A stretch of 64,000 bases of DNA, taken from the NCBI GenBank assembly GCA_001899635.1, contig MKVQ01000026.1, positions 1-64,000 of the forward strand. The letters are read 5' to 3'. Source of the stretch: Myxococcales bacterium 68-20 (GTDB lineage: Bacteria > Myxococcota_A > Polyangia > Polyangiales > Polyangiaceae). The notes beneath the pieces were generated by a model that was not told where the DNA came from, made no database searches, and saw only the letters and a list, made by a program, of their open reading frames with translations. Of the stretch, positions 1 to 64,000 are shown in pieces. Position 1 is the first letter of the stretch; each line of letters starts with the position of its first letter. Made by a program: the position numbers and the translations under genes.

Positions 1-468
1 CACGCCGCCGCGTCCTTCACCGATCCGCCGCGAGATCTGGAGATCACCGACATGGAGTCGTTGCCGGACACCGTGGTGCTGGTCGACGGCGCGCGCGAGG
101 CCTGCGAGGCGCTGTCCACGTTCGGCGAGATCGGCATCATTACCAACGGCATCCAGCAGGTGCAGAACCGCCGCATCGCCAATTCCGGGCTCGCCGATCT
201 GGTGACCTTCGTGGCCACCTCCGAGGAGTGCGGGCACGCCAAGCCGGACGTGCGCTTCTTCGAGTACTCGGTGCGCATGGCGCGTGCGTTCACCAGGCCG
301 GGCACGGTAGTCATCGGTGACCGCCTGGATGCAGACGTGCTGGGCGCCAACCGCTTCGGCATCGACAGCTGCTGGTTCAATCCGCACGGCCTGGAAAACG
401 CCGGGCCGGCGCTGCCGACCCACGAGGTGGATTGCTTGCGGCGGTTGCCGGCGCAGCTGGCTGGCTGA
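1..468 (+). CDS. HAD-family nucleotidase, YjjG-like, 5' truncated
   Basis: The frame is open from the first base, so the N-terminus, including the first HAD aspartate motif, lies outside the window; 155 codons are visible. The visible part has HAD motif II (GIITNG), the motif III lysine region (GHAKPD) and motif IV (VIGDRLDADVLGA), followed by a CWFNPHG stretch. This pattern is typical of YjjG/house-cleaning pyrimidine nucleotidases, which dephosphorylate non-canonical or surplus nucleoside monophosphates in the cytoplasm. Leucine is mostly CTG (9 of 13) and valine mostly GTG, unlike the CTC/GTC preference of most other genes here. The sequence style suggests Xanthomonadaceae. It may be a contig-join artefact or a transferred fragment, since it ends just before an otherwise myxobacterial sequence. 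Family assignment is fairly sure; substrate is not. Confidence 0.8.
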   Translation, partial: HAAASFTDPPRDLEITDMESLPDTVVLVDGAREACEALSTFGEIGIITNGIQQVQNRRIANSGLADLVTFVATSEECGHAKPDVRFFEYSVRMARAFTRPGTVVIGDRLDADVLGANRFGIDSCWFNPHGLENAGPALPTHEVDCLRRLPAQLAG

Positions 469-471
469 TTG

Positions 472-483
472 CCGGGCGCCCGG
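472..483. terminator. GC palindrome after HAD gene, possible terminator
   Basis: A perfect 12-base GC-only palindrome (CCGGGC and its complement) begins four bases after the HAD stop codon. There is no T-tract and no loop, so it is only a possible terminator or junction-associated structure. Confidence 0.25.
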
Positions 484-627
484 TGGCCGCCAGCGTCGGG
501 GGCGGCGCAATGAGGGGACAGCGTGATCGCGTGGTCGGTCGTCATCAGGCCCTCCTGAAGGAGACGAGCTCCGCTGCACGCTCGAGCTACGTGATTCCTT
601 CACAGCGGCGATGAGCGTGCTGATAAC

Positions 628-1458
628 TTGGGACAGGTGTCTCTAGAGTCGGGTCGCCTGGAGAGGCTGCACGCCGCCCTCGCGGATTTCTACGCGCCAG
701 GTCTGGCTGCGGACACCTTCGTGGAGCGCACCTTCGCCCTCACCAAACGCCTCCTGTCATTCTCGCTGAACAGCCACGGCATCATCGAGCGGAAGACCGG
801 CAAGCTGACCGCCAACTTCGACTGCACGCCGCCCGGCCTCGCGGAGGCGTTCGCAGCGTTCGGCCGGTACATGGGCAAGTACGAGCCGTTTCGCTTCGAC
901 CCGTCGGTCAACGGCGGCAAGCCCTTCAGCGCGCGCGACTTCTACAGTCGCCAAGCCTTCTCCGACCTCGACATCTACCGGGAGGTCTACTGGCCGATGC
1001 GTCTCGTCGATCACTGCTTCATGCACGTGCCGACGGGAACGGACTCGATCGTGTTCGTCGGGCTCCTGCGCGACGGCCGGCCATTCGATCGCGGCGAGAT
1101 GGAGCTGCTCGGGCTCATGCAACCGCATTTGTCGAACGGGCGGAAGCTGGCGTTGGCGATGACGGCCGCCGAGGACACACAGGTGTCGCCGGAGCTCTTC
1201 GCCGGGGCGGGGTTCACCCCCCGCGAGAGCGACGTGCTCTACTGGCTCACGCGCGGCAAGTCGAACGAAGAGATCGCGAAGCTCCTCCGCCTCCGCGCAG
1301 ACTCCGTGAGCCGCCACCTCCGGACCATCTACGACAAGATGGGCGTCGAGCACCGCGTGGCTGCGACGATTCGTGCGCTCGATCTCGCGCGGAGGCTCCA
1401 CGTACGATCGCTCGCCGTCCAAGGCGGCGAGGTCGCGCTGACGGTCCGAACGCGTTAG
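628..1458 (+). CDS. LuxR-family transcriptional regulator
   Basis: A 276-residue regulator. Residues about 195-260 form a LuxR/GerE helix-turn-helix: FTPRESDVLYWL, then GKSNEEIAKLL, then the recognition helix around DSVSRHLRTIYDKMGV. The first 180 residues form a GAF/autoinducer-like sensing region that I cannot assign to a ligand. No ATG fits; the start is TTG at 628, with GTG at 637 as an alternative. It faces and converges on the polyketide operon, whose last gene ends 28 bases beyond this stop. It is therefore the best local candidate for cluster control, by position only. No receiver domain is present, so it is not a classical two-component regulator. Confidence 0.8.
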   Translation: MGQVSLESGRLERLHAALADFYAPGLAADTFVERTFALTKRLLSFSLNSHGIIERKTGKLTANFDCTPPGLAEAFAAFGRYMGKYEPFRFDPSVNGGKPFSARDFYSRQAFSDLDIYREVYWPMRLVDHCFMHVPTGTDSIVFVGLLRDGRPFDRGEMELLGLMQPHLSNGRKLALAMTAAEDTQVSPELFAGAGFTPRESDVLYWLTRGKSNEEIAKLLRLRADSVSRHLRTIYDKMGVEHRVAATIRALDLARRLHVRSLAVQGGEVALTVRTR

Positions 1459-1467
1459 GTGCGAGGG

Positions 1468-1481
1468 CGCGGGGCGCCGCG
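1468..1481. terminator. Small hairpin between convergent genes
   Basis: The arms CGCGG and CCGCG enclose a 4-base loop in the 27-base gap between the stop of the LuxR gene and the stop of the oxoamine synthase gene. It is a weak candidate for a shared terminator because it has no T-tract. Confidence 0.25.
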
Positions 1482-1485
1482 TGAG

Positions 1486-2865
1486 TCAGCGCGCCTTTTG
1501 ACTCGAAGCGTCGGCCACTCGGTCGCGGACCCAGCCGCACGCCCTCTTGCTCGCCCCGAAGAGCTCGTGGGCGACGTGTGCCGGGCCCCCGTTCCTCACG
1601 CTGTCGACCTTGTGATCGATGAGCCACATCGCCTTCTGCCAGGTCGAGCCCCGTCCGGTCGCCGACTTCGGAAGGAAGCCGAGCATGCCTCCGACGCGGG
1701 CGAGGGCCTCGAGCGTGTAGCCCATCTGCGCCTCCGTGTGCGCTGCCGTCACGTTGCAGCGCAGACGCTCGGTGCCCTCCGGGACGCCGGGATGGACGAA
1801 GGGCATCATGATGACGCCGGCACCGTGAAAGAGGTACGCGGCGGCCTTCATCGTCAGGGTCTCGTCGCGCAGCATGATCGGTGTGATGTTCGTGGTGCTC
1901 TCCCCGAGGTCAGCGCCCAACTCGCGGAGTCCGGAACGAAAGTACTCCGTGTTCCAGTTGAGACGCCGTCGATAGGTGGGGTCCTTCTCGATGAAGTCGA
2001 GCGCGGCGAGCGCAGCTTCGACCTGTGCGAGCGGTAGTGAAGCCGAGAACATGAACGGCCGCGCGGTGAGCTTCATGTAGTCGATGAGCGTCTCGTCCGC
2101 GACGACGAACCCGCCGACGGTGCCGAAGCTCTTGGAGAACGTGCCGACGAGGAGATCGATCTCGTGGAGCACACCGTGCAGCTCGGCGACGCCGCGGCCG
2201 GTCGGGCCGAGCGTGCCGAGACCGTGAGCGTCATCGACCATGATCGCCGCGCCGTAGCGCTTGCAGAGCGTGACGAAATCGGCGAGCGGCGCGAGGTCGC
2301 CGTCGACGCTGTAGAGCCCCTCGACGACGACCAGCTTCTTCGCGTTCTCTGCAGTGCTCAAGGCTCGCTCGAGCGACGAGGGCTTGTTATGGCCGAACCA
2401 GCGCACCTCGAGGTCGGGATGCAGTCCCTGAGCGAGCATCACACCATCGATGATGCTGGCGTGACTCAATTTGTCGAGGATGACGGAGGTCTCGCCGTCG
2501 AGGAACGAAGCCAGCGTACCGACGAGCGATTGATAGCCCGTCGTGAAAACCGCGCACGCGTCTTTGCGGAGCCACGCCGCGAGCCGCTCTTCGAGCAGCC
2601 GGTGCCGTATGCTCGTCGCCTGCGGCCGCGCGCTCCCGAGACCGGTGCCATACGCCGTCGTTCCTCGGTTGGCAGCTCGGATCAGCGTCGGATGTTGCGA
2701 CAAGCCGAGGTAGTCGTTCGACGTGAAGTTGAGGTAGCTGCCGTGGCCGACCTTCACGCGCGGGCCGAAGTTCTCGAACGGGCGAAAGAAGGGGAAGGCC
2801 TTCTGCCGCTTCACTTCGTCGATCCGGGCGTGCATGGAAGTCGTTTTGTCGTGAAGCCAGGACAC
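1486..2865 (-). CDS. PLP-dependent alpha-oxoamine synthase (SPT/BioF-like)
   Basis: A 459-residue fold-type I PLP enzyme of the alpha-oxoamine synthase family, which condenses an amino acid with an acyl thioester and loses CO2 to give an alpha-amino ketone. Visible motifs are the substrate/PLP loop FTSNDYLGLS, the VDDAHGLG motif (about residues 210-217) and the Schiff-base lysine in TFSKSFG (about K245). GTG at 2865 is preferred because GAGGAG lies seven bases upstream; an internal ATG at 2835 lacks such a site. It is the last gene of the polyketide operon, 20 bases after the extended SDR gene. That pairing resembles bacterial serine palmitoyltransferase with a ketone reductase in sphingolipid synthesis. 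No biotin genes are present, so a BioF role is unlikely. Amino acid and acyl donor are unknown; the operon's acyl-ACP is the likely donor. Confidence 0.88.
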   Translation of the reverse strand: MSWLHDKTTSMHARIDEVKRQKAFPFFRPFENFGPRVKVGHGSYLNFTSNDYLGLSQHPTLIRAANRGTTAYGTGLGSARPQATSIRHRLLEERLAAWLRKDACAVFTTGYQSLVGTLASFLDGETSVILDKLSHASIIDGVMLAQGLHPDLEVRWFGHNKPSSLERALSTAENAKKLVVVEGLYSVDGDLAPLADFVTLCKRYGAAIMVDDAHGLGTLGPTGRGVAELHGVLHEIDLLVGTFSKSFGTVGGFVVADETLIDYMKLTARPFMFSASLPLAQVEAALAALDFIEKDPTYRRRLNWNTEYFRSGLRELGADLGESTTNITPIMLRDETLTMKAAAYLFHGAGVIMMPFVHPGVPEGTERLRCNVTAAHTEAQMGYTLEALARVGGMLGFLPKSATGRGSTWQKAMWLIDHKVDSVRNGGPAHVAHELFGASKRACGWVRDRVADASSQKAR

Positions 2866-2885
2866 CTGAGAACTCCTCGCGCGAT

Positions 2886-3860
2886 TCAGGAAGGAATGCG
2901 ACCGCTCTCGATGAGCCAATCGAGCGTGGGCAGGAGCGCATCGCGGGCGGGCCGGAATTTCACCCCGAGCTCCGAGCCGGCTTTCCAGCTACTCGTGAAC
3001 CAGTACTTCGTGGCATAGGGGATGACGCGCGGATTGAACGGGAGCGGCAAACGGAACTTCAATCCGGCCTTCGCGAGAGGCCGGATCAGCCCGTTTGGAA
3101 TCTTGATCACCCGGGTCCTTTTTCCGAGGAGCTTCAGGGTCAGCGAGGCCAGCTCGTAGACCGAGAGATTGTCGCCGCTGAGAATGTAGCGCTCGCCGGA
3201 GCGGCCTTTCAGCATGGCCTGCACGACTCCGTTGGCGACATCGTCGATGAATGCCACCGACATGCCGCCGTCGCAAACCAGCACCGGTGACGACGTCGCG
3301 AAGTCGATCAAGTTGCACGACGTGATGAGGCTGGTGTCTTCCGGGCCGTACACCTCGCCGGGGTTCACGATCGTGACGTGGACTCCGTCGTTGGCGGCGC
3401 GGAGGCACAGCGCCTCCGCCTCCAGCTTGGAGCGCGAGTACGTGAGGCCATCGAGCGGAGCCGTGAAGGCGCTCGACTCGTCGAAGGTCACCGGGCGATC
3501 CGAGGCGTTGATCGCGAGCGTGCTCGAGACGAACACCACGCGAGTGCCGGGGCGAGCGCTAGCGGCGGCGAGGACGTTGCGGGTCCCGCCGAGCACGACC
3601 TCGTCCATCAATGGAGAGTCGATCTGGTCCCACGCCGACAGGCTCGCGAGGTGGATCACGGCTTCGCAGCCGTCCATTCCGGCAGCGATCGACATGGGAT
3701 CGCGTACGTCGCCTAGCGCGCGCTCGTACCGATACCCTGCGAGCCGGTCGATGTTGCTCGACTTTCTGAGCAGGCACCGCACTTCATGCCCCTCTCGGAC
3801 GAGCGTGCGCACCACGCATGAACCGATGAAGCCGTTGCCGCCCGTGACGAAGACCTTCAT
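2886..3860 (-). CDS. Extended SDR, NAD-dependent epimerase/dehydratase family
   Basis: A 324-residue extended short-chain dehydrogenase. It has an N-terminal Rossmann motif TGGNGFIGS, an HLAS segment, the catalytic YSRSK (YxxxK) and NPGEVYGP, in the pattern of dihydroflavonol-reductase/sterol-dehydrogenase-like SDRs. Relatives act on ketones of lipids and secondary metabolites; in Caulobacter-type ceramide synthesis an epimerase-family SDR reduces the keto sphingoid intermediate. Here it lies directly upstream of the oxoamine synthase gene. I infer that it reduces the amino ketone formed by that enzyme. It starts at ATG 3860, 54 bases after the preceding reductase gene. The fold is sure; the substrate is inferred from position only. 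Confidence 0.82.
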   Translation of the reverse strand: MKVFVTGGNGFIGSCVVRTLVREGHEVRCLLRKSSNIDRLAGYRYERALGDVRDPMSIAAGMDGCEAVIHLASLSAWDQIDSPLMDEVVLGGTRNVLAAASARPGTRVVFVSSTLAINASDRPVTFDESSAFTAPLDGLTYSRSKLEAEALCLRAANDGVHVTIVNPGEVYGPEDTSLITSCNLIDFATSSPVLVCDGGMSVAFIDDVANGVVQAMLKGRSGERYILSGDNLSVYELASLTLKLLGKRTRVIKIPNGLIRPLAKAGLKFRLPLPFNPRVIPYATKYWFTSSWKAGSELGVKFRPARDALLPTLDWLIESGRIPS

Positions 3861-3914
3861 CGAACGTACGCCTCACACGTCATGTTCAACCCAACCGAGT
3901 AGCTCTGCATGGCG

Positions 3915-4718
3915 CTACAGCCCGAGGTTCTTCCGCTCGCTGTAGAGTCGCTGCAGGTTGTCCGAGAACGTGGTGCCGCGGTCGACCGTGATCACTTGAC
4001 CGCGCATGGCGTCGAAGAGGCCGCTGCACAGCGCCAACGTCGCGTCCGCGACCTCTTCGGGCCTGATGAAATGCGAGTCGGGCACGTAGCGCTTGGCGAA
4101 CTCGGTGAGCTCGGGCCCGAACGTGGCGTCGAACGAGGCGGTGCGGACGGCGCGCGAGCGGACGACGTTGATTCGGCAATCCTCGTCGCGAAGCCGGTAC
4201 GTGAGGTAGCGGCAGAACGTCTCCATCACCGCCTTCGACATCGCCACGAAGTCGTAGCCGACCGAGAAGTGGTCCGGCCCCGTCGACGACATCCCCACGA
4301 CGTAGCGCGGGTAGCGGCCGAGCCCTTCTTTGATCCGATGAAGGTACTCGAACATCGGCCAGGCGCTGTAGTCGATGCTCTTGGCGAGCCCGCGCGCCGA
4401 ATAGTCTTCGAGCGCTTTGATCACGAGCGCACCGGAGACGTTGCTGACGAGCGCCTCGACGCGATCACCTGCGGCCTTGATTGCGTCAACGACCGCGGCC
4501 GTGTCGCTGGCGTTTGCCGCGTCGGCCTGGAGGATCATCGGCGGCGGCGCGCCGGCCGCTTCGAATCGACTGCGCACCTCGCCTTCGTCGGTAGAGCCCC
4601 AGCGGTAGGTGAGTACGCACCGGGCGCCGCGCCGTCCGAAGGCGAGCGCAGTGGCGAGGCCGAGTCCCATCGTCCCGCCCGTGACGAGGACGATCTTGCC
4701 TCCGTAGTCCGCGATCAT
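3915..4718 (-). CDS. Enoyl reductase-like SDR (FabL/FabI type), copy 2
   Basis: A 267-residue SDR with the cofactor motif TGGTMGLG. Its active site has Tyr and Lys separated by six residues (YDFVAMSK) rather than the YxxxK of ketoreductases. The Y-x6-K spacing marks enoyl-ACP reductases such as FabI and FabL, and the C-terminal MRGQVITVD resembles FabL. The expected role is reduction of the enoyl-ACP double bond formed by the dehydratase or by the ECH enzymes. Its ATG overlaps the ACP stop in an ATGA, implying translational coupling. The copy at 5114-5917 has the same length and aligns end to end, so this is a duplicated pair that may differ in substrate, for instance straight-chain versus beta-branched enoyls. 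Confidence 0.8.
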   Translation of the reverse strand: MIADYGGKIVLVTGGTMGLGLATALAFGRRGARCVLTYRWGSTDEGEVRSRFEAAGAPPPMILQADAANASDTAAVVDAIKAAGDRVEALVSNVSGALVIKALEDYSARGLAKSIDYSAWPMFEYLHRIKEGLGRYPRYVVGMSSTGPDHFSVGYDFVAMSKAVMETFCRYLTYRLRDEDCRINVVRSRAVRTASFDATFGPELTEFAKRYVPDSHFIRPEEVADATLALCSGLFDAMRGQVITVDRGTTFSDNLQRLYSERKNLGL

Positions 4719-4990
4719 CCGGCGCCGTTCGGTGCCGCGGCCTGCTTCTCGTTCCACACCCGGAGGAGCACCGTAGCGAGCCCGTCGATGTTCGTGATCG
4801 TCGCGAGCTCCGCGCGCGGCACCTTGACCTTGAGCTCGCGCATCGACGCCGATACGACCTCGACGATGTCGAGGCTGTTGGCGCCGTAGTCCTTCATCGA
4901 CTTTTTGACGTCGACCGTCTCGGGAGTCAGCTCGTCGATCGAGCGGACGAGGTGCTTGATGATCACGCTGGTGACCTGTTCGTGGGTCAT
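4715..4990 (-). CDS. Discrete acyl carrier protein with GANS motif
   Basis: A 91-residue acidic carrier protein. The phosphopantetheine attachment serine is S39 in YGANSLDIVEVV; most fatty-acid ACPs have DSL there. GANS is typical of the donor ACPs of HCS cassettes (AcpK/CurB type), which carry the acetyl group added in beta-branching. That link is from memory of the family. The start is ATG at 4990, where the ACP fold begins, after an AAGGAAGG-like site; a frame open further upstream adds only basic residues. It is the only carrier protein seen in the operon, so it may act as donor, acceptor or both. No phosphopantetheinyl transferase is encoded nearby. Confidence 0.88.
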   Translation of the reverse strand: MTHEQVTSVIIKHLVRSIDELTPETVDVKKSMKDYGANSLDIVEVVSASMRELKVKVPRAELATITNIDGLATVLLRVWNEKQAAAPNGAG

Positions 4991-5113
4991 GGTTCGGTCC
5001 TTCCTTCGCTTTCTTCGCAAAAGCGCACCCAAGCTGCGCCGATCATGAAGTCAGCCCCCCTTCGAACCCCGCCGCGCTGACGGGAGTTTCGTATTGCTCT
5101 GCCAGAGATGCGC

Positions 5114-5917
5114 TCACGCGAATAGCGTCGAGCGCTCCGCGAACATCCGCATGAGATTGTCGGAGAACGACGCGCCGTGATCGAGCGTGACCACCTGCCC
5201 GCTCACGCCGTCCATGAGGCCGCTGCATAGCCCGAGGATCGCGTTCGCCGTCTCGTCGGGGGACACCCAGGGATGCGTCTTGTCGAATCGGTCGACGAAC
5301 CCCTCGAACTCGTCGCCCATCGTCGCCCGAAGTGAGTCGGTCTTGACGAACCGGGGGCGGAGGACGTTGATCCGAATGTCCTCCTCGAAGAGGCGGTGAT
5401 TGAGGTACTTGCAGAACGTCTCGAGCACCGCCTTCGACGCCGCGATGAAGTCGTAGTTGGTATGGAAGTGGTCCGGCCCACCGGACGAAAGCCCAATCAC
5501 GTAGCGCGGGTACTTACCGAACACATCCTTGATGCGACGGGTGTATTCGATCATCGGCCAGGCGCTGTACTCGATGCTCTTGAAGAGCGAGCGCAGCGCG
5601 TAGTCGTCGAGATCTTTGACGACGTGGCCGAAGCCGACGTTGGAGATGAAGGCTTCGACGTGCCCCCACCGCGCTTTCATGTCCGCCAGCAAGCGCTGCG
5701 TATCCTCGTTGTCGGCGACGTCGGCCTCGACGATGTGCGGCTCGGGTGCGCCGGCCGCAGCGAACGCGGCGCGGATCTCCGCTTCATCGGCGCTGCCCCA
5801 CTTGCTCGTGAGCGTGCACTCTGCGCCCTGCCGGCCAAAGGCGAGCCCCGTCGCGAGGCCGATCCCCTTCGTCCCGCCGGTGATCAGAACAGCTTTGCCA
5901 CGATAGTCATTGACCAT
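5114..5917 (-). CDS. Enoyl reductase-like SDR (FabL/FabI type), copy 1
   Basis: A 267-residue SDR with nucleotide motif TGGTKGIG and the enoyl-reductase active site spacing YDFIAASK (Y-x6-K), preceded by the SSGGPDHF segment shared with its paralogue. The C-terminus SGQVVTLDHGASFSDN closes the Rossmann fold. It is presumed to reduce enoyl-ACP in the polyketide line. It matches the 3915-4718 protein in length and motif order. The ATG at 5917 lies inside the end of the ECH2 gene, giving an 11-base overlap. A 123-base gap follows before the ACP gene, the longest inside the operon. Confidence 0.8.
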   Translation of the reverse strand: MVNDYRGKAVLITGGTKGIGLATGLAFGRQGAECTLTSKWGSADEAEIRAAFAAAGAPEPHIVEADVADNEDTQRLLADMKARWGHVEAFISNVGFGHVVKDLDDYALRSLFKSIEYSAWPMIEYTRRIKDVFGKYPRYVIGLSSGGPDHFHTNYDFIAASKAVLETFCKYLNHRLFEEDIRINVLRPRFVKTDSLRATMGDEFEGFVDRFDKTHPWVSPDETANAILGLCSGLMDGVSGQVVTLDHGASFSDNLMRMFAERSTLFA

Positions 5918-6659
5918 AGTTGTCCTTGATCCGCTGGCGGATGTCTCCCTCCCCGAAGCTGACGGCGTGCATGAGCGTCTCGGTGGCGCGTGTCTCTTCG
6001 AAGGCACGCCGCTTGTCGGCAGAGAGCACGCGCTTCAACGCCTCGAGGGCGACCCGCGGCTTGTCGGCGACCCGCTCGGCGATCTCGTAGGCCTTCGACC
6101 GGACGTCGGCTCGCGGCAGGATGTGGTTGAAGCCGCTCCGTCCTTCGAAGTCGGCGCCCCGGCGGCGCTCTCCGCTGTAGAGCAGCTCGTGTGCGATCGC
6201 AGGCGAGAGCACGTTCTCGAGGAGGCGCGTCGAGCCCATCCCCGGCGTGAAGCCCATGTTCATGAAGCTGCATCCGTATCGACTCTCGCGCGCGATGATC
6301 GAGATGTCGGCGCACAGGCCGAGCGCGAGACCGCCACCGATCGCGTGTCCTTCCATCGCCGCGATCGTCGGGACCGGCATGTCGAGGAGCGCTTTGGAGA
6401 GGAGGTGATCGCCAGGCACGACCTCGCCGGCGACGACCTTCTCGAGCACGTCGAGGTTCGCGCCAGCACAGAAGACGTCCGAGAGGCCGAACAGCACGAC
6501 GACGCGGCTGTCCGCCATGCGCCCGACCGCGAGAAGCGCGGCGAGGAGCTCCTCGACGAACGGTCCGGAGAGCGCGTTTCGCCCGTACACGTCGCACATC
6601 CCGATGGTGACGATCCCGCTCGCTACGCTGACGTCGACGCGACCTTGGCTCTCGCTCAT
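5907..6659 (-). CDS. ECH2, PksI/CurF-type enoyl-CoA hydratase-fold decarboxylase
   Basis: A 250-residue crotonase-fold protein. Oxyanion-hole segments are FCAGANLD (about 63-70) and EGHAIGGG (about 103-110), followed by FMNMGFTPGMG (about 132-142). The last segment, the later ILPRAEV-like ILPRADV, and the C-terminal RIKDNYG match the ECH2 (PksI) subgroup of beta-branching cassettes. ECH2 decarboxylates the methylglutaconyl-ACP made by ECH1 to leave a beta-methyl enoyl-ACP. The start overlaps the ECH1 stop in an ATGA. The order HCS, ECH1, ECH2 is the same as pksG-pksH-pksI. A fatty-acid oxidation hydratase is a less likely alternative because of these neighbours. Confidence 0.85.
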   Translation of the reverse strand: MSESQGRVDVSVASGIVTIGMCDVYGRNALSGPFVEELLAALLAVGRMADSRVVVLFGLSDVFCAGANLDVLEKVVAGEVVPGDHLLSKALLDMPVPTIAAMEGHAIGGGLALGLCADISIIARESRYGCSFMNMGFTPGMGSTRLLENVLSPAIAHELLYSGERRRGADFEGRSGFNHILPRADVRSKAYEIAERVADKPRVALEALKRVLSADKRRAFEETRATETLMHAVSFGEGDIRQRIKDNYGQ

Positions 6660-7423
6660 GCGAGCTCTCCCGACCAACCGACGTCGCCGGCCTCGAACGC
6701 AGAGATTCGTGCACGCACCGCGGGCGTCGCAAGCGCACGCAACGTCTCCGCCGCCCCCCGCTCGATGGCGTCTTCGAGCTCCGATCGCGACGCCCCGGAC
6801 GAGAGGCGCTTCAACCGGCCGACGGCGCCCGACTCGCCTCGTGCGACGAGGCGAACCCAGCGCTTGATGGTCCCGTCGAGGTCGCCTTCGGGCGCGAGGG
6901 CGTCGACGAGGCCGAGGGCGTGCGCTTCCGCGGCGGAGTACGACGTACCGCACAGCGCCATCAGCTTCGCCTTCTGGACCAGAACGCGCTCGACGACGAG
7001 CGGGAAGATCGCAGCCGGCGTGAGGCCGAAGAGCACCTCGGAGAGCGCGAACGACGAGCGCGGTGTCGCGAGCACGACGTCGCACGCAGCTGCCACGCCG
7101 ACGCCACCCGCGAGCGCTTCGCCATCGACGACGGCGAGCACGGGACATGAGGCGAACCGGATCGCAACGAGGCAACGGCAGAAGTCCGCCAGTGCTCTCT
7201 TCTCGTCCTCCCCGTTGGAGCTCGGGAGGAGGCGCATACCACGACAGAAGACGCCGGGGGCGCCGCGCAGCAACACGACCCGTCCGTCGGCCTCGCCGTC
7301 GGACGTCACCGTCGCGATCGCGGCGCGGAAGCGAGACACGCTTTCAGCGTCGAGCGCGGATGGCACCTGAACCAAGATCGACTCCACGCCCTCAGCTCCA
7401 CTCGTAGTGACGGTAGTAGCCAT
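6656..7423 (-). CDS. ECH1, PksH-type enoyl-CoA hydratase-fold dehydratase
   Basis: A 255-residue crotonase-fold protein with FCRGM (about 59-63), DGEALAGGVG (about 100-109) and SEVLFGLTPA (about 128-137). These resemble the FCTGMDF and SELLFGLFPA segments of PksH. ECH1 dehydrates the HMG-like ACP adduct formed by HCS. The start is ATG at 7423, inside the 3' end of the HCS gene (32-base overlap), and the stop overlaps the ECH2 ATG by four bases. Assignment to ECH1 rather than a general hydratase rests on these motifs and on the gene order. Confidence 0.83.
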   Translation of the reverse strand: MATTVTTSGAEGVESILVQVPSALDAESVSRFRAAIATVTSDGEADGRVVLLRGAPGVFCRGMRLLPSSNGEDEKRALADFCRCLVAIRFASCPVLAVVDGEALAGGVGVAAACDVVLATPRSSFALSEVLFGLTPAAIFPLVVERVLVQKAKLMALCGTSYSAAEAHALGLVDALAPEGDLDGTIKRWVRLVARGESGAVGRLKRLSSGASRSELEDAIERGAAETLRALATPAVRARISAFEAGDVGWSGELA

Positions 7424-8633
7424 CGACTCGCTGGAGGACGAGCCGCCGCTTGCCGGCGTAGAGCTCTTCGTACCAGTGGGCGGCACAGCCGCGTCGAGGC
7501 ACGACATCGCGGGCCGCGGTGGCCTCGTCGCGCTCACGTTCGATCGCCTCGTATTCGGCGACGGAGATCGGTCGCCGGGCGTCACACAACGTCTGCAGCC
7601 CAGCGGCCTCGGCGACGGCTTTCGCTTTCGCGCCGATCCGCGCGCTGTAGAACTCGGCGCAGGAGCCGGATCCGTAAGCGAAGATGCCGACGCGTTCGCC
7701 GGAGACGAGATCCTCGGCGGTCTCCACGAGCCCAAGGAGAGCGAGGAACGTGCTCGAGCCGTACGTGCCGCCGATCTGCCGCGTGTAGTGGAGCGACGGC
7801 CGAACCTTGCGCGCCCAGTGCGCGCGTACGTCCGCCCTCGAGGTGATCGCGGTGTATTCTTGCAAGAGCGCCTTGTGCGCGCGGAAGCTCATACCGCCGA
7901 ACGGCACGTGGTAGACGTTCCGCTGAAAGAAGGCGTCGAAGTCGACCTCGCCGACGACATCGACGTAGCGCGCGTACGCGCCAGCGAGCGCTTCGAGATA
8001 GGAGTAGAGGCTCGTTTCGCTGTTGCCGGTCTCGACGCGGGGCGTGGGACGGAAGACGTCGGTGACCTCGTTCGCGTAGACGCCGCTCTTGCCGAGCTCG
8101 AGCTCGAGGAAGTCCGGCTCGGGACTGCTCGACAAGAGCACGGCCGCCGCCCCCGCACCGCAGACGAACTCGTACGGCTCGCCCAGCGCGATCAGGCTCT
8201 GGTCGCTGTTGATGACGAGCGCCTTCGCGCCGCGAGGTGCCTGCCCGGAGGCGAGCCAGCTCGTCGCCATCTGCACGCCGGCCGTGCCGCTGTAGCAGGC
8301 GTGTTTGATCTCGAAGTTGCGACAGTGCGGCTGAATCCCGAGGTAGCGATGTACCCACGAGCTGATCGGCTTCTCCTGGTCCACGCTCGTCTCGGAGCCG
8401 ACGATCACGAGCTGGATGGCGGCGCGGTCTTCGTCCGTGAGCATCGGGGCGGCGGCGTTCACCGCCATCGTCACCGCGTCCTCCCACGGTGGGTTCACCG
8501 CACGGCGATCGACCATGAGGTTGTCATGGACATCGGCCGGGTCGTGGTCGCGCGCAGCGCACAGCGCGTCCATGTCGAGCGACAACGTGGTCGGGTAGAC
8601 GCGGAGCTTTTCGATGCCGACCCTTCGTGTCAC
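7392..8633 (-). CDS. HMG-CoA synthase-like beta-branching enzyme (HCS, PksG type)
   Basis: A 413-residue 3-hydroxy-3-methylglutaryl synthase. The full catalytic triad is visible: E81 in VGSETSVDQ, C113 in KHACYSGTAG and H242 in NVYHVPFGGMSF. In HCS cassettes this enzyme attacks the beta-keto group of an acyl-ACP with acetyl-ACP to install a carboxymethyl branch. The start is GTG at 8633, overlapping the FabG stop as GTGA, which gives the usual family length. A mevalonate-pathway HMG-CoA synthase is the main alternative. The adjoining ECH1 and ECH2 genes and the operonic ACP, KS, AT and reductases favour the polyketide role. Confidence 0.88.
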   Translation of the reverse strand: MTRRVGIEKLRVYPTTLSLDMDALCAARDHDPADVHDNLMVDRRAVNPPWEDAVTMAVNAAAPMLTDEDRAAIQLVIVGSETSVDQEKPISSWVHRYLGIQPHCRNFEIKHACYSGTAGVQMATSWLASGQAPRGAKALVINSDQSLIALGEPYEFVCGAGAAAVLLSSSPEPDFLELELGKSGVYANEVTDVFRPTPRVETGNSETSLYSYLEALAGAYARYVDVVGEVDFDAFFQRNVYHVPFGGMSFRAHKALLQEYTAITSRADVRAHWARKVRPSLHYTRQIGGTYGSSTFLALLGLVETAEDLVSGERVGIFAYGSGSCAEFYSARIGAKAKAVAEAAGLQTLCDARRPISVAEYEAIERERDEATAARDVVPRRGCAAHWYEELYAGKRRLVLQRVDGYYRHYEWS

Positions 8634-9370
8634 GGCGACCAATCCAGACCGCCGGTGACGTGGAGCGTCTGCCCATTGATGAAGCTCGCGCCGTCGGAAG
8701 CGAGGAACAGTACCGTGCTGGACATCTCTTCGAGCTCGCCCATACGACCGACCGGACAGAACGTGTTCCAGAAGTCCTTGTGCTTCTGAGACATCGTCTC
8801 GCGCGTCATGTCCGTCTCGAAGAAGCCGGGCACGACGACGTTGCTCGTGATGCCCTTCTTTCCGTATTCCTTCGCAAGACCGCCCGAGAGCCCGATCAGG
8901 CCCGCCTTGCTTGCGCCGTAGTTCACCTGCCCCGAGAGCCCCGTCTGCGCGATCGATGAGATGTGGATGAACCGTCCGCGGCCGTTGGCGAGGAACGTCG
9001 GCAGAAAGTGGCGGGAGACGTAGAACGCGCCGGAAAGATTCGTGTCGATGGCGAGCTTCCAATCCTCGTCCGACATCGAGACCGCGAGACCGTTCTGGTT
9101 GACCCCGGCGTTGCACACGACCACGTCGACGGTGTCGAAGTCGGCGAGGACTCGTTCGCCGACCTCATCGACCCTTTTCGAATCGCGCACGTCGAGCGCG
9201 TAGGCGCGCGCCACGCGAGCAGGGTCGATCGCGCGCGCCTTCTCGACGACCAAACTGGCCTCCTTCTCTGCCTTGACGTAGGTGAAGGCCACGTCGTGTC
9301 CGGCGCGGATCGCCGCTAGGACGATCGCTTCGCCGATGCCGCGCGAGCCACCGGTGACGAAGAAGATCAT
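8630..9370 (-). CDS. 3-ketoacyl-ACP reductase, FabG type
   Basis: A 246-residue classical SDR. It has TGGSRGIGE for NADPH binding, NAG at the expected position, HISSIA before the active site and YGASK (Y-x3-K) as catalytic pair. Its C-terminus has INGQTLHVTGG, as in FabG. It reduces beta-keto groups on the carrier protein. It follows the KS gene by seven bases and overlaps the HCS start by four, so expression should be coupled. The Y-x3-K spacing separates it clearly from the two Y-x6-K reductases further along. Confidence 0.9.
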   Translation of the reverse strand: MIFFVTGGSRGIGEAIVLAAIRAGHDVAFTYVKAEKEASLVVEKARAIDPARVARAYALDVRDSKRVDEVGERVLADFDTVDVVVCNAGVNQNGLAVSMSDEDWKLAIDTNLSGAFYVSRHFLPTFLANGRGRFIHISSIAQTGLSGQVNYGASKAGLIGLSGGLAKEYGKKGITSNVVVPGFFETDMTRETMSQKHKDFWNTFCPVGRMGELEEMSSTVLFLASDGASFINGQTLHVTGGLDWSP

Positions 9371-9377
9371 CGTGTCC

Positions 9378-10661
9378 TCAATCCTCGAAGCGCTTGAGCA
9401 AGGAAACGCAGTTGATGCCGCCGAAGCCGAATGAGTTCTTCATCAAGACGTTCACCCGCTGCTCGACCGCCTTGCCTCGACAGATGTCGAGATCGATCTC
9501 GGGATCGAGCTCGTCGACGTTGATCGAAGGATGGAGCACGCCGGCGTTCATCTGGAGGATCGCCGCGACCGACTCGACGCAGGGCGCGGCCCAGCACGTG
9601 TGCCCAAGCATCGACTTCGTCGCGTTGATCCGCAGCTTCTTCGCGTGGTCGCCGAAGACGCGCTTGATCGAACGGATCTCGGTGAGATCCCCGAGCGGCG
9701 TCGACGTTGCGTGAGCGCTCACGTAGTCGACCTGCTCGGGCCGAAGACCACACTGCCGGAGGAGCTTGGACATGAGCCGGAACTGGCCATCCTCCGACGG
9801 CTGCGGCAGATGGTTGGCGTCGGCGTTCGCCTCGACGCCCAGGACCTCGGCGTAGATGCGTGCGCCGCGCCTCTTTGCGCGCTCGAGGTTCTCCACGATC
9901 AGGGTCGCGCCGCCGTGCGCTGGCACGAACCCCTCACGCCGCGTGTCGAACGGCCGGCTCGCGCGCGCGGGCTCGTCGTTGAAGCTCTGATGCGTGATCG
10001 CGCCCATGAGCGCCATCGCGTGAAGGTCGACCGGCGAAAAATCGAGGACGGCACCGACGACGACCGCGACGTCGACGTCGTGGTAACGGATCTCGTCGAT
10101 CGCAGAGCGGAGCGCATTGTTGCCGCTCGCGCAGGCTCCTCCGACCGTATAGATCGGCCCCTTCGCTTGGAGCAGCTCGGAGACCGAGCCTGCGTGGTCG
10201 GTGTCGAGGCCGTGGAGCGAGAAGAGGTTGTCGATGAAATCGGGCTCCTCCTGGAACGCGATCCGAGTCTCGTACTGATAGTTCACGTTGATGTTGTGAC
10301 CGGCGACGATGGTGGCCACCTTCGTCTCGTCAGGCGGATCGACGAACAATCCCGCATCCAGAAAGCCGCGGGCCGCGAGGAGCAGTGAGAGCTGCGTCGA
10401 CCAGGGCGCGCGCGATAGGAGCTTCCGAAGGCGGCGAAACGTCTCGGCGGGGAGCCGGCCCTCGAGCGTCGCGACCGTGGCGGCGACGTCGTACGTCGAG
10501 AGGTCGGCGCCGACCTTCGGATAGATGCGCAACGTATCGAGCGTCTTCCAGCGGGTGATCGCGGAGCGGCCCGCGATCAGGTTCTTCAGGTATTCGTCCA
10601 GGTTGTCGCCGAGCGGCGTGTGAATCGACATCCCGGTGATGGCGATGCGGCTAGTCGACAA
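9378..10661 (-). CDS. Beta-ketoacyl-ACP synthase (FabF/KAS II-like)
   Basis: A 427-residue condensing enzyme with a complete Cys-His-His triad: C177 in GGACASGNNAL, H317 in SAHATSTP and H354 in MLGHTCWAAP. The SRPFDTRREGF segment is typical of FabF-like enzymes. It should extend the chain with malonyl-ACP. In standard HCS cassettes the dedicated decarboxylating KS has Ser in place of Cys; this one keeps Cys, so it is an extending KS or a dual-role enzyme. It overlaps the dehydratase gene by 11 bases. No chain-length-factor partner is present. Confidence 0.9.
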   Translation of the reverse strand: MSTSRIAITGMSIHTPLGDNLDEYLKNLIAGRSAITRWKTLDTLRIYPKVGADLSTYDVAATVATLEGRLPAETFRRLRKLLSRAPWSTQLSLLLAARGFLDAGLFVDPPDETKVATIVAGHNINVNYQYETRIAFQEEPDFIDNLFSLHGLDTDHAGSVSELLQAKGPIYTVGGACASGNNALRSAIDEIRYHDVDVAVVVGAVLDFSPVDLHAMALMGAITHQSFNDEPARASRPFDTRREGFVPAHGGATLIVENLERAKRRGARIYAEVLGVEANADANHLPQPSEDGQFRLMSKLLRQCGLRPEQVDYVSAHATSTPLGDLTEIRSIKRVFGDHAKKLRINATKSMLGHTCWAAPCVESVAAILQMNAGVLHPSINVDELDPEIDLDICRGKAVEQRVNVLMKNSFGFGGINCVSLLKRFED

Positions 10662-11184
10662 AGTAGACCTCGAGAACGGCGAGCGAACAGAGCGTCCCCT
10701 CCCGATGAGCCTGACCGGCCACCGTGCCGATGAAGCCGTCGTACGCGACGATGCGCGCTCCCAGGCTCAACTCGTCGCCGGGCAAGACCGGCGCGTTGAA
10801 GAGCGCGTGATGGACCTTGATGGCTCGGAGGCGCGCGGGCCTCGTACCCTGGTCGATCACGGTGGAGTTCCGCGAAACGAAGTGCGCCAGGCACAGACCG
10901 AGCTGCCCGATCGCCTCGATCTGGAGCACTCCGGGATAGACTGGGTCGTCGGGAAAGTGACCGGCGAACACGGGATCGTGCGGATCGATGCGGCGCCGAC
11001 CGAGGAGCGTGCGCGTCTCGAAATCGATCGCAGTGAGCGCGTCGACGAGAAGGAACGGCGGGCGATGGGGCAGAACTCGCTCGATCTCGGCGCGCCCATG
11101 TTCGAGCGGAATGAGCTGGGCGCCGTCGGCCAGCGGCGTGCGTCGGAGCTTCCGGACCAGCGCTTCGAGCTCGTCAGCTTGCAT
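10651..11184 (-). CDS. 3-hydroxyacyl-ACP dehydratase, FabZ/FabA hot-dog fold
   Basis: A 177-residue hot-dog protein. The active site FAGHFPDDPVYPGVLQIEA contains the His (H76) and Glu (E90) of FabZ-type dehydratases. It converts beta-hydroxyacyl-ACP to enoyl-ACP. The start is ATG at 11184, eleven bases inside the acyltransferase gene; a frame open further upstream belongs to the shadow of the acyltransferase. The N-terminal 35 residues are an extension relative to short FabZ proteins. The overlaps on both sides place it firmly in the operon. Confidence 0.85.
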   Translation of the reverse strand: MQADELEALVRKLRRTPLADGAQLIPLEHGRAEIERVLPHRPPFLLVDALTAIDFETRTLLGRRRIDPHDPVFAGHFPDDPVYPGVLQIEAIGQLGLCLAHFVSRNSTVIDQGTRPARLRAIKVHHALFNAPVLPGDELSLGARIVAYDGFIGTVAGQAHREGTLCSLAVLEVYFVD

Positions 11185-12130
11185 GACGAGCGGCCCGTTT
11201 GAAGAAGGTCTCCGGCAGGGCGCACACACCCGCGGCACGGTCGGTAGCGAAGCGCGCGCTCTTGCACCACGAGCGCTGGAGCAAGTCGAAGAGCACGGTG
11301 CGCGGCCCGACCTCGACGAACAGGGCGTCGGGCCACCGTGCCGTGACGAGCTCGATCGACTGGCGCCACAGCACTGGCCGGTGGACGTGCTCGGAGAGGA
11401 GGGCGACGATCTCGGCGGCAGACGGGCGTTCGAGGAGCTCGCCGCGCACGTTCGGGAAGTACGGCCGCGCCGGCGTTCGCCACGCGGCGCGCTCCAGCGC
11501 GGGCCGTAGCCGCGCCGCGACGGGAGCGAAACGCGCCGTGTGCATCGGGATCCGATGCTCGATGATGCGTCCTTGCACGAAGTGCTCGTCCTCGAGCAAG
11601 GCGAGAGCCGCGTCGACTGCAGCGCGCTCACCAGCCACGACGTGCTGGCTCGGCGAGTTGAGATTGGCTACGTCGATGAAGCCATGGGCCCGCGCGCGCT
11701 CCAGCACCTCCTCGAGCGCGCCCCGGCCGATCGGGAAGACGGCGGCCATGACACCCTCGGGGCCGGCGTCGTACGCCGCGCCGCGCGCGTCGACGAGACG
11801 AAGGCCCTCCTCGAAGGAGAGCGCACCGATGTGAACCAGATGGTTGTATTCGCCGAGGCTGAGCCCGAGCGAGATCGGAGCGTCGTCCACGGTGTCTTGC
11901 AACACGACGAGGTGGAGGTGGTTCACGAGGAACACGCCGACCTGCACGTCCCGATTGGTCGCGAAGCTGGACGGATTATCGGGGCTGTACCACGCCCGAA
12001 GATCACGACCGAGGAGGCTCGAAGCCTGCTCGACGATCGGCGCGGTGAGCGCGGGGGAGACCGCGATGATGCGCTCGAGCATCTCGGGATGTTTCGAGCT
12101 CTGGCCCGGAAACATGAAGACGGAGACCAT
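11174..12130 (-). CDS. Discrete malonyl-CoA:ACP acyltransferase-like (trans-AT)
   Basis: A 318-residue acyltransferase. It has the nucleophile motif GLSLGEY (S91; GHSLG in most relatives), the FMFPGQSS start, an arginine in DARGAAY (R116) and a conserved histidine in PMHTARF (about H197). It loads malonyl units onto the carrier protein, as in trans-AT systems or FabD. It is first in the 12-gene leftward operon. The start is ATG at 12130, where homology to the family begins. The 232 bases upstream, to the end of the Tat-exported enzyme gene, should hold the promoter, but I see no clear consensus there. Confidence 0.85.
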   Translation of the reverse strand: MVSVFMFPGQSSKHPEMLERIIAVSPALTAPIVEQASSLLGRDLRAWYSPDNPSSFATNRDVQVGVFLVNHLHLVVLQDTVDDAPISLGLSLGEYNHLVHIGALSFEEGLRLVDARGAAYDAGPEGVMAAVFPIGRGALEEVLERARAHGFIDVANLNSPSQHVVAGERAAVDAALALLEDEHFVQGRIIEHRIPMHTARFAPVAARLRPALERAAWRTPARPYFPNVRGELLERPSAAEIVALLSEHVHRPVLWRQSIELVTARWPDALFVEVGPRTVLFDLLQRSWCKSARFATDRAAGVCALPETFFKRAARHAS

Positions 12131-12362
12131 CCGGAGTTCAACGTCGACTGTATGAAGACGAGTGTTCCGTTGGTAGGCCGAAAACTTGGCTGTAGGTGCC
12201 TGCCCGGAGACCAGCGACAGCGCACCGAGCGAGGCCGTCCCTCCGGCGTCGCTCGACCGCCGCGCGTACGCGGTAAGCGCCGTGAGAAGCCTGGCTCCGA
12301 GTGGACCCACGTGCGCACGCGGATTCTGGAGGTCTCGTTCGCGCTGAACGAAGACGACTTCG

Positions 12363-13409
12363 TCAGAGCTCCCGCAGGAGCCTTCCCGCACCTCGGAGGG
12401 AGCCGTCGAACCCGTTCTCTCGCAGCGCGTACCAGAACGTCACGGCGTTGATTCCCAAGATCGGGATCCCGACGACCGGCTCCAGCCTCTCGGATACCTG
12501 GGCGAGGCTCATGTTCGTGCCGCACTGAACGATCGCGTCGAGGCGATTCTCTCGCGTCGCCAGCACCTCCACGATCGCCTGCTCCTTCGCGGAGTCGGGG
12601 ACGTGAGCGATGTGGACCGCGTTCGCGCAGGCGAAGCCGAGGCTCGCGACGACGTCGAAGCCGAGATCACGAAACATCTGTGCTGCGTTCTCGTTGCCGA
12701 CTCGATCGAACGGCGTCAGGAGTCCGATCCGCTTGGCGCCGAACTTGTTCAGAGCAGCCGGCGCCGCGTCGTGCCACGTGGCCCATGAGACGCCGGACCA
12801 CGACTCCGCGTCGGCCATCACCGCCCGGATCTCGTCGATGCCGCGAATGATGTGCTCGAGGCTCATTCCCATGATCAGGTATTGAGGCTGCGCCAGCAGC
12901 GCCTGCTCGACCGCCGCCTTCAAGCCCCCGACGAATTGCCGCTTGTAAGCGAGCAAGTCGGATTCGGTGTCGAGCTGCGGCCGCGGCGTCGAGACGTTCG
13001 AAGTGTGGAGGCCGACCCCGTCCAGCGCGTGAGTGCCCTGATTGCCGAAGATGATGCTCCAGAGCTCGTGCTCCATGCTCGTGTTCGTTGCAGGAACGAG
13101 CAGGCCGAACTTCCTCCTGGAGCTTCGGACGTCGGGATAGCCGCGCGCCGGATCGATTCCGAACGAGCCGATCGCCTTTCCGTCGTGGATCACGCCAGGC
13201 GGCGCGATGGCCGGCATCGGAGCAGCGTTCACGTCCGGGATGCGGAGCCTTCTGCCGGACAGGCCTCCGGCGATCGTGAGTGACTCCGCGGACGCGGCCG
13301 TTGGCCGAGCCACGGAGCTGCCACCACCTCCGCGGGGCCCGGCGCAGCCAACGAGACCGGCCGCCAGCCCGGCGGAGACGCCCGCAAGAAACTCTCGTCG
13401 GGTGCTCAT
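12363..13409 (-). CDS. Tat-exported maleate isomerase/arylmalonate decarboxylase-like protein
   Basis: A 348-residue protein. The N-terminus MSTRREFLAGVSAG is a twin-arginine signal followed by a hydrophobic stretch and a Cys in LVGCAGP, so it is probably exported and perhaps lipid-anchored. The mature part is an Asp/Glu-racemase-superfamily enzyme of the maleate isomerase/arylmalonate decarboxylase branch: LLVPATNTSMEHE carries the first active-site region and IVQCGTNMSL the catalytic cysteine. Such enzymes are normally cytoplasmic, which makes the signal unusual. The ATG overlaps the DoxX stop (ATGA). The substrate cannot be told; the pairing with DoxX hints at an envelope redox or aromatic-acid context. 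Confidence 0.78.
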   Translation of the reverse strand: MSTRREFLAGVSAGLAAGLVGCAGPRGGGGSSVARPTAASAESLTIAGGLSGRRLRIPDVNAAPMPAIAPPGVIHDGKAIGSFGIDPARGYPDVRSSRRKFGLLVPATNTSMEHELWSIIFGNQGTHALDGVGLHTSNVSTPRPQLDTESDLLAYKRQFVGGLKAAVEQALLAQPQYLIMGMSLEHIIRGIDEIRAVMADAESWSGVSWATWHDAAPAALNKFGAKRIGLLTPFDRVGNENAAQMFRDLGFDVVASLGFACANAVHIAHVPDSAKEQAIVEVLATRENRLDAIVQCGTNMSLAQVSERLEPVVGIPILGINAVTFWYALRENGFDGSLRGAGRLLREL

Positions 13410-13834
13410 TGCTCGATGGGATTCGGTCGGGAGAGGGGGAGGACGAGCGAGCCCGGCCCGGTGAGGACGAGCGCCACGAGGACGATGGCGACCGTCAGCG
13501 GAAACTCGGCCCCCCCGTGCGCGACGTCGAAACCCTTGCGGGCGGAGGTGGCCGCCGCGACGGCCATCGTGAAGACGACCGGAGCCAGAGCGCGGAAGCC
13601 GCGGCCGGAGAGCAGAACGGCGGCCCCCCCGACCTCGCTCACCGCAGCAAGCAGGGCAGCCAGGGATGGAATCGGAATGTCGAGCCCCCCGAGGTACGAA
13701 GCGAACCCGGACAAGCCGCCTCCGTTGAACCACCCGAAGAGCTTCTGGCTGCCGTGAAAGAAGAGCGGGATCGCTGCAGCGCTCCGAAGCAAGAAGAGCG
13801 CAAGGTCACCGCGTGTGAAGGATCGGGAAAGCAT
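13406..13834 (-). CDS. DoxX-family membrane protein
   Basis: A 142-residue protein with about four membrane segments. It carries the DoxX signature near the N-terminus: a conserved arginine, then PLFFHGSQKLFGWFNGGG. The start is ATG at 13834, since a frame continuing upstream adds only hydrophilic residues not seen in the family. It is co-transcribed with the Tat-exported enzyme through an ATGA overlap and is divergent from the LysR gene. DoxX proteins are linked to quinone/thiosulfate redox or detoxification, but most have no proven role. Confidence 0.85.
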   Translation of the reverse strand: MLSRSFTRGDLALFLLRSAAAIPLFFHGSQKLFGWFNGGGLSGFASYLGGLDIPIPSLAALLAAVSEVGGAAVLLSGRGFRALAPVVFTMAVAAATSARKGFDVAHGGAEFPLTVAIVLVALVLTGPGSLVLPLSRPNPIEQ

Positions 13835-13886
13835 CGTGTGACTCCGTCGTGTTCGTGATGACGATGTTGTGCAGTCCGGGACCGTG

Positions 13887-13933
13887 GTTGACAATCGGAC
13901 GGAGCGTTGACAGTTCGTTGACGAAACGTTGAG
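13887..13933. promoter_or_regulatory. Phased GTTGA repeats between doxX and lysR genes
   Basis: Four copies of GTTGA(C/G) begin at 13887, 13906, 13917 and 13928. The last three recur every 11 bases, about one helical turn, each as CGTTGA plus five bases. They sit in the 110-base gap between the divergent doxX and lysR starts, where the LysR operator is expected. Some copies also read TTGACA, the -35 consensus. This is a probable regulator-binding array. Confidence 0.55.
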
Positions 13934-13944
13934 AATCGCCGGCG

Positions 13945-14934
13945 ATGGACGTCCTTGCCGGCATGCGTGCCTTCCGCGCCGTTGCGACGGCGGGCAGCTT
14001 CGTCGGTGCGGCGCGGTCGCTCGCGATCACGACGGCATGGGCGAGCAAGCTCGTCGCGCAGCTGGAAGAGCATCTCGGAACGCAGCTCTTGGCGCGGACG
14101 ACGAGGCGGCTCTCGCTCACCGACTCCGGTCGCCTCTACCTCGAGCGTTGCGTGCAGCTCCTCGACGATCTCGAGGAGGCAGAACGTTCGGTGGGCGACC
14201 AGCAAGCGGCCCCACGCGGTCGCCTACGGGTCAGCGCGCCGATGTCGTTCGGATTGATCCGGCTCGCGCCGCTCTTGCCCGCCTTCTACGAGCGTTTCCC
14301 CGAGGTGGAGCTCGATGTGATGCTCAACGATCGGCTCGTCGACCTCGTCGAGGAGGGCATCGACGTGGCCGTGCGGATCGGGGCGCGGCTCGAGGACAGC
14401 TCGCTCGTCGTTCGCAAGCTCGGTACGGGGGAGCGAGTCGTATGCGCGTCCGCGGTATACCTGCGCGCGCACGGCACACCGCGGCACCCCCGCGACCTCG
14501 CGAATCACCGCTGCCTCCGCTACGGGTTGCACACATCGCCGAGCAAATGGGAGCTCGACGGGCCCGACGGCCGCACGACGGTAGCGGTGAAGGGGCCGCT
14601 GCAGGTGAACAACAGCATCGCCCTGAAGGCCGCGGCCGTCGCGGGCGTGGGCATCTTGCTCACGCCGGACTTCGTCGTCGCCGAGGAGCTCCGTGAGAAG
14701 ACGCTGCGACGTGTTCTCACCCCGTGGACGCCCAGCGACTACAGCGTGTTCGCGCTATCGCCCCCGACGCGCTTCGCGACCCCGAAGGCGCGCGCGTTCG
14801 TCGAGTTCCTCGGGCAGGCGCTCTCGTCGAGCGCCGCGCGAAGGACCTCGGCCCGCGCAGCAACCAGGTTCGAGACTCGCGTTCGCGAGGAACCGGCCAG
14901 CGCGTCCCAAAAGCCGGCGAGACGTCGCTCGTGA
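13945..14934 (+). CDS. LysR-family transcriptional regulator
   Basis: A 329-residue LysR protein. Residues 1-60 form the winged helix: MRAFRAVATAGSFVGAARSL, then the recognition helix region and RTTRRLSLTDSG. Residues about 90-290 form the periplasmic-binding-like effector domain (RVSAPMSFG, VRIGARLEDSSLV, AAVAGVGI). The basic C-terminal tail of about 40 residues is unusual. It is divergent from the DoxX/Tat-enzyme pair, the typical arrangement for a LysR regulator and its target. The effector is unknown. Confidence 0.9.
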   Translation: MDVLAGMRAFRAVATAGSFVGAARSLAITTAWASKLVAQLEEHLGTQLLARTTRRLSLTDSGRLYLERCVQLLDDLEEAERSVGDQQAAPRGRLRVSAPMSFGLIRLAPLLPAFYERFPEVELDVMLNDRLVDLVEEGIDVAVRIGARLEDSSLVVRKLGTGERVVCASAVYLRAHGTPRHPRDLANHRCLRYGLHTSPSKWELDGPDGRTTVAVKGPLQVNNSIALKAAAVAGVGILLTPDFVVAEELREKTLRRVLTPWTPSDYSVFALSPPTRFATPKARAFVEFLGQALSSSAARRTSARAATRFETRVREEPASASQKPARRRS

Positions 14935-15341
14935 ATCGGGCCGGTGGAGCTTAGGTCGACGCAAAACTGCTCAACGGACGCTCTCGCGATTGCCGCTGGG
15001 GCGACGACGCTTCGGCAGTGGCCGAGCTTGTCGGTCCGTCACCCCGGGGCGCGAGGGCATCCTCGCCCGGCGACGCACCGTGCAGCCGGCGCGTCGCGGC
15101 CCCCTCCCGGCTCGAAGAAGCTCGGGCTCGCGGTGCCTGGCCTCCCGTTCGCGGGCGGAGGGCACCGCGGTGTCGGCCCAGGCCGACCGTGGCGAGCAAG
15201 GCCGCCAGAAATCGGCCATGGCAGGAACTATTTTTGGGAACCTGCGCGAGGTACGGGCAAGACATGGGAGTGACGTCGCTTGCGGAGTCGCTGGTCGCGG
15301 GGATACGTCGCCTCGACCAGCGTGGTGTCGAGGAGCCGACG
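14935..15341 (+). other. Intergenic region before the ECF sigma gene
   Basis: About 330-400 bases without a supported gene. GGAACT at 15224-15229 resembles an ECF -35 element and GGGAACC follows at 15236-15242, so an autoregulated sigma promoter is possible. I could not identify a convincing -10. Nothing else was recognised. Confidence 0.3.
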
Positions 15342-15833
15342 ATGACTCCGAGCGAGCTCGTCGAGAGCTTCGCGCCGTTCGTCTTGAGGACGCTGAAGTA
15401 TCATTCGGTCGCGGAGCGGGATCTCGACGACGTCTGCCAAGAGGTCTTCATCATCATCTTTCGCAGGCTCCCGCAGTTCGACCCGGGGCGGCCGATCCGC
15501 GCCTGGATCTACGGGATCTGCATGAAAGTCGCCGCTGCCTACAGGCGGCGGGCTCGTCACCGGCGCGAGGTCCTCGTGCAAGAGGCTCCCGACGAGGTCG
15601 TGTCCGGCGCGTCTTCGGGCTCCGACGTCGTCTCGACCCAGCAGCTCGTCGCGATGCTCGCGCGCCTCGACGAGGACAAGCGCACGGTGCTCATCCTTCA
15701 CGAGATCGAAGAGCTTCCGATGAGCGAGATCGCGCTCATCGTCGATTGCCCGGTGAAAACGGCGTACTCCCGGCTCGCCGCTGCCAGAAAGCAGATGCTG
15801 GTCATGATGTCCAAGTGGAATCCGAGGAGGTGA
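15342..15833 (+). CDS. ECF-type RNA polymerase sigma factor
   Basis: A 163-residue sigma-70 family protein. Region 2 (about residues 5-75) has RDLDDVCQEVFIII and RAWIYGICMKVA. Region 4 (about 105-155) has LDEDKRTVLILHEIEELPMSEIA and KTAYSRLAAARK. I prefer ATG at 15342 because AGGAG lies six bases upstream. An in-frame ATG at 15264 would add 26 residues and has only a distant GAGG. The next gene starts five bases after this stop and encodes a membrane protein, the usual place for a sigma partner. Downstream lie genes for exported proteins, which are plausible targets. Confidence 0.88.
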   Translation: MTPSELVESFAPFVLRTLKYHSVAERDLDDVCQEVFIIIFRRLPQFDPGRPIRAWIYGICMKVAAAYRRRARHRREVLVQEAPDEVVSGASSGSDVVSTQQLVAMLARLDEDKRTVLILHEIEELPMSEIALIVDCPVKTAYSRLAAARKQMLVMMSKWNPRR

Positions 15834-15837
15834 CGAG

Positions 15838-16665
15838 TTGGAGGTCCCTTCTTCGAAAGACGAGGACGCGCTCGACGCTCTGTTCCGGAAGGCCCGCGCG
15901 GAAACGAGTGCAGAGCACGTGCATCGCGTCAAGCAGCGGCTCCATGCGCTCGCTCTGGAGGTCGAGACGCCACGTGGCCGCTCGGGAAGCGGTGCCCTCG
16001 TGTCGTGCCTCGTCGTGATCGGCTTCAGCCTCCTGCCCGCACCTCGAGAAACCGTCGTCGAACACGCGGGGCCGCCGCCCGAGTCGACCTCGGTGGCGAT
16101 CGCGGCACCGTCGCCGGAGCTGCCGCACGTCGTCGGACCGGTCCCCGTCGAGGCGCTCGCTTCGGCGCAGGAAGTGCCGCGAGTGGAGTCGGCGCGAGGC
16201 GTCCCGGAGGAGCGGGATCAGGCGCTCCGGGATCGACGTCGCGAGCGCGCCCGCGCGGAGCCGGCGCGAGCGGTCGTGGCGAAGCAGGCCGTGGCGGAGG
16301 AAAGCTCCCGCATGGTGCCTTCGACGGCGGATGAACCCGCCCCCGCCCCTGCGCCCGTGGCCGAAGTCGTGCGCGAGGAAGGAGAGGCCAGCTTCCTCCG
16401 GCGGGCCAAGGTCGCACTCGCGACGGATCCCGCGCACGCCCTCCGGATTACGGATGAGCATCCGGTGCGCTATCCCCGCGGCGTGTTGCTCCAGGAGCGC
16501 GAGATCATCGCGATCGAGGCGCTGATTCGATTGGGGCGCGCCCACGACGCACGGGGCCGGGCCGCGAGCTTCCGCTCCCGCTATCCAGCGTCGGCGCACC
16601 ACGGGCATCTCGACGCCCAGATCGAACGGCTCCTCGACGGCTCGACGAACGACGCGCGGAGGTGA
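15838..16665 (+). CDS. Single-pass membrane protein, possible anti-sigma partner
   Basis: A 275-residue protein read from TTG at 15838, placed behind a strong GAGGAGG site. Residues 1-45 are cytoplasmic and charged, residues about 50-66 form one membrane segment (ALVSCLVVIGFSLLP), and a Pro/Glu/Ala-rich stretch follows to about residue 180. The C-terminal 85 residues are TPR-like (FLRRAKVALATDPAHAL, EALIRLGRAHDARG). Position right after an ECF sigma gene and the topology suggest an anti-sigma or sigma-linked envelope sensor. No zinc-binding anti-sigma motif is visible, so this remains inference. Confidence 0.65.
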   Translation: MEVPSSKDEDALDALFRKARAETSAEHVHRVKQRLHALALEVETPRGRSGSGALVSCLVVIGFSLLPAPRETVVEHAGPPPESTSVAIAAPSPELPHVVGPVPVEALASAQEVPRVESARGVPEERDQALRDRRRERARAEPARAVVAKQAVAEESSRMVPSTADEPAPAPAPVAEVVREEGEASFLRRAKVALATDPAHALRITDEHPVRYPRGVLLQEREIIAIEALIRLGRAHDARGRAASFRSRYPASAHHGHLDAQIERLLDGSTNDARR

Positions 16666-16765
16666 GCGCTATGAGCAAGACGACGCCGCTCGAGGATGAC
16701 GATCCACTGGGCGCTCGAGAGGGTGATTCGCGACACGCGGAAACAGCCCGTGTAGAAGCTGATAG

Positions 16766-17752
16766 ATGCCGGTGGCCGTGCGCGCGCTCTCCTGCAGAGC
16801 TCTTGCTCTGGCGCTCGTGGCGACGGCAGCCCCGAGCCGTGCGGAGGAGCCGACGAGCGCGCGGGTGTGGCTCGACTGGTCGCAGGGGAGGCGAACCGAG
16901 GCGTGTTTGCCCCCCGAGGAGGTCGTGCGCGACGTCGAGCAGCTTCTCGGCCGGCGAGTCTTCGTCCCGAGGTCGGAGTCCGATCGGACGCTCCATGTCG
17001 ACGTGACCCACTACGTCGAGCCATCCCGCTACGCCGCGCAGATGGTCCTGCGCTCGAAGTCCGGGCGGTCGCTCGGGACGCGCGAAATCGTCATCGAGAC
17101 GAGCACGTGTGACGACGCTTCGGAGGCCTTCGTCCTCGCGATCTCGATGCTGGCCGATCTCCCTCGCACCGCCGAGGAGGTGGCGAGCGAGGCTCCTCCG
17201 GCGCCGCCGCAAGCTCTGCCTGAGCCGTGGCGTTTGCAAGCGAGGCTCGGGCCCGCGCTGGCCCTCGACGGGAGCGGGAGCGTTGCCCCTGGCGCACACG
17301 TCTCGGCGATGCTCTCGCCGCCCGGCGTATGGCCCTTCGGCTTGGGGGCCCTCTCGACACTACGCTGGAGCTCGCCAACGCCGGCGACGCGCTACGTGCT
17401 CTCGAGCACCTCGTTCACGGCCACGGTCTGCCTGCCCCCGCATCGCGATCGCGAGCGACGCCTCGAGGTCACCGGCTGTGCGGGGCCGCAGGCGACGTTC
17501 CACATCGGCTCGGGCACGGGGTTCGCGGTCGATCGAACCGCCGTTCGGACCACGTTGGGGGGAGAGCTGCAGGTGTACGGCGGCTACGCGCTCTCGCCGT
17601 CGATCCGACTCTTCGCCATGCTCGGGCTCGCAGCGACACCTCAGCAGGTCGAGATCGTCTTCCAGGATCCTGCCGGCAATCCGCGCCGGGTCGATCTGGC
17701 GTCCCACGTGACGGTCTCAGCGTCGATCGGGCTCGCGTTCGACATTTTTTAG
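16766..17752 (+). CDS. Exported outer-membrane-like protein, unknown function
   Basis: A 328-residue protein with an N-terminal signal peptide ending near SRAEEP (residue 25-28). Residues about 30-130 form a small conserved domain with two cysteines (TEACLPPEEVV, STCDDAS). The rest alternates polar and hydrophobic residues (LQARLGPALALDGSG, GELQVYGGYALSPSIRLFAMLGLA) and ends in phenylalanine, as in outer-membrane beta barrels. It lies downstream of the ECF sigma and its membrane partner and may share their regulation. I do not recognise a characterised family. Confidence 0.65.
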   Translation: MPVAVRALSCRALALALVATAAPSRAEEPTSARVWLDWSQGRRTEACLPPEEVVRDVEQLLGRRVFVPRSESDRTLHVDVTHYVEPSRYAAQMVLRSKSGRSLGTREIVIETSTCDDASEAFVLAISMLADLPRTAEEVASEAPPAPPQALPEPWRLQARLGPALALDGSGSVAPGAHVSAMLSPPGVWPFGLGALSTLRWSSPTPATRYVLSSTSFTATVCLPPHRDRERRLEVTGCAGPQATFHIGSGTGFAVDRTAVRTTLGGELQVYGGYALSPSIRLFAMLGLAATPQQVEIVFQDPAGNPRRVDLASHVTVSASIGLAFDIF

Positions 17753-17831
17753 GAACACGGCCGAGATGCCCGCAATCCATGGATGCGGGCAGGCGGCGCG
17801 GAACGTCGCCACGTGACGCAACGGAGGAACG

Positions 17832-18941
17832 GTGTCCCGACCTGGTGGACTGAGTCGTAGCTTGGCTGGCTGGATACCCGCCGTCGGTGCGCTCGCGCTG
17901 ATCGCGCTCGCAGTCGCCCCGAGCGCTTGCTCGACGTCGACGCTCTCGATCGGCGAGGAGAGCGCCGACGCGGGAGCACCCCCGCCGCTCGTGCATGTCG
18001 ACGCGTCGCAAGCGGATGTTCGCGATGCACCGATCGGTGCGTGCCCGACGAGCGAGTGCCCCGCCGGGCGTGCGACGTGCGCGAGTAATCCGTTCCCTTG
18101 TGCCGTCGACTTCCTCTCCGACGACGACAACTGCGGAGGGTGTGGAAACGCGTGCCCGGTGCTCGGTGGCCGCCACGCCTCGACGACATGCGTGAACGGC
18201 ACGTGCTCCCTGAAGTGCGACGCCACGTACTTCGACTGCAACGGTCGAATGGAAGACGGCTGCGAGGTCGACCTCGCCTTCGACAACGAAAACTGCGGTG
18301 ACTGCGGCGTCGTTTGCCCCGACCTCCATCGCTGCACCAATCGCCAGTGCGTTTGTGAGGTTTGGGACAGCTGCGGCGCATGCGGCAACGTTTGCCCGCC
18401 GCCCGATCCGAGCCTTCCGACGTTCCCTCCCGAGTGGAACGCGGACTACGGCTGCGTCAACGACCTCTGCAATCAGCCGACGTGCCACGCGGGCTACGGC
18501 GACTGCAACAATGACTTCGCGCCGTCGGGCACGAGCGGTGACGGCTGCGAGACGTTCACGCGCGAGGATCCCCAGCACTGCGGCGAGTGCGGGAACGCCT
18601 GCGCGCCGGGCGAGGATTGTTGGGACGGGCAGTGCATCTGCCGCTGCGGGAGCTCCTGCTTCAAGAAGCTCGACTACGACATCAGGAACTGCGGGGCGTG
18701 CGGTGTCGCCTGTCTGGGAGTGGCCGGCGGGAACGGCGAGCCGGTGTGCGATCATGGAGTCTGTGACTACCGCTGCTTCGGCAGTCACGCCGACTGCGAT
18801 CACGACCTCGCGAACGGATGTGAGACGAACATCCTCGACGACCCGCTCAATTGCGGAGGGTGCGGGATCCGCTGCGACGGTGTCGAAGGCCAGGCCTGCG
18901 TCGAAGGCCGATGCACCGTAGAGGAGTGCACCGTCCGATGA
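17832..18941 (+). CDS. Cys-rich lipoprotein with CGxCG repeats
   Basis: A 369-residue exported protein. The start is GTG at 17832 with GGAGGA just upstream. A signal peptide ends at a Cys in APSACSTS, suggesting a lipoprotein. The mature part has at least six repeats of the form N/S/H-CG-x-CG-x-x-C (DDDNCGGCGNAC, ENCGDCGVVC, DSCGACGNVC, QHCGECGNAC, RNCGACGVAC, LNCGGCGIRC), spaced by 40-60 residues with further paired cysteines. Such repeats are common in myxobacterial surface proteins of unknown role. It is the first gene of a five-gene operon in which every junction is a 4-base start/stop overlap. Confidence 0.82.
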   Translation: MSRPGGLSRSLAGWIPAVGALALIALAVAPSACSTSTLSIGEESADAGAPPPLVHVDASQADVRDAPIGACPTSECPAGRATCASNPFPCAVDFLSDDDNCGGCGNACPVLGGRHASTTCVNGTCSLKCDATYFDCNGRMEDGCEVDLAFDNENCGDCGVVCPDLHRCTNRQCVCEVWDSCGACGNVCPPPDPSLPTFPPEWNADYGCVNDLCNQPTCHAGYGDCNNDFAPSGTSGDGCETFTREDPQHCGECGNACAPGEDCWDGQCICRCGSSCFKKLDYDIRNCGACGVACLGVAGGNGEPVCDHGVCDYRCFGSHADCDHDLANGCETNILDDPLNCGGCGIRCDGVEGQACVEGRCTVEECTVR

Positions 18942-20131
18942 TGTTCCACAGGAAGCTCTTCTTCATCGACGTCGTCATCCTCGCTTCGGTTGGGTTGCCG
19001 ATCGCGTGCGCCTCCGACGGCACTTCCGACGAGATCGAGCCGGCGCCCGACGCTTCGGTGGCAGCGCCCGACGCCATGGCGCCCGACGCTGCGCCGGACG
19101 CCGAAGCAGGTACCGAGACCGGGCCGTGCAGCCCTTCGAAGCTCTGCACCGTGCCGTCGGCCGCCGTCGAGAAGGACGTCAAGCTCACGTCAGTCTGGGG
19201 CTCGAGCAAGAGCGACGTCTGGGCGGTCGGCTCCGCGGGGACTGTTCTCCACTACGACGGTGCCAAGTGGGAGAAGGCGGACCTGGCGGGCCCGACGCCC
19301 GAAGCCGGCAGCTCGTACACCCTGCGAAGCGTCTGGCTCGAGCGGCCTGACGACGTCTGGATCGCCGACGGTCACGGCATTCGGCACACGACTGGATGGA
19401 AGGGGCCGAGCGCGACGGAGTGGTCCTTCCTCTCCTTCCCGACGGACCAATGCACGCCGACATCGGTTCGCGGCATCGGAGGCACGGTCTGGGTCGGGCG
19501 CGGTCTCTATCGCGGCTGGTGCCCCTGGCAGCTCGGAAGGTTCGAAGGCTGGTCCGCTGCTGATCCGCACACGGTCCCGGCCATCGGCGCCGCCAACGCG
19601 TCGATCGCGATCGCGATGCCCCGCAGTGACGAGGCGTGGGCGAGCTTCAGCTGGCGGCCGCCGATGTCGGAAGTTGGGCATCGCGTTCTCCGGCTGAGCG
19701 TTGCGAGCGGAGACGGCGGCGCCTCCGACGCCGCGACTCCCGCCTGGCAGACGGAGGAATACGACAGCCGCACGCAGCGGGCGATGCCTGCCGTGTGGGG
19801 AGACGAGCACGCGGTCTGGCTCGCGGGCGACGGCGGCACGCTTCGTCGGCTCGCGCGAGCCGACATGCAAACCAAGAGGTTCGAGATCGTCCCGGGCCCG
19901 GTCTCGGCCGACCTCAAGGACCTCTTCGGTTTCGGCGCGAACGACATCTGGGCCGTCGGCGACGAAGGCACGGTCATTCATTGGGATGGGACGCGCTGGA
20001 CGAAGCTCTCGACTCCCTTCGACGACGCCGACGACAAGCCGAACCTCGTCGCCGTCTGGGGAAGCTCGCCTGAAGACGTCTGGATCGTGGGTGACGGAAC
20101 GATGCTTCACTTCCAGGGGAATGCGCCATGA
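18938..20131 (+). CDS. Lipoprotein with propeller-like WAVG repeats
   Basis: A 397-residue exported protein. The signal peptide ends at a Cys in LPIACASDG. A Pro/Asp/Ala-rich linker precedes repeated units of the type VWGSSKSDVWAVGSAGTVLHYDG, seen again as DLFGFGANDIWAVGDEGTVIHWDG and AVWGSSPEDVWIVGDGTMLHF. These repeats suggest a beta-propeller exposed on the cell surface. The first ATG overlaps the previous stop (ATGATG); a second in-frame ATG follows directly. The ligand is unknown. Confidence 0.78.
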   Translation: MMFHRKLFFIDVVILASVGLPIACASDGTSDEIEPAPDASVAAPDAMAPDAAPDAEAGTETGPCSPSKLCTVPSAAVEKDVKLTSVWGSSKSDVWAVGSAGTVLHYDGAKWEKADLAGPTPEAGSSYTLRSVWLERPDDVWIADGHGIRHTTGWKGPSATEWSFLSFPTDQCTPTSVRGIGGTVWVGRGLYRGWCPWQLGRFEGWSAADPHTVPAIGAANASIAIAMPRSDEAWASFSWRPPMSEVGHRVLRLSVASGDGGASDAATPAWQTEEYDSRTQRAMPAVWGDEHAVWLAGDGGTLRRLARADMQTKRFEIVPGPVSADLKDLFGFGANDIWAVGDEGTVIHWDGTRWTKLSTPFDDADDKPNLVAVWGSSPEDVWIVGDGTMLHFQGNAP

Positions 20132-21450
20132 AGGTCGTGTGGTCTCGCCACGTGTTCGCGCTGTCCGTGCTCGCGTCCGTTCCGTTCATCGCGTGCGCGG
20201 CCAGCGAAGTGCGGCTCGGTTCCGAGGACGCCGTAGCGCCGCCGCCAGGCAGCCAAGTCCCGAGCGTCCCGACGCCGCCCGACGCGGGGACGCCCGACGC
20301 GGACGCGGCGCCCGCGCCCGAGCGGAGCCGATGTTCCGAGGGCGGCTTCTGCTTGGAGCCGCTACCACTTCAGAGGCCGCTCCTCGCCGTGTCCGCGGCG
20401 AGCATGAACGACGCCTGGGCGGTCGCGCGCGACGCCATTCTTCGTTGGGACGGCACGTCGTGGAAGGACGTCTACCACTACGTGGGGATCGGCAGCGCGG
20501 CCCCCGAGCTCTTCGGCATCTGGGCAACGAAGCACGACGATGTGTGGGCACTCGCAACGGGCGCTCTCGTCCGCTACTCGGCTCGCGACGGTGGCGCACC
20601 CGCTTTCCGCGAATACCGCACCTCCTTCCGCGCCAGCGCGGCCGACACGGCAACCTACTGGGTGAATCCCGCCTCCGACGAGCTCTGGGTCGTCAACGGA
20701 TACCGTACGGCTCCGACGGTCTATCGCTACCGCGAGACGCCTGAAGGAGCGCTGGAGGAAACGCGTATCACCGATCCGGCGATCGGCTTTCCCTGGGTCC
20801 AGAGCAACGGCACCTTTCTCGTACGAAGCATCTTCGGCTTCGCCTCCGACGACATCTACGTCGGAGGCGCCTGGTGCACTCGCTCCTGCAATTCGTCGTT
20901 CCCCGAATTCGGGAGCTTCGACGGGGCGCTCGCCCACTACGACGGGACGAGCTGGTCGATCGTCACGAGGCTCAAAAGGGGCGAGACCGTCTCCGGCATC
21001 TACGGGACGAAGGCGGTCGGGGGAGCGCAACGACTCTGGCTCTGGGTCGGGCTCGACGCCTTCTCGTCGATCGGCAACGAGCTTCGCCTCCTCTCGTTGC
21101 CGGCAGAAGACGGCGGCGCCGCGACGGTCGTGGCTCAGGAGCGCGTGCGGCTCGGCTTCGCGGTCGGTCATCCGCTGTTCGATAGCTGGAACGCAGGCTG
21201 CCATCACATCATCGGCTCGCCGGCCCCGTCCGGCGGCGCGTGGATGTCGGACGTCTGTTCCGTCTACCGCTGGAACGGGACATCGCTGGAAACGAAGTCG
21301 ACGGTCGTGAACGGCGTGCCCCTCGGGACGATCAACGGCATCTGGGCGGGCGACGACGAAGAGGCGTGGATCGTGGGTGAAGCGCCACGTCAATTCCAGA
21401 GCGAGATCCCGGCGGGATTCGCTGCCAGGCGCGTGAGGAAAGCACCGTGA
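20128..21450 (+). CDS. Lipoprotein with propeller-like repeats, second copy
   Basis: A 440-residue exported protein related to the preceding one. The signal peptide ends at IACAASE, followed by a Pro/Asp/Ala-rich linker and propeller-like units (NDAWAVARDAILRWDG, GIWATKHDDVWALATG, GIWAGDDEEAWIVG). Its ATG overlaps the previous stop by four bases. Two additional cysteine pairs (WCTRSC, DVCSVY) may form disulfides. It probably arose by duplication within the operon. Function is unknown. Confidence 0.75.
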   Translation: MKVVWSRHVFALSVLASVPFIACAASEVRLGSEDAVAPPPGSQVPSVPTPPDAGTPDADAAPAPERSRCSEGGFCLEPLPLQRPLLAVSAASMNDAWAVARDAILRWDGTSWKDVYHYVGIGSAAPELFGIWATKHDDVWALATGALVRYSARDGGAPAFREYRTSFRASAADTATYWVNPASDELWVVNGYRTAPTVYRYRETPEGALEETRITDPAIGFPWVQSNGTFLVRSIFGFASDDIYVGGAWCTRSCNSSFPEFGSFDGALAHYDGTSWSIVTRLKRGETVSGIYGTKAVGGAQRLWLWVGLDAFSSIGNELRLLSLPAEDGGAATVVAQERVRLGFAVGHPLFDSWNAGCHHIIGSPAPSGGAWMSDVCSVYRWNGTSLETKSTVVNGVPLGTINGIWAGDDEEAWIVGEAPRQFQSEIPAGFAARRVRKAP

Positions 21451-22799
21451 GAGTCTGGACTGCGTTTGCATCTTTGCCACTCACGTGCGCCATCATGATG
21501 GCGTGCTCGTCCGAAGGTGGCTCGTCGGAGCCGAACGGTCCGGAGCCTGACGCGTCGACGGAGCCGCCCGTCTCGCCGGAGGCGGGCAGCCCGGACGCGA
21601 GCGACCCCGACGCCGGGGCTCGCGATGCTGGGCCCCTGAAGCCCCTCGACGTCGTCTGCGCCGACGCGTCCACGTGTTACGTCGGCGTGAGCGGCAACGG
21701 CTCCCGCCACGTGTGTGGCTTGCTCCAGGACAGGACCGTCCGATGCTGGGGCCGAGACTCGCTCGATCCGCCCGTGACTGCGGACGGCGGCGTATCGGTC
21801 GGCGACGGTGCGCTCGGTCGCGGCGTCGCCGTGTCGAGGTTGGACGGCGCCACGCCGACAACGGTCGTCGGTCTGTCCGACGTGACTCAGGTCAGCGTCG
21901 GCCCCAACTTCGGGACGTGCGCGCGCACGTCGGACGGCTCGGTCTACTGCTGGGGCAAGAACGAGCTCGGCCAGCTCGGGCGCCCCCGCAGCGAGGAACG
22001 CCTGCCCACGCCCACACGGGTCGAAGGGATCCCTCCGGTCGACCACGTCGAGCTCGGATCGAGTCTCGGCTGCGCCATCGGTTCCTCGGATCGCGCTCTC
22101 TACTGCTGGGGATGGTGGCGAAGTGGCCTCGGCATTCCGGAGGACTTCGCGTCTCCGAGCTTCGCGCCGCAGCTCGTGACGACGTTCCGCGCCCCGGTGA
22201 AGGCGCTCGCGATCGGGAGCTACGGCCCGACGACGTTGTACCCCTGGGGCTACGCCGAGCTCGCCGACACGATCGTGGCGCTCCTCGACGGGAACGTGGT
22301 GGCCACTCTCGGCAAGAACGTGCTGAGGGGCGACTCTGCCTACCCGACCAGCGGACCCTCCGAGCGTTCCGGCATCGACTGGATCGGCGCGTTCGCCTAC
22401 GCCACGAGCGACGGCTTCTTCCGTCGCTGGCTTCCGGCGGAAGAGACGGTCTACATCCCGGCGTTCGCTCCGGCGATCGAGCTCAAAGTGTCGGCTGACA
22501 CCGAAGCCGTGACGGCGCTTCAGGGCGGTGTCGTGACGACGACCGGACGTCTCTTCCGCTGGGGCCCCAACCCGGCGGGAGCGCTCGGCGTAGGTCCGAG
22601 CGAGCTCTCGAGGACTCCGTATCCCGTCGAGGTCGAGCAGGTCCGAGGCCGGGTCGTCTCGTTCGCGACGACGGTCGGCTCGACGTGCGCCCTGCTCGTC
22701 GACGGCAAGGTGAAATGCTGGGGCGCGAACGTCTACGGGGAGCTCGGCCGCGGGACGACCGACCTGAACGCGCATCCCGAACCGGAGGTCGTTCGATGA
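21447..22799 (+). CDS. RCC1-repeat-like lipoprotein
   Basis: A 450-residue exported protein starting at GTG 21447 (GTGA overlap). The lipobox is IMMACSS. After an acidic Pro/Asp linker come RCC1-like blades: SVGPNFGTCARTSDGSVYCWGKNELGQLG, VELGSSLGCAIGSSDRALYCWG and FATTVGSTCALLVDGKVKCWGANVYGELG, split here only for description. The CALL-x-DG-x-V-x-CWG pattern is characteristic of bacterial RCC1/BLIP-II-like propellers. It is probably a surface-exposed seven-bladed propeller for protein binding. Partner unknown. Confidence 0.78.
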   Translation: MRVWTAFASLPLTCAIMMACSSEGGSSEPNGPEPDASTEPPVSPEAGSPDASDPDAGARDAGPLKPLDVVCADASTCYVGVSGNGSRHVCGLLQDRTVRCWGRDSLDPPVTADGGVSVGDGALGRGVAVSRLDGATPTTVVGLSDVTQVSVGPNFGTCARTSDGSVYCWGKNELGQLGRPRSEERLPTPTRVEGIPPVDHVELGSSLGCAIGSSDRALYCWGWWRSGLGIPEDFASPSFAPQLVTTFRAPVKALAIGSYGPTTLYPWGYAELADTIVALLDGNVVATLGKNVLRGDSAYPTSGPSERSGIDWIGAFAYATSDGFFRRWLPAEETVYIPAFAPAIELKVSADTEAVTALQGGVVTTTGRLFRWGPNPAGALGVGPSELSRTPYPVEVEQVRGRVVSFATTVGSTCALLVDGKVKCWGANVYGELGRGTTDLNAHPEPEVVR

Positions 22800-23920
22800 G
22801 CACCGAAACGAAGCAAGGAACCTCCGTTGAATCGCTCGCACGAGCCAACCTGACGAAGTGCGTCGGTGCGGTCGTCTGCGGTCTCTCGATCACCGCGTTC
22901 CTCGCGTGCGGAGACGGCAATCGCGGCGCGTTCGAGCCTCCGCCCCCGCCGCTATCGGAGCCTCCGCCGCCCGAGGTGGAAGAAGAAGAACCGAGCTGCG
23001 TCGAGTCCTTCGCCGAGACCCGGCGCGCAGTCGACATCATCATCAGCATGGATCAGTCGGGCAGCATGGCCGAGGAGATCGACTCGCTGAAGCGCAACGT
23101 CAACAACCTGCCGAAGCTGCTCGAGGAGAGTGGCCTCGACTACCGGGTCGTCATGATCGCGGAGGTCGGGACTGGCAAGTATGGCATTTGCGTGCCGCCT
23201 CCGCTTGGAGGGCCGGACTGCGGCCCGAACGGCGACGTCTTCCGGCCCGTCGACCACATCGTCCGGTCGAACGATTCGCTCTCTATCATGCTGAGCACGT
23301 TGCGCCATCCGGTGGCGAAGGTCGCCTGGCACGACTTCTTGCGTCCAGGCGTCCTCAAGGTCTTCGTCCCGATCACCGACGACGAATCTCACGACATCAG
23401 CGGAGCCGCGTTCGACGCCGAGCTCCTTCGTCGGGGCGCTCCGCTCTTCGGCACTTCGACTTCGAGAAACTACGTCTTCTTCCCCGTCATCGGGGTGAAC
23501 GACTATCCTGATACGACGGGCTGCGGCGGCGCGGACGAACCCGGCAAGCAGTATCAGTATCTGGCGACCCTCACGAACGGACGGTGGTTCTCCGTGTGCC
23601 GTCCCTCCCTTGCGCCGATCCTCGACGAGATCGGGAAGGCGGCGCGCGAGGCCGTTTCGTGTGAGGTCGCCGTCCCCGAGCCTCCCCCCGGCACCGCCCT
23701 CGATCTGTCCCGGATCAACGTGCGAATCACACCGGCGGACGGTGAGCCCGTCCTCGTTCCGCAAGACTCGGCCAAGCCATGCGCCGCCGGCGCGGAGGGC
23801 TGGCAGTTCAGCGAGGACAAGAAGAAGATCCTGCTCTGCGGTAGCGCCTGCACTCTGGCGAAGAGCGGCCCCTCGACGAAGTTCACCGTCGGCTTCGGCT
23901 GCAACACCAAGGTGCGCTGA
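22796..23920 (+). CDS. Exported von Willebrand factor A domain protein
   Basis: A 374-residue protein whose ATG overlaps the RCC1 gene stop (ATGA). A signal or lipobox region (ITAFLACGDG) is followed by a Pro/Glu-rich linker. A vWA domain spans about residues 75-300, with the MIDAS motif DQSGS (IISMDQSGSMAEE) and a later ITDDESHD segment. The MIDAS site binds a divalent metal and mediates protein adhesion. The C-terminal region has paired cysteines (LLCGSACTL). It ends the operon of exported proteins; the set looks like a surface assembly or adhesion locus, but this is inference. Confidence 0.8.
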   Translation: MSTETKQGTSVESLARANLTKCVGAVVCGLSITAFLACGDGNRGAFEPPPPPLSEPPPPEVEEEEPSCVESFAETRRAVDIIISMDQSGSMAEEIDSLKRNVNNLPKLLEESGLDYRVVMIAEVGTGKYGICVPPPLGGPDCGPNGDVFRPVDHIVRSNDSLSIMLSTLRHPVAKVAWHDFLRPGVLKVFVPITDDESHDISGAAFDAELLRRGAPLFGTSTSRNYVFFPVIGVNDYPDTTGCGGADEPGKQYQYLATLTNGRWFSVCRPSLAPILDEIGKAAREAVSCEVAVPEPPPGTALDLSRINVRITPADGEPVLVPQDSAKPCAAGAEGWQFSEDKKKILLCGSACTLAKSGPSTKFTVGFGCNTKVR

Positions 23921-24617
23921 ACGTCGCCTGCTTGCCCTGTAGCATCTGATCTCGTCGAGTCGCGCGTCTGCCTCGAACGAGGGCCGCTCCGACCCGGGCG
24001 GGAATCTTCGCGTCTCCCTCGTCCTCAGCTGCTACGCGTTCGTCGTCGCCGAACGTGTGCGGCGTTCCCTGTCGGCAGGCGGGGACCGTCCAGCTCGTTC
24101 GGGTCGGCAGCGCGGCCTGAGCGACACGTCCCCGATCCGCTTGCGAGGCTCGCCTCGCCACGCCATCGCGCGCGTCGTCGTCGCGTGGCTTCCTCGCTGC
24201 CCGCTCTGCCTCCGAGCATCGGCGCTCGGCATGCGATGGTCGAGGCCGCGAACAGCGGCGTTCAGGCTGAACCTCCGGCGGTTGTGCAATCGTCGTCGAC
24301 GGGGAGATGTCGCTGTCGCTCAGCAGACGCCGGGAGGATCGTGTCCCGTCGAGGATGCGCAGGCTGTGCAAGCCAGGATGCGCACGGTGCGCAGCATGCA
24401 GCGGTGCGTGCTCCCGAAAGCCTGCGAAGGACGGGCAACCAGCGCCGGCACATGGGGTGCAGGGACGGCTCACGCAGTCGATCGCAGGCACGGACACGAC
24501 GCAATCCCTTGTGGCCGTGATGCAGATCGCTCGGCGTGCTCTCTCTCGTCCAACTCGTGATCCGGTCCAAGCTGTCGACCAGTTGAGCCTGAGCGGGTTG
24601 GTTGATCACGAGGTTCA
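23921..24617 (+). other. 697-base spacer without a supported gene
   Basis: Several open frames cross this region on both strands, but none has a clear ribosome site, consistent codon use or a recognisable motif. Translations are rich in Arg, Ser, Ala and Cys, as expected from GC-rich noncoding DNA. A short precursor peptide for the radical SAM enzyme cannot be excluded. Confidence 0.4.
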
Positions 24618-26105
24618 ATGCGAATCGCGATCATTTGCACTTACACACACCCGACGCGTCTGCATTCGAAGGAGCCATCCATCATGCAGTCCGCGGTGGG
24701 CGAGTTGCTTGCAGCCCTGTGCCCGGCGGACGCCGAGGTCGAAATTTTCAACGAGAAGGAAGCGGACATACCGCTCGAGCGACACTGGGACCTCGTCTTC
24801 TTCTCTTATCTCCATGCCTACTACGAGCATACGAAGGTGCTCTCGGCGATGTTTCGCGCGAGAGGCATGGTGACGGTCGCTGGGGGGCGCCACGCGAGCC
24901 ACTTCAGCGCGGACTGCGGCAAGTGGTTCGACTCGGTGATCGTGGGCGAGCCGGAGAGCAACGTCCCCGCGCTCATCGCCGACTTCCGGAGAAATGAGCT
25001 CAAGCCGCGCTACGCGTTGCCTCCGGCCTTCGATGCGGTCCCAGCGTATCGATACGACCTCGTCGACTTTTCGAAAAACCGGTATCGCCTTCCCGGGATC
25101 GAGGCGTCACGCGGCTGTCCGTTCACGTGCAACTTCTGCGTCCTCACCGGCTGGGAGAAGTACCGGTACCGGCCGGTTGCGGAGGTCACACGCGACATCC
25201 AGCAGAAGATGCGGTTCAACAAGAACGCATTCGGAGCTTTCGATGATGCCTTCATCTTCCTCGACAACAACCTGGGCGGCTCACCCAAGTACCTTCGAGA
25301 GCTCTGCGAAGCCCTCGTTCCCCTGAAGAAGACCTGGGGGTGTGCGCTCACCTGGAACGTCCTCCAGGACGCAGAGCTCTTGCAGCTGATGTCACGCGCG
25401 GGATGTCGGTACATCTATTCGGGACTCGAGTCGCTCGATCCGGAGTCAATCGCCTCCATGGGCAAGGGGCAAAACCGGTTGAAGGACACACGGAGGACGA
25501 TCCGCCGCGTCTACGAGTTGGGAATATTGATGAGCTCCGGGCTGATCGTCGGCTCGGACGGCGACACGGACGAATATCTCGAACGATTGCCCGAATACCT
25601 GGATGACCTGGGACCTAGCTGCGTCACCTTTCTCGGTATCGTATGCCCCTATCCGGAGACGCCGTTCTTCGAGACCGTAGTCCGGGAGGGGCGCCTTCTC
25701 CCGAACGCGATCTCCCGAGACTTCGACGGCTACACGCTCTGCCATCGACCCAAGCGGCTCGACGTCAGCGCGACCGTCGAACACTTCAAGCGCCTCTGCC
25801 GCCAGATCGGGTCGTTGAGGCGGCTCGCGAAGAACGCCTGGCCGCAGCTCTGGATGAGTAGGGCCCCGCGATACAAGGCAACGATTCTGACCTCTGCGCT
25901 CGAGTGTCGCTCGCTTCGGAATCCGCTCGCCAACCCGGAGCGCACGTTCATCGCAGGGAAGGATCCCGTCGAGACGTGGGACGCACAGCAGATGGTCAAG
26001 CTCGGTATTGCTCAGCAGCGCATCGAGGGGCTGCTCTCGGCCCAGGACAAGGCACTTCTTCGGCCTTCGCTCCGAAGGCCACGTGTCGCGGCCGCGGCGC
26101 CGTGA
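24618..26105 (+). CDS. Radical SAM protein with N-terminal cobalamin-binding-like domain
   Basis: A 495-residue protein. Residues 1-130 resemble the B12-binding Rossmann domain of class B radical SAM enzymes (MRIAIICTYTH, WDLVFFSYLHAYYEH, VTVAGGRHASHF, VGEPESNV). The [4Fe-4S] cluster motif is C167-x3-C171-x2-C174 in RGCPFTCNFC. A TIM-barrel core follows, with FDDAFIFLDNNLGG, RYIYSGLESLDPE and SSGLIVGSDGD. Such enzymes methylate or rearrange unactivated carbons in secondary metabolism and lipid or hopanoid modification. The next gene starts 11 bases after its stop and encodes an alpha/beta hydrolase. The substrate is unknown. Confidence 0.85.
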   Translation: MRIAIICTYTHPTRLHSKEPSIMQSAVGELLAALCPADAEVEIFNEKEADIPLERHWDLVFFSYLHAYYEHTKVLSAMFRARGMVTVAGGRHASHFSADCGKWFDSVIVGEPESNVPALIADFRRNELKPRYALPPAFDAVPAYRYDLVDFSKNRYRLPGIEASRGCPFTCNFCVLTGWEKYRYRPVAEVTRDIQQKMRFNKNAFGAFDDAFIFLDNNLGGSPKYLRELCEALVPLKKTWGCALTWNVLQDAELLQLMSRAGCRYIYSGLESLDPESIASMGKGQNRLKDTRRTIRRVYELGILMSSGLIVGSDGDTDEYLERLPEYLDDLGPSCVTFLGIVCPYPETPFFETVVREGRLLPNAISRDFDGYTLCHRPKRLDVSATVEHFKRLCRQIGSLRRLAKNAWPQLWMSRAPRYKATILTSALECRSLRNPLANPERTFIAGKDPVETWDAQQMVKLGIAQQRIEGLLSAQDKALLRPSLRRPRVAAAAP

Positions 26106-26116
26106 CGGGAACCACG

Positions 26117-27109
26117 ATGACGTGGCGGAAGCGGGGCGCCGACCTCGCCTTCGACGCCGTGCTCGAGGGCCTTCGCTGGATCGTCGCGCACCATCCGGCC
26201 GGCGATCCCGAGCGGCACGGCATCGAGGTCATCAAGCAAGTACCGTATCTACCGAGCGGCGATGCTGCTCACGCTCTCGACATATATGTCCCGCGGAGCC
26301 GCGCCGGCAAGTTGCCCGCCGTGGTCTACATCCACGGCGGGAGCTTTCGCAATCTGTCGAAGGAGCATTTATGGTTCGCCGCGCTCACGTTCGCGCGCAG
26401 AGGCCATGTCGTCTTCAACCTCGAATACCGTCGCGGTGGGGCGCACCGCTATCCGGCGGCCCTGGCGGACGTCTGCGCGGCGGCGACTTGGGTGCAGGAG
26501 CACGGAGCGCGGTTCGGCGCCGACGTGAATCGACTCGTCTTCGCAGGAGAGTCCGCGGGGGCCAACCTCGCCATGGCGCTCGCCGTCGTCTGCTCCTATC
26601 GCCGCGAAGAAACGTGGGCGCGGACCGTCTGGGAAGCATCGGTGACTCCGCGAGCGGTGGCCCTCGGCTGCGGCGTCTTCCAGGTCAGCCGACCGCAGCG
26701 CTTCACGCCCGAGGGCCGTCTCGGTCCGTGGATCTCGGCGTGTTTGCACGACGTCGCCAATAACTATCTGCCCGATCCTGCGGCGGCACCGGGTACGTAT
26801 TCGCTGGCCGATCCGCTGCTCGTCGTCGAAGCCGGCGTGCCGGCGCGCCCTCTGCCGCCCTTCTTCCTCGGCGTTGGGGACCGCGATCCGCTGCAAGACG
26901 ACACGGAGCGCCTCTCTCGCGCGCTCGCTCGGCTCGGGGTCGAGCACGAGGCGAAGCGATACGCCGGCGGCGTGCACGGCTTTCACGTCCTCTTGCCATG
27001 GACCCGCCTGTCGCGCGCGCTCTGGGAAGATCAGTTCGAGTTCCTCGATCGCGCTCTCGCGCGGCAAATTCCAGGCCTCGACGACCCGCTCGATACTCGC
27101 GCGATGTAA
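26117..27109 (+). CDS. Alpha/beta hydrolase, hormone-sensitive-lipase-like
   Basis: A 330-residue esterase/lipase. It has the oxyanion motif YIHGGSF, the nucleophile elbow FAGESAGAN, an acid in GVGDRDPL and a histidine in GGVHGFHV. This layout is that of the HSL/carboxylesterase family. No signal peptide is visible, so it should act in the cytoplasm. The ATG at 26117 is placed by the start of family-like sequence after the radical SAM stop. It is probably co-transcribed with the radical SAM gene and may hydrolyse its product or a related ester. Confidence 0.82.
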   Translation: MTWRKRGADLAFDAVLEGLRWIVAHHPAGDPERHGIEVIKQVPYLPSGDAAHALDIYVPRSRAGKLPAVVYIHGGSFRNLSKEHLWFAALTFARRGHVVFNLEYRRGGAHRYPAALADVCAAATWVQEHGARFGADVNRLVFAGESAGANLAMALAVVCSYRREETWARTVWEASVTPRAVALGCGVFQVSRPQRFTPEGRLGPWISACLHDVANNYLPDPAAAPGTYSLADPLLVVEAGVPARPLPPFFLGVGDRDPLQDDTERLSRALARLGVEHEAKRYAGGVHGFHVLLPWTRLSRALWEDQFEFLDRALARQIPGLDDPLDTRAM

Positions 27110-27111
27110 AC

Positions 27112-27128
27112 CGCCGAGGCGCTCGGCG
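27112..27128. terminator. Hairpin between convergent hydrolase and regulator genes
   Basis: A perfect 7-base stem, CGCCGAG and CTCGGCG, with a 3-base loop begins three bases after the hydrolase stop and ends before the stop of the oppositely oriented response regulator gene. It could terminate both transcripts. There is no T-tract. Confidence 0.45.
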
Positions 27129-27132
27129 TCGT

Positions 27133-27549
27133 TCACCCGTCACTGCGAGCCTCGGCGCCTTCGTCGTGCGACGGCCACATGCGCGCCAGCGTCGTGAACA
27201 GCAGCGGGAGGTCGAGCGGCTTGGCGATCCATGTGGCCGCGCCGATGTTGCGGGCCTCCTCCGCGGGATTGGCGACGCCCGTCATCGCCACGATGGGGAC
27301 CCCGACCAGCGTTGGCTCGGCGTGCATCCAGCGGGCGAGCTCCCACCCGCTCATGATCGGCATCATCAGATCGAGCAGAACGAGCGCGGGCCGGGCTGGG
27401 CCTTGCAGGACGTCTTGCGCTTCCCGGCCGTTTGCGGCGGTGACCACCGGGAACGCGCTCAGGCGCAGCAGCTCCGCCAAGCTTTCACGGAGGTCGTCGT
27501 CGTCCTCGACGACGAGCACGAACCCTGAGCGGCCCGGGTCCGTGTCCAC
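27133..27549 (-). CDS. CheY-like single-domain response regulator
   Basis: A 138-residue receiver domain. Acidic residues EDDDD begin the phosphorylation pocket. The phosphoacceptor aspartate lies in LVLLDLMMPIMSGWE, the switch threonine in VAMTG and the lysine in WIAKPLD. There is no output domain. It starts at GTG 27549, one base after the hybrid kinase stop, so the two are surely co-expressed. The kinase is its likely phosphodonor, or it acts as a phosphate sink for it. Confidence 0.9.
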   Translation of the reverse strand: MDTDPGRSGFVLVVEDDDDLRESLAELLRLSAFPVVTAANGREAQDVLQGPARPALVLLDLMMPIMSGWELARWMHAEPTLVGVPIVAMTGVANPAEEARNIGAATWIAKPLDLPLLFTTLARMWPSHDEGAEARSDG

Positions 27550-27550
27550 T

Positions 27551-30022
27551 TCAAGCCATCCCTTTGCATTCGGGGAACACCACGGTGAACGTACTCCCTC
27601 GGCCCAACTCGGACTGCACTTCGGTGCGGCCGCCCAGGGACGAGACCATGTCCCGTACCAGCGTCAGGCCCAGTCCTACGCCCGCGTGATGCTTCCGCTG
27701 GATCGGCTCGAGTTGCACGAACGGCTCGAAGATCGCGCCGACTTGCTCGGCGGGGACCCCAGGGCCGGTATCCGTGACGCGCATGCGGAATCCGTCCTGC
27801 CCGTGCTGGAGCGAGACCTGGATGCGGCCGTGCTCGGTGTACTTGATCGCGTTGCCGATGAGGTTCGCGAGGATGACCCGCACCGGCTCCTCCCGGCCCG
27901 AGCAGGGCGGGAGAGGAGGCGGCGGCTCGAGCTCGAGGACAAGGCCCTTCTGCATGGCCTGAGGCTGCATGTCCTCGACCACGTCTCCCGCCAAGCGCGC
28001 GAGATCCGTGGGCTCCGCTTCCGTCGGCGAAGCGCCGCTCTTCAAGCGCACGTACTGGAGCAGCCCCTCGAACAGCCCCTGCAGACGCTGCGTTGCGCGG
28101 TCGAGCCGCTGTACGGGCGTTTGCAACCCCTCCGGCACGCCGGCCATCTCCATCAATTTGAGCTGCAGCAAGATGTTGGACAGCGGCGTGCGCAGCTCGT
28201 GTGACACGAGGTTGAGGAAGGCGGTCTTCGCCTCGCTCACCTTCTCTGCCTCGTCCTTGCGCTCGATCAGCTCCGCCGCGAGGCGGCTGACGTCGTGCTC
28301 GCTGCTGGTGAGCGACGACTGAAGCAGCTTGCGCGCGTGGCTGACGCGTAGCCATGTGGCCACGCGCGCGGAGAGCTCGTCCGTGTTGAAGGGCTTCATG
28401 ACGTAGTCCTGGGCCCCGTCCCGCAAGAGGCGCACCCGGCTCTCGTCGTCGGCTTTGGCGGTGAGCACCACCACCGGAGTCGCTTCCGTTTCCGGGTGGC
28501 GGCGCAGCTCGCGAAGGAGCTCGTCGCCGCTTAGGCGCGGCATCATCATGTCCGTGACGATGAGGTCGGGCTCGAGCCGCAGCGCCGCCTCGAGCCCTTC
28601 CTGCCCATCGGCGGCGCATTCCACGTCCCACTCGGCGCCCAACGCCTCGGCGAGGAACCGGCTCATGTCCGGGTTGTCCTCCACCACCAGGATGCGCGCG
28701 CCATGCCCATGACGGGCAGCAGGGCGCGCCTCCGCCGCGCCTCTTTCCAGCTCGGCCACGACTTGGTCTGCGGGGGAGGGGAGTCCTGGTGCCGTGAGCA
28801 GCTCCTTCGTCACTTCTGCACCGGCGGGGGCCTCCAGAGGGAGCTCCACGCGAAACCGCGCGCCGCCGAGCTCAGGTGCAGAGTCCACCTCGATCGTGCC
28901 TCGGTGCGCGAGGACGAACTCCCGTGCGATGCCCAGCCCGAGACCGGCGCCGCCGAAACGCCGCGTCGCTCCACCCTCGACCTGAAAGAAGCGCTCGAAG
29001 ATGCGCTCGCGCAGCTCGGGCGGCACGCCCGGACCACTATCGGCCAATGCGAGGACGGCTCGGTCCGCCACGGCGCGGAGTGCGAGCCGAACGCTCCCGC
29101 CGCGCGGCGTGAACTTGAACGCGTTGGAGAGGAGGTTCAGCAGCACGCGCTGGATCTTGTCGAGGTCGATCGACGCCGGCAGCTCGTCGGGCGTCGTCAC
29201 GGAAAATGACACGCCGTGCTCCTGGGCGATGGCATCGAAGTTGGCGGCGATCTCCCGCGACAGCCGGGCCAAATCGCTGCGCTGGTAGGTGACGGACATC
29301 TTGTTCGCGTCCAACCTGGCGATGTCGAGCAGGTCGTTGACCAACCGCAGCAGGATCCGCGCGTTGCCTTGAGCCATCGTCAGGGCCTCGCGCAGACCGG
29401 GAGGCAGGTCCGGTGTCGCGACCCATCGTTCTAGCGGTCCGAGAATGAGGGTGAGTGGGGTGCGAAGCTCGTGGCTGACGTTGGCGAAGAACTGCGTCTT
29501 GAGCTCGTCGTACTCGCGGAGCCGCTCGTACAGGTGCCGGATCTCGTCGTTCTTGCGAGCCACCTCGGCTTCCACGCGCTTGCGCTCGGTAACGTCGCGC
29601 CCCTCCGGGATGAGGAAGACGACCCTTCCGTCCGGACCGCGCACCGGCTTGATCGACAAGTCCACCGTGATGAGCTCGCGGCCGCCGCCACCGTAGTGGA
29701 CGACCTCGGTGCGGACGAAAGCGCCCTGCGCGGCCTCCGCGATGAGACCGCGCAAGCGTTCCTGCAAGCCGGCCGATACGGTCCACCACGGCGCCTCCCA
29801 GAAGGGCTTGCCGAGCACCTCCTCGGCCGTGGCGCCCACGGCCTCGAGCGCACTCCGGTTGATGTCCAACGTGGTCCCATCCGGGGAGAGGACCGCGACG
29901 AATTCATAGATCTCGTCGAGGACCCGGCGCGCGAGGCCGGGCTTTGGCGTCGCGTCGCGCCCGCGCAGCGCTGCCCGTTCGGTCGGTGCCGTCTCGCGAG
30001 ATCCGTCGCTCGTTTGGCCCAC
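27551..30022 (-). CDS. Hybrid sensor kinase: PAS-HisKA-HATPase-REC-HisKA-HATPase
   Basis: An 823-residue cytoplasmic sensor. A PAS domain spans about residues 32-150 and ends in GRDVTERK. The first kinase core has H184 in FFANVSHELRTPL and an ATPase domain with LLSNAFKFTP and GGAGLGLGIA. A receiver domain (about 442-560) has the phosphoacceptor D491 in DMMMPRLSG. A second kinase core follows with H608 in NLVSHELRTPL, then LIGNAIKYTEHG and GVGLGLTLVRD. Two complete kinase cores flanking a receiver are uncommon. No membrane segment is visible. It is followed directly by a CheY-like regulator gene. The signal is unknown. Confidence 0.9.
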   Translation of the reverse strand: MGQTSDGSRETAPTERAALRGRDATPKPGLARRVLDEIYEFVAVLSPDGTTLDINRSALEAVGATAEEVLGKPFWEAPWWTVSAGLQERLRGLIAEAAQGAFVRTEVVHYGGGGRELITVDLSIKPVRGPDGRVVFLIPEGRDVTERKRVEAEVARKNDEIRHLYERLREYDELKTQFFANVSHELRTPLTLILGPLERWVATPDLPPGLREALTMAQGNARILLRLVNDLLDIARLDANKMSVTYQRSDLARLSREIAANFDAIAQEHGVSFSVTTPDELPASIDLDKIQRVLLNLLSNAFKFTPRGGSVRLALRAVADRAVLALADSGPGVPPELRERIFERFFQVEGGATRRFGGAGLGLGIAREFVLAHRGTIEVDSAPELGGARFRVELPLEAPAGAEVTKELLTAPGLPSPADQVVAELERGAAEARPAARHGHGARILVVEDNPDMSRFLAEALGAEWDVECAADGQEGLEAALRLEPDLIVTDMMMPRLSGDELLRELRRHPETEATPVVVLTAKADDESRVRLLRDGAQDYVMKPFNTDELSARVATWLRVSHARKLLQSSLTSSEHDVSRLAAELIERKDEAEKVSEAKTAFLNLVSHELRTPLSNILLQLKLMEMAGVPEGLQTPVQRLDRATQRLQGLFEGLLQYVRLKSGASPTEAEPTDLARLAGDVVEDMQPQAMQKGLVLELEPPPPLPPCSGREEPVRVILANLIGNAIKYTEHGRIQVSLQHGQDGFRMRVTDTGPGVPAEQVGAIFEPFVQLEPIQRKHHAGVGLGLTLVRDMVSSLGGRTEVQSELGRGSTFTVVFPECKGMA

Positions 30023-30389
30023 AGTCTCCTCTCCGCCGCGGATCGTGGAATCCGCTGGAGCCTGCCTCTGTCACGGAGATTTAGTGCTGGCGATCGGTGG
30101 GGCCAAGCAGAGCAGAGCGCGGGGCATCGGCTGCCTTCGACGAGCCGTACGCGACCACATGCGTAGCGGAGCTCGTGTCGAAAGCTCAGGAGCTCGGCGC
30201 CGCGTCCGAGACAGCGGAGCGTGCAAGCGGGCACCTGTCGTGCGAGCGGCTGCCCGACCACGAGAGGCTCTTCGCAACCCGAGCGACGCGATTGCTCGGG
30301 CCGCGCTCTCGGTGCTCACCTATCGCCGACCGCGATGTGCGGAGCCTCGTGAGACCCGCACGTCGCGTGTGCCGACGCGAGGAGGCCGC
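30023..30389 (-). other. Spacer between carB and hybrid kinase genes
   Basis: These 367 bases lie downstream of carB and upstream of the kinase, both on the minus strand. They should hold the kinase promoter and perhaps the terminator of the arginine operon. I see no gene, strong hairpin or consensus promoter. Confidence 0.35.
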
Positions 30390-33585
<3,196 letters not shown>

Positions 33586-33602
<17 letters not shown>

Positions 33603-34497
33603 CGGCGACCCCTTCGAGCTCGGGCATGCCGAGTGCGAGGTTCAAGTTTCGGAGCGCCTGGGTGGCGGCGCCACCAAGGAGGTTGTCGATCGTGGCGACG
33701 ACGACGGCGTGCCGGCCGTCCTTCGAGACGGAGAGGCCGCCGATCGCGACGTGATGCTTGCCGGCGATGTCGCGCACGAGCGGCGGATCGGCCGAGAGGG
33801 TCACGAGCGGCTCGTCGGCGTACGCGGCCTCGTAGCGACGCGTCAGCCCCTCGTGCGTCTGCGGCTCCGCGAAGCCGACGGAGACCGTGGCGGTGATCCC
33901 GCGGAAGAAGGGGGCGACGTGGGGCGAGAAGAAGAGCCGGCAGCCGAGCTGGCGCGCGACCTCGCGCTCGTGGATGTGCTCGACGAGGGAGTAGGGGAGG
34001 AGGTTGTCTCGCAGCACCTCCGGATCGTTCTTCGGCGAGGGCTTGGTCCCTGCGCCGCTGTAGCCGCTCACGCCGAAGACGGCGGCGGGCCCTTCGAGGA
34101 GCGGGACGAGCGGAGCGAGCGCGAGCTGCATCGCGGTCGCGTAACATCCGGGGTTCGAGATCCGTCGCGCGCCGCGAATGCGATCGCGGAGCCGCTCCGG
34201 CTGTCCGTAGACCCACGTGTCGTCGAAGCGATGATCGGCCGAGAGATCGACGAGGACCGCATCGGGCCGTGTGCGCGCGATCGCGTCGACGTACGCCGCC
34301 GTCGCGCCGTTCGGCAGGGCGAGAAGGTAGGCGTCGAGCTTGGCGGCGGCGATGTCCTCGGGTGAAAGCCCGTCGCGTGCAGACACGGACAGCGCGAGCT
34401 CGAGACCGTCGTGACGCTGAACGAGCTCGACGAGCTCACTCCCGACGTGGCCTCGGGCTCCGACGATTGCGACCCTCATCTTCACGTTGGCGGTCAT
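33586..34497 (-). CDS. argC: N-acetyl-gamma-glutamyl-phosphate reductase
   Basis: A 303-residue NADP-dependent reductase. It has [13 protein letters not shown] for cofactor binding, the catalytic cysteine in [10 protein letters not shown] and the histidine region [12 protein letters not shown]. It reduces N-acetylglutamyl phosphate to the semialdehyde. Starts at 34497 and 34479 are both possible; the second begins directly at the Rossmann strand. It lies between the fused kinase/synthase gene and carB, in step with the pathway. It is somewhat shorter than many ArgC proteins. Confidence 0.93.
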
Positions 34498-34533
34498 TAG
34501 TCGATCGATTCCCGAACCAAAAGGCGCCTTCGT

Positions 34534-35928
34534 TCAGGAGGGCGGCGTGACGGATATGGGCGAGACATCGGCTGTCGCGGCTGCGGCAACGGCCATCGGC
34601 GAGGACGGCGCGTCGTAGAACGTCGCCGGCATCTCGAGGGCGCGCTCGACCGAGCGCTGGATCTCGCCGAAGTCGCTCATCCCGGTCCAGAAGACCCACC
34701 ACTTCTTGGTCTTGTAGAGGCCGTCGGCCTTCTGCGCGTACCAGGCGTTGACGGCGTTGTTCGCCCGCGAGCGCCAGAAGAGCTTGGGCGTCTCGCGGCG
34801 CATGCGCTGCCAGATCGAGCCGCCGATGCCTTCGCCCTGCGCCTCGCTCGTGACCGCGAACTTGTCGAGGTAGGGCACCCCGCCCTCCATCGTGAGGATG
34901 GCCGTCGCGCGGTACGACTCCGCGAGATAGACCCGGTACGGGGCCTTCTCCTCGAAGTACCGCTCGTCGAGCTTTCGCGCGAAGCACTCCTCGAGCAGCT
35001 GACGCATCCGGTCGTTGTCGATCGCGGACCAGTCGTCGTGGCGGACCACCTTCTCGCCGCGACGGACGAGCGTTCCATGACCGCCGTGGGTGAAGAGCTC
35101 CTTCGCGAGGTGCTCCGGCGACGTGATCGACACCGACGACGTCGGCGGGAGATCCGAGAGGAGGGTGTTGATCTCGACGAGCTTCCGCTGCGACTCCGCG
35201 TCGAGCCCAGAGCTCTGGCTGAGCTCGGCGTAGTCCTCGGCGAGGTTCACCGCGGACCGGACGAGGCCCGCGCCGTCGATGAGACCACCCGCCTCGTTGA
35301 GGAAGACGACCTTGTGCGGCTTGAGCGCGAGCGCGATGGCGCGCGCCACGGCGTCGGCGTGGACGACGAGGATCTGCCCCTTCGAGGTCTCGCCGAGCGG
35401 CGCCACGATCGGCAGGACACCGGCGCGCGCGGTCTGGGCGATGGCGCTCTCGCGGACGCCCGTGATCGCGCCGATGAGGCCGAGATCGTGCGTCTCGACC
35501 TTCTTGGCGTCGACGACGCCCGAGGTGAACGGGCGAGCGCGGGTCTCGAGTCCCTCGAGCGCCTCGACGAGGCGGAGGTTGGTGTCGTGGAGGACGCGCC
35601 GAGCGATCTCGAGCGCGGCCGGGGTCATCTTGCGGAGCCCCTTCACGACGGGCGCGTCGACGCCGGCCTGCGCAAGCGCGCGGTCGAGCTGGACGTTACC
35701 GCCGTGGACGACGATCGGGACGAGCCCGACGCGCTGGAGGAACGACATCGACGAAGCGAGCGCGTCGAGCGAGCGGTCGATGATCGCGCCGCTCACCTTC
35801 ACCACAGCGAACTTCGGCGCATCGACGCTCGCGTAGTGCTTGAGGTACTGCTCGACCTCCTTGCGGCTGCCGATGTTGGTGAGGAGCCGGACGATGACGT
35901 CCTGCGTCTCCTTCTCCTTGTTCGTCAT
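34534..35928 (-). CDS. argB: Fused acetylglutamate kinase / N-acetylglutamate synthase
   Basis: A 464-residue protein. An amino-acid-kinase domain spans about residues 30-290: KVSGAIID, IVVHGGNVQLD, ITGVRESAI, VHADAVARAIA and VVFLNEAGGLID. The C-terminal 150 residues form a GNAT-type acetyltransferase of the vertebrate/Xanthomonas NAGS class (LAESYRATAILTMEGGVPYLDKF, AQGEGIGGSIWQRM, NAWYAQKADG). This is the bifunctional NAGK-S architecture that makes and phosphorylates N-acetylglutamate. ATG at 35928 is chosen because the family N-terminus begins there; upstream reading frame belongs to the shadow of the next gene. In relatives it is the arginine feedback target. Confidence 0.92.
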   Translation of the reverse strand: MTNKEKETQDVIVRLLTNIGSRKEVEQYLKHYASVDAPKFAVVKVSGAIIDRSLDALASSMSFLQRVGLVPIVVHGGNVQLDRALAQAGVDAPVVKGLRKMTPAALEIARRVLHDTNLRLVEALEGLETRARPFTSGVVDAKKVETHDLGLIGAITGVRESAIAQTARAGVLPIVAPLGETSKGQILVVHADAVARAIALALKPHKVVFLNEAGGLIDGAGLVRSAVNLAEDYAELSQSSGLDAESQRKLVEINTLLSDLPPTSSVSITSPEHLAKELFTHGGHGTLVRRGEKVVRHDDWSAIDNDRMRQLLEECFARKLDERYFEEKAPYRVYLAESYRATAILTMEGGVPYLDKFAVTSEAQGEGIGGSIWQRMRRETPKLFWRSRANNAVNAWYAQKADGLYKTKKWWVFWTGMSDFGEIQRSVERALEMPATFYDAPSSPMAVAAAATADVSPISVTPPS

Positions 35929-35957
35929 CTTCAAGTCCCCAGGTGAGAGACGTCGAT

Positions 35958-36983
35958 TCAGCCAGACGACGGAGTCGAGGCGAGGCGCTTCATCAGCGCC
36001 TTCTGGACGTGAAGGCGGTTCTCCGCCTCTTCGATGACGAGCGAGCGCGGTCCGCTCACGACCTCGTCGGTCGCCTTCACGTTGCGGCGAAGCGGCAGGC
36101 AGTGGCTGAAGAAGGCGTTGTCGGTGAGGCTCATCTTCTGCGCGTCGACCATGAAGTGCTGGTGGCGATCGCGGATGGGCTTCTCTTCTTCCCAGCGCCC
36201 GAAGTACGGGAGCGCGCCCCAGCTCTTCGCGTAGACCACGTGCGCGCCGGCGTACGCCGACTCGATGTCGTGGCTGACGGTCACCGTGCGGCCGTTCTCG
36301 GCGGCGCTCGCGCGGGCGGCGTCCATGTACCGAGAGTCGAGCACGTACTCGGGCGTCGGGCAGAGGAGCGTCACGTCGAAGCCGAACTTGGCCGCGATGA
36401 TCAGGGCGGAGTTCGCGACGGCGGTGTTGAGCGGCTTCGGGTGGTACGTCCAGGTGAGGACGAGCTTCTTCCCGTCGGTCGTGCCCAGGCGCTCCTTGAG
36501 CGCCAGCATGAGCGCGAGCTCCTGACACGGGTGCGTGATCGTCTCCATGTTGACGACCGGCACCGTCGCGTACTTCGCGAACTGGCGGATCACGAGGTCC
36601 TCGCGGTCATCCTCCCAGCGCTGGAACTTCGGGAACGCCCGCACGCAGATGAGGTCGCAGTACCGGGAGAGGACGCGCGCCACCTCCTCGACGTGCTCCT
36701 CCGCCTCGGCGTTCATCACGACGCCGTCGCGATACTCGATCGGCCAGGCGCCCTTGCCGGGCTCGAGGACGACCGCGTGCCCACCCATCTCGAACACGCC
36801 GATCTCGAACGACGAGCGCGTACGCAGGGACGGGTTGAAGAAGACGAGCGCCACGCTCTTGCCCGCGAGGTGCGCGGGCCGTGCGGTCTTGCGCGTCGCC
36901 TTCAGCTCGGCAGCGTCGGTGAGGATCCCGTCGAGCTCGGAGCGCGACCAGTCGAGAGTGGAGAGGAAGTGGCGAATGGCCAT
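35958..36983 (-). CDS. argF': N-acetylornithine carbamoyltransferase (AOTCase)
   Basis: A 341-residue transcarbamylase. Carbamoyl phosphate binds through SLRTRSSFE, where ornithine enzymes have STRTR. The segments GGHAVVLEPGKGAWPIEY, TWTYHPKPLNTAVANS and HCLPLRRNVKATDE are those of the Xanthomonas-type acetylornithine enzyme, including the lysine in VKATD. It carbamoylates N-acetylornithine instead of ornithine. ATG at 36983 follows a GGAGGAG site nine bases upstream. It is the first gene of the operon, 29 bases before the kinase/synthase gene. This implies that deacetylation occurs after carbamoylation in this organism. Confidence 0.93.
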   Translation of the reverse strand: MAIRHFLSTLDWSRSELDGILTDAAELKATRKTARPAHLAGKSVALVFFNPSLRTRSSFEIGVFEMGGHAVVLEPGKGAWPIEYRDGVVMNAEAEEHVEEVARVLSRYCDLICVRAFPKFQRWEDDREDLVIRQFAKYATVPVVNMETITHPCQELALMLALKERLGTTDGKKLVLTWTYHPKPLNTAVANSALIIAAKFGFDVTLLCPTPEYVLDSRYMDAARASAAENGRTVTVSHDIESAYAGAHVVYAKSWGALPYFGRWEEEKPIRDRHQHFMVDAQKMSLTDNAFFSHCLPLRRNVKATDEVVSGPRSLVIEEAENRLHVQKALMKRLASTPSSG

Positions 36984-37062
36984 CGAGAGGCTCCTCCATA
37001 ATCGGTGCGCGCCGCGAATCAAGCGACGTTTTCGACCACGTGTTCGACGAGCACGCATCGGG

Positions 37063-37175
37063 CCGTCTCGCGGCTCTCGCTCCCGCTCTCCGTCACCCAC
37101 CGGCAGGCTTCTTCGTCGGTCCGCTCGGCTCCGTCTCGCGGCTCTCGCTCCCGCTCTCGGTCACCCGCCGGCAGG
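37063..37175. repeat. 45-base direct repeat, two copies
   Basis: Two copies, 37063-37107 and 37131-37175, differ at two positions and start 68 bases apart. Each begins CCGTCTCGCGGCTCTCG and ends in CCGGCAGG. They lie upstream of the AOTCase gene. They could be part of its promoter region or a local duplication. Confidence 0.8.
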
Positions 37176-37201
37176 AGCGCTGTCGTGTGACGGCTCTTGG
37201 C

Positions 37202-37519
37202 CTACTCATTGGGTAGCTGTTGCGCGAGACCGACGAGCGTGCGCAGGAGCTCCCCGGCGTCCTCCGCGCCAAGCTCGTCCGCGAGAGCCATGTAGACGGC
37301 TTCCGCGAGGACCCGACAGCCGTGGTCGAGCGCTACGGTCTTCCCGAGCTCCGTCGGGCGAAGGGCGCGCCACCGCCGGTGGTGCTCTGCGAGGTCGTTA
37401 AGCTCGGTTAGCGACCTCGCGGAGGAGGCCGAGCGGCGGCCCGAATCCCGGCCGCGGCGCTCGATCTCGACAGCGCCGGTGGTGCTCTGCGAGGTCGTTA
37501 AGTCCGGTTGAGTACCTCC
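37202..37519 (-). pseudogene. Remnant of a small helical protein gene without a start codon
   Basis: A minus-strand frame ends at TAG 37202-37204 and reads sensibly for about 65 residues: ELNDLAEHHRRWRALRPTE, then LGKTVALDHGCRVLAEAVYM, ALADELGAEDAGELLR and TLVGLAQQLPNE. The codon use and helical pattern look real. No ATG, GTG or TTG suited to start the frame was found upstream. The LNDLAEHHRR segment is repeated twice more upstream in another frame. The helices could be the C-terminal dimerisation part of a MarR-like regulator, but this is weak. I read it as a gene remnant with duplicated pieces. Confidence 0.45.
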
Positions 37520-37675
37520 AGGGGGAGCCGCCGTGCTGGCAAACGAGGTGCCCCCCGCTGCGAGCGAGTAGCGGTACTGGAGGCCGAGCGGCGGGTCGGA
37601 GTCCCGGCGGTGGCGATTGGTGTCGGCGTCTTCGGTGGAGCTTCGCGAGGTCGTTAAGTCCGGTTAACGACCTCG
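37390..37675. repeat. Three copies of an inverted-repeat element
   Basis: The element CGAGGTCGTTAA-N6-TTAACGACCTCG occurs at 37390-37419 (one mismatch in the arms), 37490-37519 (degraded right arm) and 37646-37675 (perfect 12-base arms). Copies are 100 and 156 bases apart. A second motif, GAGGCCGAGCGGCGG, recurs at 37425 and 37580. On the minus strand each inverted repeat falls over codons for LNDLAE(H/K), so the copies may be duplicated gene pieces as well as hairpins. Confidence 0.75.
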
Positions 37676-37829
37676 ACGGGGGAGGCTGTTGTCGTTCGAT
37701 GCCGGCTGACATCCCCCGAACCTCCGGTGCGTGTGAGGTTCGGAGCCCCCATCGAGTGGGTGAGGTCGTCCGCGGATCGAGTGGGCCGACGTGATGGGGG
37801 CGACGCGGGCGGATGCAGTGAGCGGCGAG

Positions 37830-39500
37830 TCAGCCGAGGAGCGACGCGGTGATGCGAGGGCGGCGGGGAACTGCCACGCCGATGCGCTCGAGGTGACCCG
37901 CGGCTGCGAAGATCGTGGCTTCGTCCCACGCGTCGCCGACGAGCTGGAGCCCGACGGGGAGGCCGAGCGCGTCGCAGCCGACGGGGGCGGAGAGGGCCGG
38001 GAGGCCCGAGAGGTTGCCGAGGAACATGAAGCGGCAGAGGGCGTCGATCACCTTCGTGTCGAGGAAGCCCGTGCGCATGTCGGTGTCGGAGACCTTGGTG
38101 GCTGCGGCGCCGGCGGAGGGGAGGGCGAGGAGATCGATCGTCCCGAACGCGCGCGCGAGCTCGCGGCGGAGGCCGCTGCGGAGGCGGCAGACGTCGAGGT
38201 ACTCGAGGGCATTGAAGGCATCGAGGGCGGCGAAGGTGACCTGGAGGTCGTCGCCCATCTCATCGGCGTTGTCGCGCCACTCGGTGCGGAGCTGTGCGCG
38301 CGCTTCTCCTGCGATGACGACGTAGCCGATGGCAGCGGCGTACTTCGCGAGCTCGAGGCGGATCGGGACGAGGACCGCGCCCTCCTGCTCGAGCGCGGCG
38401 AGTGCGGCGCGGCCCGCGCGCTGCACGGGCTCGGACGCGACCTCCCACTCGGAGTCGGGGACGCCGATCACCATCCCGCGGACGCCGCGCGAGAGGGCGG
38501 TGACGAAGGATCCTGTCTCGCGGCGGGGGGCGCCGAAGGTCTGCGGGTCATTCGGGTCGACTCCGCTCAGCACCTCGAGCGCGTGCGCGAGGTCGACGGT
38601 CGAGGAGGCGAGCGGTCCGAGATGCGCGACCGTGCCTCCGGAGGAGTCGCCGGAGCGGCTGATGCGGCCCCACGTCGGCTTGATCCCGAACACGCCGTTG
38701 ATCGATGCGGGGATCCGGATCGAGCCGCCGCCGTCGCAGCCGAGGCTGAACGGAACGAGACCGGTCGCCACGGCGACGCCGGATCCGGTGGAGGAGCCGC
38801 CGGCGATGTGCGCTACGGCGTGCGGGTTGCGGGGCATCGCGCGCTTCGAGTTGGCGCCGTTCGGTGTCATGCCGAACTCGGTCATCGGCGTCGTGCCGAG
38901 CGTGACCGCGCCGGCCGCGCGGACGCGGGCGACGCTGGTCGCGTCTACAGAGCAAGGAGACGGATCGATGAAGGCCGTGCCTGAGCGGCGCGCGAGGCCC
39001 TGCACGGCGGTCTGCTCCTTCACGGCCCACGGGACTCCGTCGAAGTACCCGGCGGGACGCCCCTCACGCCAGCGCTTCTCCGAGGCCTCGGCTTCGGCGA
39101 GCGCGGCTTCCTCGGCGAGCTCGCAGAGAGGGCCGACCGTCGGCTCGAGGTTCGCGAGCCGTTGTGCCTCTGCCAGCGCACGGCGGACGACCTCACGCGG
39201 CGAGACCTTGCCGGTACGGTACGCCGCCGTCAGCGTCGCGCTGGTGGGCGCCCAGCTCTGCCCCGTGGGGAGCGGAAGGCCTTCCGACGGAACCGCACGC
39301 GGCGGGCGGCCGGGGTGAGCGTTGTTGTCGAGGGGGACGTCCCCGCGAAGCCCGTCCGGGAGGACTGCGAGGCGGTCGATGCCCAGATCGGCTCGAAGGA
39401 CGCGCTGCAAAGCGACTCCCCCGACGCGCGTGCGCGCGAGGCGGGCGAGGTTGCGGAGAGGAGCACCGCTGAGGCGTGGCGATCGGGGAACATCGGCCAT
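37830..39500 (-). CDS. Amidase signature family hydrolase
   Basis: A 556-residue amidase. The Ser-cisSer-Lys triad is visible: Lys in GVPWAVKEQTA, the cis-serine in GGSSTGSGVAVA and the nucleophile in GCDGGGSIRIP. These enzymes hydrolyse amides such as glutamine-type or aryl amides. The N-terminal 100 residues before the amidase domain are an unassigned extension (MADVPRSPRLSG onward). There is no clear signal peptide. ATG at 39500 is the most likely start; it is divergent from apaG. The substrate is unknown; a GatA role is unlikely because gatB and gatC are not nearby. Confidence 0.85.
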   Translation of the reverse strand: MADVPRSPRLSGAPLRNLARLARTRVGGVALQRVLRADLGIDRLAVLPDGLRGDVPLDNNAHPGRPPRAVPSEGLPLPTGQSWAPTSATLTAAYRTGKVSPREVVRRALAEAQRLANLEPTVGPLCELAEEAALAEAEASEKRWREGRPAGYFDGVPWAVKEQTAVQGLARRSGTAFIDPSPCSVDATSVARVRAAGAVTLGTTPMTEFGMTPNGANSKRAMPRNPHAVAHIAGGSSTGSGVAVATGLVPFSLGCDGGGSIRIPASINGVFGIKPTWGRISRSGDSSGGTVAHLGPLASSTVDLAHALEVLSGVDPNDPQTFGAPRRETGSFVTALSRGVRGMVIGVPDSEWEVASEPVQRAGRAALAALEQEGAVLVPIRLELAKYAAAIGYVVIAGEARAQLRTEWRDNADEMGDDLQVTFAALDAFNALEYLDVCRLRSGLRRELARAFGTIDLLALPSAGAAATKVSDTDMRTGFLDTKVIDALCRFMFLGNLSGLPALSAPVGCDALGLPVGLQLVGDAWDEATIFAAAGHLERIGVAVPRRPRITASLLG

Positions 39501-39549
39501 GACGAGCACGCATATTGCCAGCGGGCCGCGCAAATGGCACTGGGTAGCA

Positions 39550-39933
39550 GTGTCCACGGCTACAACCGAAGGCATCAAGGTCATCGTTCGCGCGGTTTAC
39601 GTGCCGGAGCAGTCCTCGCCGCGCACGCATCGGTACGTCTTCGCGTACACCGTGAAGATCGCCAATGAAGGCGAGACCCCGGCGCAGCTCCGAAGTCGGC
39701 ACTGGATCATCACGGACGGCGAGGGCCGCGTCGAAGAGGTGAAGGGCCCCGGTGTCGTCGGACAGCAGCCGTACCTCAACCCCGGCGACCAGTTCGAGTA
39801 CACGAGCGGTTGCGTCCTCACGACCCCGCGCGGCGAGATGCGCGGGACGTATCAGATGCACCGGCCCGACGGACGCGAGTTCGACGCGACGATCGCGCCG
39901 TTCTCGCTGACTCTGCCGTACTCGCTCAATTGA
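39550..39933 (+). CDS. apaG: ApaG/CorD family protein
   Basis: A 127-residue ApaG domain, a fibronectin-III-like fold. It has VYVPEQSSP, RYVFAYTVKI, RSRHWIITDGEGRVEEV, GPGVVGQQP and YTSGCVLTTPRGEMRGTYQM, which match the family throughout. GTG at 39550 gives the usual N-terminus and length. An in-frame ATG at 39499 would add 17 residues and would overlap the amidase start on the other strand. ApaG is linked to magnesium/cobalt and dinucleotide polyphosphate phenotypes; the biochemical role is unclear. Confidence 0.92.
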   Translation: MSTATTEGIKVIVRAVYVPEQSSPRTHRYVFAYTVKIANEGETPAQLRSRHWIITDGEGRVEEVKGPGVVGQQPYLNPGDQFEYTSGCVLTTPRGEMRGTYQMHRPDGREFDATIAPFSLTLPYSLN

Positions 39934-39948
39934 GCGCGGTGCCATCGG

Positions 39949-39977
39949 CGCCGGCGCGCGACGTCAACGCGCCGGCG
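39949..39977 (+). terminator. Strong hairpin after apaG
   Basis: A perfect 10-base GC stem (CGCCGGCGCG and CGCGCCGGCG) with a 9-base loop begins 15 bases after the apaG stop. It is a good candidate terminator, though without a T-tract. A second GC palindrome of 14 bases lies at 40011-40024. Confidence 0.5.
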
Positions 39978-40234
39978 GCAACGATGGGTCGAGGTCGTCG
40001 TCCTCCGTGACCGGCGCGCGCCGGCGGCGAGCGATGCCGACGATGGGTGAGTCGATGTTACCGCTGATGCGCGCGCGTCGGCGTCGCCGGCGAGGTCGGG
40101 GACGCGCGTGGCGCTCCTGCCGTGCCACCATGCAGTCGAATGGTGGCGCGCAGAAGGGACGGAGCTGGCGGCGACGCCGGCACGACGCCCGCGAGCGCGC
40201 CGCTCCTCGTCACGTCAGGCGCTCCGAACGGCGA

Positions 40235-40772
40235 TCACCTCGGAGGCGGGACGTTCGGATGCGCGCCGGGACGCTCGCTCGCGAACGGAGGCGGGGGAGC
40301 GCCGACCGCCGAGCGCGCCGGCACGCCTCGCGTGAGCGCGAGCATCCACTCGTCGAAGAGCTCGGCGCGGAAGTCGAGATCCATCGCCACCTCCGCGTCG
40401 ACGGTCTCGTAGTCAAAGCTGTCCGCGCCGACGGCGAAGAGCATCGATGCGTCGTCGGAATGTCCATCGTCTCGAGGACCATGTCGATCTCCGGGAAGGC
40501 CCGCTGCGCGAGCTTCGCGAGGACCTCTTCGTAGATGTTGTCCATGAGCGCAAACCGGTTGCGAAGATCCGGTGAGCGCCCGCTCGAGGAGGCAGAGCAG
40601 CCCCGTGAACGGCGATACGATTTTGTAGAAGCTCGTGAGAATGAACGAGACGACTTCGCGTGGTGCCGTCATGTCCTGCGCGGACATCACGGGTGTGAGT
40701 GGAAGCGATGGCCTTCGCACGAAGCGGCATCTCGTCGAAGAACGCCTTGTTGTCGATTGTGCGCGCGCTCAC
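40235..40772 (-). pseudogene. Frameshifted gene of unknown function
   Basis: Protein-like segments occur in order but in different frames. First is MSARTIDNKAFFDEMPLRAK (GTG at 40772). Next is MSAQDMTAPREVVSF with SFYKIVSPFTGLLCLLERAL. Third is LRNRFALMDNIYEEV with LAKLAQRAFPEIDMVLETMD. Last is DDASMLFAVGADSFDYETVD with LDFRAELFDEWMLALTRG, ending at 40235. Three single-base changes would restore one frame of about 175 residues. Either the gene is decaying or the assembly has indel errors here. I do not recognise the family; the protein would be helical and acidic. Confidence 0.6.
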
Positions 40773-41282
40773 GAAGTCGTCAGGTCCAAGTGGGGTCTTG
40801 AAATGGTTTCACCGGCGCTCCCTTGGATGGTCTGCGTTCGCTCCCCACGCGTCGCTTCGGACGAGGCGAAACTGCGCCCGTTCGACGCCCTGCTGCGTTG
40901 AGTCGCACTGGTTCTGGGAGGTGCACGAAAAGTGTCGAATTGGTGGAAATTTGTATTGCTTGGCACGGTGCCGGACTACTGAACATTCTATCCCGACTGA
41001 CGTTCGCGGTGGTCATCTCGACCGGAGGTGCGCGCCGCTCCAGCGCTCGAAGTCGGGGCTCGCTCCCCAATGAGTCAGAGCGGGGCCTCCGTGATTCGCG
41101 CAATGGGAGGCCTCCATCAAGGCGGCGTATTCCACTTTTTGAGCGGAACTTCCGATACATGCGAGAGGGGGCGAGCGAGTCTGGAACGCGATGCTCTTTC
41201 GCGTGGCCGGTCGAAGGATTGTGTGCCTATATCTCAGGGGCACTCCGTGGCGCCAAACGGAGGTCTCGTCTGGGGGGGCGAA
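40773..41282 (+). other. Spacer upstream of GAF-HisKA gene
   Basis: About 510 bases with a lower-GC patch near 40920-41000 and no supported gene. The patch may include promoter elements for the GAF-HisKA gene or for the pseudogene on the other strand, but no consensus was clear. A short inverted repeat (GGCAC-G-GTGCC) lies near 40962. Confidence 0.35.
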
Positions 41283-42179
41283 ATGATGTGTGCGACTTCG
41301 ATCGAAGTGTCGAATGTGAGCTCGGCAGATCCCGTGCGCGCTCTCTCGGCGGTCGCGGAGCGTGGTTTCGGCAGCGCACGTGAGGCCGCGCAGGCAGTCC
41401 TTGGTCTGATCCACGAGCTCGTGGGCCTGCGCATCTGCGTGGTCAGCCGCGTCGATCTCGCGGCGAACACCCTCACGGTCATCGAGAGTCTCGACAAGGC
41501 GAATACAGGTATCGAGACGGGGATGGTGGTGCCGGCCAACGAGATGCCGTGCGACTACGTCGTGCGGTCGGCCGCGCCGCTGCAAGAGTACGATCTCGAC
41601 GCTCATCCCGCCTTTCGCTCCTCACCGTTCCGGGCGAGGATCGGCCTGCGTTCGTACATCAGTGTTCCGCTCGCGCGGAGCGACGGCACCGTCTGGGGAA
41701 CGCTCGCCGCGACCGATACGGAGCTGCGCGCGACGACCGAGGCGCATCTCCAGACGCTCACCGTGTTCGCTCGCCTCCTGGTCTTCGAGTTCGAGCGGGA
41801 GGAGCAGCGCGACGCGCTCGCGGCCCACGCGAAGATGCTGGCGGAGCGTCTTGCGATGGCGGAGGAGCTCGAAGAGGAGCGCCTCCGCGCCGTGCGCCTT
41901 CAGACGGTGCTCGAGGCGACGGCGACGGTGAGCCACGAGGTCAACAATCCGCTCACCGTGCTCCTCTTGCGCCTGGGCCGGCTCGTGAAGCGTCTTTCGC
42001 CGGAGGACGACGATACGGCCGACGATCTAGAGACCGCCCTCGAGGCCGCAGACGAGATCCAGAGGGTCACCGTGCAGCTCCGCAGCGTCGTCCAGCCCAT
42101 CAGCACGCACTACCTGGCGAGCAAGGCGCGCATGCTCGATCTGGCGGCGTCGATCAAGGACCGCCGCCGCCGGAGCTGA
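41283..42179 (+). CDS. GAF-HisKA protein lacking an ATPase domain
   Basis: A 298-residue protein. Residues about 25-175 form a GAF domain (VLGLIHELVGLRICVVSRVD, IETGMVVPANEMPCDYV, IGLRSYISVPLARSDG, WGTLAATD). A coiled coil follows, then a HisKA dimerisation helix with the H-box TVSHEVNNPLTVLL near residue 218. The sequence stops about 70 residues later without any HATPase motifs. ATG at 41283 follows a G-rich site. It could be a phosphotransfer or scaffold protein, or a truncated sensor kinase. No partner kinase is adjacent. Confidence 0.78.
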   Translation: MMCATSIEVSNVSSADPVRALSAVAERGFGSAREAAQAVLGLIHELVGLRICVVSRVDLAANTLTVIESLDKANTGIETGMVVPANEMPCDYVVRSAAPLQEYDLDAHPAFRSSPFRARIGLRSYISVPLARSDGTVWGTLAATDTELRATTEAHLQTLTVFARLLVFEFEREEQRDALAAHAKMLAERLAMAEELEEERLRAVRLQTVLEATATVSHEVNNPLTVLLLRLGRLVKRLSPEDDDTADDLETALEAADEIQRVTVQLRSVVQPISTHYLASKARMLDLAASIKDRRRRS

Positions 42180-42337
42180 CCGCACGATCCGATCTCGAGG
42201 AGTCACGCGGCGCCGGCGGCGATCGTGGCTCGCGGGACGCGCGAATGGAGCGCTGCGGGCTTCGGAGGGGCCGTCGCATGCGCTGGCGTCGAGACGACGG
42301 TTGGTTTCGCCGGGAAAGGGTGACTAGAGTTCTCGCC

Positions 42338-42664
42338 ATGGACGAGTCCCGATACCTCCACCTGGCCGACGACGCGCTCAAGAAGCTGGAGTCGATGCTC
42401 GAGGACGTCGATGCGGACGACGTCGACGTCGAACGTGCCGGGGATGTGATCACGCTCACGTTCCGTGACGGGAAGAAGTGCGTGGTGAACACGCAGCGGC
42501 CCACTCGGCAGCTCTGGCTCGCCGCAAACGCGCGGGCGTGGCACTTCGGCTATGACGAGGCGAGCGGTCGCTGGCTCGACGACAAGGGGCAGGGCGTCGA
42601 GCTCTTCGAGCGCGTCGCCGCGATCGTGAAGGAGCACGCCGGCATCGACGTGACGTCCCGGTAG
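42338..42664 (+). CDS. cyaY: Frataxin-like iron chaperone CyaY
   Basis: A 108-residue protein with the frataxin fold signature: an acidic N-terminal helix (LESMLEDVDADDVDV), then VITLTF, CVVNTQRPTRQLWLA, WHFGYDE and a C-terminal helix. Frataxin binds iron and modulates the IscS-IscU complex. It lies about 5.7 kb from the ISC operon in the same window, separated only by the large TPR gene, which supports the role. The ATG at 42338 matches the family start. Confidence 0.9.
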   Translation: MDESRYLHLADDALKKLESMLEDVDADDVDVERAGDVITLTFRDGKKCVVNTQRPTRQLWLAANARAWHFGYDEASGRWLDDKGQGVELFERVAAIVKEHAGIDVTSR

Positions 42665-42682
42665 TCCCTCGCGCTGCGGGAC
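42664..42682. terminator. Weak hairpin between cyaY and TPR gene
   Basis: GTCCC and GGGAC flank a 9-base loop directly at the cyaY stop, in the 118-base gap between the convergent cyaY and TPR genes. It is only a weak terminator candidate. Confidence 0.25.
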
Positions 42683-42782
42683 CGGCCTAAGTGCACCGGT
42701 TTGCTCCCGTCGTCTTCAGCCGAACTCCTTCGTATCGCGCTCGAAGCTCGGCGGAAATGACCGGTCCGCAAACCGTTCGTGC

Positions 42783-45700
42783 CTAGCTCTGCACCGCGAC
42801 GCCGATCGCGCCGCGGAGGTCCGAGTAGAGGTCGCTCGTCGCGAACTTGTAGAGCTCGCCGACCCTGTCGCGGGCCGACCGGTCGCCGAAGTGGCCCTCC
42901 GCGAGGATCGCGTCGCGCGCCGGCTCGACGTCGCCGGCCACGAGGAGACCGGCGCGCATGCTGGAGAGGTCGGCCGCCGCGAGCCAAGCCTTCACGTCGA
43001 GCGTGCTGCCCTCCGCGGTCGCCTGGAGGACGACGCTACGAAGCGCGGCTGCCTCGTTGGGTGCGAGGGCGGCGGCGAAGCTCTGGTCGAGGGCGGCTCC
43101 GGCGGCGTCCTTGGCGATCTCGTTGCGGCTGACGCGAACGGCGCTGTGGAGGAGCGACGTGAGGTCGGGCGCGGAAGGGAAGAACGCACGCGCTGCGAGC
43201 TCCGGCCGCTGCTCCGCTAGTCGCTTGCCGACGAGATAGACGAGCGAGCTCGCCTGGGACTCGACGGCGGGGCCGCAGACGAGGAGCGAGCCGAACGGAG
43301 CGAGCGCGGGCGTGAACGGCGCAGGGCCCTTTGGCTCCCCGAGCAGGAGCTCGGGGGCCGCGACGGCGAGGATCTCGGCCGCGTTGTCGAACGTCCCGCG
43401 GACGAGGTCGTAGATCCGCGAATGGTTCGGCGTGAAGGGCCGGTGGACGCGATGCTCGGCACGGAGCTGCTGCCATCGCATCTCTGCCACGACGGGCGTG
43501 AGCTGCGCGAAGATGTTCGTGAGCGATCGATCGAGGTCGGCGTGGAAGACATGGGAGCGCCACGCCTGCTCCACGATCTGCCCCGGCACTCCGTCGAGCG
43601 GCATCGGCGCATAGTCCTCGTGGAAGCGGCGTTGCTCTGCGGTGGGCTCGCGGAGGCGGGAGAGCACGTTGATCGCGCACCACGCCTTGTCGAAGAAGTG
43701 CTGGCGGAGGAACAGCTCGTAGAGCTCGGCATAGAGCTGCGGCTCGTGCGGATCGCGATCGATCTCGTCGCGGATCCGCGCCACGGCGTTGTCGAGGTTG
43801 TCCGTCACGACGAGGAGCTCGACGACGATCTTGCGGACCTCGGCGTCGTCGGGGCGAATGCGCGAGGCGGCGTCGAGCGCGTCGTAGGCGCGCGACGCGT
43901 CGCCGAGCCGGTCGCGGTAGATGAGGCCGAGCTGGTGGAAGAGGAGGAACTGGAGCTGCGGTTCGTCCTCGTCCTTCACCCGCGCGATCATCTTGCGGTA
44001 GGCGCGCTCGAGTCGCTCCCAGTCCTTCTCCTCCGTCAAGGTGCGGACGAGCTCCTCGAACACGTCGAGGCGCTTCTTGTCGACGTCGAGCACCTGATCG
44101 TAGAGGTCGGCAGCGCGGAGCCGATCGTCGAGCTTGTCCCGCACCACCTCTGCGATCGCGAGGAGGCTCGTCACCTTCTCCGCGGGCGCCGAGCCCTGTG
44201 CAGCTTCCTGGAGGACGCCCGTCAGGAGGTCCCACTCGCCGAGCTCGCCGTAGAGCCACGAAAGCGTCTGGAGCAGCCACGGGTCCTGCGGCTTGAGCGC
44301 GCGCGCCTCCTCGAAGACGCTCGCCGCCTTCTCGAGCTCGTCGGCGCGTCGCGCCCAGATCTCGCCGGCCTCGCAGAACAGATCGAACCGCGTGTCCGCG
44401 TTGGTCGCGTTGCGCGCCATGTCGACCTTGAGCTTGCATGCGCGCGGGTAGTCGCCCTGCGCGAGGTAGACCTCGGCGAGCGCCTTCGTGAGCTCCTGGT
44501 CTTCGGGCTCGAGGTGTCGCGCGCGCTCGAGGAGCCCCGCCGCGCCGTCGACGTCGCCCGCGTCGTGGAGGAGCGTGGCGAGGCGGCCGAGGTGGGCGGC
44601 AGGCAGCGCGTCCGGCTGCTCGGCGATCCGGGCGAGGTGCTCGCTGGCGCGTGCCATGAGCGGGCCCGTCTCGCGGCACTGGCTCGTCACTACGATGAGG
44701 TCTGCCTGGGCGTCCGTATCTTCGGGCCTCGCGTCGAGCGCGGCGACCGCGGACGTGAGCGCGCGCTCGGCGTCGCCGAGGGCGGCGGCGATGCGCGTTG
44801 CGAGGCGCAGGCGAATGAACAGCGCGTCGCCGTCGCGGTCGCGGATGGCCGCGTTGACGAGGAGCTCGCAGAGCGGCGCGGCCTCGGCCCATCGCTCCTC
44901 GGTCGTATAGGCATCGAGCATCGCGATCGCCGCGGCCTCGTTCGATGCATCGGCACGGACGGCCGCCTCGAACGACCTCCGCGCGTCGTCCTCGTCTCCC
45001 TGCGCCAGCTGGGCTCGCGCGAGCTCGACGAGGATGGCCGCGCGCTGGCGAGGGACCTCGGTGTGCTTGTTGCGCTGCTCGAGGCACTCGATGACGCGGC
45101 GGTCGTCTCCCGCCTCCGTGGCGAGCCTCTGGAGCGCCTCCCATCCGGCGGCGTTGGTCGGATCGACGACGACGGCGCGCTCGTATTGGAGCTTCGCGGC
45201 GATCGGATCGCGGTCGGGCGAGGCCAGGAAGTCGCCGAGCTTGACGAGCTCCTGTGACGAGGCGCGCTTCGTCGATGCGAGCTCGGCGAGCCGAGCCTTA
45301 TAGGTCGCGACGTTCGCCCAGTCGCCGAGCTTCTCGTAGAGGCGTGCGAGATCGCCGAGCGCGCGCCGGTGCTTCGGCTCGACGACGAGCAGGTTCCGGT
45401 AGACCTCCACGGCGCTGGCGGGGTCTCCGAGCTTCGACTCGTGGACTTCGGCCGCGAGCTCGAAGAGCGCGACTTTCGTTTTCTTGTCGAACGTGTGCTC
45501 CGCCCGAATGCCGAGGATGCGCGCGAGCCTCGGCCAGTCACGGAGCGCGTGGTAGCAGCGCTCGAGCCCCTTCAGGGCCGCAGGGTGGGACGGCTCGAGC
45601 ACGAGCACGCGCTCGAGCAGGTCCGCGGCGGCCTCGCGCTTGAGGAACTTGGTCTCCTGCAGCTCGGCGAGCTCGAGGAGGGCGTCGATTCGCTCGGCCT

Positions 45701-47810
45701 CCGTGGGCGCGACCTCGGCCTGACGTTCGAGCGCCCACTGGACCTGGTCGTACTTCTCCTTCTCCTTGCCGAGCCGCTTCACGCCCTGGAGCGCGACGAG
45801 CGACGTCGCGTCGATGCGGAGCGCGGCCTCGTACTGCTTCAGCGCGTCGGGCGTGCCCGCGTAGGCGCTCGCGAGGGCGAGATGGATCACGACCTTCTCG
45901 TCGCTCCGGATCGTCCGCTCGAGCGCGCGCGTCAGGTGCTCTCGTTGGCTCTTCGTGTCACCGTTCATCGCCGCGAGCTGCGCGGTCCGCTTGAGCACGA
46001 CGGGATGCACCTTGTCGTGGCGCTCGATCTCGGAGACGAACGACGAGACCTCGCGGCCGCGCCCGAGCACGCGCTCGTACCAGTAGACGAGGTGGCCCAG
46101 GTAGACGACGCGCTTGTCGTCCGGCGCTCCCGGCAAGAGCTTCCGCTTCACCTTGTCGGCGAGCTCGCCGATGCGCTGGGTCTGCTTGCCCAGGCGGTCG
46201 ATCGCGGAGACGACCTCGGTGTTGTCCGGCGCGATCTCGAACGCCTCGACGAGCGCCTGGAAGGCCTCGTTCTCGTCCCCGAGCCCGGTCTCGTAGACGT
46301 GGGCGATCTTGAGGAGGAGCGTGGCCTTCCGGTTCGGCCCATCGGTGTCCGCCAGGCGCTGGCGGTAGACGGCGATCAGCGGGCCGAAACGCCGCTCGTC
46401 GAGCAGCTCCCGCTCCTCGGCGTCGAGCTCCTCGATGGCGAGCGGCGGCGGCGCGCTTGCGTCGACATCGGGGCTCGGGCGATAGCTTCCCGCCGAGGCG
46501 GGCCTGACCGAGGCACCGATGCTCGCGCTCGTCTGGTCGTCCTCGATGAGCTCGTCGGGGACGAGCTCGACGATCTCCGCGTCGGAGATCTCCTCGACTT
46601 CCTCGACGTCGTCGAGCGGCTGGAGGGTCGCGGGGGAGGGCGCTCCGACGTCGATCGGAGCGGGGGCCGGGTCCGCGGTCAACCCGAGGTCCGCGCGGTT
46701 CAGGCGCGCCGTGAGCTGCGCGACCTCGTCGCCGTCGTTGAATGCTCGCGTGCTCCCCGCGAAGGTGGCGCCGGCGGCGAAGCCCTCCGTCTCCGCGGAC
46801 GGTGATGCAACGTCGAGCGGGGAGGGCGGCGAGGGCGATTGGAGCGCGTGCGCCCCTTCGAGACCGACGTGCTCGTCGGTCGTGCGGGCTTGCTCCTCGA
46901 CGGAGTGGAACGTTGCCACCTCGTCGGTCATCGGATCGCGCCGACCGGGACGAGCGATCGACGGGACCGGCCCTTGGAAGACAGCGGTCGTCTCCGCGAC
47001 GTCCGCTCCAGGCTTTCGCGGCGCCGGCGCCGCGCCGCGGGTGATCGCCGTCGACTCTCGATCCATGGCCGCCATCGCGGGCCGCGTGGTCTTGGTGACA
47101 TCGAGATCGCGCGCCCACCCCGTGCGCGGCCAAGACACCTGGCTCTCCTCGAGCGGATCGTCGTTCGAGTCGTCATCGAGTGAGAACGCCGGGAGGGCAT
47201 CGTCCCCATCGACGGGGCCGAGCGCAGGCATCTCCGCGCCTGCGTCGAGCGAGCCCGGTTGCGGCGGCCATGGCTGCGCTGGCACCGCTCCCTCTGGCGC
47301 GTCGTCGATCATCGCTCGCAGCGCCTGGGCCACGTCGTGACCGGGCAGCGTTCCGATGAGCGACGGTGCCGGGTCGGCGGCCTGCGCCGGATGGTCCTCC
47401 TCCGGCGGCGGGGTTGCCCCATCGAGCGCGTCGTCCTCGAGCTCTTCGATGTCCTCGAGATCGGCGAGAGCGATGGAGTCGTCGTCGAGCATCGGTGCGG
47501 ACTCCGGCTCGAGCGCCACCGCCTCCAGCTCGATCGGCTCGATCGTCGCGGAGGGGCGCGGCAAGAAGGCCTCGAGCCGGGTGACCGAGTCGCGCGCCGG
47601 TGGCCTCCGTCGGTCGGCCAGGCGCTCGTGCATCGGAGGCGACGCCGCCATCACCGTTCGATCGCTGTCGGCATCGCCGGCGTCGGGCGCCTCCTCGTGA
47701 TCGTCGATTTGGGCGCCTGCGGTCGGCAGTCGGCCGCCGCGAGCCTCGGCGAGCGAGCCCCGCAGCGCTTCGATGTCTATCTCCTGCGTCGACTCCTCGT
47801 CCGTTCCCAC
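42783..47810 (-). CDS. Giant TPR-repeat protein (1,675 residues)
   Basis: Residues 1 to about 490 are acidic, Pro/Asp/Glu-rich and low in complexity. From about residue 500 to 1,400 there are many TPR-like helical hairpins, for example YETGLGDENEAFQALVEAFE, RVLVLEPSHPAALKGLERCY and YRNLLVVEPKHRRALGDLAR. The last 270 residues are a conserved non-TPR domain that includes RPFTPNHSRIYDLVRG and ends ATSDLYSDLRGAIGVAVQS. No signal peptide or membrane segment is visible, so it should be a cytoplasmic scaffold. Similar giant TPR proteins are frequent in myxobacteria with unknown roles. It is divergent from the ISC operon and shares its promoter gap. Confidence 0.85.
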   Translation of the reverse strand: MGTDEESTQEIDIEALRGSLAEARGGRLPTAGAQIDDHEEAPDAGDADSDRTVMAASPPMHERLADRRRPPARDSVTRLEAFLPRPSATIEPIELEAVALEPESAPMLDDDSIALADLEDIEELEDDALDGATPPPEEDHPAQAADPAPSLIGTLPGHDVAQALRAMIDDAPEGAVPAQPWPPQPGSLDAGAEMPALGPVDGDDALPAFSLDDDSNDDPLEESQVSWPRTGWARDLDVTKTTRPAMAAMDRESTAITRGAAPAPRKPGADVAETTAVFQGPVPSIARPGRRDPMTDEVATFHSVEEQARTTDEHVGLEGAHALQSPSPPSPLDVASPSAETEGFAAGATFAGSTRAFNDGDEVAQLTARLNRADLGLTADPAPAPIDVGAPSPATLQPLDDVEEVEEISDAEIVELVPDELIEDDQTSASIGASVRPASAGSYRPSPDVDASAPPPLAIEELDAEERELLDERRFGPLIAVYRQRLADTDGPNRKATLLLKIAHVYETGLGDENEAFQALVEAFEIAPDNTEVVSAIDRLGKQTQRIGELADKVKRKLLPGAPDDKRVVYLGHLVYWYERVLGRGREVSSFVSEIERHDKVHPVVLKRTAQLAAMNGDTKSQREHLTRALERTIRSDEKVVIHLALASAYAGTPDALKQYEAALRIDATSLVALQGVKRLGKEKEKYDQVQWALERQAEVAPTEAERIDALLELAELQETKFLKREAAADLLERVLVLEPSHPAALKGLERCYHALRDWPRLARILGIRAEHTFDKKTKVALFELAAEVHESKLGDPASAVEVYRNLLVVEPKHRRALGDLARLYEKLGDWANVATYKARLAELASTKRASSQELVKLGDFLASPDRDPIAAKLQYERAVVVDPTNAAGWEALQRLATEAGDDRRVIECLEQRNKHTEVPRQRAAILVELARAQLAQGDEDDARRSFEAAVRADASNEAAAIAMLDAYTTEERWAEAAPLCELLVNAAIRDRDGDALFIRLRLATRIAAALGDAERALTSAVAALDARPEDTDAQADLIVVTSQCRETGPLMARASEHLARIAEQPDALPAAHLGRLATLLHDAGDVDGAAGLLERARHLEPEDQELTKALAEVYLAQGDYPRACKLKVDMARNATNADTRFDLFCEAGEIWARRADELEKAASVFEEARALKPQDPWLLQTLSWLYGELGEWDLLTGVLQEAAQGSAPAEKVTSLLAIAEVVRDKLDDRLRAADLYDQVLDVDKKRLDVFEELVRTLTEEKDWERLERAYRKMIARVKDEDEPQLQFLLFHQLGLIYRDRLGDASRAYDALDAASRIRPDDAEVRKIVVELLVVTDNLDNAVARIRDEIDRDPHEPQLYAELYELFLRQHFFDKAWCAINVLSRLREPTAEQRRFHEDYAPMPLDGVPGQIVEQAWRSHVFHADLDRSLTNIFAQLTPVVAEMRWQQLRAEHRVHRPFTPNHSRIYDLVRGTFDNAAEILAVAAPELLLGEPKGPAPFTPALAPFGSLLVCGPAVESQASSLVYLVGKRLAEQRPELAARAFFPSAPDLTSLLHSAVRVSRNEIAKDAAGAALDQSFAAALAPNEAAALRSVVLQATAEGSTLDVKAWLAAADLSSMRAGLLVAGDVEPARDAILAEGHFGDRSARDRVGELYKFATSDLYSDLRGAIGVAVQS

Positions 47811-47880
47811 CGGGCGAGAGTCTACCCCGACCGTTGCGTCTACGTGGATGAGATTCCAGCTATTTAGCCTTGCTGGATGT

Positions 47881-47906
47881 CAACTCTAACGTTAACGTTA
47901 GAGTTG
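47881..47906. promoter_or_regulatory. Perfect 26-base palindrome upstream of the ISC operon
   Basis: The half-site CAACTCTAACGTT is followed at once by its exact complement. It lies 102 bases before the MerR gene and 70 bases before the divergent TPR gene start. TTGACG, a possible -35, begins four bases to its right, and TTGACA on the other strand overlaps its left end. The AC-x-CTAACGTTAACG pattern resembles SoxR/MerR-type operators. It is the likely binding site of the MerR protein encoded next to it. Confidence 0.65.
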
Positions 47907-48008
47907 GTCTTGACGGGAGGGGCCTCTCGCCTCTAAGACTCTTTCCGCTTTCAAGCCTTACGCACACGTGAGAGTAAGGCTCCCCGAAGCCGCCCGTTCA
48001 CCTCGGTC

Positions 48009-48557
48009 ATGAGCAACGTCCGCCTCCCCATCCTCAATGAAATCGCAGAGGACTCGGCGAGCACACCTGTGCTCGACGACGACGATCTCATGCAGGTCGG
48101 CGATCTCGCTCGCGAGGCTGGGAAGACGGTGCGCGCCATCCATCTGTACGAGCAGATGGAGCTGCTGAAGCCGGCCGGTCGGTCGAAAGGCCGCTACCGG
48201 CTCTACGGACCCGAAGCGCTCGTCCGCATCCGCTGGATCGGCAAGCTGCAGGACCTCGGCTTCAGCCTCACCGACATCAAGGCGATCGTGAAGGACGTCG
48301 AGGCCGAAGGCCGCGGCAGCTCCGCGCCGTCCGCGATGCTGAAGGTGCGTGAGGTCTACAAGCAGAAGCTCGACGACACTCGCGCGCAGATCGAACGCCT
48401 CCGCACGCTCGAGCGCGAGATCCTCGCGAGCCTCGACTACCTCGATACGTGCGAGTCGGCCTGTGAGCCGGGCAAGCTCCTCGCGGAGTGCCCGTCGTGC
48501 AGCCACCACGCTCGCGAGCAAGAAGTCCCGGACCTCGTCGCGGGGTTCCGTTCCTGA
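48009..48557 (+). CDS. MerR-family regulator with C-terminal Cys cluster
   Basis: A 182-residue regulator. Residues about 28-98 form the MerR winged helix (MQVGDLAREAGKTVRAIHLYEQ, GRYRLYGPEALVRI). A coiled-coil dimerisation helix spans about 105-145. The C-terminus holds four cysteines, C148-x3-C152-x8-C161-x2-C164, then HH. This cluster suggests binding of iron-sulfur, zinc or another metal. It starts the ISC operon, 33 bases before iscS, in the position where IscR is found in other bacteria. I infer that it senses iron-sulfur status and controls the operon. Confidence 0.85.
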   Translation: MSNVRLPILNEIAEDSASTPVLDDDDLMQVGDLAREAGKTVRAIHLYEQMELLKPAGRSKGRYRLYGPEALVRIRWIGKLQDLGFSLTDIKAIVKDVEAEGRGSSAPSAMLKVREVYKQKLDDTRAQIERLRTLEREILASLDYLDTCESACEPGKLLAECPSCSHHAREQEVPDLVAGFRS

Positions 48558-48590
48558 GAGCAGCAGAGCAGCAAAAGAAGAGAAGACGAC

Positions 48591-49814
48591 ATGGCCATCA
48601 AGCTCCCTATCTTCATGGACTACCACTCGACGACGCCGGTCGACCCGCGCGTCATCGAAGAGATGCTGCCCTACTTCAACGAGAAGTTCGGCAACGCGGC
48701 GAGCCGTAGCCACGCCTTCGGATGGACGGCGGAAGAGGCCGTCGACTACGCGCGCGAGCGGATCGGCAAGCTGATCAACGCGCAGAGCGAGAAGGAGATC
48801 GTCTTCACCTCGGGCGCGACCGAGTCGAACAACGTCGCGATCAAGGGTGTCGCCGAGTTCTACAAGGACAAGGGCAATCACATCATCACGAGCGTCATCG
48901 AGCACAAGGCCGTGCTCGACACGTGCAAGCGCCTCGAGAAGGAGGGCTACGTGGTGACGTACCTCGGCGTCGGCAAGGACGGCCGCGTCGATCCGGACGA
49001 CGTGAAGAAGGCGCTGACGGACAAGACGATCCTCGTCTCGATCATGCTCGCCAACAACGAGATCGGCACCGTCCAGCCCATCGAGGAGATCGGCAAGCTC
49101 ACGCGCGAGCGCGGTGTGCTCCTCCACTCCGACGCGGTGCAGGGCGTTGGCAAGGTCCCGTTCGATGTCCAGCAGATGAACGTCGACCTCGCGAGCATCA
49201 CCGCGCACAAGATGTACGGCCCGAAGGGCGTCGGCGCGCTCTACGTCCGCCGCAGCAAGCCGCGCGTGCGTCTCGTCGCTCAGATGGACGGCGGCGGCCA
49301 CGAGCGCGGGATGCGCTCCGGTACGCTCAACGTCCCCGGCATCGTCGGCTTCGGCAAGGCCGCCGAGATCATGATGAACGAGGGGAAGGAGGAAGGCGTG
49401 CGTCTCCTCGCGATGCGCGAGCGCCTCCGGAAGAAGCTCCAGTCCTCGCTCGAGGAGGTCTTCGTCAACGGCTCGCTCGAGCACCGCTTGCCCGGCAACC
49501 TGAACGTCTCGTTCGCGTTCGTCGAGGGCGAGGCGATGATGATGGCGATCAAGGACGTCGCCGTGAGCTCCGGCTCGGCATGCACGTCCGCGAGCCTCGA
49601 GCCGAGCTACGTCCTCCGCGCGCTCGGCGTCGGCGACGAGCTCGCGCACTCGAGCATCCGCTTCGGTCTCGGCCGCTACACGACGGACGAGGAGATCGAC
49701 TACGTGTCCGACCTCGTCATCGACAAGGTCAAGCACCTCAGGAACATGTCGCCCCTGTACGAGATGTACAAGGACGGCATCGACCTCAAGAGCGTCCAGT
49801 GGGTCGCTCACTGA
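48591..49814 (+). CDS. iscS: Cysteine desulfurase
   Basis: A 407-residue PLP enzyme. Visible are [13 protein letters not shown] at the N-terminus, the Schiff-base lysine region [16 protein letters not shown] and the mobile active-site cysteine loop [21 protein letters not shown], as in group I IscS. It takes sulfur from cysteine and passes it to IscU. It follows the MerR gene and precedes iscU by 34 bases. Length and motifs agree with IscS rather than SufS. Confidence 0.97.
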
Positions 49815-49848
49815 ACGTTCCCTTTCGACTCCGGAGAGAGAGAAGACC

Positions 49849-50238
49849 ATGGCGTACAGCGATAAAGTCATCGACCACGCAGAGAACCCGCGCAACGTCG
49901 GCACCCTCGACAAGGACGACCCGAGCGTCGGCACCGGCCTCGTCGGCGCGCCCGCCTGCGGCGACGTCATGCGGCTCCAGATCAAGGTGAGCGACGACGG
50001 CGTCATCGAGGACGCGAAGTTCAAGACGTTCGGCTGCGGCTCCGCGATCGCCTCGTCGTCCCTCGCCACCGAGTGGATCAAGGGCAAGAAGGTCGAGGAG
50101 GCGGAGGCGCTCAAGAACGTCGACATCGTCAACGAGCTGAACCTCCCGCCGGTCAAGATCCACTGCTCCGTCCTCGCCGAGGACGCGATCAAGAGCGCCA
50201 TCGCCGACTACCGCGCGAAGCAGGCGGCGAAGCGCTGA
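49849..50238 (+). CDS. iscU: Iron-sulfur cluster scaffold IscU
   Basis: A 129-residue scaffold with the three cluster cysteines C37 (PACGDVM), C63 (FGCGSAIA) and C106 (IHCSVLAEDA), the stabilising D39 and the chaperone recognition motif LPPVK at 99-103. It builds [2Fe-2S] and [4Fe-4S] clusters with sulfur from IscS and hands them over with HscA/HscB. All features of a functional IscU are intact. Confidence 0.97.
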   Translation: MAYSDKVIDHAENPRNVGTLDKDDPSVGTGLVGAPACGDVMRLQIKVSDDGVIEDAKFKTFGCGSAIASSSLATEWIKGKKVEEAEALKNVDIVNELNLPPVKIHCSVLAEDAIKSAIADYRAKQAAKR

Positions 50239-50281
50239 AGGCCGAGGCAACGAGCCGGGAAACGAGAAGAGAGAAGTCGAG

Positions 50282-50728
50282 ATGAACGAGACGACCCAGC
50301 AGAACCCCGCGCCGAGCTCGACGAGCGAGCGAGGAGCCGCGCCGCCGAGCAGCACGCCCGAAGGGCAGCCGGCGTCGAAGAAGCTCGGCATCGTGATCAC
50401 GCAAGGCGCGGTGGACGCGGTGGGGGTGCAGATCGCGAAGCGGAACGTGCCGGGCACGGCGCTTCGCGTCGGGATCCGCGGAGGCGGCTGCTCGGGCTTC
50501 TCGTACGTCATCGAGTTCCACGACGGCGAGCCGCGCGCGCGCGACGTCGTCTACGACCTGAAGGCGACCGACGGCTCGGATGTCCGGATCGTCGTCGACA
50601 AGAAGAGCCTCCTCTACTTGAACGGCTCGACGTTCGACTGGGAGAAGACGCTCATGCGGCAGGGCTTCAAGTTCATCAATCCGAACGAGAAGTCCTCCTG
50701 CGGCTGCGGTACGTCGTTCACGGTGTGA
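50282..50728 (+). CDS. iscA: A-type iron-sulfur carrier IscA
   Basis: A 148-residue protein. The A-type carrier domain has GGGCSGFSY and the C-terminal CGCGTSF, giving the three conserved cysteines. The first 35 residues are a Pro/Ser/Thr-rich extension absent from most IscA proteins. It carries clusters or iron from IscU to target proteins. It lies between iscU and hscB, the standard ISC order. Confidence 0.93.
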   Translation: MNETTQQNPAPSSTSERGAAPPSSTPEGQPASKKLGIVITQGAVDAVGVQIAKRNVPGTALRVGIRGGGCSGFSYVIEFHDGEPRARDVVYDLKATDGSDVRIVVDKKSLLYLNGSTFDWEKTLMRQGFKFINPNEKSSCGCGTSFTV

Positions 50729-50834
50729 TGCCGGAGCCCTCGCCCTCGCCCTCGCCGGCGCTCGAGCGCGAGCCTCGGACGCCGGAGGGCGACGGGGGCG
50801 CAGCTCCGCGGGGGGACATCGAGACTGAGCACGA

Positions 50835-51410
50835 ATGACCATGGATCCCTTCGCTACGCTCGGCGCACCGCGCCGTTTCGATCTCGACCTCGCGGTGCTC
50901 GAGAAGACGCACCGCGAGCTGTCGCGTGCGCTGCATCCCGACAAGTTCGCTCAGGCGGGAGCGAGCGAGCGCCGCGCCGCGCTCGAGAAAGCCGCCAACG
51001 TGAACGAGGCGTGGCGCATCCTGCGCGACCCGATCCGCCGTGCCGAAGCCCTCTTCCGCGCCCTAGGCTTTGCTGTCGGCGAGACGAACGAGCCGAAAGC
51101 GAGCCCGGCGTTCTTGATGGAGGTCATGGAGGAGCGCGAGGCGCTCGCCGAGGCCCGCGCGGCCAAGGACCTCGGGAAGGTGCAGAAGCTCGGCGGCGCG
51201 ATCTCCGTCCGCGCCAAGGCGGTGGAGGGCAAGCTCACGGCAGGCTTCAGCGGCGGCGCTCCGCCGAAAGACGAGCTCGAGAAGCTCCTTCCTCTCCTCG
51301 GCGAGCTGCGCTTCTACAGGCGCTTCCTCGACGAGGTCGAGGCGATCGAAGAAGAGGCGCGAGAGGCGGAAGAGGCGCTCGCACAGAATGGGACTGGAGT
51401 GTCGCCATGA
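50835..51410 (+). CDS. hscB: J-domain co-chaperone HscB
   Basis: A 191-residue co-chaperone. The N-terminal J domain has the HPD motif in [13 protein letters not shown] and [15 protein letters not shown]. The C-terminal helical domain ([36 protein letters not shown]) binds IscU. It delivers IscU to HscA and stimulates ATP hydrolysis. The stop overlaps the hscA ATG by four bases. Starts at 50835 or 50841 are both possible. Confidence 0.93.
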
Positions 51411-53344
51411 CCGGCCTACTCGAGATTTTCGACCCGAAGGCTCCGCCGAAGGCGATCGGGATCGACCTCGGCACCACGAACTCGATCGTGGCCTACGTGA
51501 AGAACGAGCGTCCCACCACGGTGAAGGACTGCGATCAGGCCGCGCTCGTGCCGAGCGTCGTCCACTACGGCGATTCGGGCGAGGTCGTCGTCGGCAAGAA
51601 CGCTCAGCTCCGCGCTGCGCAGCACCCGCGCGAGACGATCGTGAGCGTGAAGCGCTTCATGGGCCGTGGCGGGGACGACCCGGAGACGCGCCGCCTCGGA
51701 CCGTACGCATTCGTCGCGCCGAAGGACGGTGAGGCGAACGTCGTCCGCTTCGACGTCGGCAAGAAGGTCGTCACGCCGGTCGAGGTGAGCGCCGAGATCC
51801 TTCGCTCGCTCCGCCGCCTCGCCGAAGACGAGCTGCGCAGCGTCGGCGGCGTGGTCATCACCGTGCCCGCCTACTTCGACGACGCGCAGAGGCAGGCCAC
51901 GAAGGACGCCGGCCGCCTCGCCGGGCTCGAGGTGCTTCGTCTCCTCAACGAGCCCACCGCGGCTGCGCTCGCGTATGGGCTCGAGAAGAAGCAGAACGGA
52001 AAGTTCGCCGTCTACGATCTGGGCGGCGGCACCTTCGACGTCACGATCCTCGTCCTCGACGATGGCGTCTTCCAGGTTCGGTCCACGGGTGGCGACAGCG
52101 CGCTCGGCGGTGACGACATGGACCGCGCGCTCGCCGAGGAGATCTTCCGGCTCGGCGGTCGCGATGCGACGAGCGCCTCGCCGGGCGAGGTCCGCGTCGT
52201 CCTGGATCTCGCGCGCCGCGTGAAGCACGGGCTCACCGATGCGGAGGTGGTCGACTTCGAGAGCCCGTTCGGTGCGGGCGACTCGCAGCTCTCGATCACT
52301 CGTGCGCGCTTCGACGAGCTCGTGCAGCCGCTGCTCGCGCGCGCGGGCGCGGCCTGCCGTCGGGCGCTCAAGGACGCCGGCCTGAAGCCGGAAGAGCTCG
52401 ACGGCGTCATCCTCGTCGGCGGCGCGACGCGCGTGCCGGCGGTTCGAAGCTACGTCGCGAAGATGTTCGGCAAGCAGCCCCTCGGTGACATCGACCCCGA
52501 GGAGGTCGTCGCGCTCGGCGCTGCGATCCAGGCAAACCTGCTCTCGGGCCAGGGCGATATCGACGAGGTGCTGCTCCTCGACGTCATCCCGCTCTCGCTC
52601 GGCATCGAGGTCGGCGGCGGAGTCGTCGACCGCATCCTCCCGCGCAACACGACCACGCCGGCGGCTGCGCGCGCGGCATACACGACCCAGGAAGACAAGC
52701 AGACCGGCTTCGAGATCCACGTCGTCCAGGGCGAGCGCGAGCTCGCGGCGGACTGCCGGAGCCTCGCGCGCTTCACGTTGAAGGGCATCCCGCCGATGGC
52801 CGCAGGGATGGCGCGCCTCGAGGTCACGTTCCGCGTCGACGCCGATGGCCTGCTCTCGGTCCATGCACGTGAAGAGCGGACCGGCGTCGAGCAGACCGTG
52901 AGCGTGAAGCCGTCGTACGGCCTCGATGACGAGACCGTCGAGCAGATGCTCCTGGACGCGATCGATCACGGCGAGGAAGACCTTGCCGCGCGGAAGCTCG
53001 CCGAGGTTCGTGTCGAGGCGTCGCGTGTCGCCTCCTCGACGAAGAAGTCGATCGCCGCGGAGCCCGATCTGCTCGAGCCCGGCGAGAAGGAGCGCATCGA
53101 GGCGGCGATCGCCGACCTCGAGAAGGCGATCGCGGGTGGCGATGCCCGCCGGATCGAGCTGAAGATCGAGGACCTCGACGCCGCGACGAAGGGCTTCGCC
53201 GGACGCCGGATGAACCGCGCGATCGCGCAGGCGATCGAGGGCCAGTCGCTCACCACGATCGAGAAGTCGGTCGAGCACGCGAAGGGCATCGAGGCGGCCC
53301 ATGCGGAGAGCGGTCCGCTCCCGCCCGCGCCGCCGTCAGCGTAG
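51407..53344 (+). CDS. hscA: Hsp70-family chaperone HscA
   Basis: A 645-residue DnaK-type chaperone. The ATPase domain begins [14 protein letters not shown] and has [30 protein letters not shown] and [14 protein letters not shown]. The substrate domain has [14 protein letters not shown] and [14 protein letters not shown], as in HscA. It uses ATP to release clusters from IscU. ATGA overlap with hscB. The C-terminal tail is short and lacks the EEVD-like end of general DnaK, in line with a dedicated ISC role. Confidence 0.95.
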
Positions 53345-53431
53345 ATGCGGCGTTGCGCTTCCGCTCGCGAGGCGCGACGACGACACGAGACCAGACGCAG
53401 AGACGAATCGAAGGAGAGAGAAGGAATCGAG

Positions 53432-53806
53432 ATGGCGATCGTACGCTTCAAGGGATACGGCGAGACGGAGGTGCCCGTCGGCTCGAGCATCCTCCAGGCC
53501 GCCCAGAAGATCGACGCTCCCGAGGGCTATGCCTGCGGCGGCGTCTGCGCCTGCTCGACCTGCCACGTCTACGTGACGAAGGGCGCCGAGCTCCTGCGCG
53601 GTCAGGAGGAGGACGAGGAGGACATCCTCGACAAGGCGTTCGACGTTCGTCACAACTCACGCCTCGGCTGCCAGTCCACGATCGAGAAGGACGGCGAGAT
53701 CGAGGTCGAGATCACGCGTGAGAGCCTCGAGGCGTTCGAGAACGAGCACCCCGAGCACCGCGGCAAGTACACGAAGCGCCCCGTGCCGAACGCCGAGTCG
53801 CGCTGA
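53432..53806 (+). CDS. fdx: ISC-type [2Fe-2S] ferredoxin
   Basis: A 124-residue adrenodoxin-like ferredoxin. Cluster ligands are C35, C41 and C44 (ACGGVCACSTC) and C80 (RLGCQS). It provides electrons for cluster assembly. ATG at 53432 follows an AAGGAGAGAG-rich stretch. It ends the ISC operon, 87 bases after hscA. The C-terminal 20 residues are a charged extension. Confidence 0.95.
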   Translation: MAIVRFKGYGETEVPVGSSILQAAQKIDAPEGYACGGVCACSTCHVYVTKGAELLRGQEEDEEDILDKAFDVRHNSRLGCQSTIEKDGEIEVEITRESLEAFENEHPEHRGKYTKRPVPNAESR

Positions 53807-53820
53807 GCGCGCGGGCGCCG

Positions 53821-54027
53821 CTACATCTGACCCTGGTTCTGCATGTTCGGCTTCCCGGTCGTGAGCGCCGGGTACACGAACAGCAGACCAAGCCAGTAGA
53901 GGACACAGAAGACGCTCGTGGCGATCATGCTCCGCCGCACGGCGCTCTTCACCGAGCCTCCACGCGCCGAGACGAGTGGAATGAGCACCGTGGCGACGAG
54001 GATGCTGATGAGCAGGGCCTTCTGCAT
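53821..54027 (-). CDS. Small two-helix membrane protein
   Basis: A 68-residue protein with a hydrophobic N-terminal segment (ALLISILVATVLIPLVSA) and a second one (MIATSVFCVLYWLGLLFVYPAL), separated by a basic loop. It is convergent with fdx, with stops 14 bases apart. The topology is consistent with an inner-membrane protein. The family is unknown to me. Confidence 0.65.
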   Translation of the reverse strand: MQKALLISILVATVLIPLVSARGGSVKSAVRRSMIATSVFCVLYWLGLLFVYPALTTGKPNMQNQGQM

Positions 54028-54293
54028 CGAAGCGCCTCGATTCTAGCAACCCACGCGCCGTCCGGGCAGAGCCTCGTAGCGATTCACCAATTGCGCGACC
54101 CCGCCGGCGCCCGGCGGGCAGCGCTGACGTGGTGGAGCGGGCAGGAACGCCACACGAGGACCGATGACGACCGCCGCGATCGCGCAGGGGCGCTCGATCC
54201 CGCTCGAAGCGCGGCCGTTCCTCAGGGGCCAGGACGCCACGCTCGTCCGCGTGTGCACTCCTGCTCGAAGCGGTGCGGGGCGTCCGTCCGTCG

Positions 54294-55835
54294 TCAGTGG
54301 GGGTGCGGGTTCGGAGCGCCGCGCTCGAGCGCGTGTGCGGGAGCGCGTTCTCCGTGCCGGTCGACGAGCGCGATGTAGTGCTTCCGCGCGAAGGCTCGAT
54401 CGCCGAGGTCCCAGCTGACGTCGGCGAGCGCGAGGACCGCGGGAGCGTACGCGGGGCTCTTCTCGAGCGCGTCTCGATAGCGCTGACGTGCCTCGACGAG
54501 GTCGCCCTCGTGCCGCGCGACGTCGCCGAGTCCGGCCATCGCCTCGACGTTCGACGGGTCTTTCGCGAGCGTGAGCCTGAACCGCTGGCGCGCCCGCGAT
54601 AGATCACCGGCCTGGAGCGACGTCCTTGCGAGTCGGAGGATCGAGGTGACCGGAAGCGCATCCTCCGTCTTGGCCGCCGTGTCATCGCTCGCCGCTGGAG
54701 CCGTCGCGACGGTCGCCGCTGGAGCCGTCGCGACGGTCGCCGCTGGAGCCGTCGCGACCGTCGCCGTTGGAGCGATCGTGCCCGCCGCCGCGAGGTTCGG
54801 CGAGCGTTTCGCCACGACCTCCGCGGGGGCTCCGGTGACAGGCACGGCCGGAGTCACGTCGCGAGCCACCTCGGCGGTGGACGTCGGCTTCATCGGCTCG
54901 CCCTGCGGCGCCAGACGAACGACGCCGAGAGCGAACGTCGCCGCTGCGACGAAGGCACTGGCGGTGAGGCCCGCCGCGACGCCGATGACGAGCCCTCGTC
55001 GCGACGACGACCTCAGTGGGGGCGTCTCGCGTGCGTAAGAGTCCTCCGGAGCGCCGGACGTGGACTCGCACGGCGGCATCGTCTCGAGCGCCGCCTCGCG
55101 CGCGTGCGCCTCCTCCGGTGGTCCGCTCATGGGCGCGCGCGCCTGGGTCGTCTCGCATGCGCGCGTCTCGACCGGTGCTGGGGAGGCGAGCGGCTGCTCC
55201 TGCCTCTCGGCGCTCGTCGTATTGCCATCGATCTGCCGTCGCGGGCGACGCTGGGTCAGCTGCGCGGTGCGCAGGCTCGGCGAGTGCTGTTCGGCCGCCG
55301 CGTCTCCGAACGCCGTGTCGTCGGGCTTCATCAGCGTGATCGTCGGCGCGGGAGTGAAGTCGCGATGAAGCGGAAGGCCCGGGAGGAGCGGGAGCATCGG
55401 AAGCGGCCCCGAGCGGATCGTGACCGCGGGGATCGGCGGACAGGGGTTCACCGAGGGCGGCGCCGGTCGCGTCGGCGTCGACGAGGGCCGCGACGGCGAA
55501 GGCTCGGGCAGGAGGACCTCACCGTCGAGGCGAATGGGCATCGCGCTCGATGCCGCGAAGAGCGTGAGGGCGAGCTCGTCGGAGGGCAGCAGGGGCTCGA
55601 GATCGTCGTCCTCGAGCGAGATCGAGCTGTCATCGACGGCCTCGTCGTCGGACACGTCCTCGATGTCGTTCAGGTTCACCAGCTCTTCGATCGCCGCGGC
55701 GATTGTGACGGCGAGCTCCGCCTCCGCCGGGGCGTCCTCGTCGAGCCCCCCGTTATCGAGCTCGAGTACCTTGCGGCCGCCCGCTGTCGGCGATTCGTTC
55801 GAGCTCGCGTCGATCGACGAAGTCCCCAGTTTCAT
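54294..55835 (-). CDS. Single-pass membrane protein with C-terminal TPR domain
   Basis: A 513-residue protein. Residues 1 to about 275 are acidic then Pro-rich and probably disordered. A membrane segment follows the basic SSSRRG (GLVIGVAAGLTASAFVAAATFALG). A short linker holds three TVATAPA repeats. The C-terminal 130 residues are TPR units (ARTSLQAGDLSRARQRFRLT, GLGDVARHEGDLVEARQRYR, LADVSWDLGDRAFARKHY). ATG at 55835 is preferred, with 55892 as an alternative. It lies downstream of the Ser/Thr kinase gene, on the same strand, and may be its partner or substrate. Function unknown. Confidence 0.7.
   Translation of the reverse strand: MKLGTSSIDASSNESPTAGGRKVLELDNGGLDEDAPAEAELAVTIAAAIEELVNLNDIEDVSDDEAVDDSSISLEDDDLEPLLPSDELALTLFAASSAMPIRLDGEVLLPEPSPSRPSSTPTRPAPPSVNPCPPIPAVTIRSGPLPMLPLLPGLPLHRDFTPAPTITLMKPDDTAFGDAAAEQHSPSLRTAQLTQRRPRRQIDGNTTSAERQEQPLASPAPVETRACETTQARAPMSGPPEEAHAREAALETMPPCESTSGAPEDSYARETPPLRSSSRRGLVIGVAAGLTASAFVAAATFALGVVRLAPQGEPMKPTSTAEVARDVTPAVPVTGAPAEVVAKRSPNLAAAGTIAPTATVATAPAATVATAPAATVATAPAASDDTAAKTEDALPVTSILRLARTSLQAGDLSRARQRFRLTLAKDPSNVEAMAGLGDVARHEGDLVEARQRYRDALEKSPAYAPAVLALADVSWDLGDRAFARKHYIALVDRHGERAPAHALERGAPNPHPH
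54691..54774. repeat. 24-base tandem repeat in coding sequence
   Basis: Three near-perfect copies of a 24-base unit starting GCCGCTGGAGCCGTCGCG (54691, 54715, 54739) and part of a fourth. On the minus strand they encode TVATAPAA repeats in the linker of the TPR membrane protein. Eight residues per unit keep the frame, so copy number may vary freely. Confidence 0.85.
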
Positions 55836-55997
55836 CTCGATCAGGATACATTCGCTTCGGATCGATCGCCAGGTGAATTTGTCGATTTTCATCGAGTCCG
55901 CGGACCGCTGCACGGGTGTGGGGCGCGAGCCCGAGTCGCCGCCGGAACACGAGCGGCGGCCGGCGCTTCTCTCCCGAGCACCGCGCAGGGGGCGCGG

Positions 55998-57374
55998 TCA
56001 GCGTGCGTTCGCGCTCGCGGTGCCCGCCGCGTTGCTGGTCGGCACGTCAGGCGAGAGGCCGACGTACACGAGCGCTGCCGTCGACGCGACGACGAACGCG
56101 ACGAAGGCGAGCAGGCCGACAACCCTGAGCCGCGAGCGTCTCGGCGGTGCAGCCGGCAGCGCCACGACTGGCGGCGGCGTGGGCGGGGCGACCTCGACAG
56201 CGGGTGCGTCCTCCAGGCGGAACGCGCGATGAATTCGCGTGGTGGGGGTGACGCCGGCGACCGTCAGGGGGACGGTGTCCGCCGCGCCCGGGCGCGATGG
56301 GGGAAGGGAGTGAACCGCCGAGTGTTCGATGATCTCCGCATCGGAGACCGAGAGCGTGTTCGAGTGCGAGCGCATCACCTCGTGGAGGCTCCGGCGCGGG
56401 CCGAAGATCTCGCGCACATGCTCGATCACCTCCGGGCGCGGAGCGACGAGCCCTTGAGTGGCGGCTTCCAGCTGGCAGCCGAAGTCCGCCATCGAGCGGA
56501 ACCGGTCCGCCGGCGACTGCGCGAGCGCCTTGCGAACGACTGCTTCGAGCGCGATCGAGATCGTCGGGTCCTCCGCACGAAGGCTCGGCACCTCCGCCGC
56601 GGCCGTGAGGCGAAGCGTGTCGACGTTGCTCTCCCCCTTGAAGAGACGGCGGCCCGCGAGCGCTTCCCAGAGCACCACGCCGAGCGCGAAGATGTCCGAA
56701 GCCGTCGTCGCCGTGTTCGTCAACAGGTACTCGGGCGCCATGTACCCGAACTTCCCGCGACGCATCGTCATCGCGGTCCGCTTCGGATCCAGCGCTGCCT
56801 TCGCGATGCCGAAGTCCGTGATGCGCGCCGCGCCGTCGAGACCGACGAGGATGTTCTGAGGTGAGACGTCTCGGTGGACCAACCCGAGCGGCCTGCCGTC
56901 CGCGTCCACTGCGGTGTGGATCGCGCTGAGGCCGGCGCAAGCGTCGAGGATGACGCTGAGCTTCACGCCCAGCGGCATCTTCGTCCCGGCTGTGAGCAGC
57001 TGAGAGAGCGCCCCACCGTCGATGTAGTCCATGACGAGGAGCAGCTCGCCGTCGACCTCGTCGACGTCGTCGATGCTGACGACGTTGGGGTGACGCACGG
57101 CCGAAGCGTTGTGTGCCTCCCGCAGGATGGCATCGCGGATCTCGGGGTCCGCCAGGAGGTACGAGTGCGTTCGCTTGATCGCGACGGGCCGCTCGAACCC
57201 GGCAGCGCCGCGCTGGACGCCGAGATACACCGAGCCCATGCCGCCGCGCGCGATGCATTGCAAGAGGCGGTAGCGCGAGGAGAGCGGGAGCTCCACGCCC
57301 GTCCTCTCGTCATCGATCGGCGCCACCCGCGTACGGTCGACGACCGTATCGTTCCCCTCCGTCGACTCCATCAT
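55998..57374 (-). CDS. Ser/Thr protein kinase with C-terminal membrane segment
   Basis: A 458-residue eukaryotic-like kinase. The catalytic domain spans about residues 33-300: glycine loop CIARGGMGSVYLG, lysine in VAIKRTH, catalytic loop VHRDVSPQNIL, DFG in TDFGIAKA and YMAPEYL. A Pro-rich linker leads to one membrane segment near the C-terminus (VVGLLAFVAFVVASTAALVYVG) and a short outer tail. Such PknB-like kinases phosphorylate regulators and TPR or FHA proteins. Two adjacent ATGs at 57374 and 57371 can start it. The TPR membrane protein gene follows 163 bases later. Confidence 0.9.
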   Translation of the reverse strand: MMESTEGNDTVVDRTRVAPIDDERTGVELPLSSRYRLLQCIARGGMGSVYLGVQRGAAGFERPVAIKRTHSYLLADPEIRDAILREAHNASAVRHPNVVSIDDVDEVDGELLLVMDYIDGGALSQLLTAGTKMPLGVKLSVILDACAGLSAIHTAVDADGRPLGLVHRDVSPQNILVGLDGAARITDFGIAKAALDPKRTAMTMRRGKFGYMAPEYLLTNTATTASDIFALGVVLWEALAGRRLFKGESNVDTLRLTAAAEVPSLRAEDPTISIALEAVVRKALAQSPADRFRSMADFGCQLEAATQGLVAPRPEVIEHVREIFGPRRSLHEVMRSHSNTLSVSDAEIIEHSAVHSLPPSRPGAADTVPLTVAGVTPTTRIHRAFRLEDAPAVEVAPPTPPPVVALPAAPPRRSRLRVVGLLAFVAFVVASTAALVYVGLSPDVPTSNAAGTASANAR

Positions 57375-57567
57375 GTCGCCAGGAGCGGGAAAGCAACCAG
57401 CGGACCACTCTTCACCGGGGACGTCGCCGCGTGATGCCGAGCAATTCGCCGGCCGTGGCGCTGATTCTGAGATTTGTCGCCGGTGATTCTTGGATGCTCT
57501 CATGTGCTGCCCCGGCACTGGAGAAGGTTCGGTTCCGATATCGTTGCGTGGGTAGGCGGTGCAGTGT

Positions 57568-57636
57568 CAGGTGTCGCTCGGACGCATCACCAGGTGTCGC
57601 TCGGACGCATCACCAGGTGCCGCTCGGAGGCACGAG
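57568..57636. repeat. 23-base tandem repeat at the end of a kinase gene
   Basis: Units starting CAGGTG(T/C)CGCTCGGA begin at 57568, 57591 and 57614. The first two are identical, the third has diverged. The third covers the stop region of the REC-histidine kinase gene, so the gene 3' end appears to have been duplicated outwards. Confidence 0.75.
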
Positions 57637-58731
57637 GGAATGGCGGGTCGGGAGCGTGAAGAAGAAGGTCGCGCCTCCATCCACCTCGCCTTCCGCCCAG
57701 ACGCGGCCACCGTGGTGGTGAACGATCCGCTGGACGATCGCGAGGCCGATGCCGGTGCCCTCGAAGTCGGCGCTCGAGTGGAGACGTTGGAACGTTCGGA
57801 AAAGCTTGGCCTGATGTCGCGGGTCGAACCCGACGCCGTTGTCGCGGACGAAGTACACTGCCTCCGAGCCCACCGCCGTCGAGCCGATCTCGATCGTCGC
57901 CGACGACGAGCGCACGGTGAACTTCCACGCGTTGCGGAGCAGGTTCTCGAGCGCGATTCGGAGGAGGCTCGCGTCTCCCCGGGCGGTCAGATCGGAGGCG
58001 ACGACGGTCTCGACGCTGCGCCCGGGATCGCCGGTACGGAGCTCCGCGATGATTCCGAGGGCGAGGGCGCTGATGTCGACAGGCTGGGACGACGGCCGCG
58101 TCCTGCTCACCTTCGAGAGGCGCAACAGATCCTCGATCAGCTGATCCATGCGATCGGCGGCGCACGCGATCCTCGTCAGGAGGGTTCGTCCCTCGTCGTC
58201 GAGCTTGTGCCCGTGGTCCGCGAGCAGGATCTCGCTGAACCCCTTGAGGGGGCGCAGGGGGGCGCGGAGGTCGTGCGAGACCGAATAGTTGAACGAGTCG
58301 AGGTCGGCGAGCGTGCGCTTGTGCGCCTCGACCTCGTCCGCGAGCTTCTTCCGGCTGCGGTGGAGCTCGAGGAACACGTTCACCTTGCTCACCAGCACGT
58401 GCGGGTCGAGAGGCTTGAAGAGCACGTCCACCGCGCCGCTGTCGTAGCCGCGGAAGAGGCTCTCTTCGGTCTCGAGCTGCCCGGTGACGAAGATGATGGG
58501 GACGTCGCGCGATTTCGGGTTCGAGCGGGCGAGTCGCGCGACCTCGTAGCCGCTCATGTCCGGCATCTGGACGTCGAGGAGGACCGCAGCGAGCTCGTCG
58601 AGCTGCAGGCGGTCGAGCGCTTCGCGACCCGAGCTGGCGCGCAGGATCTCGCAGTCGAGATCGCCGAGGAGCGCGGCCATCGCGCTCAGGTTCGCCTGCA
58701 CGTCGTCGACGATCAGGATCTTGGGGCCCAT
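57610..58731 (-). CDS. REC-HisKA-HATPase sensor kinase
   Basis: A 373-residue cytoplasmic kinase. The receiver domain (about residues 1-120) has IVDD, the phosphoacceptor in LLDVQMPDMSGYE and the lysine in LFKPLDP. The HisKA domain has the phospho-histidine in FNYSVSHDLRAPLRPLKGF. The ATPase domain has LENLLRNAWKFT, VRDNGVGFD and GTGIGLAIVQRIV. An N-terminal receiver suggests input from another kinase. The VSHDLRAPLR pattern is like that of phytochrome-type kinases. It stands alone, with about 240 bases between its 3' end and the Ser/Thr kinase start. Confidence 0.9.
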   Translation of the reverse strand: MGPKILIVDDVQANLSAMAALLGDLDCEILRASSGREALDRLQLDELAAVLLDVQMPDMSGYEVARLARSNPKSRDVPIIFVTGQLETEESLFRGYDSGAVDVLFKPLDPHVLVSKVNVFLELHRSRKKLADEVEAHKRTLADLDSFNYSVSHDLRAPLRPLKGFSEILLADHGHKLDDEGRTLLTRIACAADRMDQLIEDLLRLSKVSRTRPSSQPVDISALALGIIAELRTGDPGRSVETVVASDLTARGDASLLRIALENLLRNAWKFTVRSSSATIEIGSTAVGSEAVYFVRDNGVGFDPRHQAKLFRTFQRLHSSADFEGTGIGLAIVQRIVHHHGGRVWAEGEVDGGATFFFTLPTRHSLVPPSGTW

Positions 58732-59026
58732 GTGCTCTCGGCGGAGAAAAGGAGCGGGCGCTCGCCGACGACGTGGGAGGCGTCGAGGTCCGTGAGCTCC
58801 GTGTCAGCGATCCGCTTTGCGGATCGTCCGCTGCCATCTCCGGCCGCACGCCCCAGCGACCGACCACGGACCTTACCACAGTCGGGATGGCTATGGTTAG
58901 CGTGGAATTCAGTAAGAGCGTCCCAAACGTCGAAATCGGCTAGCTCATCCTCGCCCCAGGCCCCGACAAGCGCTGCCGCACGGGCGCGCCTCGCCCCGCG
59001 TCCCATCCGGGGCACGTCGATTCAGG

Positions 59027-59638
59027 TCACTTGGCGAGGGACGCGTTGAGGACGACCGAGCCGAGGAACTTCGGCCGGCCGACCTCGTCGACGGTACGTG
59101 ACGCGGCGATGACGCTCGTCTCGCCGATGAACACGCCCAGGAGGGCGGCGTCGACGTTCTGCGCCATCGGCACGGTCGTCGCGTTCTCGGTCACGAGCTT
59201 CAGCACCACGATGCAGCGCTTGCCGCGGCTCGTGATGCTCTGGATCTGGGCGAGCATGCGCCCCATGTCCTTGAGGCCGAGGTTGCGCGCGTCGAAGACC
59301 GTGAGCTCCTGGCCGAGCTCGCTTGCGAGGCGGGCCATGCCATGCGCGATCTCGAGGACCCCATCCGGGTCACGCTTGCTCGAGCCGATGAAGGCGAGCG
59401 ACTGCCAGTCGTGCTGCTGGCAGCGAAGCCAGAGGCGCTGCCAGACCGGGTCCATGGTGTTGGACCCGCTCATCATCGAGGAGTAGCCCCCCTCAAACCC
59501 CGCGAGGGGATTCGTTCCTTGTGACATGGGGCGGGATGAGTCGCTGAGTCGTTTGTTCGAGACAGGCCCGCGAGGCTCCGCACCGTTTTCCTGCGGCTCG
59601 GCTCCTCGGTGGACGTCTGTGGGCTCCAGTATATCCAA
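59027..59638 (-). CDS. BY-kinase/CpsD-like protein without a Walker A motif
   Basis: A 203-residue protein. Residues about 60-200 resemble the ParA/MinD-like fold of bacterial tyrosine autokinases and capsule regulators (WQSLAFIGSSKRDPDG, IAHGMARLASELGQELTVFD, DAALLGVFIGETSV, FLGSVVLNA). The P-loop GKT expected after IGSS is replaced by KRDPDG, so ATP binding is doubtful. TTG at 59638 is preferred because GGAGG lies five bases upstream; ATG at 59527 would remove 37 residues. It may be a structural partner in polysaccharide export. The O-antigen-ligase-like gene nearby supports this. Confidence 0.6.
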   Translation of the reverse strand: MDILEPTDVHRGAEPQENGAEPRGPVSNKRLSDSSRPMSQGTNPLAGFEGGYSSMMSGSNTMDPVWQRLWLRCQQHDWQSLAFIGSSKRDPDGVLEIAHGMARLASELGQELTVFDARNLGLKDMGRMLAQIQSITSRGKRCIVVLKLVTENATTVPMAQNVDAALLGVFIGETSVIAASRTVDEVGRPKFLGSVVLNASLAK

Positions 59639-59660
59639 ACATGCCTCCGAAAGGCTCGTT

Positions 59661-60362
59661 TCATTCGCGGGCGTACTTTCCCACGATGGTTCCGGCCGCG
59701 GTCTTGTGGGTCTGGATGAGGGCGTCGACCTCGTTCGGGCCCATGGAGACGGCAGCTTGCGGCAGAGCTGCCACCGGGAAGGCGTAGACCGCCAGCTCGT
59801 AGTCGTGGGGCGTCCCCGGGGGCGGGCACACGTTCCCGTAGCCGGCCTGGGGGCCGAAGCTCCAGGCCGTCTGCTTCGATCCGGCGGGGGTCGGCGGTGT
59901 CGCCTGATTGGCGATCCCCTGCGGAAGGGAGGTCGTCGCCGCCGGGATATCCCAGATCACCCAGTGGTAGTTGTCCGGGCCGGGGAGGGAGAGGTCCCGC
60001 ATGACGACCGCGTAGCTCTGGGTCCCGTCGGGAGCTTCGCTCCAGGCGAGCGGGATCGACTGGCCGGCGCCGTCGCAGGAATGCACCTTGGGGATGAATG
60101 CCCCGTCCGCGAACGCGGCGCTCGTCACCGTGAGCGGAAGGGTCGCTGCGTCGGGCGCAGGCGATACCGAGTCGGGGGCCGCGTCGCTCGCGCCGGAGGC
60201 GTCCGCTACGGGCGTCGAACCATCGAGGGCGCCGCCGTCTCGAGTCGAGCCGTCTTGCGTCGCGCCGCCGGCGGTGGGTGGCGCGCTGTCATCGTCATCG
60301 GACGAGCACGCCGCGGCGACGAGCCCGAAGGCCACGAGGCAAGCGAGCACGGCCCTGCGCAT
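59661..60362 (-). CDS. PEBP (YbhB/Raf-kinase-inhibitor-like) lipoprotein
   Basis: A 233-residue exported protein. The lipobox is LVAAAC (C19), followed by an Asp/Gly/Ala-rich linker of about 55 residues. The PEBP domain spans about residues 75-233: SCDGAGQSIPLAW, VVMRDLSLPGPDNYHWVIWDIP and GYGNVCPPPGTPHDYELAVYA. YbhB-like proteins bind phosphate-containing ligands; their role in bacteria is unclear. It is divergent from the SGNH esterase gene with a 124-base gap. Confidence 0.85.
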   Translation of the reverse strand: MRRAVLACLVAFGLVAAACSSDDDDSAPPTAGGATQDGSTRDGGALDGSTPVADASGASDAAPDSVSPAPDAATLPLTVTSAAFADGAFIPKVHSCDGAGQSIPLAWSEAPDGTQSYAVVMRDLSLPGPDNYHWVIWDIPAATTSLPQGIANQATPPTPAGSKQTAWSFGPQAGYGNVCPPPGTPHDYELAVYAFPVAALPQAAVSMGPNEVDALIQTHKTAAGTIVGKYARE

Positions 60363-60486
60363 GTCGCTTGCCTCAAACAAAGCTCGTGCCGTACGGCTCG
60401 AGCTTGAACCGACCGGGGGCCCTTGCCGCATGCTAGAACATGAAGCGCCGCTCCTTCCGGGGCCGAAGGCGCCCCCTTCTCCAGCC

Positions 60487-61911
60487 ATGTCCCTCTTCCG
60501 CTTCCGGACGTTCGCCTGTGTATCGCTGCTCATGCTGCCAGCATGCGTGGCTCGGCTTACCGATCGCAACACTCCTAAGGAGAACGGCGGCGTCACCGGT
60601 GAGCCGGCGAACTGCGCCGTCGCGAAGCCGCTCCCGACCGGCGGGCCCGGGGGCGACGCGGCGCCGAAACTCCTCGGCCGCTTCGCGCCCCCGCCGGACT
60701 CGCCCGACACGCCGCTGTTCGACTGGTCCGGCAACTCCATCACCGTGCGGTTCCAGGGCACGAGCAAGGTCACGGTGAAGCTGCGGCTCACCGGCGATGT
60801 CCCGCAGGACCAGATGTTCACGTTCGTCGTCGATGGCGTCGCGGCGACACGTCGGATCACGGTGAAGAACGACTCCGCGGGCAACCCGACGCTCGAGCCG
60901 CAAGAGGACTACGAGATCGTCAGCCTCGATCCGAACCAGCCGCACGAGGTCACGATCTACAAGAACACCGAGGCCCAGAAGGGCTCGATCATCTTCAAGG
61001 GCTTCGACCTCCACGGCGGCACCGTTCTGCCGCCGACGCGTCGCCCGCGTCGCATGGAGTTCATCGGCGACTCGATCGTGTGCGGTTACGGCAACGAGGG
61101 GAAGAACGCGACGTGTCCCTTCGAGGTCAAGATCCGCGACGCGAAGGACGCGCAGGGCAATCCGATCAAGGACGCCAACGGGAACCCCGTGGCGATCACC
61201 GTTCCGCTCACGCAGAACCAGTACCTCTCCTTCACGTCGATCGCTGCGCGCGAGCTCGCCGCCGACGCCGTCACGACCTGCTGGTCGGGCAAGGGCGTCT
61301 ACAAGAACTACAAGGAGCGCTACAAGCGCGACCCCAAGACCAACGAGATCGTTCCCGACGACGACACCTTCACGACCATCCCGGAGCTCTGGGAGACGCG
61401 CACCGTCGCCAGTGACTTCCAGGGCTTCAAGTGGGACTTCGCCCAGGAGAAGCCCGAGGATGTGCCGCAGGTCGTCTTCATCAGCCTCGGCACGAACGAC
61501 TACTCTCGGGACACGAAGCCGCCGGCCACGGACCCGACGAAGCTCTCCGGCGACAACATCCCCGACGGGGACATGAACGATCCCGCCGAGCGCGAGAAGT
61601 TCTTCGAGAAGTATCTCGCGCTCGTGAAGAAGGTCCGGGAGCGCAGGCCCGACGCCCACATCTTCCTCGCCGTGCCGCCGATGCTCACCGACCAGTTCCC
61701 GCTCGACAATGCGCGGTCCAACGTCCGCGACGCGCTCCTCCGCATCGTCGCCGAGCAAGAGCGTGCCGGCGATCGGAAGGTCTATCAGATGGATCTCGTC
61801 GAGCAGGGCTTCCGCTACGGCCTCGGCTGCGACTACCACCCGAACCTCGAAGTCCACCGCATCATGGCGAGGCAACTCGTCGGAGCCGTCCGGTCCAAAA
61901 CGTGCTGGTGA
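60487..61911 (+). CDS. SGNH-hydrolase lipoprotein (CE2-type esterase)
   Basis: A 474-residue exported protein. The lipobox is MLPACVA (C20). Residues about 60-175 form a jelly-roll-like domain, and the SGNH domain starts at about residue 185: the catalytic serine in EFIGDSIVCGYG, an LGTND block and a C-terminal D-x-H-x2 region (CDYHPNLEVHR). The two-domain order is that of carbohydrate esterase family 2, which deacetylates polysaccharides. A long insertion (about residues 205-330) rich in Lys and Asp is unusual. It lies next to an O-antigen-ligase-like gene, so it may trim acetyl groups of a cell-surface glycan. Confidence 0.82.
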   Translation: MSLFRFRTFACVSLLMLPACVARLTDRNTPKENGGVTGEPANCAVAKPLPTGGPGGDAAPKLLGRFAPPPDSPDTPLFDWSGNSITVRFQGTSKVTVKLRLTGDVPQDQMFTFVVDGVAATRRITVKNDSAGNPTLEPQEDYEIVSLDPNQPHEVTIYKNTEAQKGSIIFKGFDLHGGTVLPPTRRPRRMEFIGDSIVCGYGNEGKNATCPFEVKIRDAKDAQGNPIKDANGNPVAITVPLTQNQYLSFTSIAARELAADAVTTCWSGKGVYKNYKERYKRDPKTNEIVPDDDTFTTIPELWETRTVASDFQGFKWDFAQEKPEDVPQVVFISLGTNDYSRDTKPPATDPTKLSGDNIPDGDMNDPAEREKFFEKYLALVKKVRERRPDAHIFLAVPPMLTDQFPLDNARSNVRDALLRIVAEQERAGDRKVYQMDLVEQGFRYGLGCDYHPNLEVHRIMARQLVGAVRSKTCW

Positions 61912-61985
61912 GGTAGTGCCTGCCGAAGTCGCGGGGCGTCGTGCCTCGGGACCCGCGCAGGCGCTGCCCTCGCGAGCCACGTTCG

Positions 61986-63731
61986 ATGACGACCGACAAA
62001 CGCGACGAGCGCGACGAGCGTGACCGACGTGACCAACGCGACCAGACGATCCCCGACGGCGCGGTAGCCGTTCCGAGCGGAGCCGCACTCCGACACCTCC
62101 GGACGCCGGCCAGCCTCGAGGTGCTGCAGGAACGCGTCAACCAGGCGTACGGCGCCTTCGGCGTGCGGGCGGACGAGGATGTCCTCTACGAGCGGCGCGT
62201 CCTCATCGACGACGACTGGAGGTCGACGGCGTGGCTCATCGCAGGGATCTTTGCGGCCTCGTCGTTCCTCGCCTTCGCGTCTCAGCCGTCGTGGAGCGGC
62301 CCCGCCGCGTGGGAGAGCTCGTTCCGGCTCGACACCGTCTTCGTGGTCGTCTGGGGGCCGCTCCTCTACTGGGCGCTGGCCCGCCCGAAGCTGTGGAAGA
62401 GCGTCCGCACGTACCTCGTCCTCGCGCTCTGCATCGAGTCGTTCAGCGAGACGATGTTCCGGGTGAAAGGCGAGGGCGGCTACTGGGACTCCGTGATGTG
62501 GCCCGCGGCCGTCGGCTACTTCGGCACGATCAAGGAGCTCTCCGGTCTGCCTGGTGCATCGCTGCCCGTGTTCTTCTTCGCCACGGTCGGGCTGCTCTGT
62601 CGCGCGGTCTGGGGGAAGAAGCACGCCAACGCCGCTCGGCCAGCCCCGCCTGGCTTCGCGAGGAACGCGCTCCTTCTTTTCCTCGGGACGCTCGCCGTCG
62701 TCTCCGCGTTGGGCGTTGCCCGGGGAGGGCAGGTCGACTGGGCGTTCCGCCAGACCGTCCACTTGCTGCAGTTGCCGCTCGTCGGCCTGCTCTTCCTCTA
62801 CGCGCTCCGCGTGCCGGAGGATCTCGCCGCGGTCGGGACGGCCTACGTGCTCGTGGCGGTCGCTCGCAGTCTGCTCGTCGTCTACGTCTACGTCGGCGTC
62901 TGCATCCCGAACGGGATCACGGAGCTGCCCGGGAAGCCGGAGTGGTGCACGACCCACTCGGACACCGTGCTGTTCGTGAGCGCGCTCGTGATCCTGCTCA
63001 CGCACGCCCTCGAGCAACGCACGCGGAAGGTGACGATCCGCGCCCTCGCGTTCGGGGCGGTGATCCTCCTCGGCGTCGTCCTCAACAACCGCCGTCTCGC
63101 GTTCGTCAGCCTCGCGATCGCGCCGCTCGTGATCTATCTCGCGCTCGATCCGAGCAGGCGAAAGCGGCGGGTCACGATGGCGCTGGGCATCGCGGTGCCG
63201 CTCCTCGTCGGATACGTGCTCGTGGGGGCCGACGTCACGTCGGACTCCGCGCTCCTGAAGCCCGCGAAGAGCATCGCGTCGGTGCTCGACCAACGGGACT
63301 CGTCGTCGATCTCGCGCGACATCGAGAACGAGAACCTGATCTTCACGCTGGGACAGGCCCCATTGGTACCGCCCGGCTTCGGGCATGAGTACGAGTTCTC
63401 GCCGGCCAACCCGCCGGTCGACCTGAGCGAGGTCTTCCAGAGCTACCGTCTCATCGCGCACAACGGGGTGCTCTGGCTCTGGTCGATCGCGGGCGTGATC
63501 GGCTTCACGCTGCTCTGGTCGGTGTACCCGCTGGCCGGGACCCTGGCGCTGAGAGGCTACCGCGTCGCAGAGACGGCCATCGAGCGCTCGGCCGCGCTGG
63601 CCTCCCTCGGCGGCGTCGCGGTCTGCGTCGTCCAGATCTGGGGCGATCAGGGCTTCAGCAGCTACATGACGCTCGTCACCTTCGGCGTCTGCTTCGCCGT
63701 AGCGTCGCGCCTCGCCGTGCGTAGGGTCTGA
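61986..63731 (+). CDS. O-antigen ligase/Wzy-like polytopic membrane protein
   Basis: A 581-residue protein. The N-terminal 80 residues are charged and start with an unusual run of alternating Asp, Glu and Arg. About ten to twelve membrane segments follow (STAWLIAGIFAASSFLAFAS, VFVVVWGPLLYWALA, NALLLFLGTLAVVSALG and others). A large loop lies between about residues 425 and 490 with LDQRDSSSISRDIENEN. It then has RLIAHNGVLWLW, in the place of the Wzy_C/ligase histidine motif. This matches O-antigen ligase and polymerase proteins of exopolysaccharide pathways. It starts at ATG 61986, 74 bases after the esterase stop. Confidence 0.75.
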   Translation: MTTDKRDERDERDRRDQRDQTIPDGAVAVPSGAALRHLRTPASLEVLQERVNQAYGAFGVRADEDVLYERRVLIDDDWRSTAWLIAGIFAASSFLAFASQPSWSGPAAWESSFRLDTVFVVVWGPLLYWALARPKLWKSVRTYLVLALCIESFSETMFRVKGEGGYWDSVMWPAAVGYFGTIKELSGLPGASLPVFFFATVGLLCRAVWGKKHANAARPAPPGFARNALLLFLGTLAVVSALGVARGGQVDWAFRQTVHLLQLPLVGLLFLYALRVPEDLAAVGTAYVLVAVARSLLVVYVYVGVCIPNGITELPGKPEWCTTHSDTVLFVSALVILLTHALEQRTRKVTIRALAFGAVILLGVVLNNRRLAFVSLAIAPLVIYLALDPSRRKRRVTMALGIAVPLLVGYVLVGADVTSDSALLKPAKSIASVLDQRDSSSISRDIENENLIFTLGQAPLVPPGFGHEYEFSPANPPVDLSEVFQSYRLIAHNGVLWLWSIAGVIGFTLLWSVYPLAGTLALRGYRVAETAIERSAALASLGGVAVCVVQIWGDQGFSSYMTLVTFGVCFAVASRLAVRRV

Positions 63732-63938
63732 AGCCACCGAACGGCCTCGGCCCCCCCGAGGCGACCACGATCCGGCGGCCGTTTCGGCGCGAGTCGAAGG
63801 CCGGTGGTCGGGGCGCGAGCCCGGAGCCGGAGCCCGAGCTCTTCCATAAGTTCCTAGAAAAGTATGCCGTCACCGTAACGCCGCGGCGCGCGCACCACGG
63901 CTCTCGGCATCAGTCGTGCTAACGTTCGGGCCTAGGCT

Positions 63939-64000
63939 ATGAGTGACCCGGCCGAACGGCGCATCGGAACTGTCATCGCCGGGAAGTGGCGTGTGGATTC
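63939..64000 (+). CDS. Ser/Thr protein kinase, N-terminal fragment
   Basis: The first 20 codons only, cut by the window end. MSDPAERRIGTVIAGKWRVD is the typical lead-in to the glycine loop of myxobacterial PknB-like kinases (RxGTVIxGKWRVD, then a GxGGM loop). Identification rests on this short match alone. The 207 bases before it hold no gene. Confidence 0.55.
   Translation, partial: MSDPAERRIGTVIAGKWRVD

Follow-up and report, generated by a model that had tools for sequence, protein, structure and literature searches.

Organization of the operon

A twelve-gene operon was confirmed on the minus strand of the window, the whole stretch of 64,000 nucleotides that was analysed, between positions 12130 and 1486. 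The genes followed one another in the order AT, DH, KS, KR, HCS, ECH1, ECH2, ER, ACP, ER, extended SDR and AOS (Table 1). All twelve genes named in the first-pass annotation were found, the order and the strand were as given there, and the catalytic residues were conserved. The AT gene started with the ATG at 12130, and the stop of the AOS gene lay at 1486. The start of the AOS was set by its homologues to the GTG at 2865 (VSWLHDKTT... compared with MSWLHDQTT... in locus L178). The overlaps of 4 to 32 bases proposed earlier were retained in part. ATGA overlaps were present between ACP and ER2 and between ECH1 and ECH2, and the largest well-supported overlap was that of 20 bases between HCS and ECH1. 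However, the overlap of ~32 bases between the extended SDR and the AOS disappeared, since the GTG start placed these genes 20 bases apart. Gaps of 123 and 54 bases separated ER1 from ACP and ER2 from the extended SDR, respectively.

Every activity of the line was encoded by its own ORF, not by a single iterative type I polyketide synthase (PKS) of the PfSgaAB type, and the operon held one ACP only. A chance assembly of these genes was ruled out because the identical gene set was conserved over many genera and phyla.

Table 1. Genes of the operon, listed in the direction of transcription, with their assignments and best-scoring matches.
Gene	Assignment	Position	Strand	Scores
AT	Discrete acyltransferase, FabD/MdcH-like; serine of GLSLGEY, Arg, His	11174..12130	-	PF00698, 41 bits; TIGR03131/TIGR00128, ~130 bits
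DH	FabZ-like dehydratase, His/Glu kept	10651..11184	-	PF07977, 64 bits; FabZ model, 90 bits (below cut-off)
KS	FabF/PksF-related ketosynthase, Cys177-His317-His354 intact	9378..10661	-	Best NCBIfam model PRK07103, 358.8 bits (below cut-off of 445)
KR	FabG-like ketoreductase, S139-Y151-K155	8630..9370	-	TIGR01830, 235 bits
HCS	3-Hydroxy-3-methylglutaryl-ACP synthase-like, Glu83-Cys115-His244	7392..8639	-	CurD, 262 bits; PksG, 234 bits; MvaS, at most 199 bits
ECH1	PksH-like dehydratase, crotonase family	6656..7411	-	Weak best matches: 4nnq, 90 bits; PksH, 66 bits
ECH2	PksI/CurF-type decarboxylase, catalytic His kept	5907..6659	-	PksI, 147.6 bits; CurF, 143.5 bits; next, 95.5 bits
ER1	FabI/FabL-type SDR, Y157-x6-K164, probable enoyl reductase	5114..5917	-	FabL model, 82.7 bits (below cut-off)
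ACP	AcpK/CurB-like donor-type carrier, Ser39 in GANSLD	4715..4990	-	PRK07117, 51 bits; FAS ACP models, ~28 bits
ER2	Second FabI/FabL-type SDR, Y155-x6-K162	3915..4718	-	FabL model, 89 bits (below cut-off)
Extended SDR	3beta-HSD/OleD/HpnA-like, proposed aminoketone reducer	2886..3860	-	HpnA, 201 of 368 bits; SdmB, 127 bits; OleD, 84 bits (all below cut-off)
AOS	PLP-dependent alpha-oxoamine synthase, SPT/BioF/KBL superfamily, Lys in GTFSKSFG	1486..2865	-	Best solved match S. multivorum SPT, 244 bits

The putative beta-branching enzymes

HMG-synthase cassettes are known from giant modular PKSs, where they decorate the chain with beta branches. As in the pksF-G-H-I/acpK genes of bacillaene and the curB-C-D-E-F genes of curacin, HCS, ECH1 and ECH2 stood in the pksG-H-I order, alongside an ACP of the donor type and a free-standing KS related to the one found there, and HCS and ECH2 had the same catalytic residues. 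In the tree, the HCS formed one clade with 63 relatives (support 99), which was sister to CurD/PksG and was separated from MvaS-like enzymes with a support of 100. The superfamily and the Glu-Cys-His triad were shared with the myxobacterial MvaS, but a C-terminal part common to CurD/PksG and the HCS of the window was missing from MvaS. The equivalent of the essential His230 of ECH2 was invariant over 54 readable loci. The ACP was closest to AcpK and CurB, the latter being its best solved match, with a score below the cut-off of the AcpK model. In ECH1, the equivalent of the essential Glu137 of PksH was kept, and the position of PksH Asp68, a helpful residue, was occupied by Arg, with Asp in 48 of the 57 relatives; the sequence match was weak. 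The assignment to a beta-branching cassette stood for HCS by the tree and the scores and for ECH2 and ACP by the scores, and ECH1 was placed weakly by its sequence.

A myxobacterial route from HMG-CoA to isovaleryl-CoA is known, and the HCS was the only protein of the HMG-synthase family (PF08540) in the genome. Both facts would suit a reading in which HCS, ECH1 and ECH2 work in a CoA-linked route, of either the mevalonate or the leucine/isovaleryl type, next to PKS-like genes that have nothing to do with it. We considered this extremely improbable, as HCS grouped by the tree and the scores, and ECH2 by its PksI/CurF scores, with beta-branching enzymes. An identity as mevalonate or leucine enzymes was thus rejected, and the grouping in trees that the first-pass annotation had named as a refutation did not appear. 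The donor-type ACP within the same operon and the conservation of the gene set across phyla also argued against such a route.

The putative chain-building enzymes

The residues required for catalysis were conserved throughout the chain-building set. The Ser, Arg and His of the AT were invariant among the relatives, and the catalytic His and Glu of the DH were found in 48 and 49 of 49 relatives, respectively. In the KR, the S139-Y151-K155 residues, with a Y-x3-K spacing, were invariant over 60-62 loci. ER1 and ER2 both belonged to the SDRs and showed a Y-x6-K spacing as in FabI/FabL; these Tyr and Lys residues were invariant over 53 loci.

The KS differed from its counterparts in classical HCS cassettes. 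In the tree, its clade adjoined the KSs of the classical cassettes, where the active-site Cys was replaced by Ser (four cassettes, L118, L121, L123 and L192). In contrast, Cys-His-His was present in all 58 readable loci of the cassette described here. Since the Cys was kept, the KS was taken to be able to condense, and a role as a mere decarboxylase of the PksF type was ruled out. Unlike the classical cassettes, which serve tandem ACPs of a modular PKS encoded in their own cluster, the operon also had its own AT, KR, DH, two FabI-like ERs and a terminal AOS, with no modular PKS. It was therefore judged very unlikely that an ordinary HCS cassette works here in trans on a modular PKS encoded elsewhere in the genome, with the AOS being incidental. 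For trans-AT PKSs, such in-trans action of HCS cassettes is known (PMC7501309), and two large KS-bearing ORFs were found on contig C48 of a genome with few modular KSs. Nevertheless, the intact KS, the accompanying KR, DH, AT and ERs, and ~60 loci holding the same set with an AOS and without an adjacent modular PKS all spoke against this possibility.

Distribution of the gene set

The gene set recurred in ~60 genome records labelled as Myxococcota, Spirochaetota, Aminicenantes, Chlamydiota, Pseudomonadota and others, and was thus widespread and not peculiar to the strain of the window. The KR, DH and ERs belonged to the core in every phylum sampled, and an AOS was found in more than 40 cassette loci. 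No modular PKS was present in the window or in the core of the ~60 related loci, which bore out the description of the line as free-standing. One locus (L040, genome G198) was rejected as an example of a cassette without AT, ECH1 and ECH2, as these three genes were located on another contig. The statement of the first-pass annotation that it knew of no described cluster agreed with the literature searched, in which no published account of this gene set was found. The operon combines enzymes of known kinds in a new arrangement.

The oxoamine synthase, the extended SDR and a possible link to ceramides

The AOS scored 311.6 of 640, 302.7 of 500 and 227.9 of 670 bits against the curated Spt models, below every curated cut-off, and the branching at its place beside SPT in the tree lacked resolution. 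Relatives of 60-67% were found in five other Polyangiaceae genera, and one of these was adjacent to a full cassette in a second genus. The tree rejected the AOS of the window as an orthologue of the usual cassette AOS and paired it with C2 of the same genome. It was concluded that the operon carried a Polyangiaceae-specific AOS. An orthologue of the usual cassette AOS survived in the same genome within a sibling cassette damaged by deletion. A different AOS had replaced the usual one in this lineage and was again adjacent to the cassette in the second genus, which argues that the AOS step is needed. An oxoamine synthase as the terminal partner of the line agreed with the loci in other genomes, although the copy in the window was lineage-specific and not the usual one.

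The SDR had been described as epimerase-type. A ketone-reducing extended SDR was more likely than a sugar epimerase. Similar SDRs were located near the cassettes of Nannocystaceae and beside a gene of the CerS family at C20 of the window's genome. When compared with the SDRs of Spt loci with respect to the role of CerR, the extended SDR reached only 32-45 bits.

Among the 32 loci whose flanks were complete, 10 encoded a CerS-family acyltransferase near the cassette, and these 10 came from Myxococcota, Aminicenantes, Chlamydiota and Spirochaetota. Here, the CerS label denotes a shared family and a locus with a curated serine palmitoyltransferase (Spt), not the sequence of the Caulobacter CerS itself. 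In the window's genome, such a gene was present at C20 and not near the operon. It was absent from the whole genomes of two carriers of the cassette, Asticcacaulis aquaticus and Rubrivivax rivuli, so not every member would make a ceramide with it.

The branched acyl chain might also be destined for another lipid, either sulfonolipid-like (from cysteate) or containing 1-deoxy bases (from alanine or glycine), instead of a serine-derived sphingolipid. A cysteate-C-fatty acyltransferase was among the solved relatives of the AOS (203 bits), and sequence does not reveal which amino acid the AOS uses, how long the chain is, or where and how many methyl branches it carries. We regarded such a product as unlikely, since SPT was the best solved match and the nearby acyltransferase came from a family found in curated SPT loci.

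Proposed pathway

We proposed, as the somewhat favored reading, that the operon encodes a dedicated type II, FAS-like line with its own beta-branching, which supplies an SPT-like AOS with a methyl-branched acyl-ACP. The AT would load malonate onto the single ACP, and the KS would prime and extend the chain and probably also decarboxylate malonyl-ACP to give the acetyl-ACP donor. In ordinary cycles, the beta carbon would be reduced by KR, DH and one ER. In at least one cycle, HCS would join acetyl-ACP to the beta-ketoacyl-ACP, and dehydration by ECH1, decarboxylation by ECH2 and saturation by the second ER would leave a beta-methyl branch. Branching at the acetoacetyl stage would lead to an iso chain grown from an isovaleryl starter, and later branching to an in-chain methyl group. 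From the branched acyl-ACP and an amino acid, with serine as the likeliest, the AOS would then form a 3-keto long-chain base, the ketone of which the extended SDR may reduce. The CerS-family acyltransferase encoded at C20 could N-acylate this base. The sole HMG-synthase-family protein and the small number of modular KSs in the genome also favored this reading, and against it stood the AOS scores below the cut-offs, the two carrier genomes without the CerS-family gene, the weakly placed ECH1 with its Arg and the single ACP.

The first-pass annotation had already proposed an iterative FAS-like line that delivers a beta-methyl-branched acyl-ACP to the AOS. This was supported in part, by the kind of HCS, ECH2 and ACP, the condensing-competent KS and the companionship of the AOS. 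The picture was changed in that the gene set proved widespread and the AOS lineage-specific, and ECH1 was placed weakly.

It is also conceivable, but rather unlikely, that the line stops at a short branched acyl-ACP (isovaleryl or 3-methylcrotonyl), which the AOS turns into a small aminoketone (a signal or a precursor of a pyrrole or pyrazine) and not into a sphingoid lipid. PksH and PksI acting on HMG thioesters in vitro yield 3-methylcrotonyl (PMC7501309), and the CqsA and KBL families include AOS enzymes that take short or unusual substrates. A deeper relative of the HCS (L191) was found in the arrangement HCS-ECH1-KR-ECH2-ER-ACP-KS immediately ahead of a type I PKS, the position expected of a starter-making module. 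However, the joint retention of KS, KR, DH and FabI/FabL-type ER in all lineages exceeded the needs of one short unit, and both the proximity of a CerS-family gene in 10 of 32 loci and the SPT as the best solved match of the AOS spoke against such a product.

Comparison with known systems

In Pseudomonas fluorescens MYb115, PfSgaAB(C) with one iterative type I PKS produces very long-chain (C24-C28) sphinganines (PMC12134224). In this system, as in the fungal fumonisin-type PKS and AOS, the AOS, of the SPT type, receives its chain from a polyketide line and an SDR serves the ketone, and the proposed line is similar. Unlike PfSgaAB(C), it divides the activities among individual proteins and includes a beta-branching module.

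The sphingolipid pathway of Caulobacter consists of AcpR, AasR, Spt, CerS and CerR, where the acyl-ACP is provided by the acyl-ACP synthetase AasR (PMC11324152, PMC11087976), and there is a precedent for the use of acyl-ACP by Spt (PMC11324152). An AOS of the SPT superfamily and a dedicated ACP to present the acyl chain are common to this pathway and the operon, the extended SDR of which may correspond to CerR, and a CerS-family acyltransferase lies near many cassettes. The operon differs in that the acyl-ACP would be built de novo on the ACP and that the AOS falls outside the curated Spt families. Classical beta-branching, moreover, uses separate donor and acceptor ACPs, whereas the operon has the single ACP.

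Bacteria carrying the operon may make a sphingolipid-like lipid by an undescribed route, in which a beta-branching module inside a small FAS-like line is coupled to a sphingolipid-type entry enzyme. A broader proposal is tentative and somewhat doubtful: undescribed sphingolipid-like membrane lipids might be widespread, with methyl branches introduced by an HMG-synthase module in a type II line, and the line with the condensing KS might be the older form and the source of the HCS cassettes of modular PKSs, in which the KS was reduced to a Cys-to-Ser decarboxylase. If the proposed pathway is right, branched long-chain bases could be made from acetate alone, which would be an additional route to them, and a testable idea on the origin of HCS cassettes would be gained. 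A lipid class would also be predicted for named strains; the cultured carriers among the genome records included Nannocystis, Plesiocystis, Enhygromyxa, Asticcacaulis and Rubrivivax.

Operon and its flanks

The operon described by the first-pass annotation was confirmed from the AT gene to the alpha-oxoamine synthase (AOS) gene, all on the minus strand. The window forms the beginning of contig C26 in a genome of 11.9 Mb, which searches at the family level assigned to Polyangiaceae. The operon junctions ranged from a 20-base overlap up to a 123-base gap. A GTG codon was found to be the best placement of the AOS start, since its relatives start with MSWLHDQTT. Neither of the two flanking genes, for a LuxR-type regulator and an arylmalonate-decarboxylase-like protein, was seen again near the relatives. 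A B12-binding radical SAM protein of the HpnJ/BchE superfamily, also encoded in the window, scored under all curated cut-offs.

Coordinates of the operon, other genes of the window and related loci
Feature	Location	Strand	Remarks
Operon	12130 (ATG) to 1486 (stop)	minus	AT-DH-KS-KR-HCS-ECH1-ECH2-ER1-ACP-ER2-extended SDR-AOS
AOS start	2865 (GTG)	minus
LuxR-type regulator	628-1458		flanking gene, convergent with the operon
Arylmalonate-decarboxylase/EutA-like domain fused to a twin-arginine/lipoprotein-like start	12363-13733	minus	co-directional with the operon, upstream of AT by ~230 bases
B12-binding radical SAM protein	24618-26105	plus
Sibling cassette, same genome	C39:38355-42820 (L138, 8355-12823)	minus	AT-DH-KS-ER-AOS
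CerS-family locus, same genome	C20:115300-121700 (L139)
AOS paralogue locus, same genome	C2:103900-111450 (L136)
HCS locus beside a type I PKS (L191)	G375 contig C159, 9021-19901	plus	HCS-ECH1-KR-ECH2-ER-ACP-KS

Branching enzymes

The genome encodes a single HMG-synthase-family protein, the HMG-ACP synthase-like protein (HCS) of the operon. It matched CurD (262 bits) and PksG (234 bits) over the full length, whereas mevalonate enzymes scored at most 199 bits, in alignments that stopped some 35 to 45 residues sooner. In a 100-sequence HCS tree, it fell within a 70-row clade (support 99) comprising all 64 cassette members and six relatives without the full set. The CurD/PksG clade was its sister, and the MvaS-like myxobacterial enzymes formed a clade of their own (support 100). 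ECH2 matched PksI (147.6 bits) and CurF (143.5 bits) well over the next family (95.5 bits) and retained the catalytic His that PksI needs (PMC7501309), and the ACP was nearest to the donor ACPs AcpK and CurB. ECH1 is a crotonase that retained the essential Glu of PksH, with the helpful Asp68 replaced by Arg; its sequence kinship with PksH was weak. Hence, the proposed HCS cassette of the beta-branching kind was upheld, with ECH1 a weak match: on tree and scores no grouping with mevalonate or leucine-degradation enzymes was found, and HCS, ECH2 and ACP matched beta-branching enzymes. The predicted branching function stands.

Ketosynthase and enoyl reductases

The KS of classical HCS cassettes makes the acetyl donor and nothing else. 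In each of the four classical cassettes available (L118, L121, L123 and L192), Ser stood in place of its Cys, whereas the window and every one of the 58 readable cassette loci had an intact Cys-His-His triad. The cassette KSs formed one clade (98), adjoining the Ser-type KSs (83) and separate from FabF. With its triad intact, the KS can condense, and AT, KS, KR, DH, ER and ACP together could in principle build a chain unaided. In both ER1 and ER2, the Y-x6-K spacing of FabI/FabL was found at every locus.

Oxoamine synthase

More than 40 loci had an AOS alongside the cassette, and these enzymes grouped in one clade; membership of the window AOS in it was rejected by the tree. The window AOS paired with a paralogue at C2 (46% identity), and relatives of 60-67% were found in five other Polyangiaceae genera, one adjoining a full cassette in divergent orientation (L180) and another next to AT and DH where its contig ends (L181). 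The AOS of the deletion-damaged sibling cassette on C39 was an orthologue of the usual cassette AOS; the KS of that cassette ends after 123 residues, and KR, HCS, ECH1, ECH2 and ACP are missing. As the usual AOS persists in this damaged cassette of the same genome and another AOS stands beside the window cassette, the AOS was exchanged, not lost. Such an exchange argues that the AOS step belongs to the cassette function.

No named family among the curated models was matched by the window AOS, which also failed the cut-offs for serine palmitoyltransferase (Spt). Its best solved relative was a serine palmitoyltransferase (244 bits), with BioF and KBL at about 215 bits.

AOSs of the window/C2 kind occurred in 33 of the 79 Polyangiaceae genomes, most matches being C2-type (41-47% to the window AOS). 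In the C2 locus, which is separate from the cassette and uncharacterised, and likewise in L182 and L183, KS genes accompany the AOS, and the opposite strand carries an ACP and a FAAL-like AMP ligase.

Probable sphingolipid link

Some loci of Myxococcota, Aminicenantes, Chlamydiota and Spirochaetota have a member of a GNAT-like family close to the cassette. The family matched (E about 1e-113) an acyltransferase of Caulobacteraceae, encoded in loci with an Spt that exceeds the curated cut-off. In Caulobacter crescentus, ceramide formation requires the N-acyltransferase CC_1154 of the spt region (PMC11324152); we infer that this gene and the Caulobacteraceae acyltransferase are one and the same, on the basis of family and position rather than the Caulobacter sequence itself. 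This putative ceramide-forming (CerS-family) acyltransferase lay near the cassette in 10 of the 32 loci with full flanks. The sole copy in the window's genome, on C20, adjoins an OleD-like SDR resembling that of the window, with a BioF-like AOS a few kb away. Asticcacaulis and Rubrivivax, both cassette carriers, lack the CerS-family gene, therefore the ceramide reading is not valid for all members. A sphingoid product is likely but unproven.

Proposed pathway and relation to known systems

We proposed that AT would supply malonyl-ACP and that KS would prime and elongate the chain, with KR, DH and ER acting in ordinary cycles. HCS, ECH1, ECH2 and ER would install a beta-methyl group in one or more cycles, either at the acetoacetyl stage (an iso starter) or later, and the single ACP may act as both donor and acceptor. 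The completed acyl-ACP would be passed to the AOS, after which the extended SDR would reduce the ketone. The supply of an SPT-type AOS by a PKS is established for PfSgaAB (PMC12134224), and the use of acyl-ACP by Spt has been reported in Proteobacteria (PMC11324152).

The individual parts are already known kinds of enzyme; no description of this combination was found in a literature search for the gene set. Unlike the classical HCS cassette (PksF-PksG-PksH-PksI-AcpK, CurB-F), the free-standing line keeps the KS Cys and has no modular PKS partner, and unlike bacterial Spt, its AOS does not reach the curated cut-offs. Since two defining features of the classical cassette (the Cys-to-Ser change in the KS and the modular partner) are absent and the Spt cut-offs are not reached, the system was classed outside both, as one that would work like an HCS cassette and an Spt pathway and be a member of neither.

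Spread of the gene set

An HCS of at least 47% identity to that of the window was present in 12 of 379 Myxococcota genomes, the window's genome counted. In a single scan, which covered 84,980 species, 80 loci were found, about 60 of them with the same gene set. Carriers included Nannocystis, Plesiocystis pacifica, Enhygromyxa salina, Asticcacaulis aquaticus and Rubrivivax rivuli, and MAGs labelled in their records as Spirochaetota, Aminicenantes, Chlamydiota, FCPU426, Firestonebacteria, Nitrospinota and Acidobacteriota. A second layout with a single ER, KS-KR-HCS-ECH1-ECH2-ER-ACP-AOS-DH, was typical of the Spirochaetota/Aminicenantes branch. One locus (L040) was rejected as a cassette without AT, ECH1 and ECH2; these three lie on another contig.

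In L191, whose HCS is a deep-branching relative, the genes, with the KS Cys intact, immediately precede those for an SDR and a type I PKS, an arrangement that fits a putative starter-making role. In two Nostocales loci (L099 and L103, Desmonostoc muscorum), the HCS belonged to the same broad clade as those of the free-standing lines, yet adjoined modular PKS KSs.
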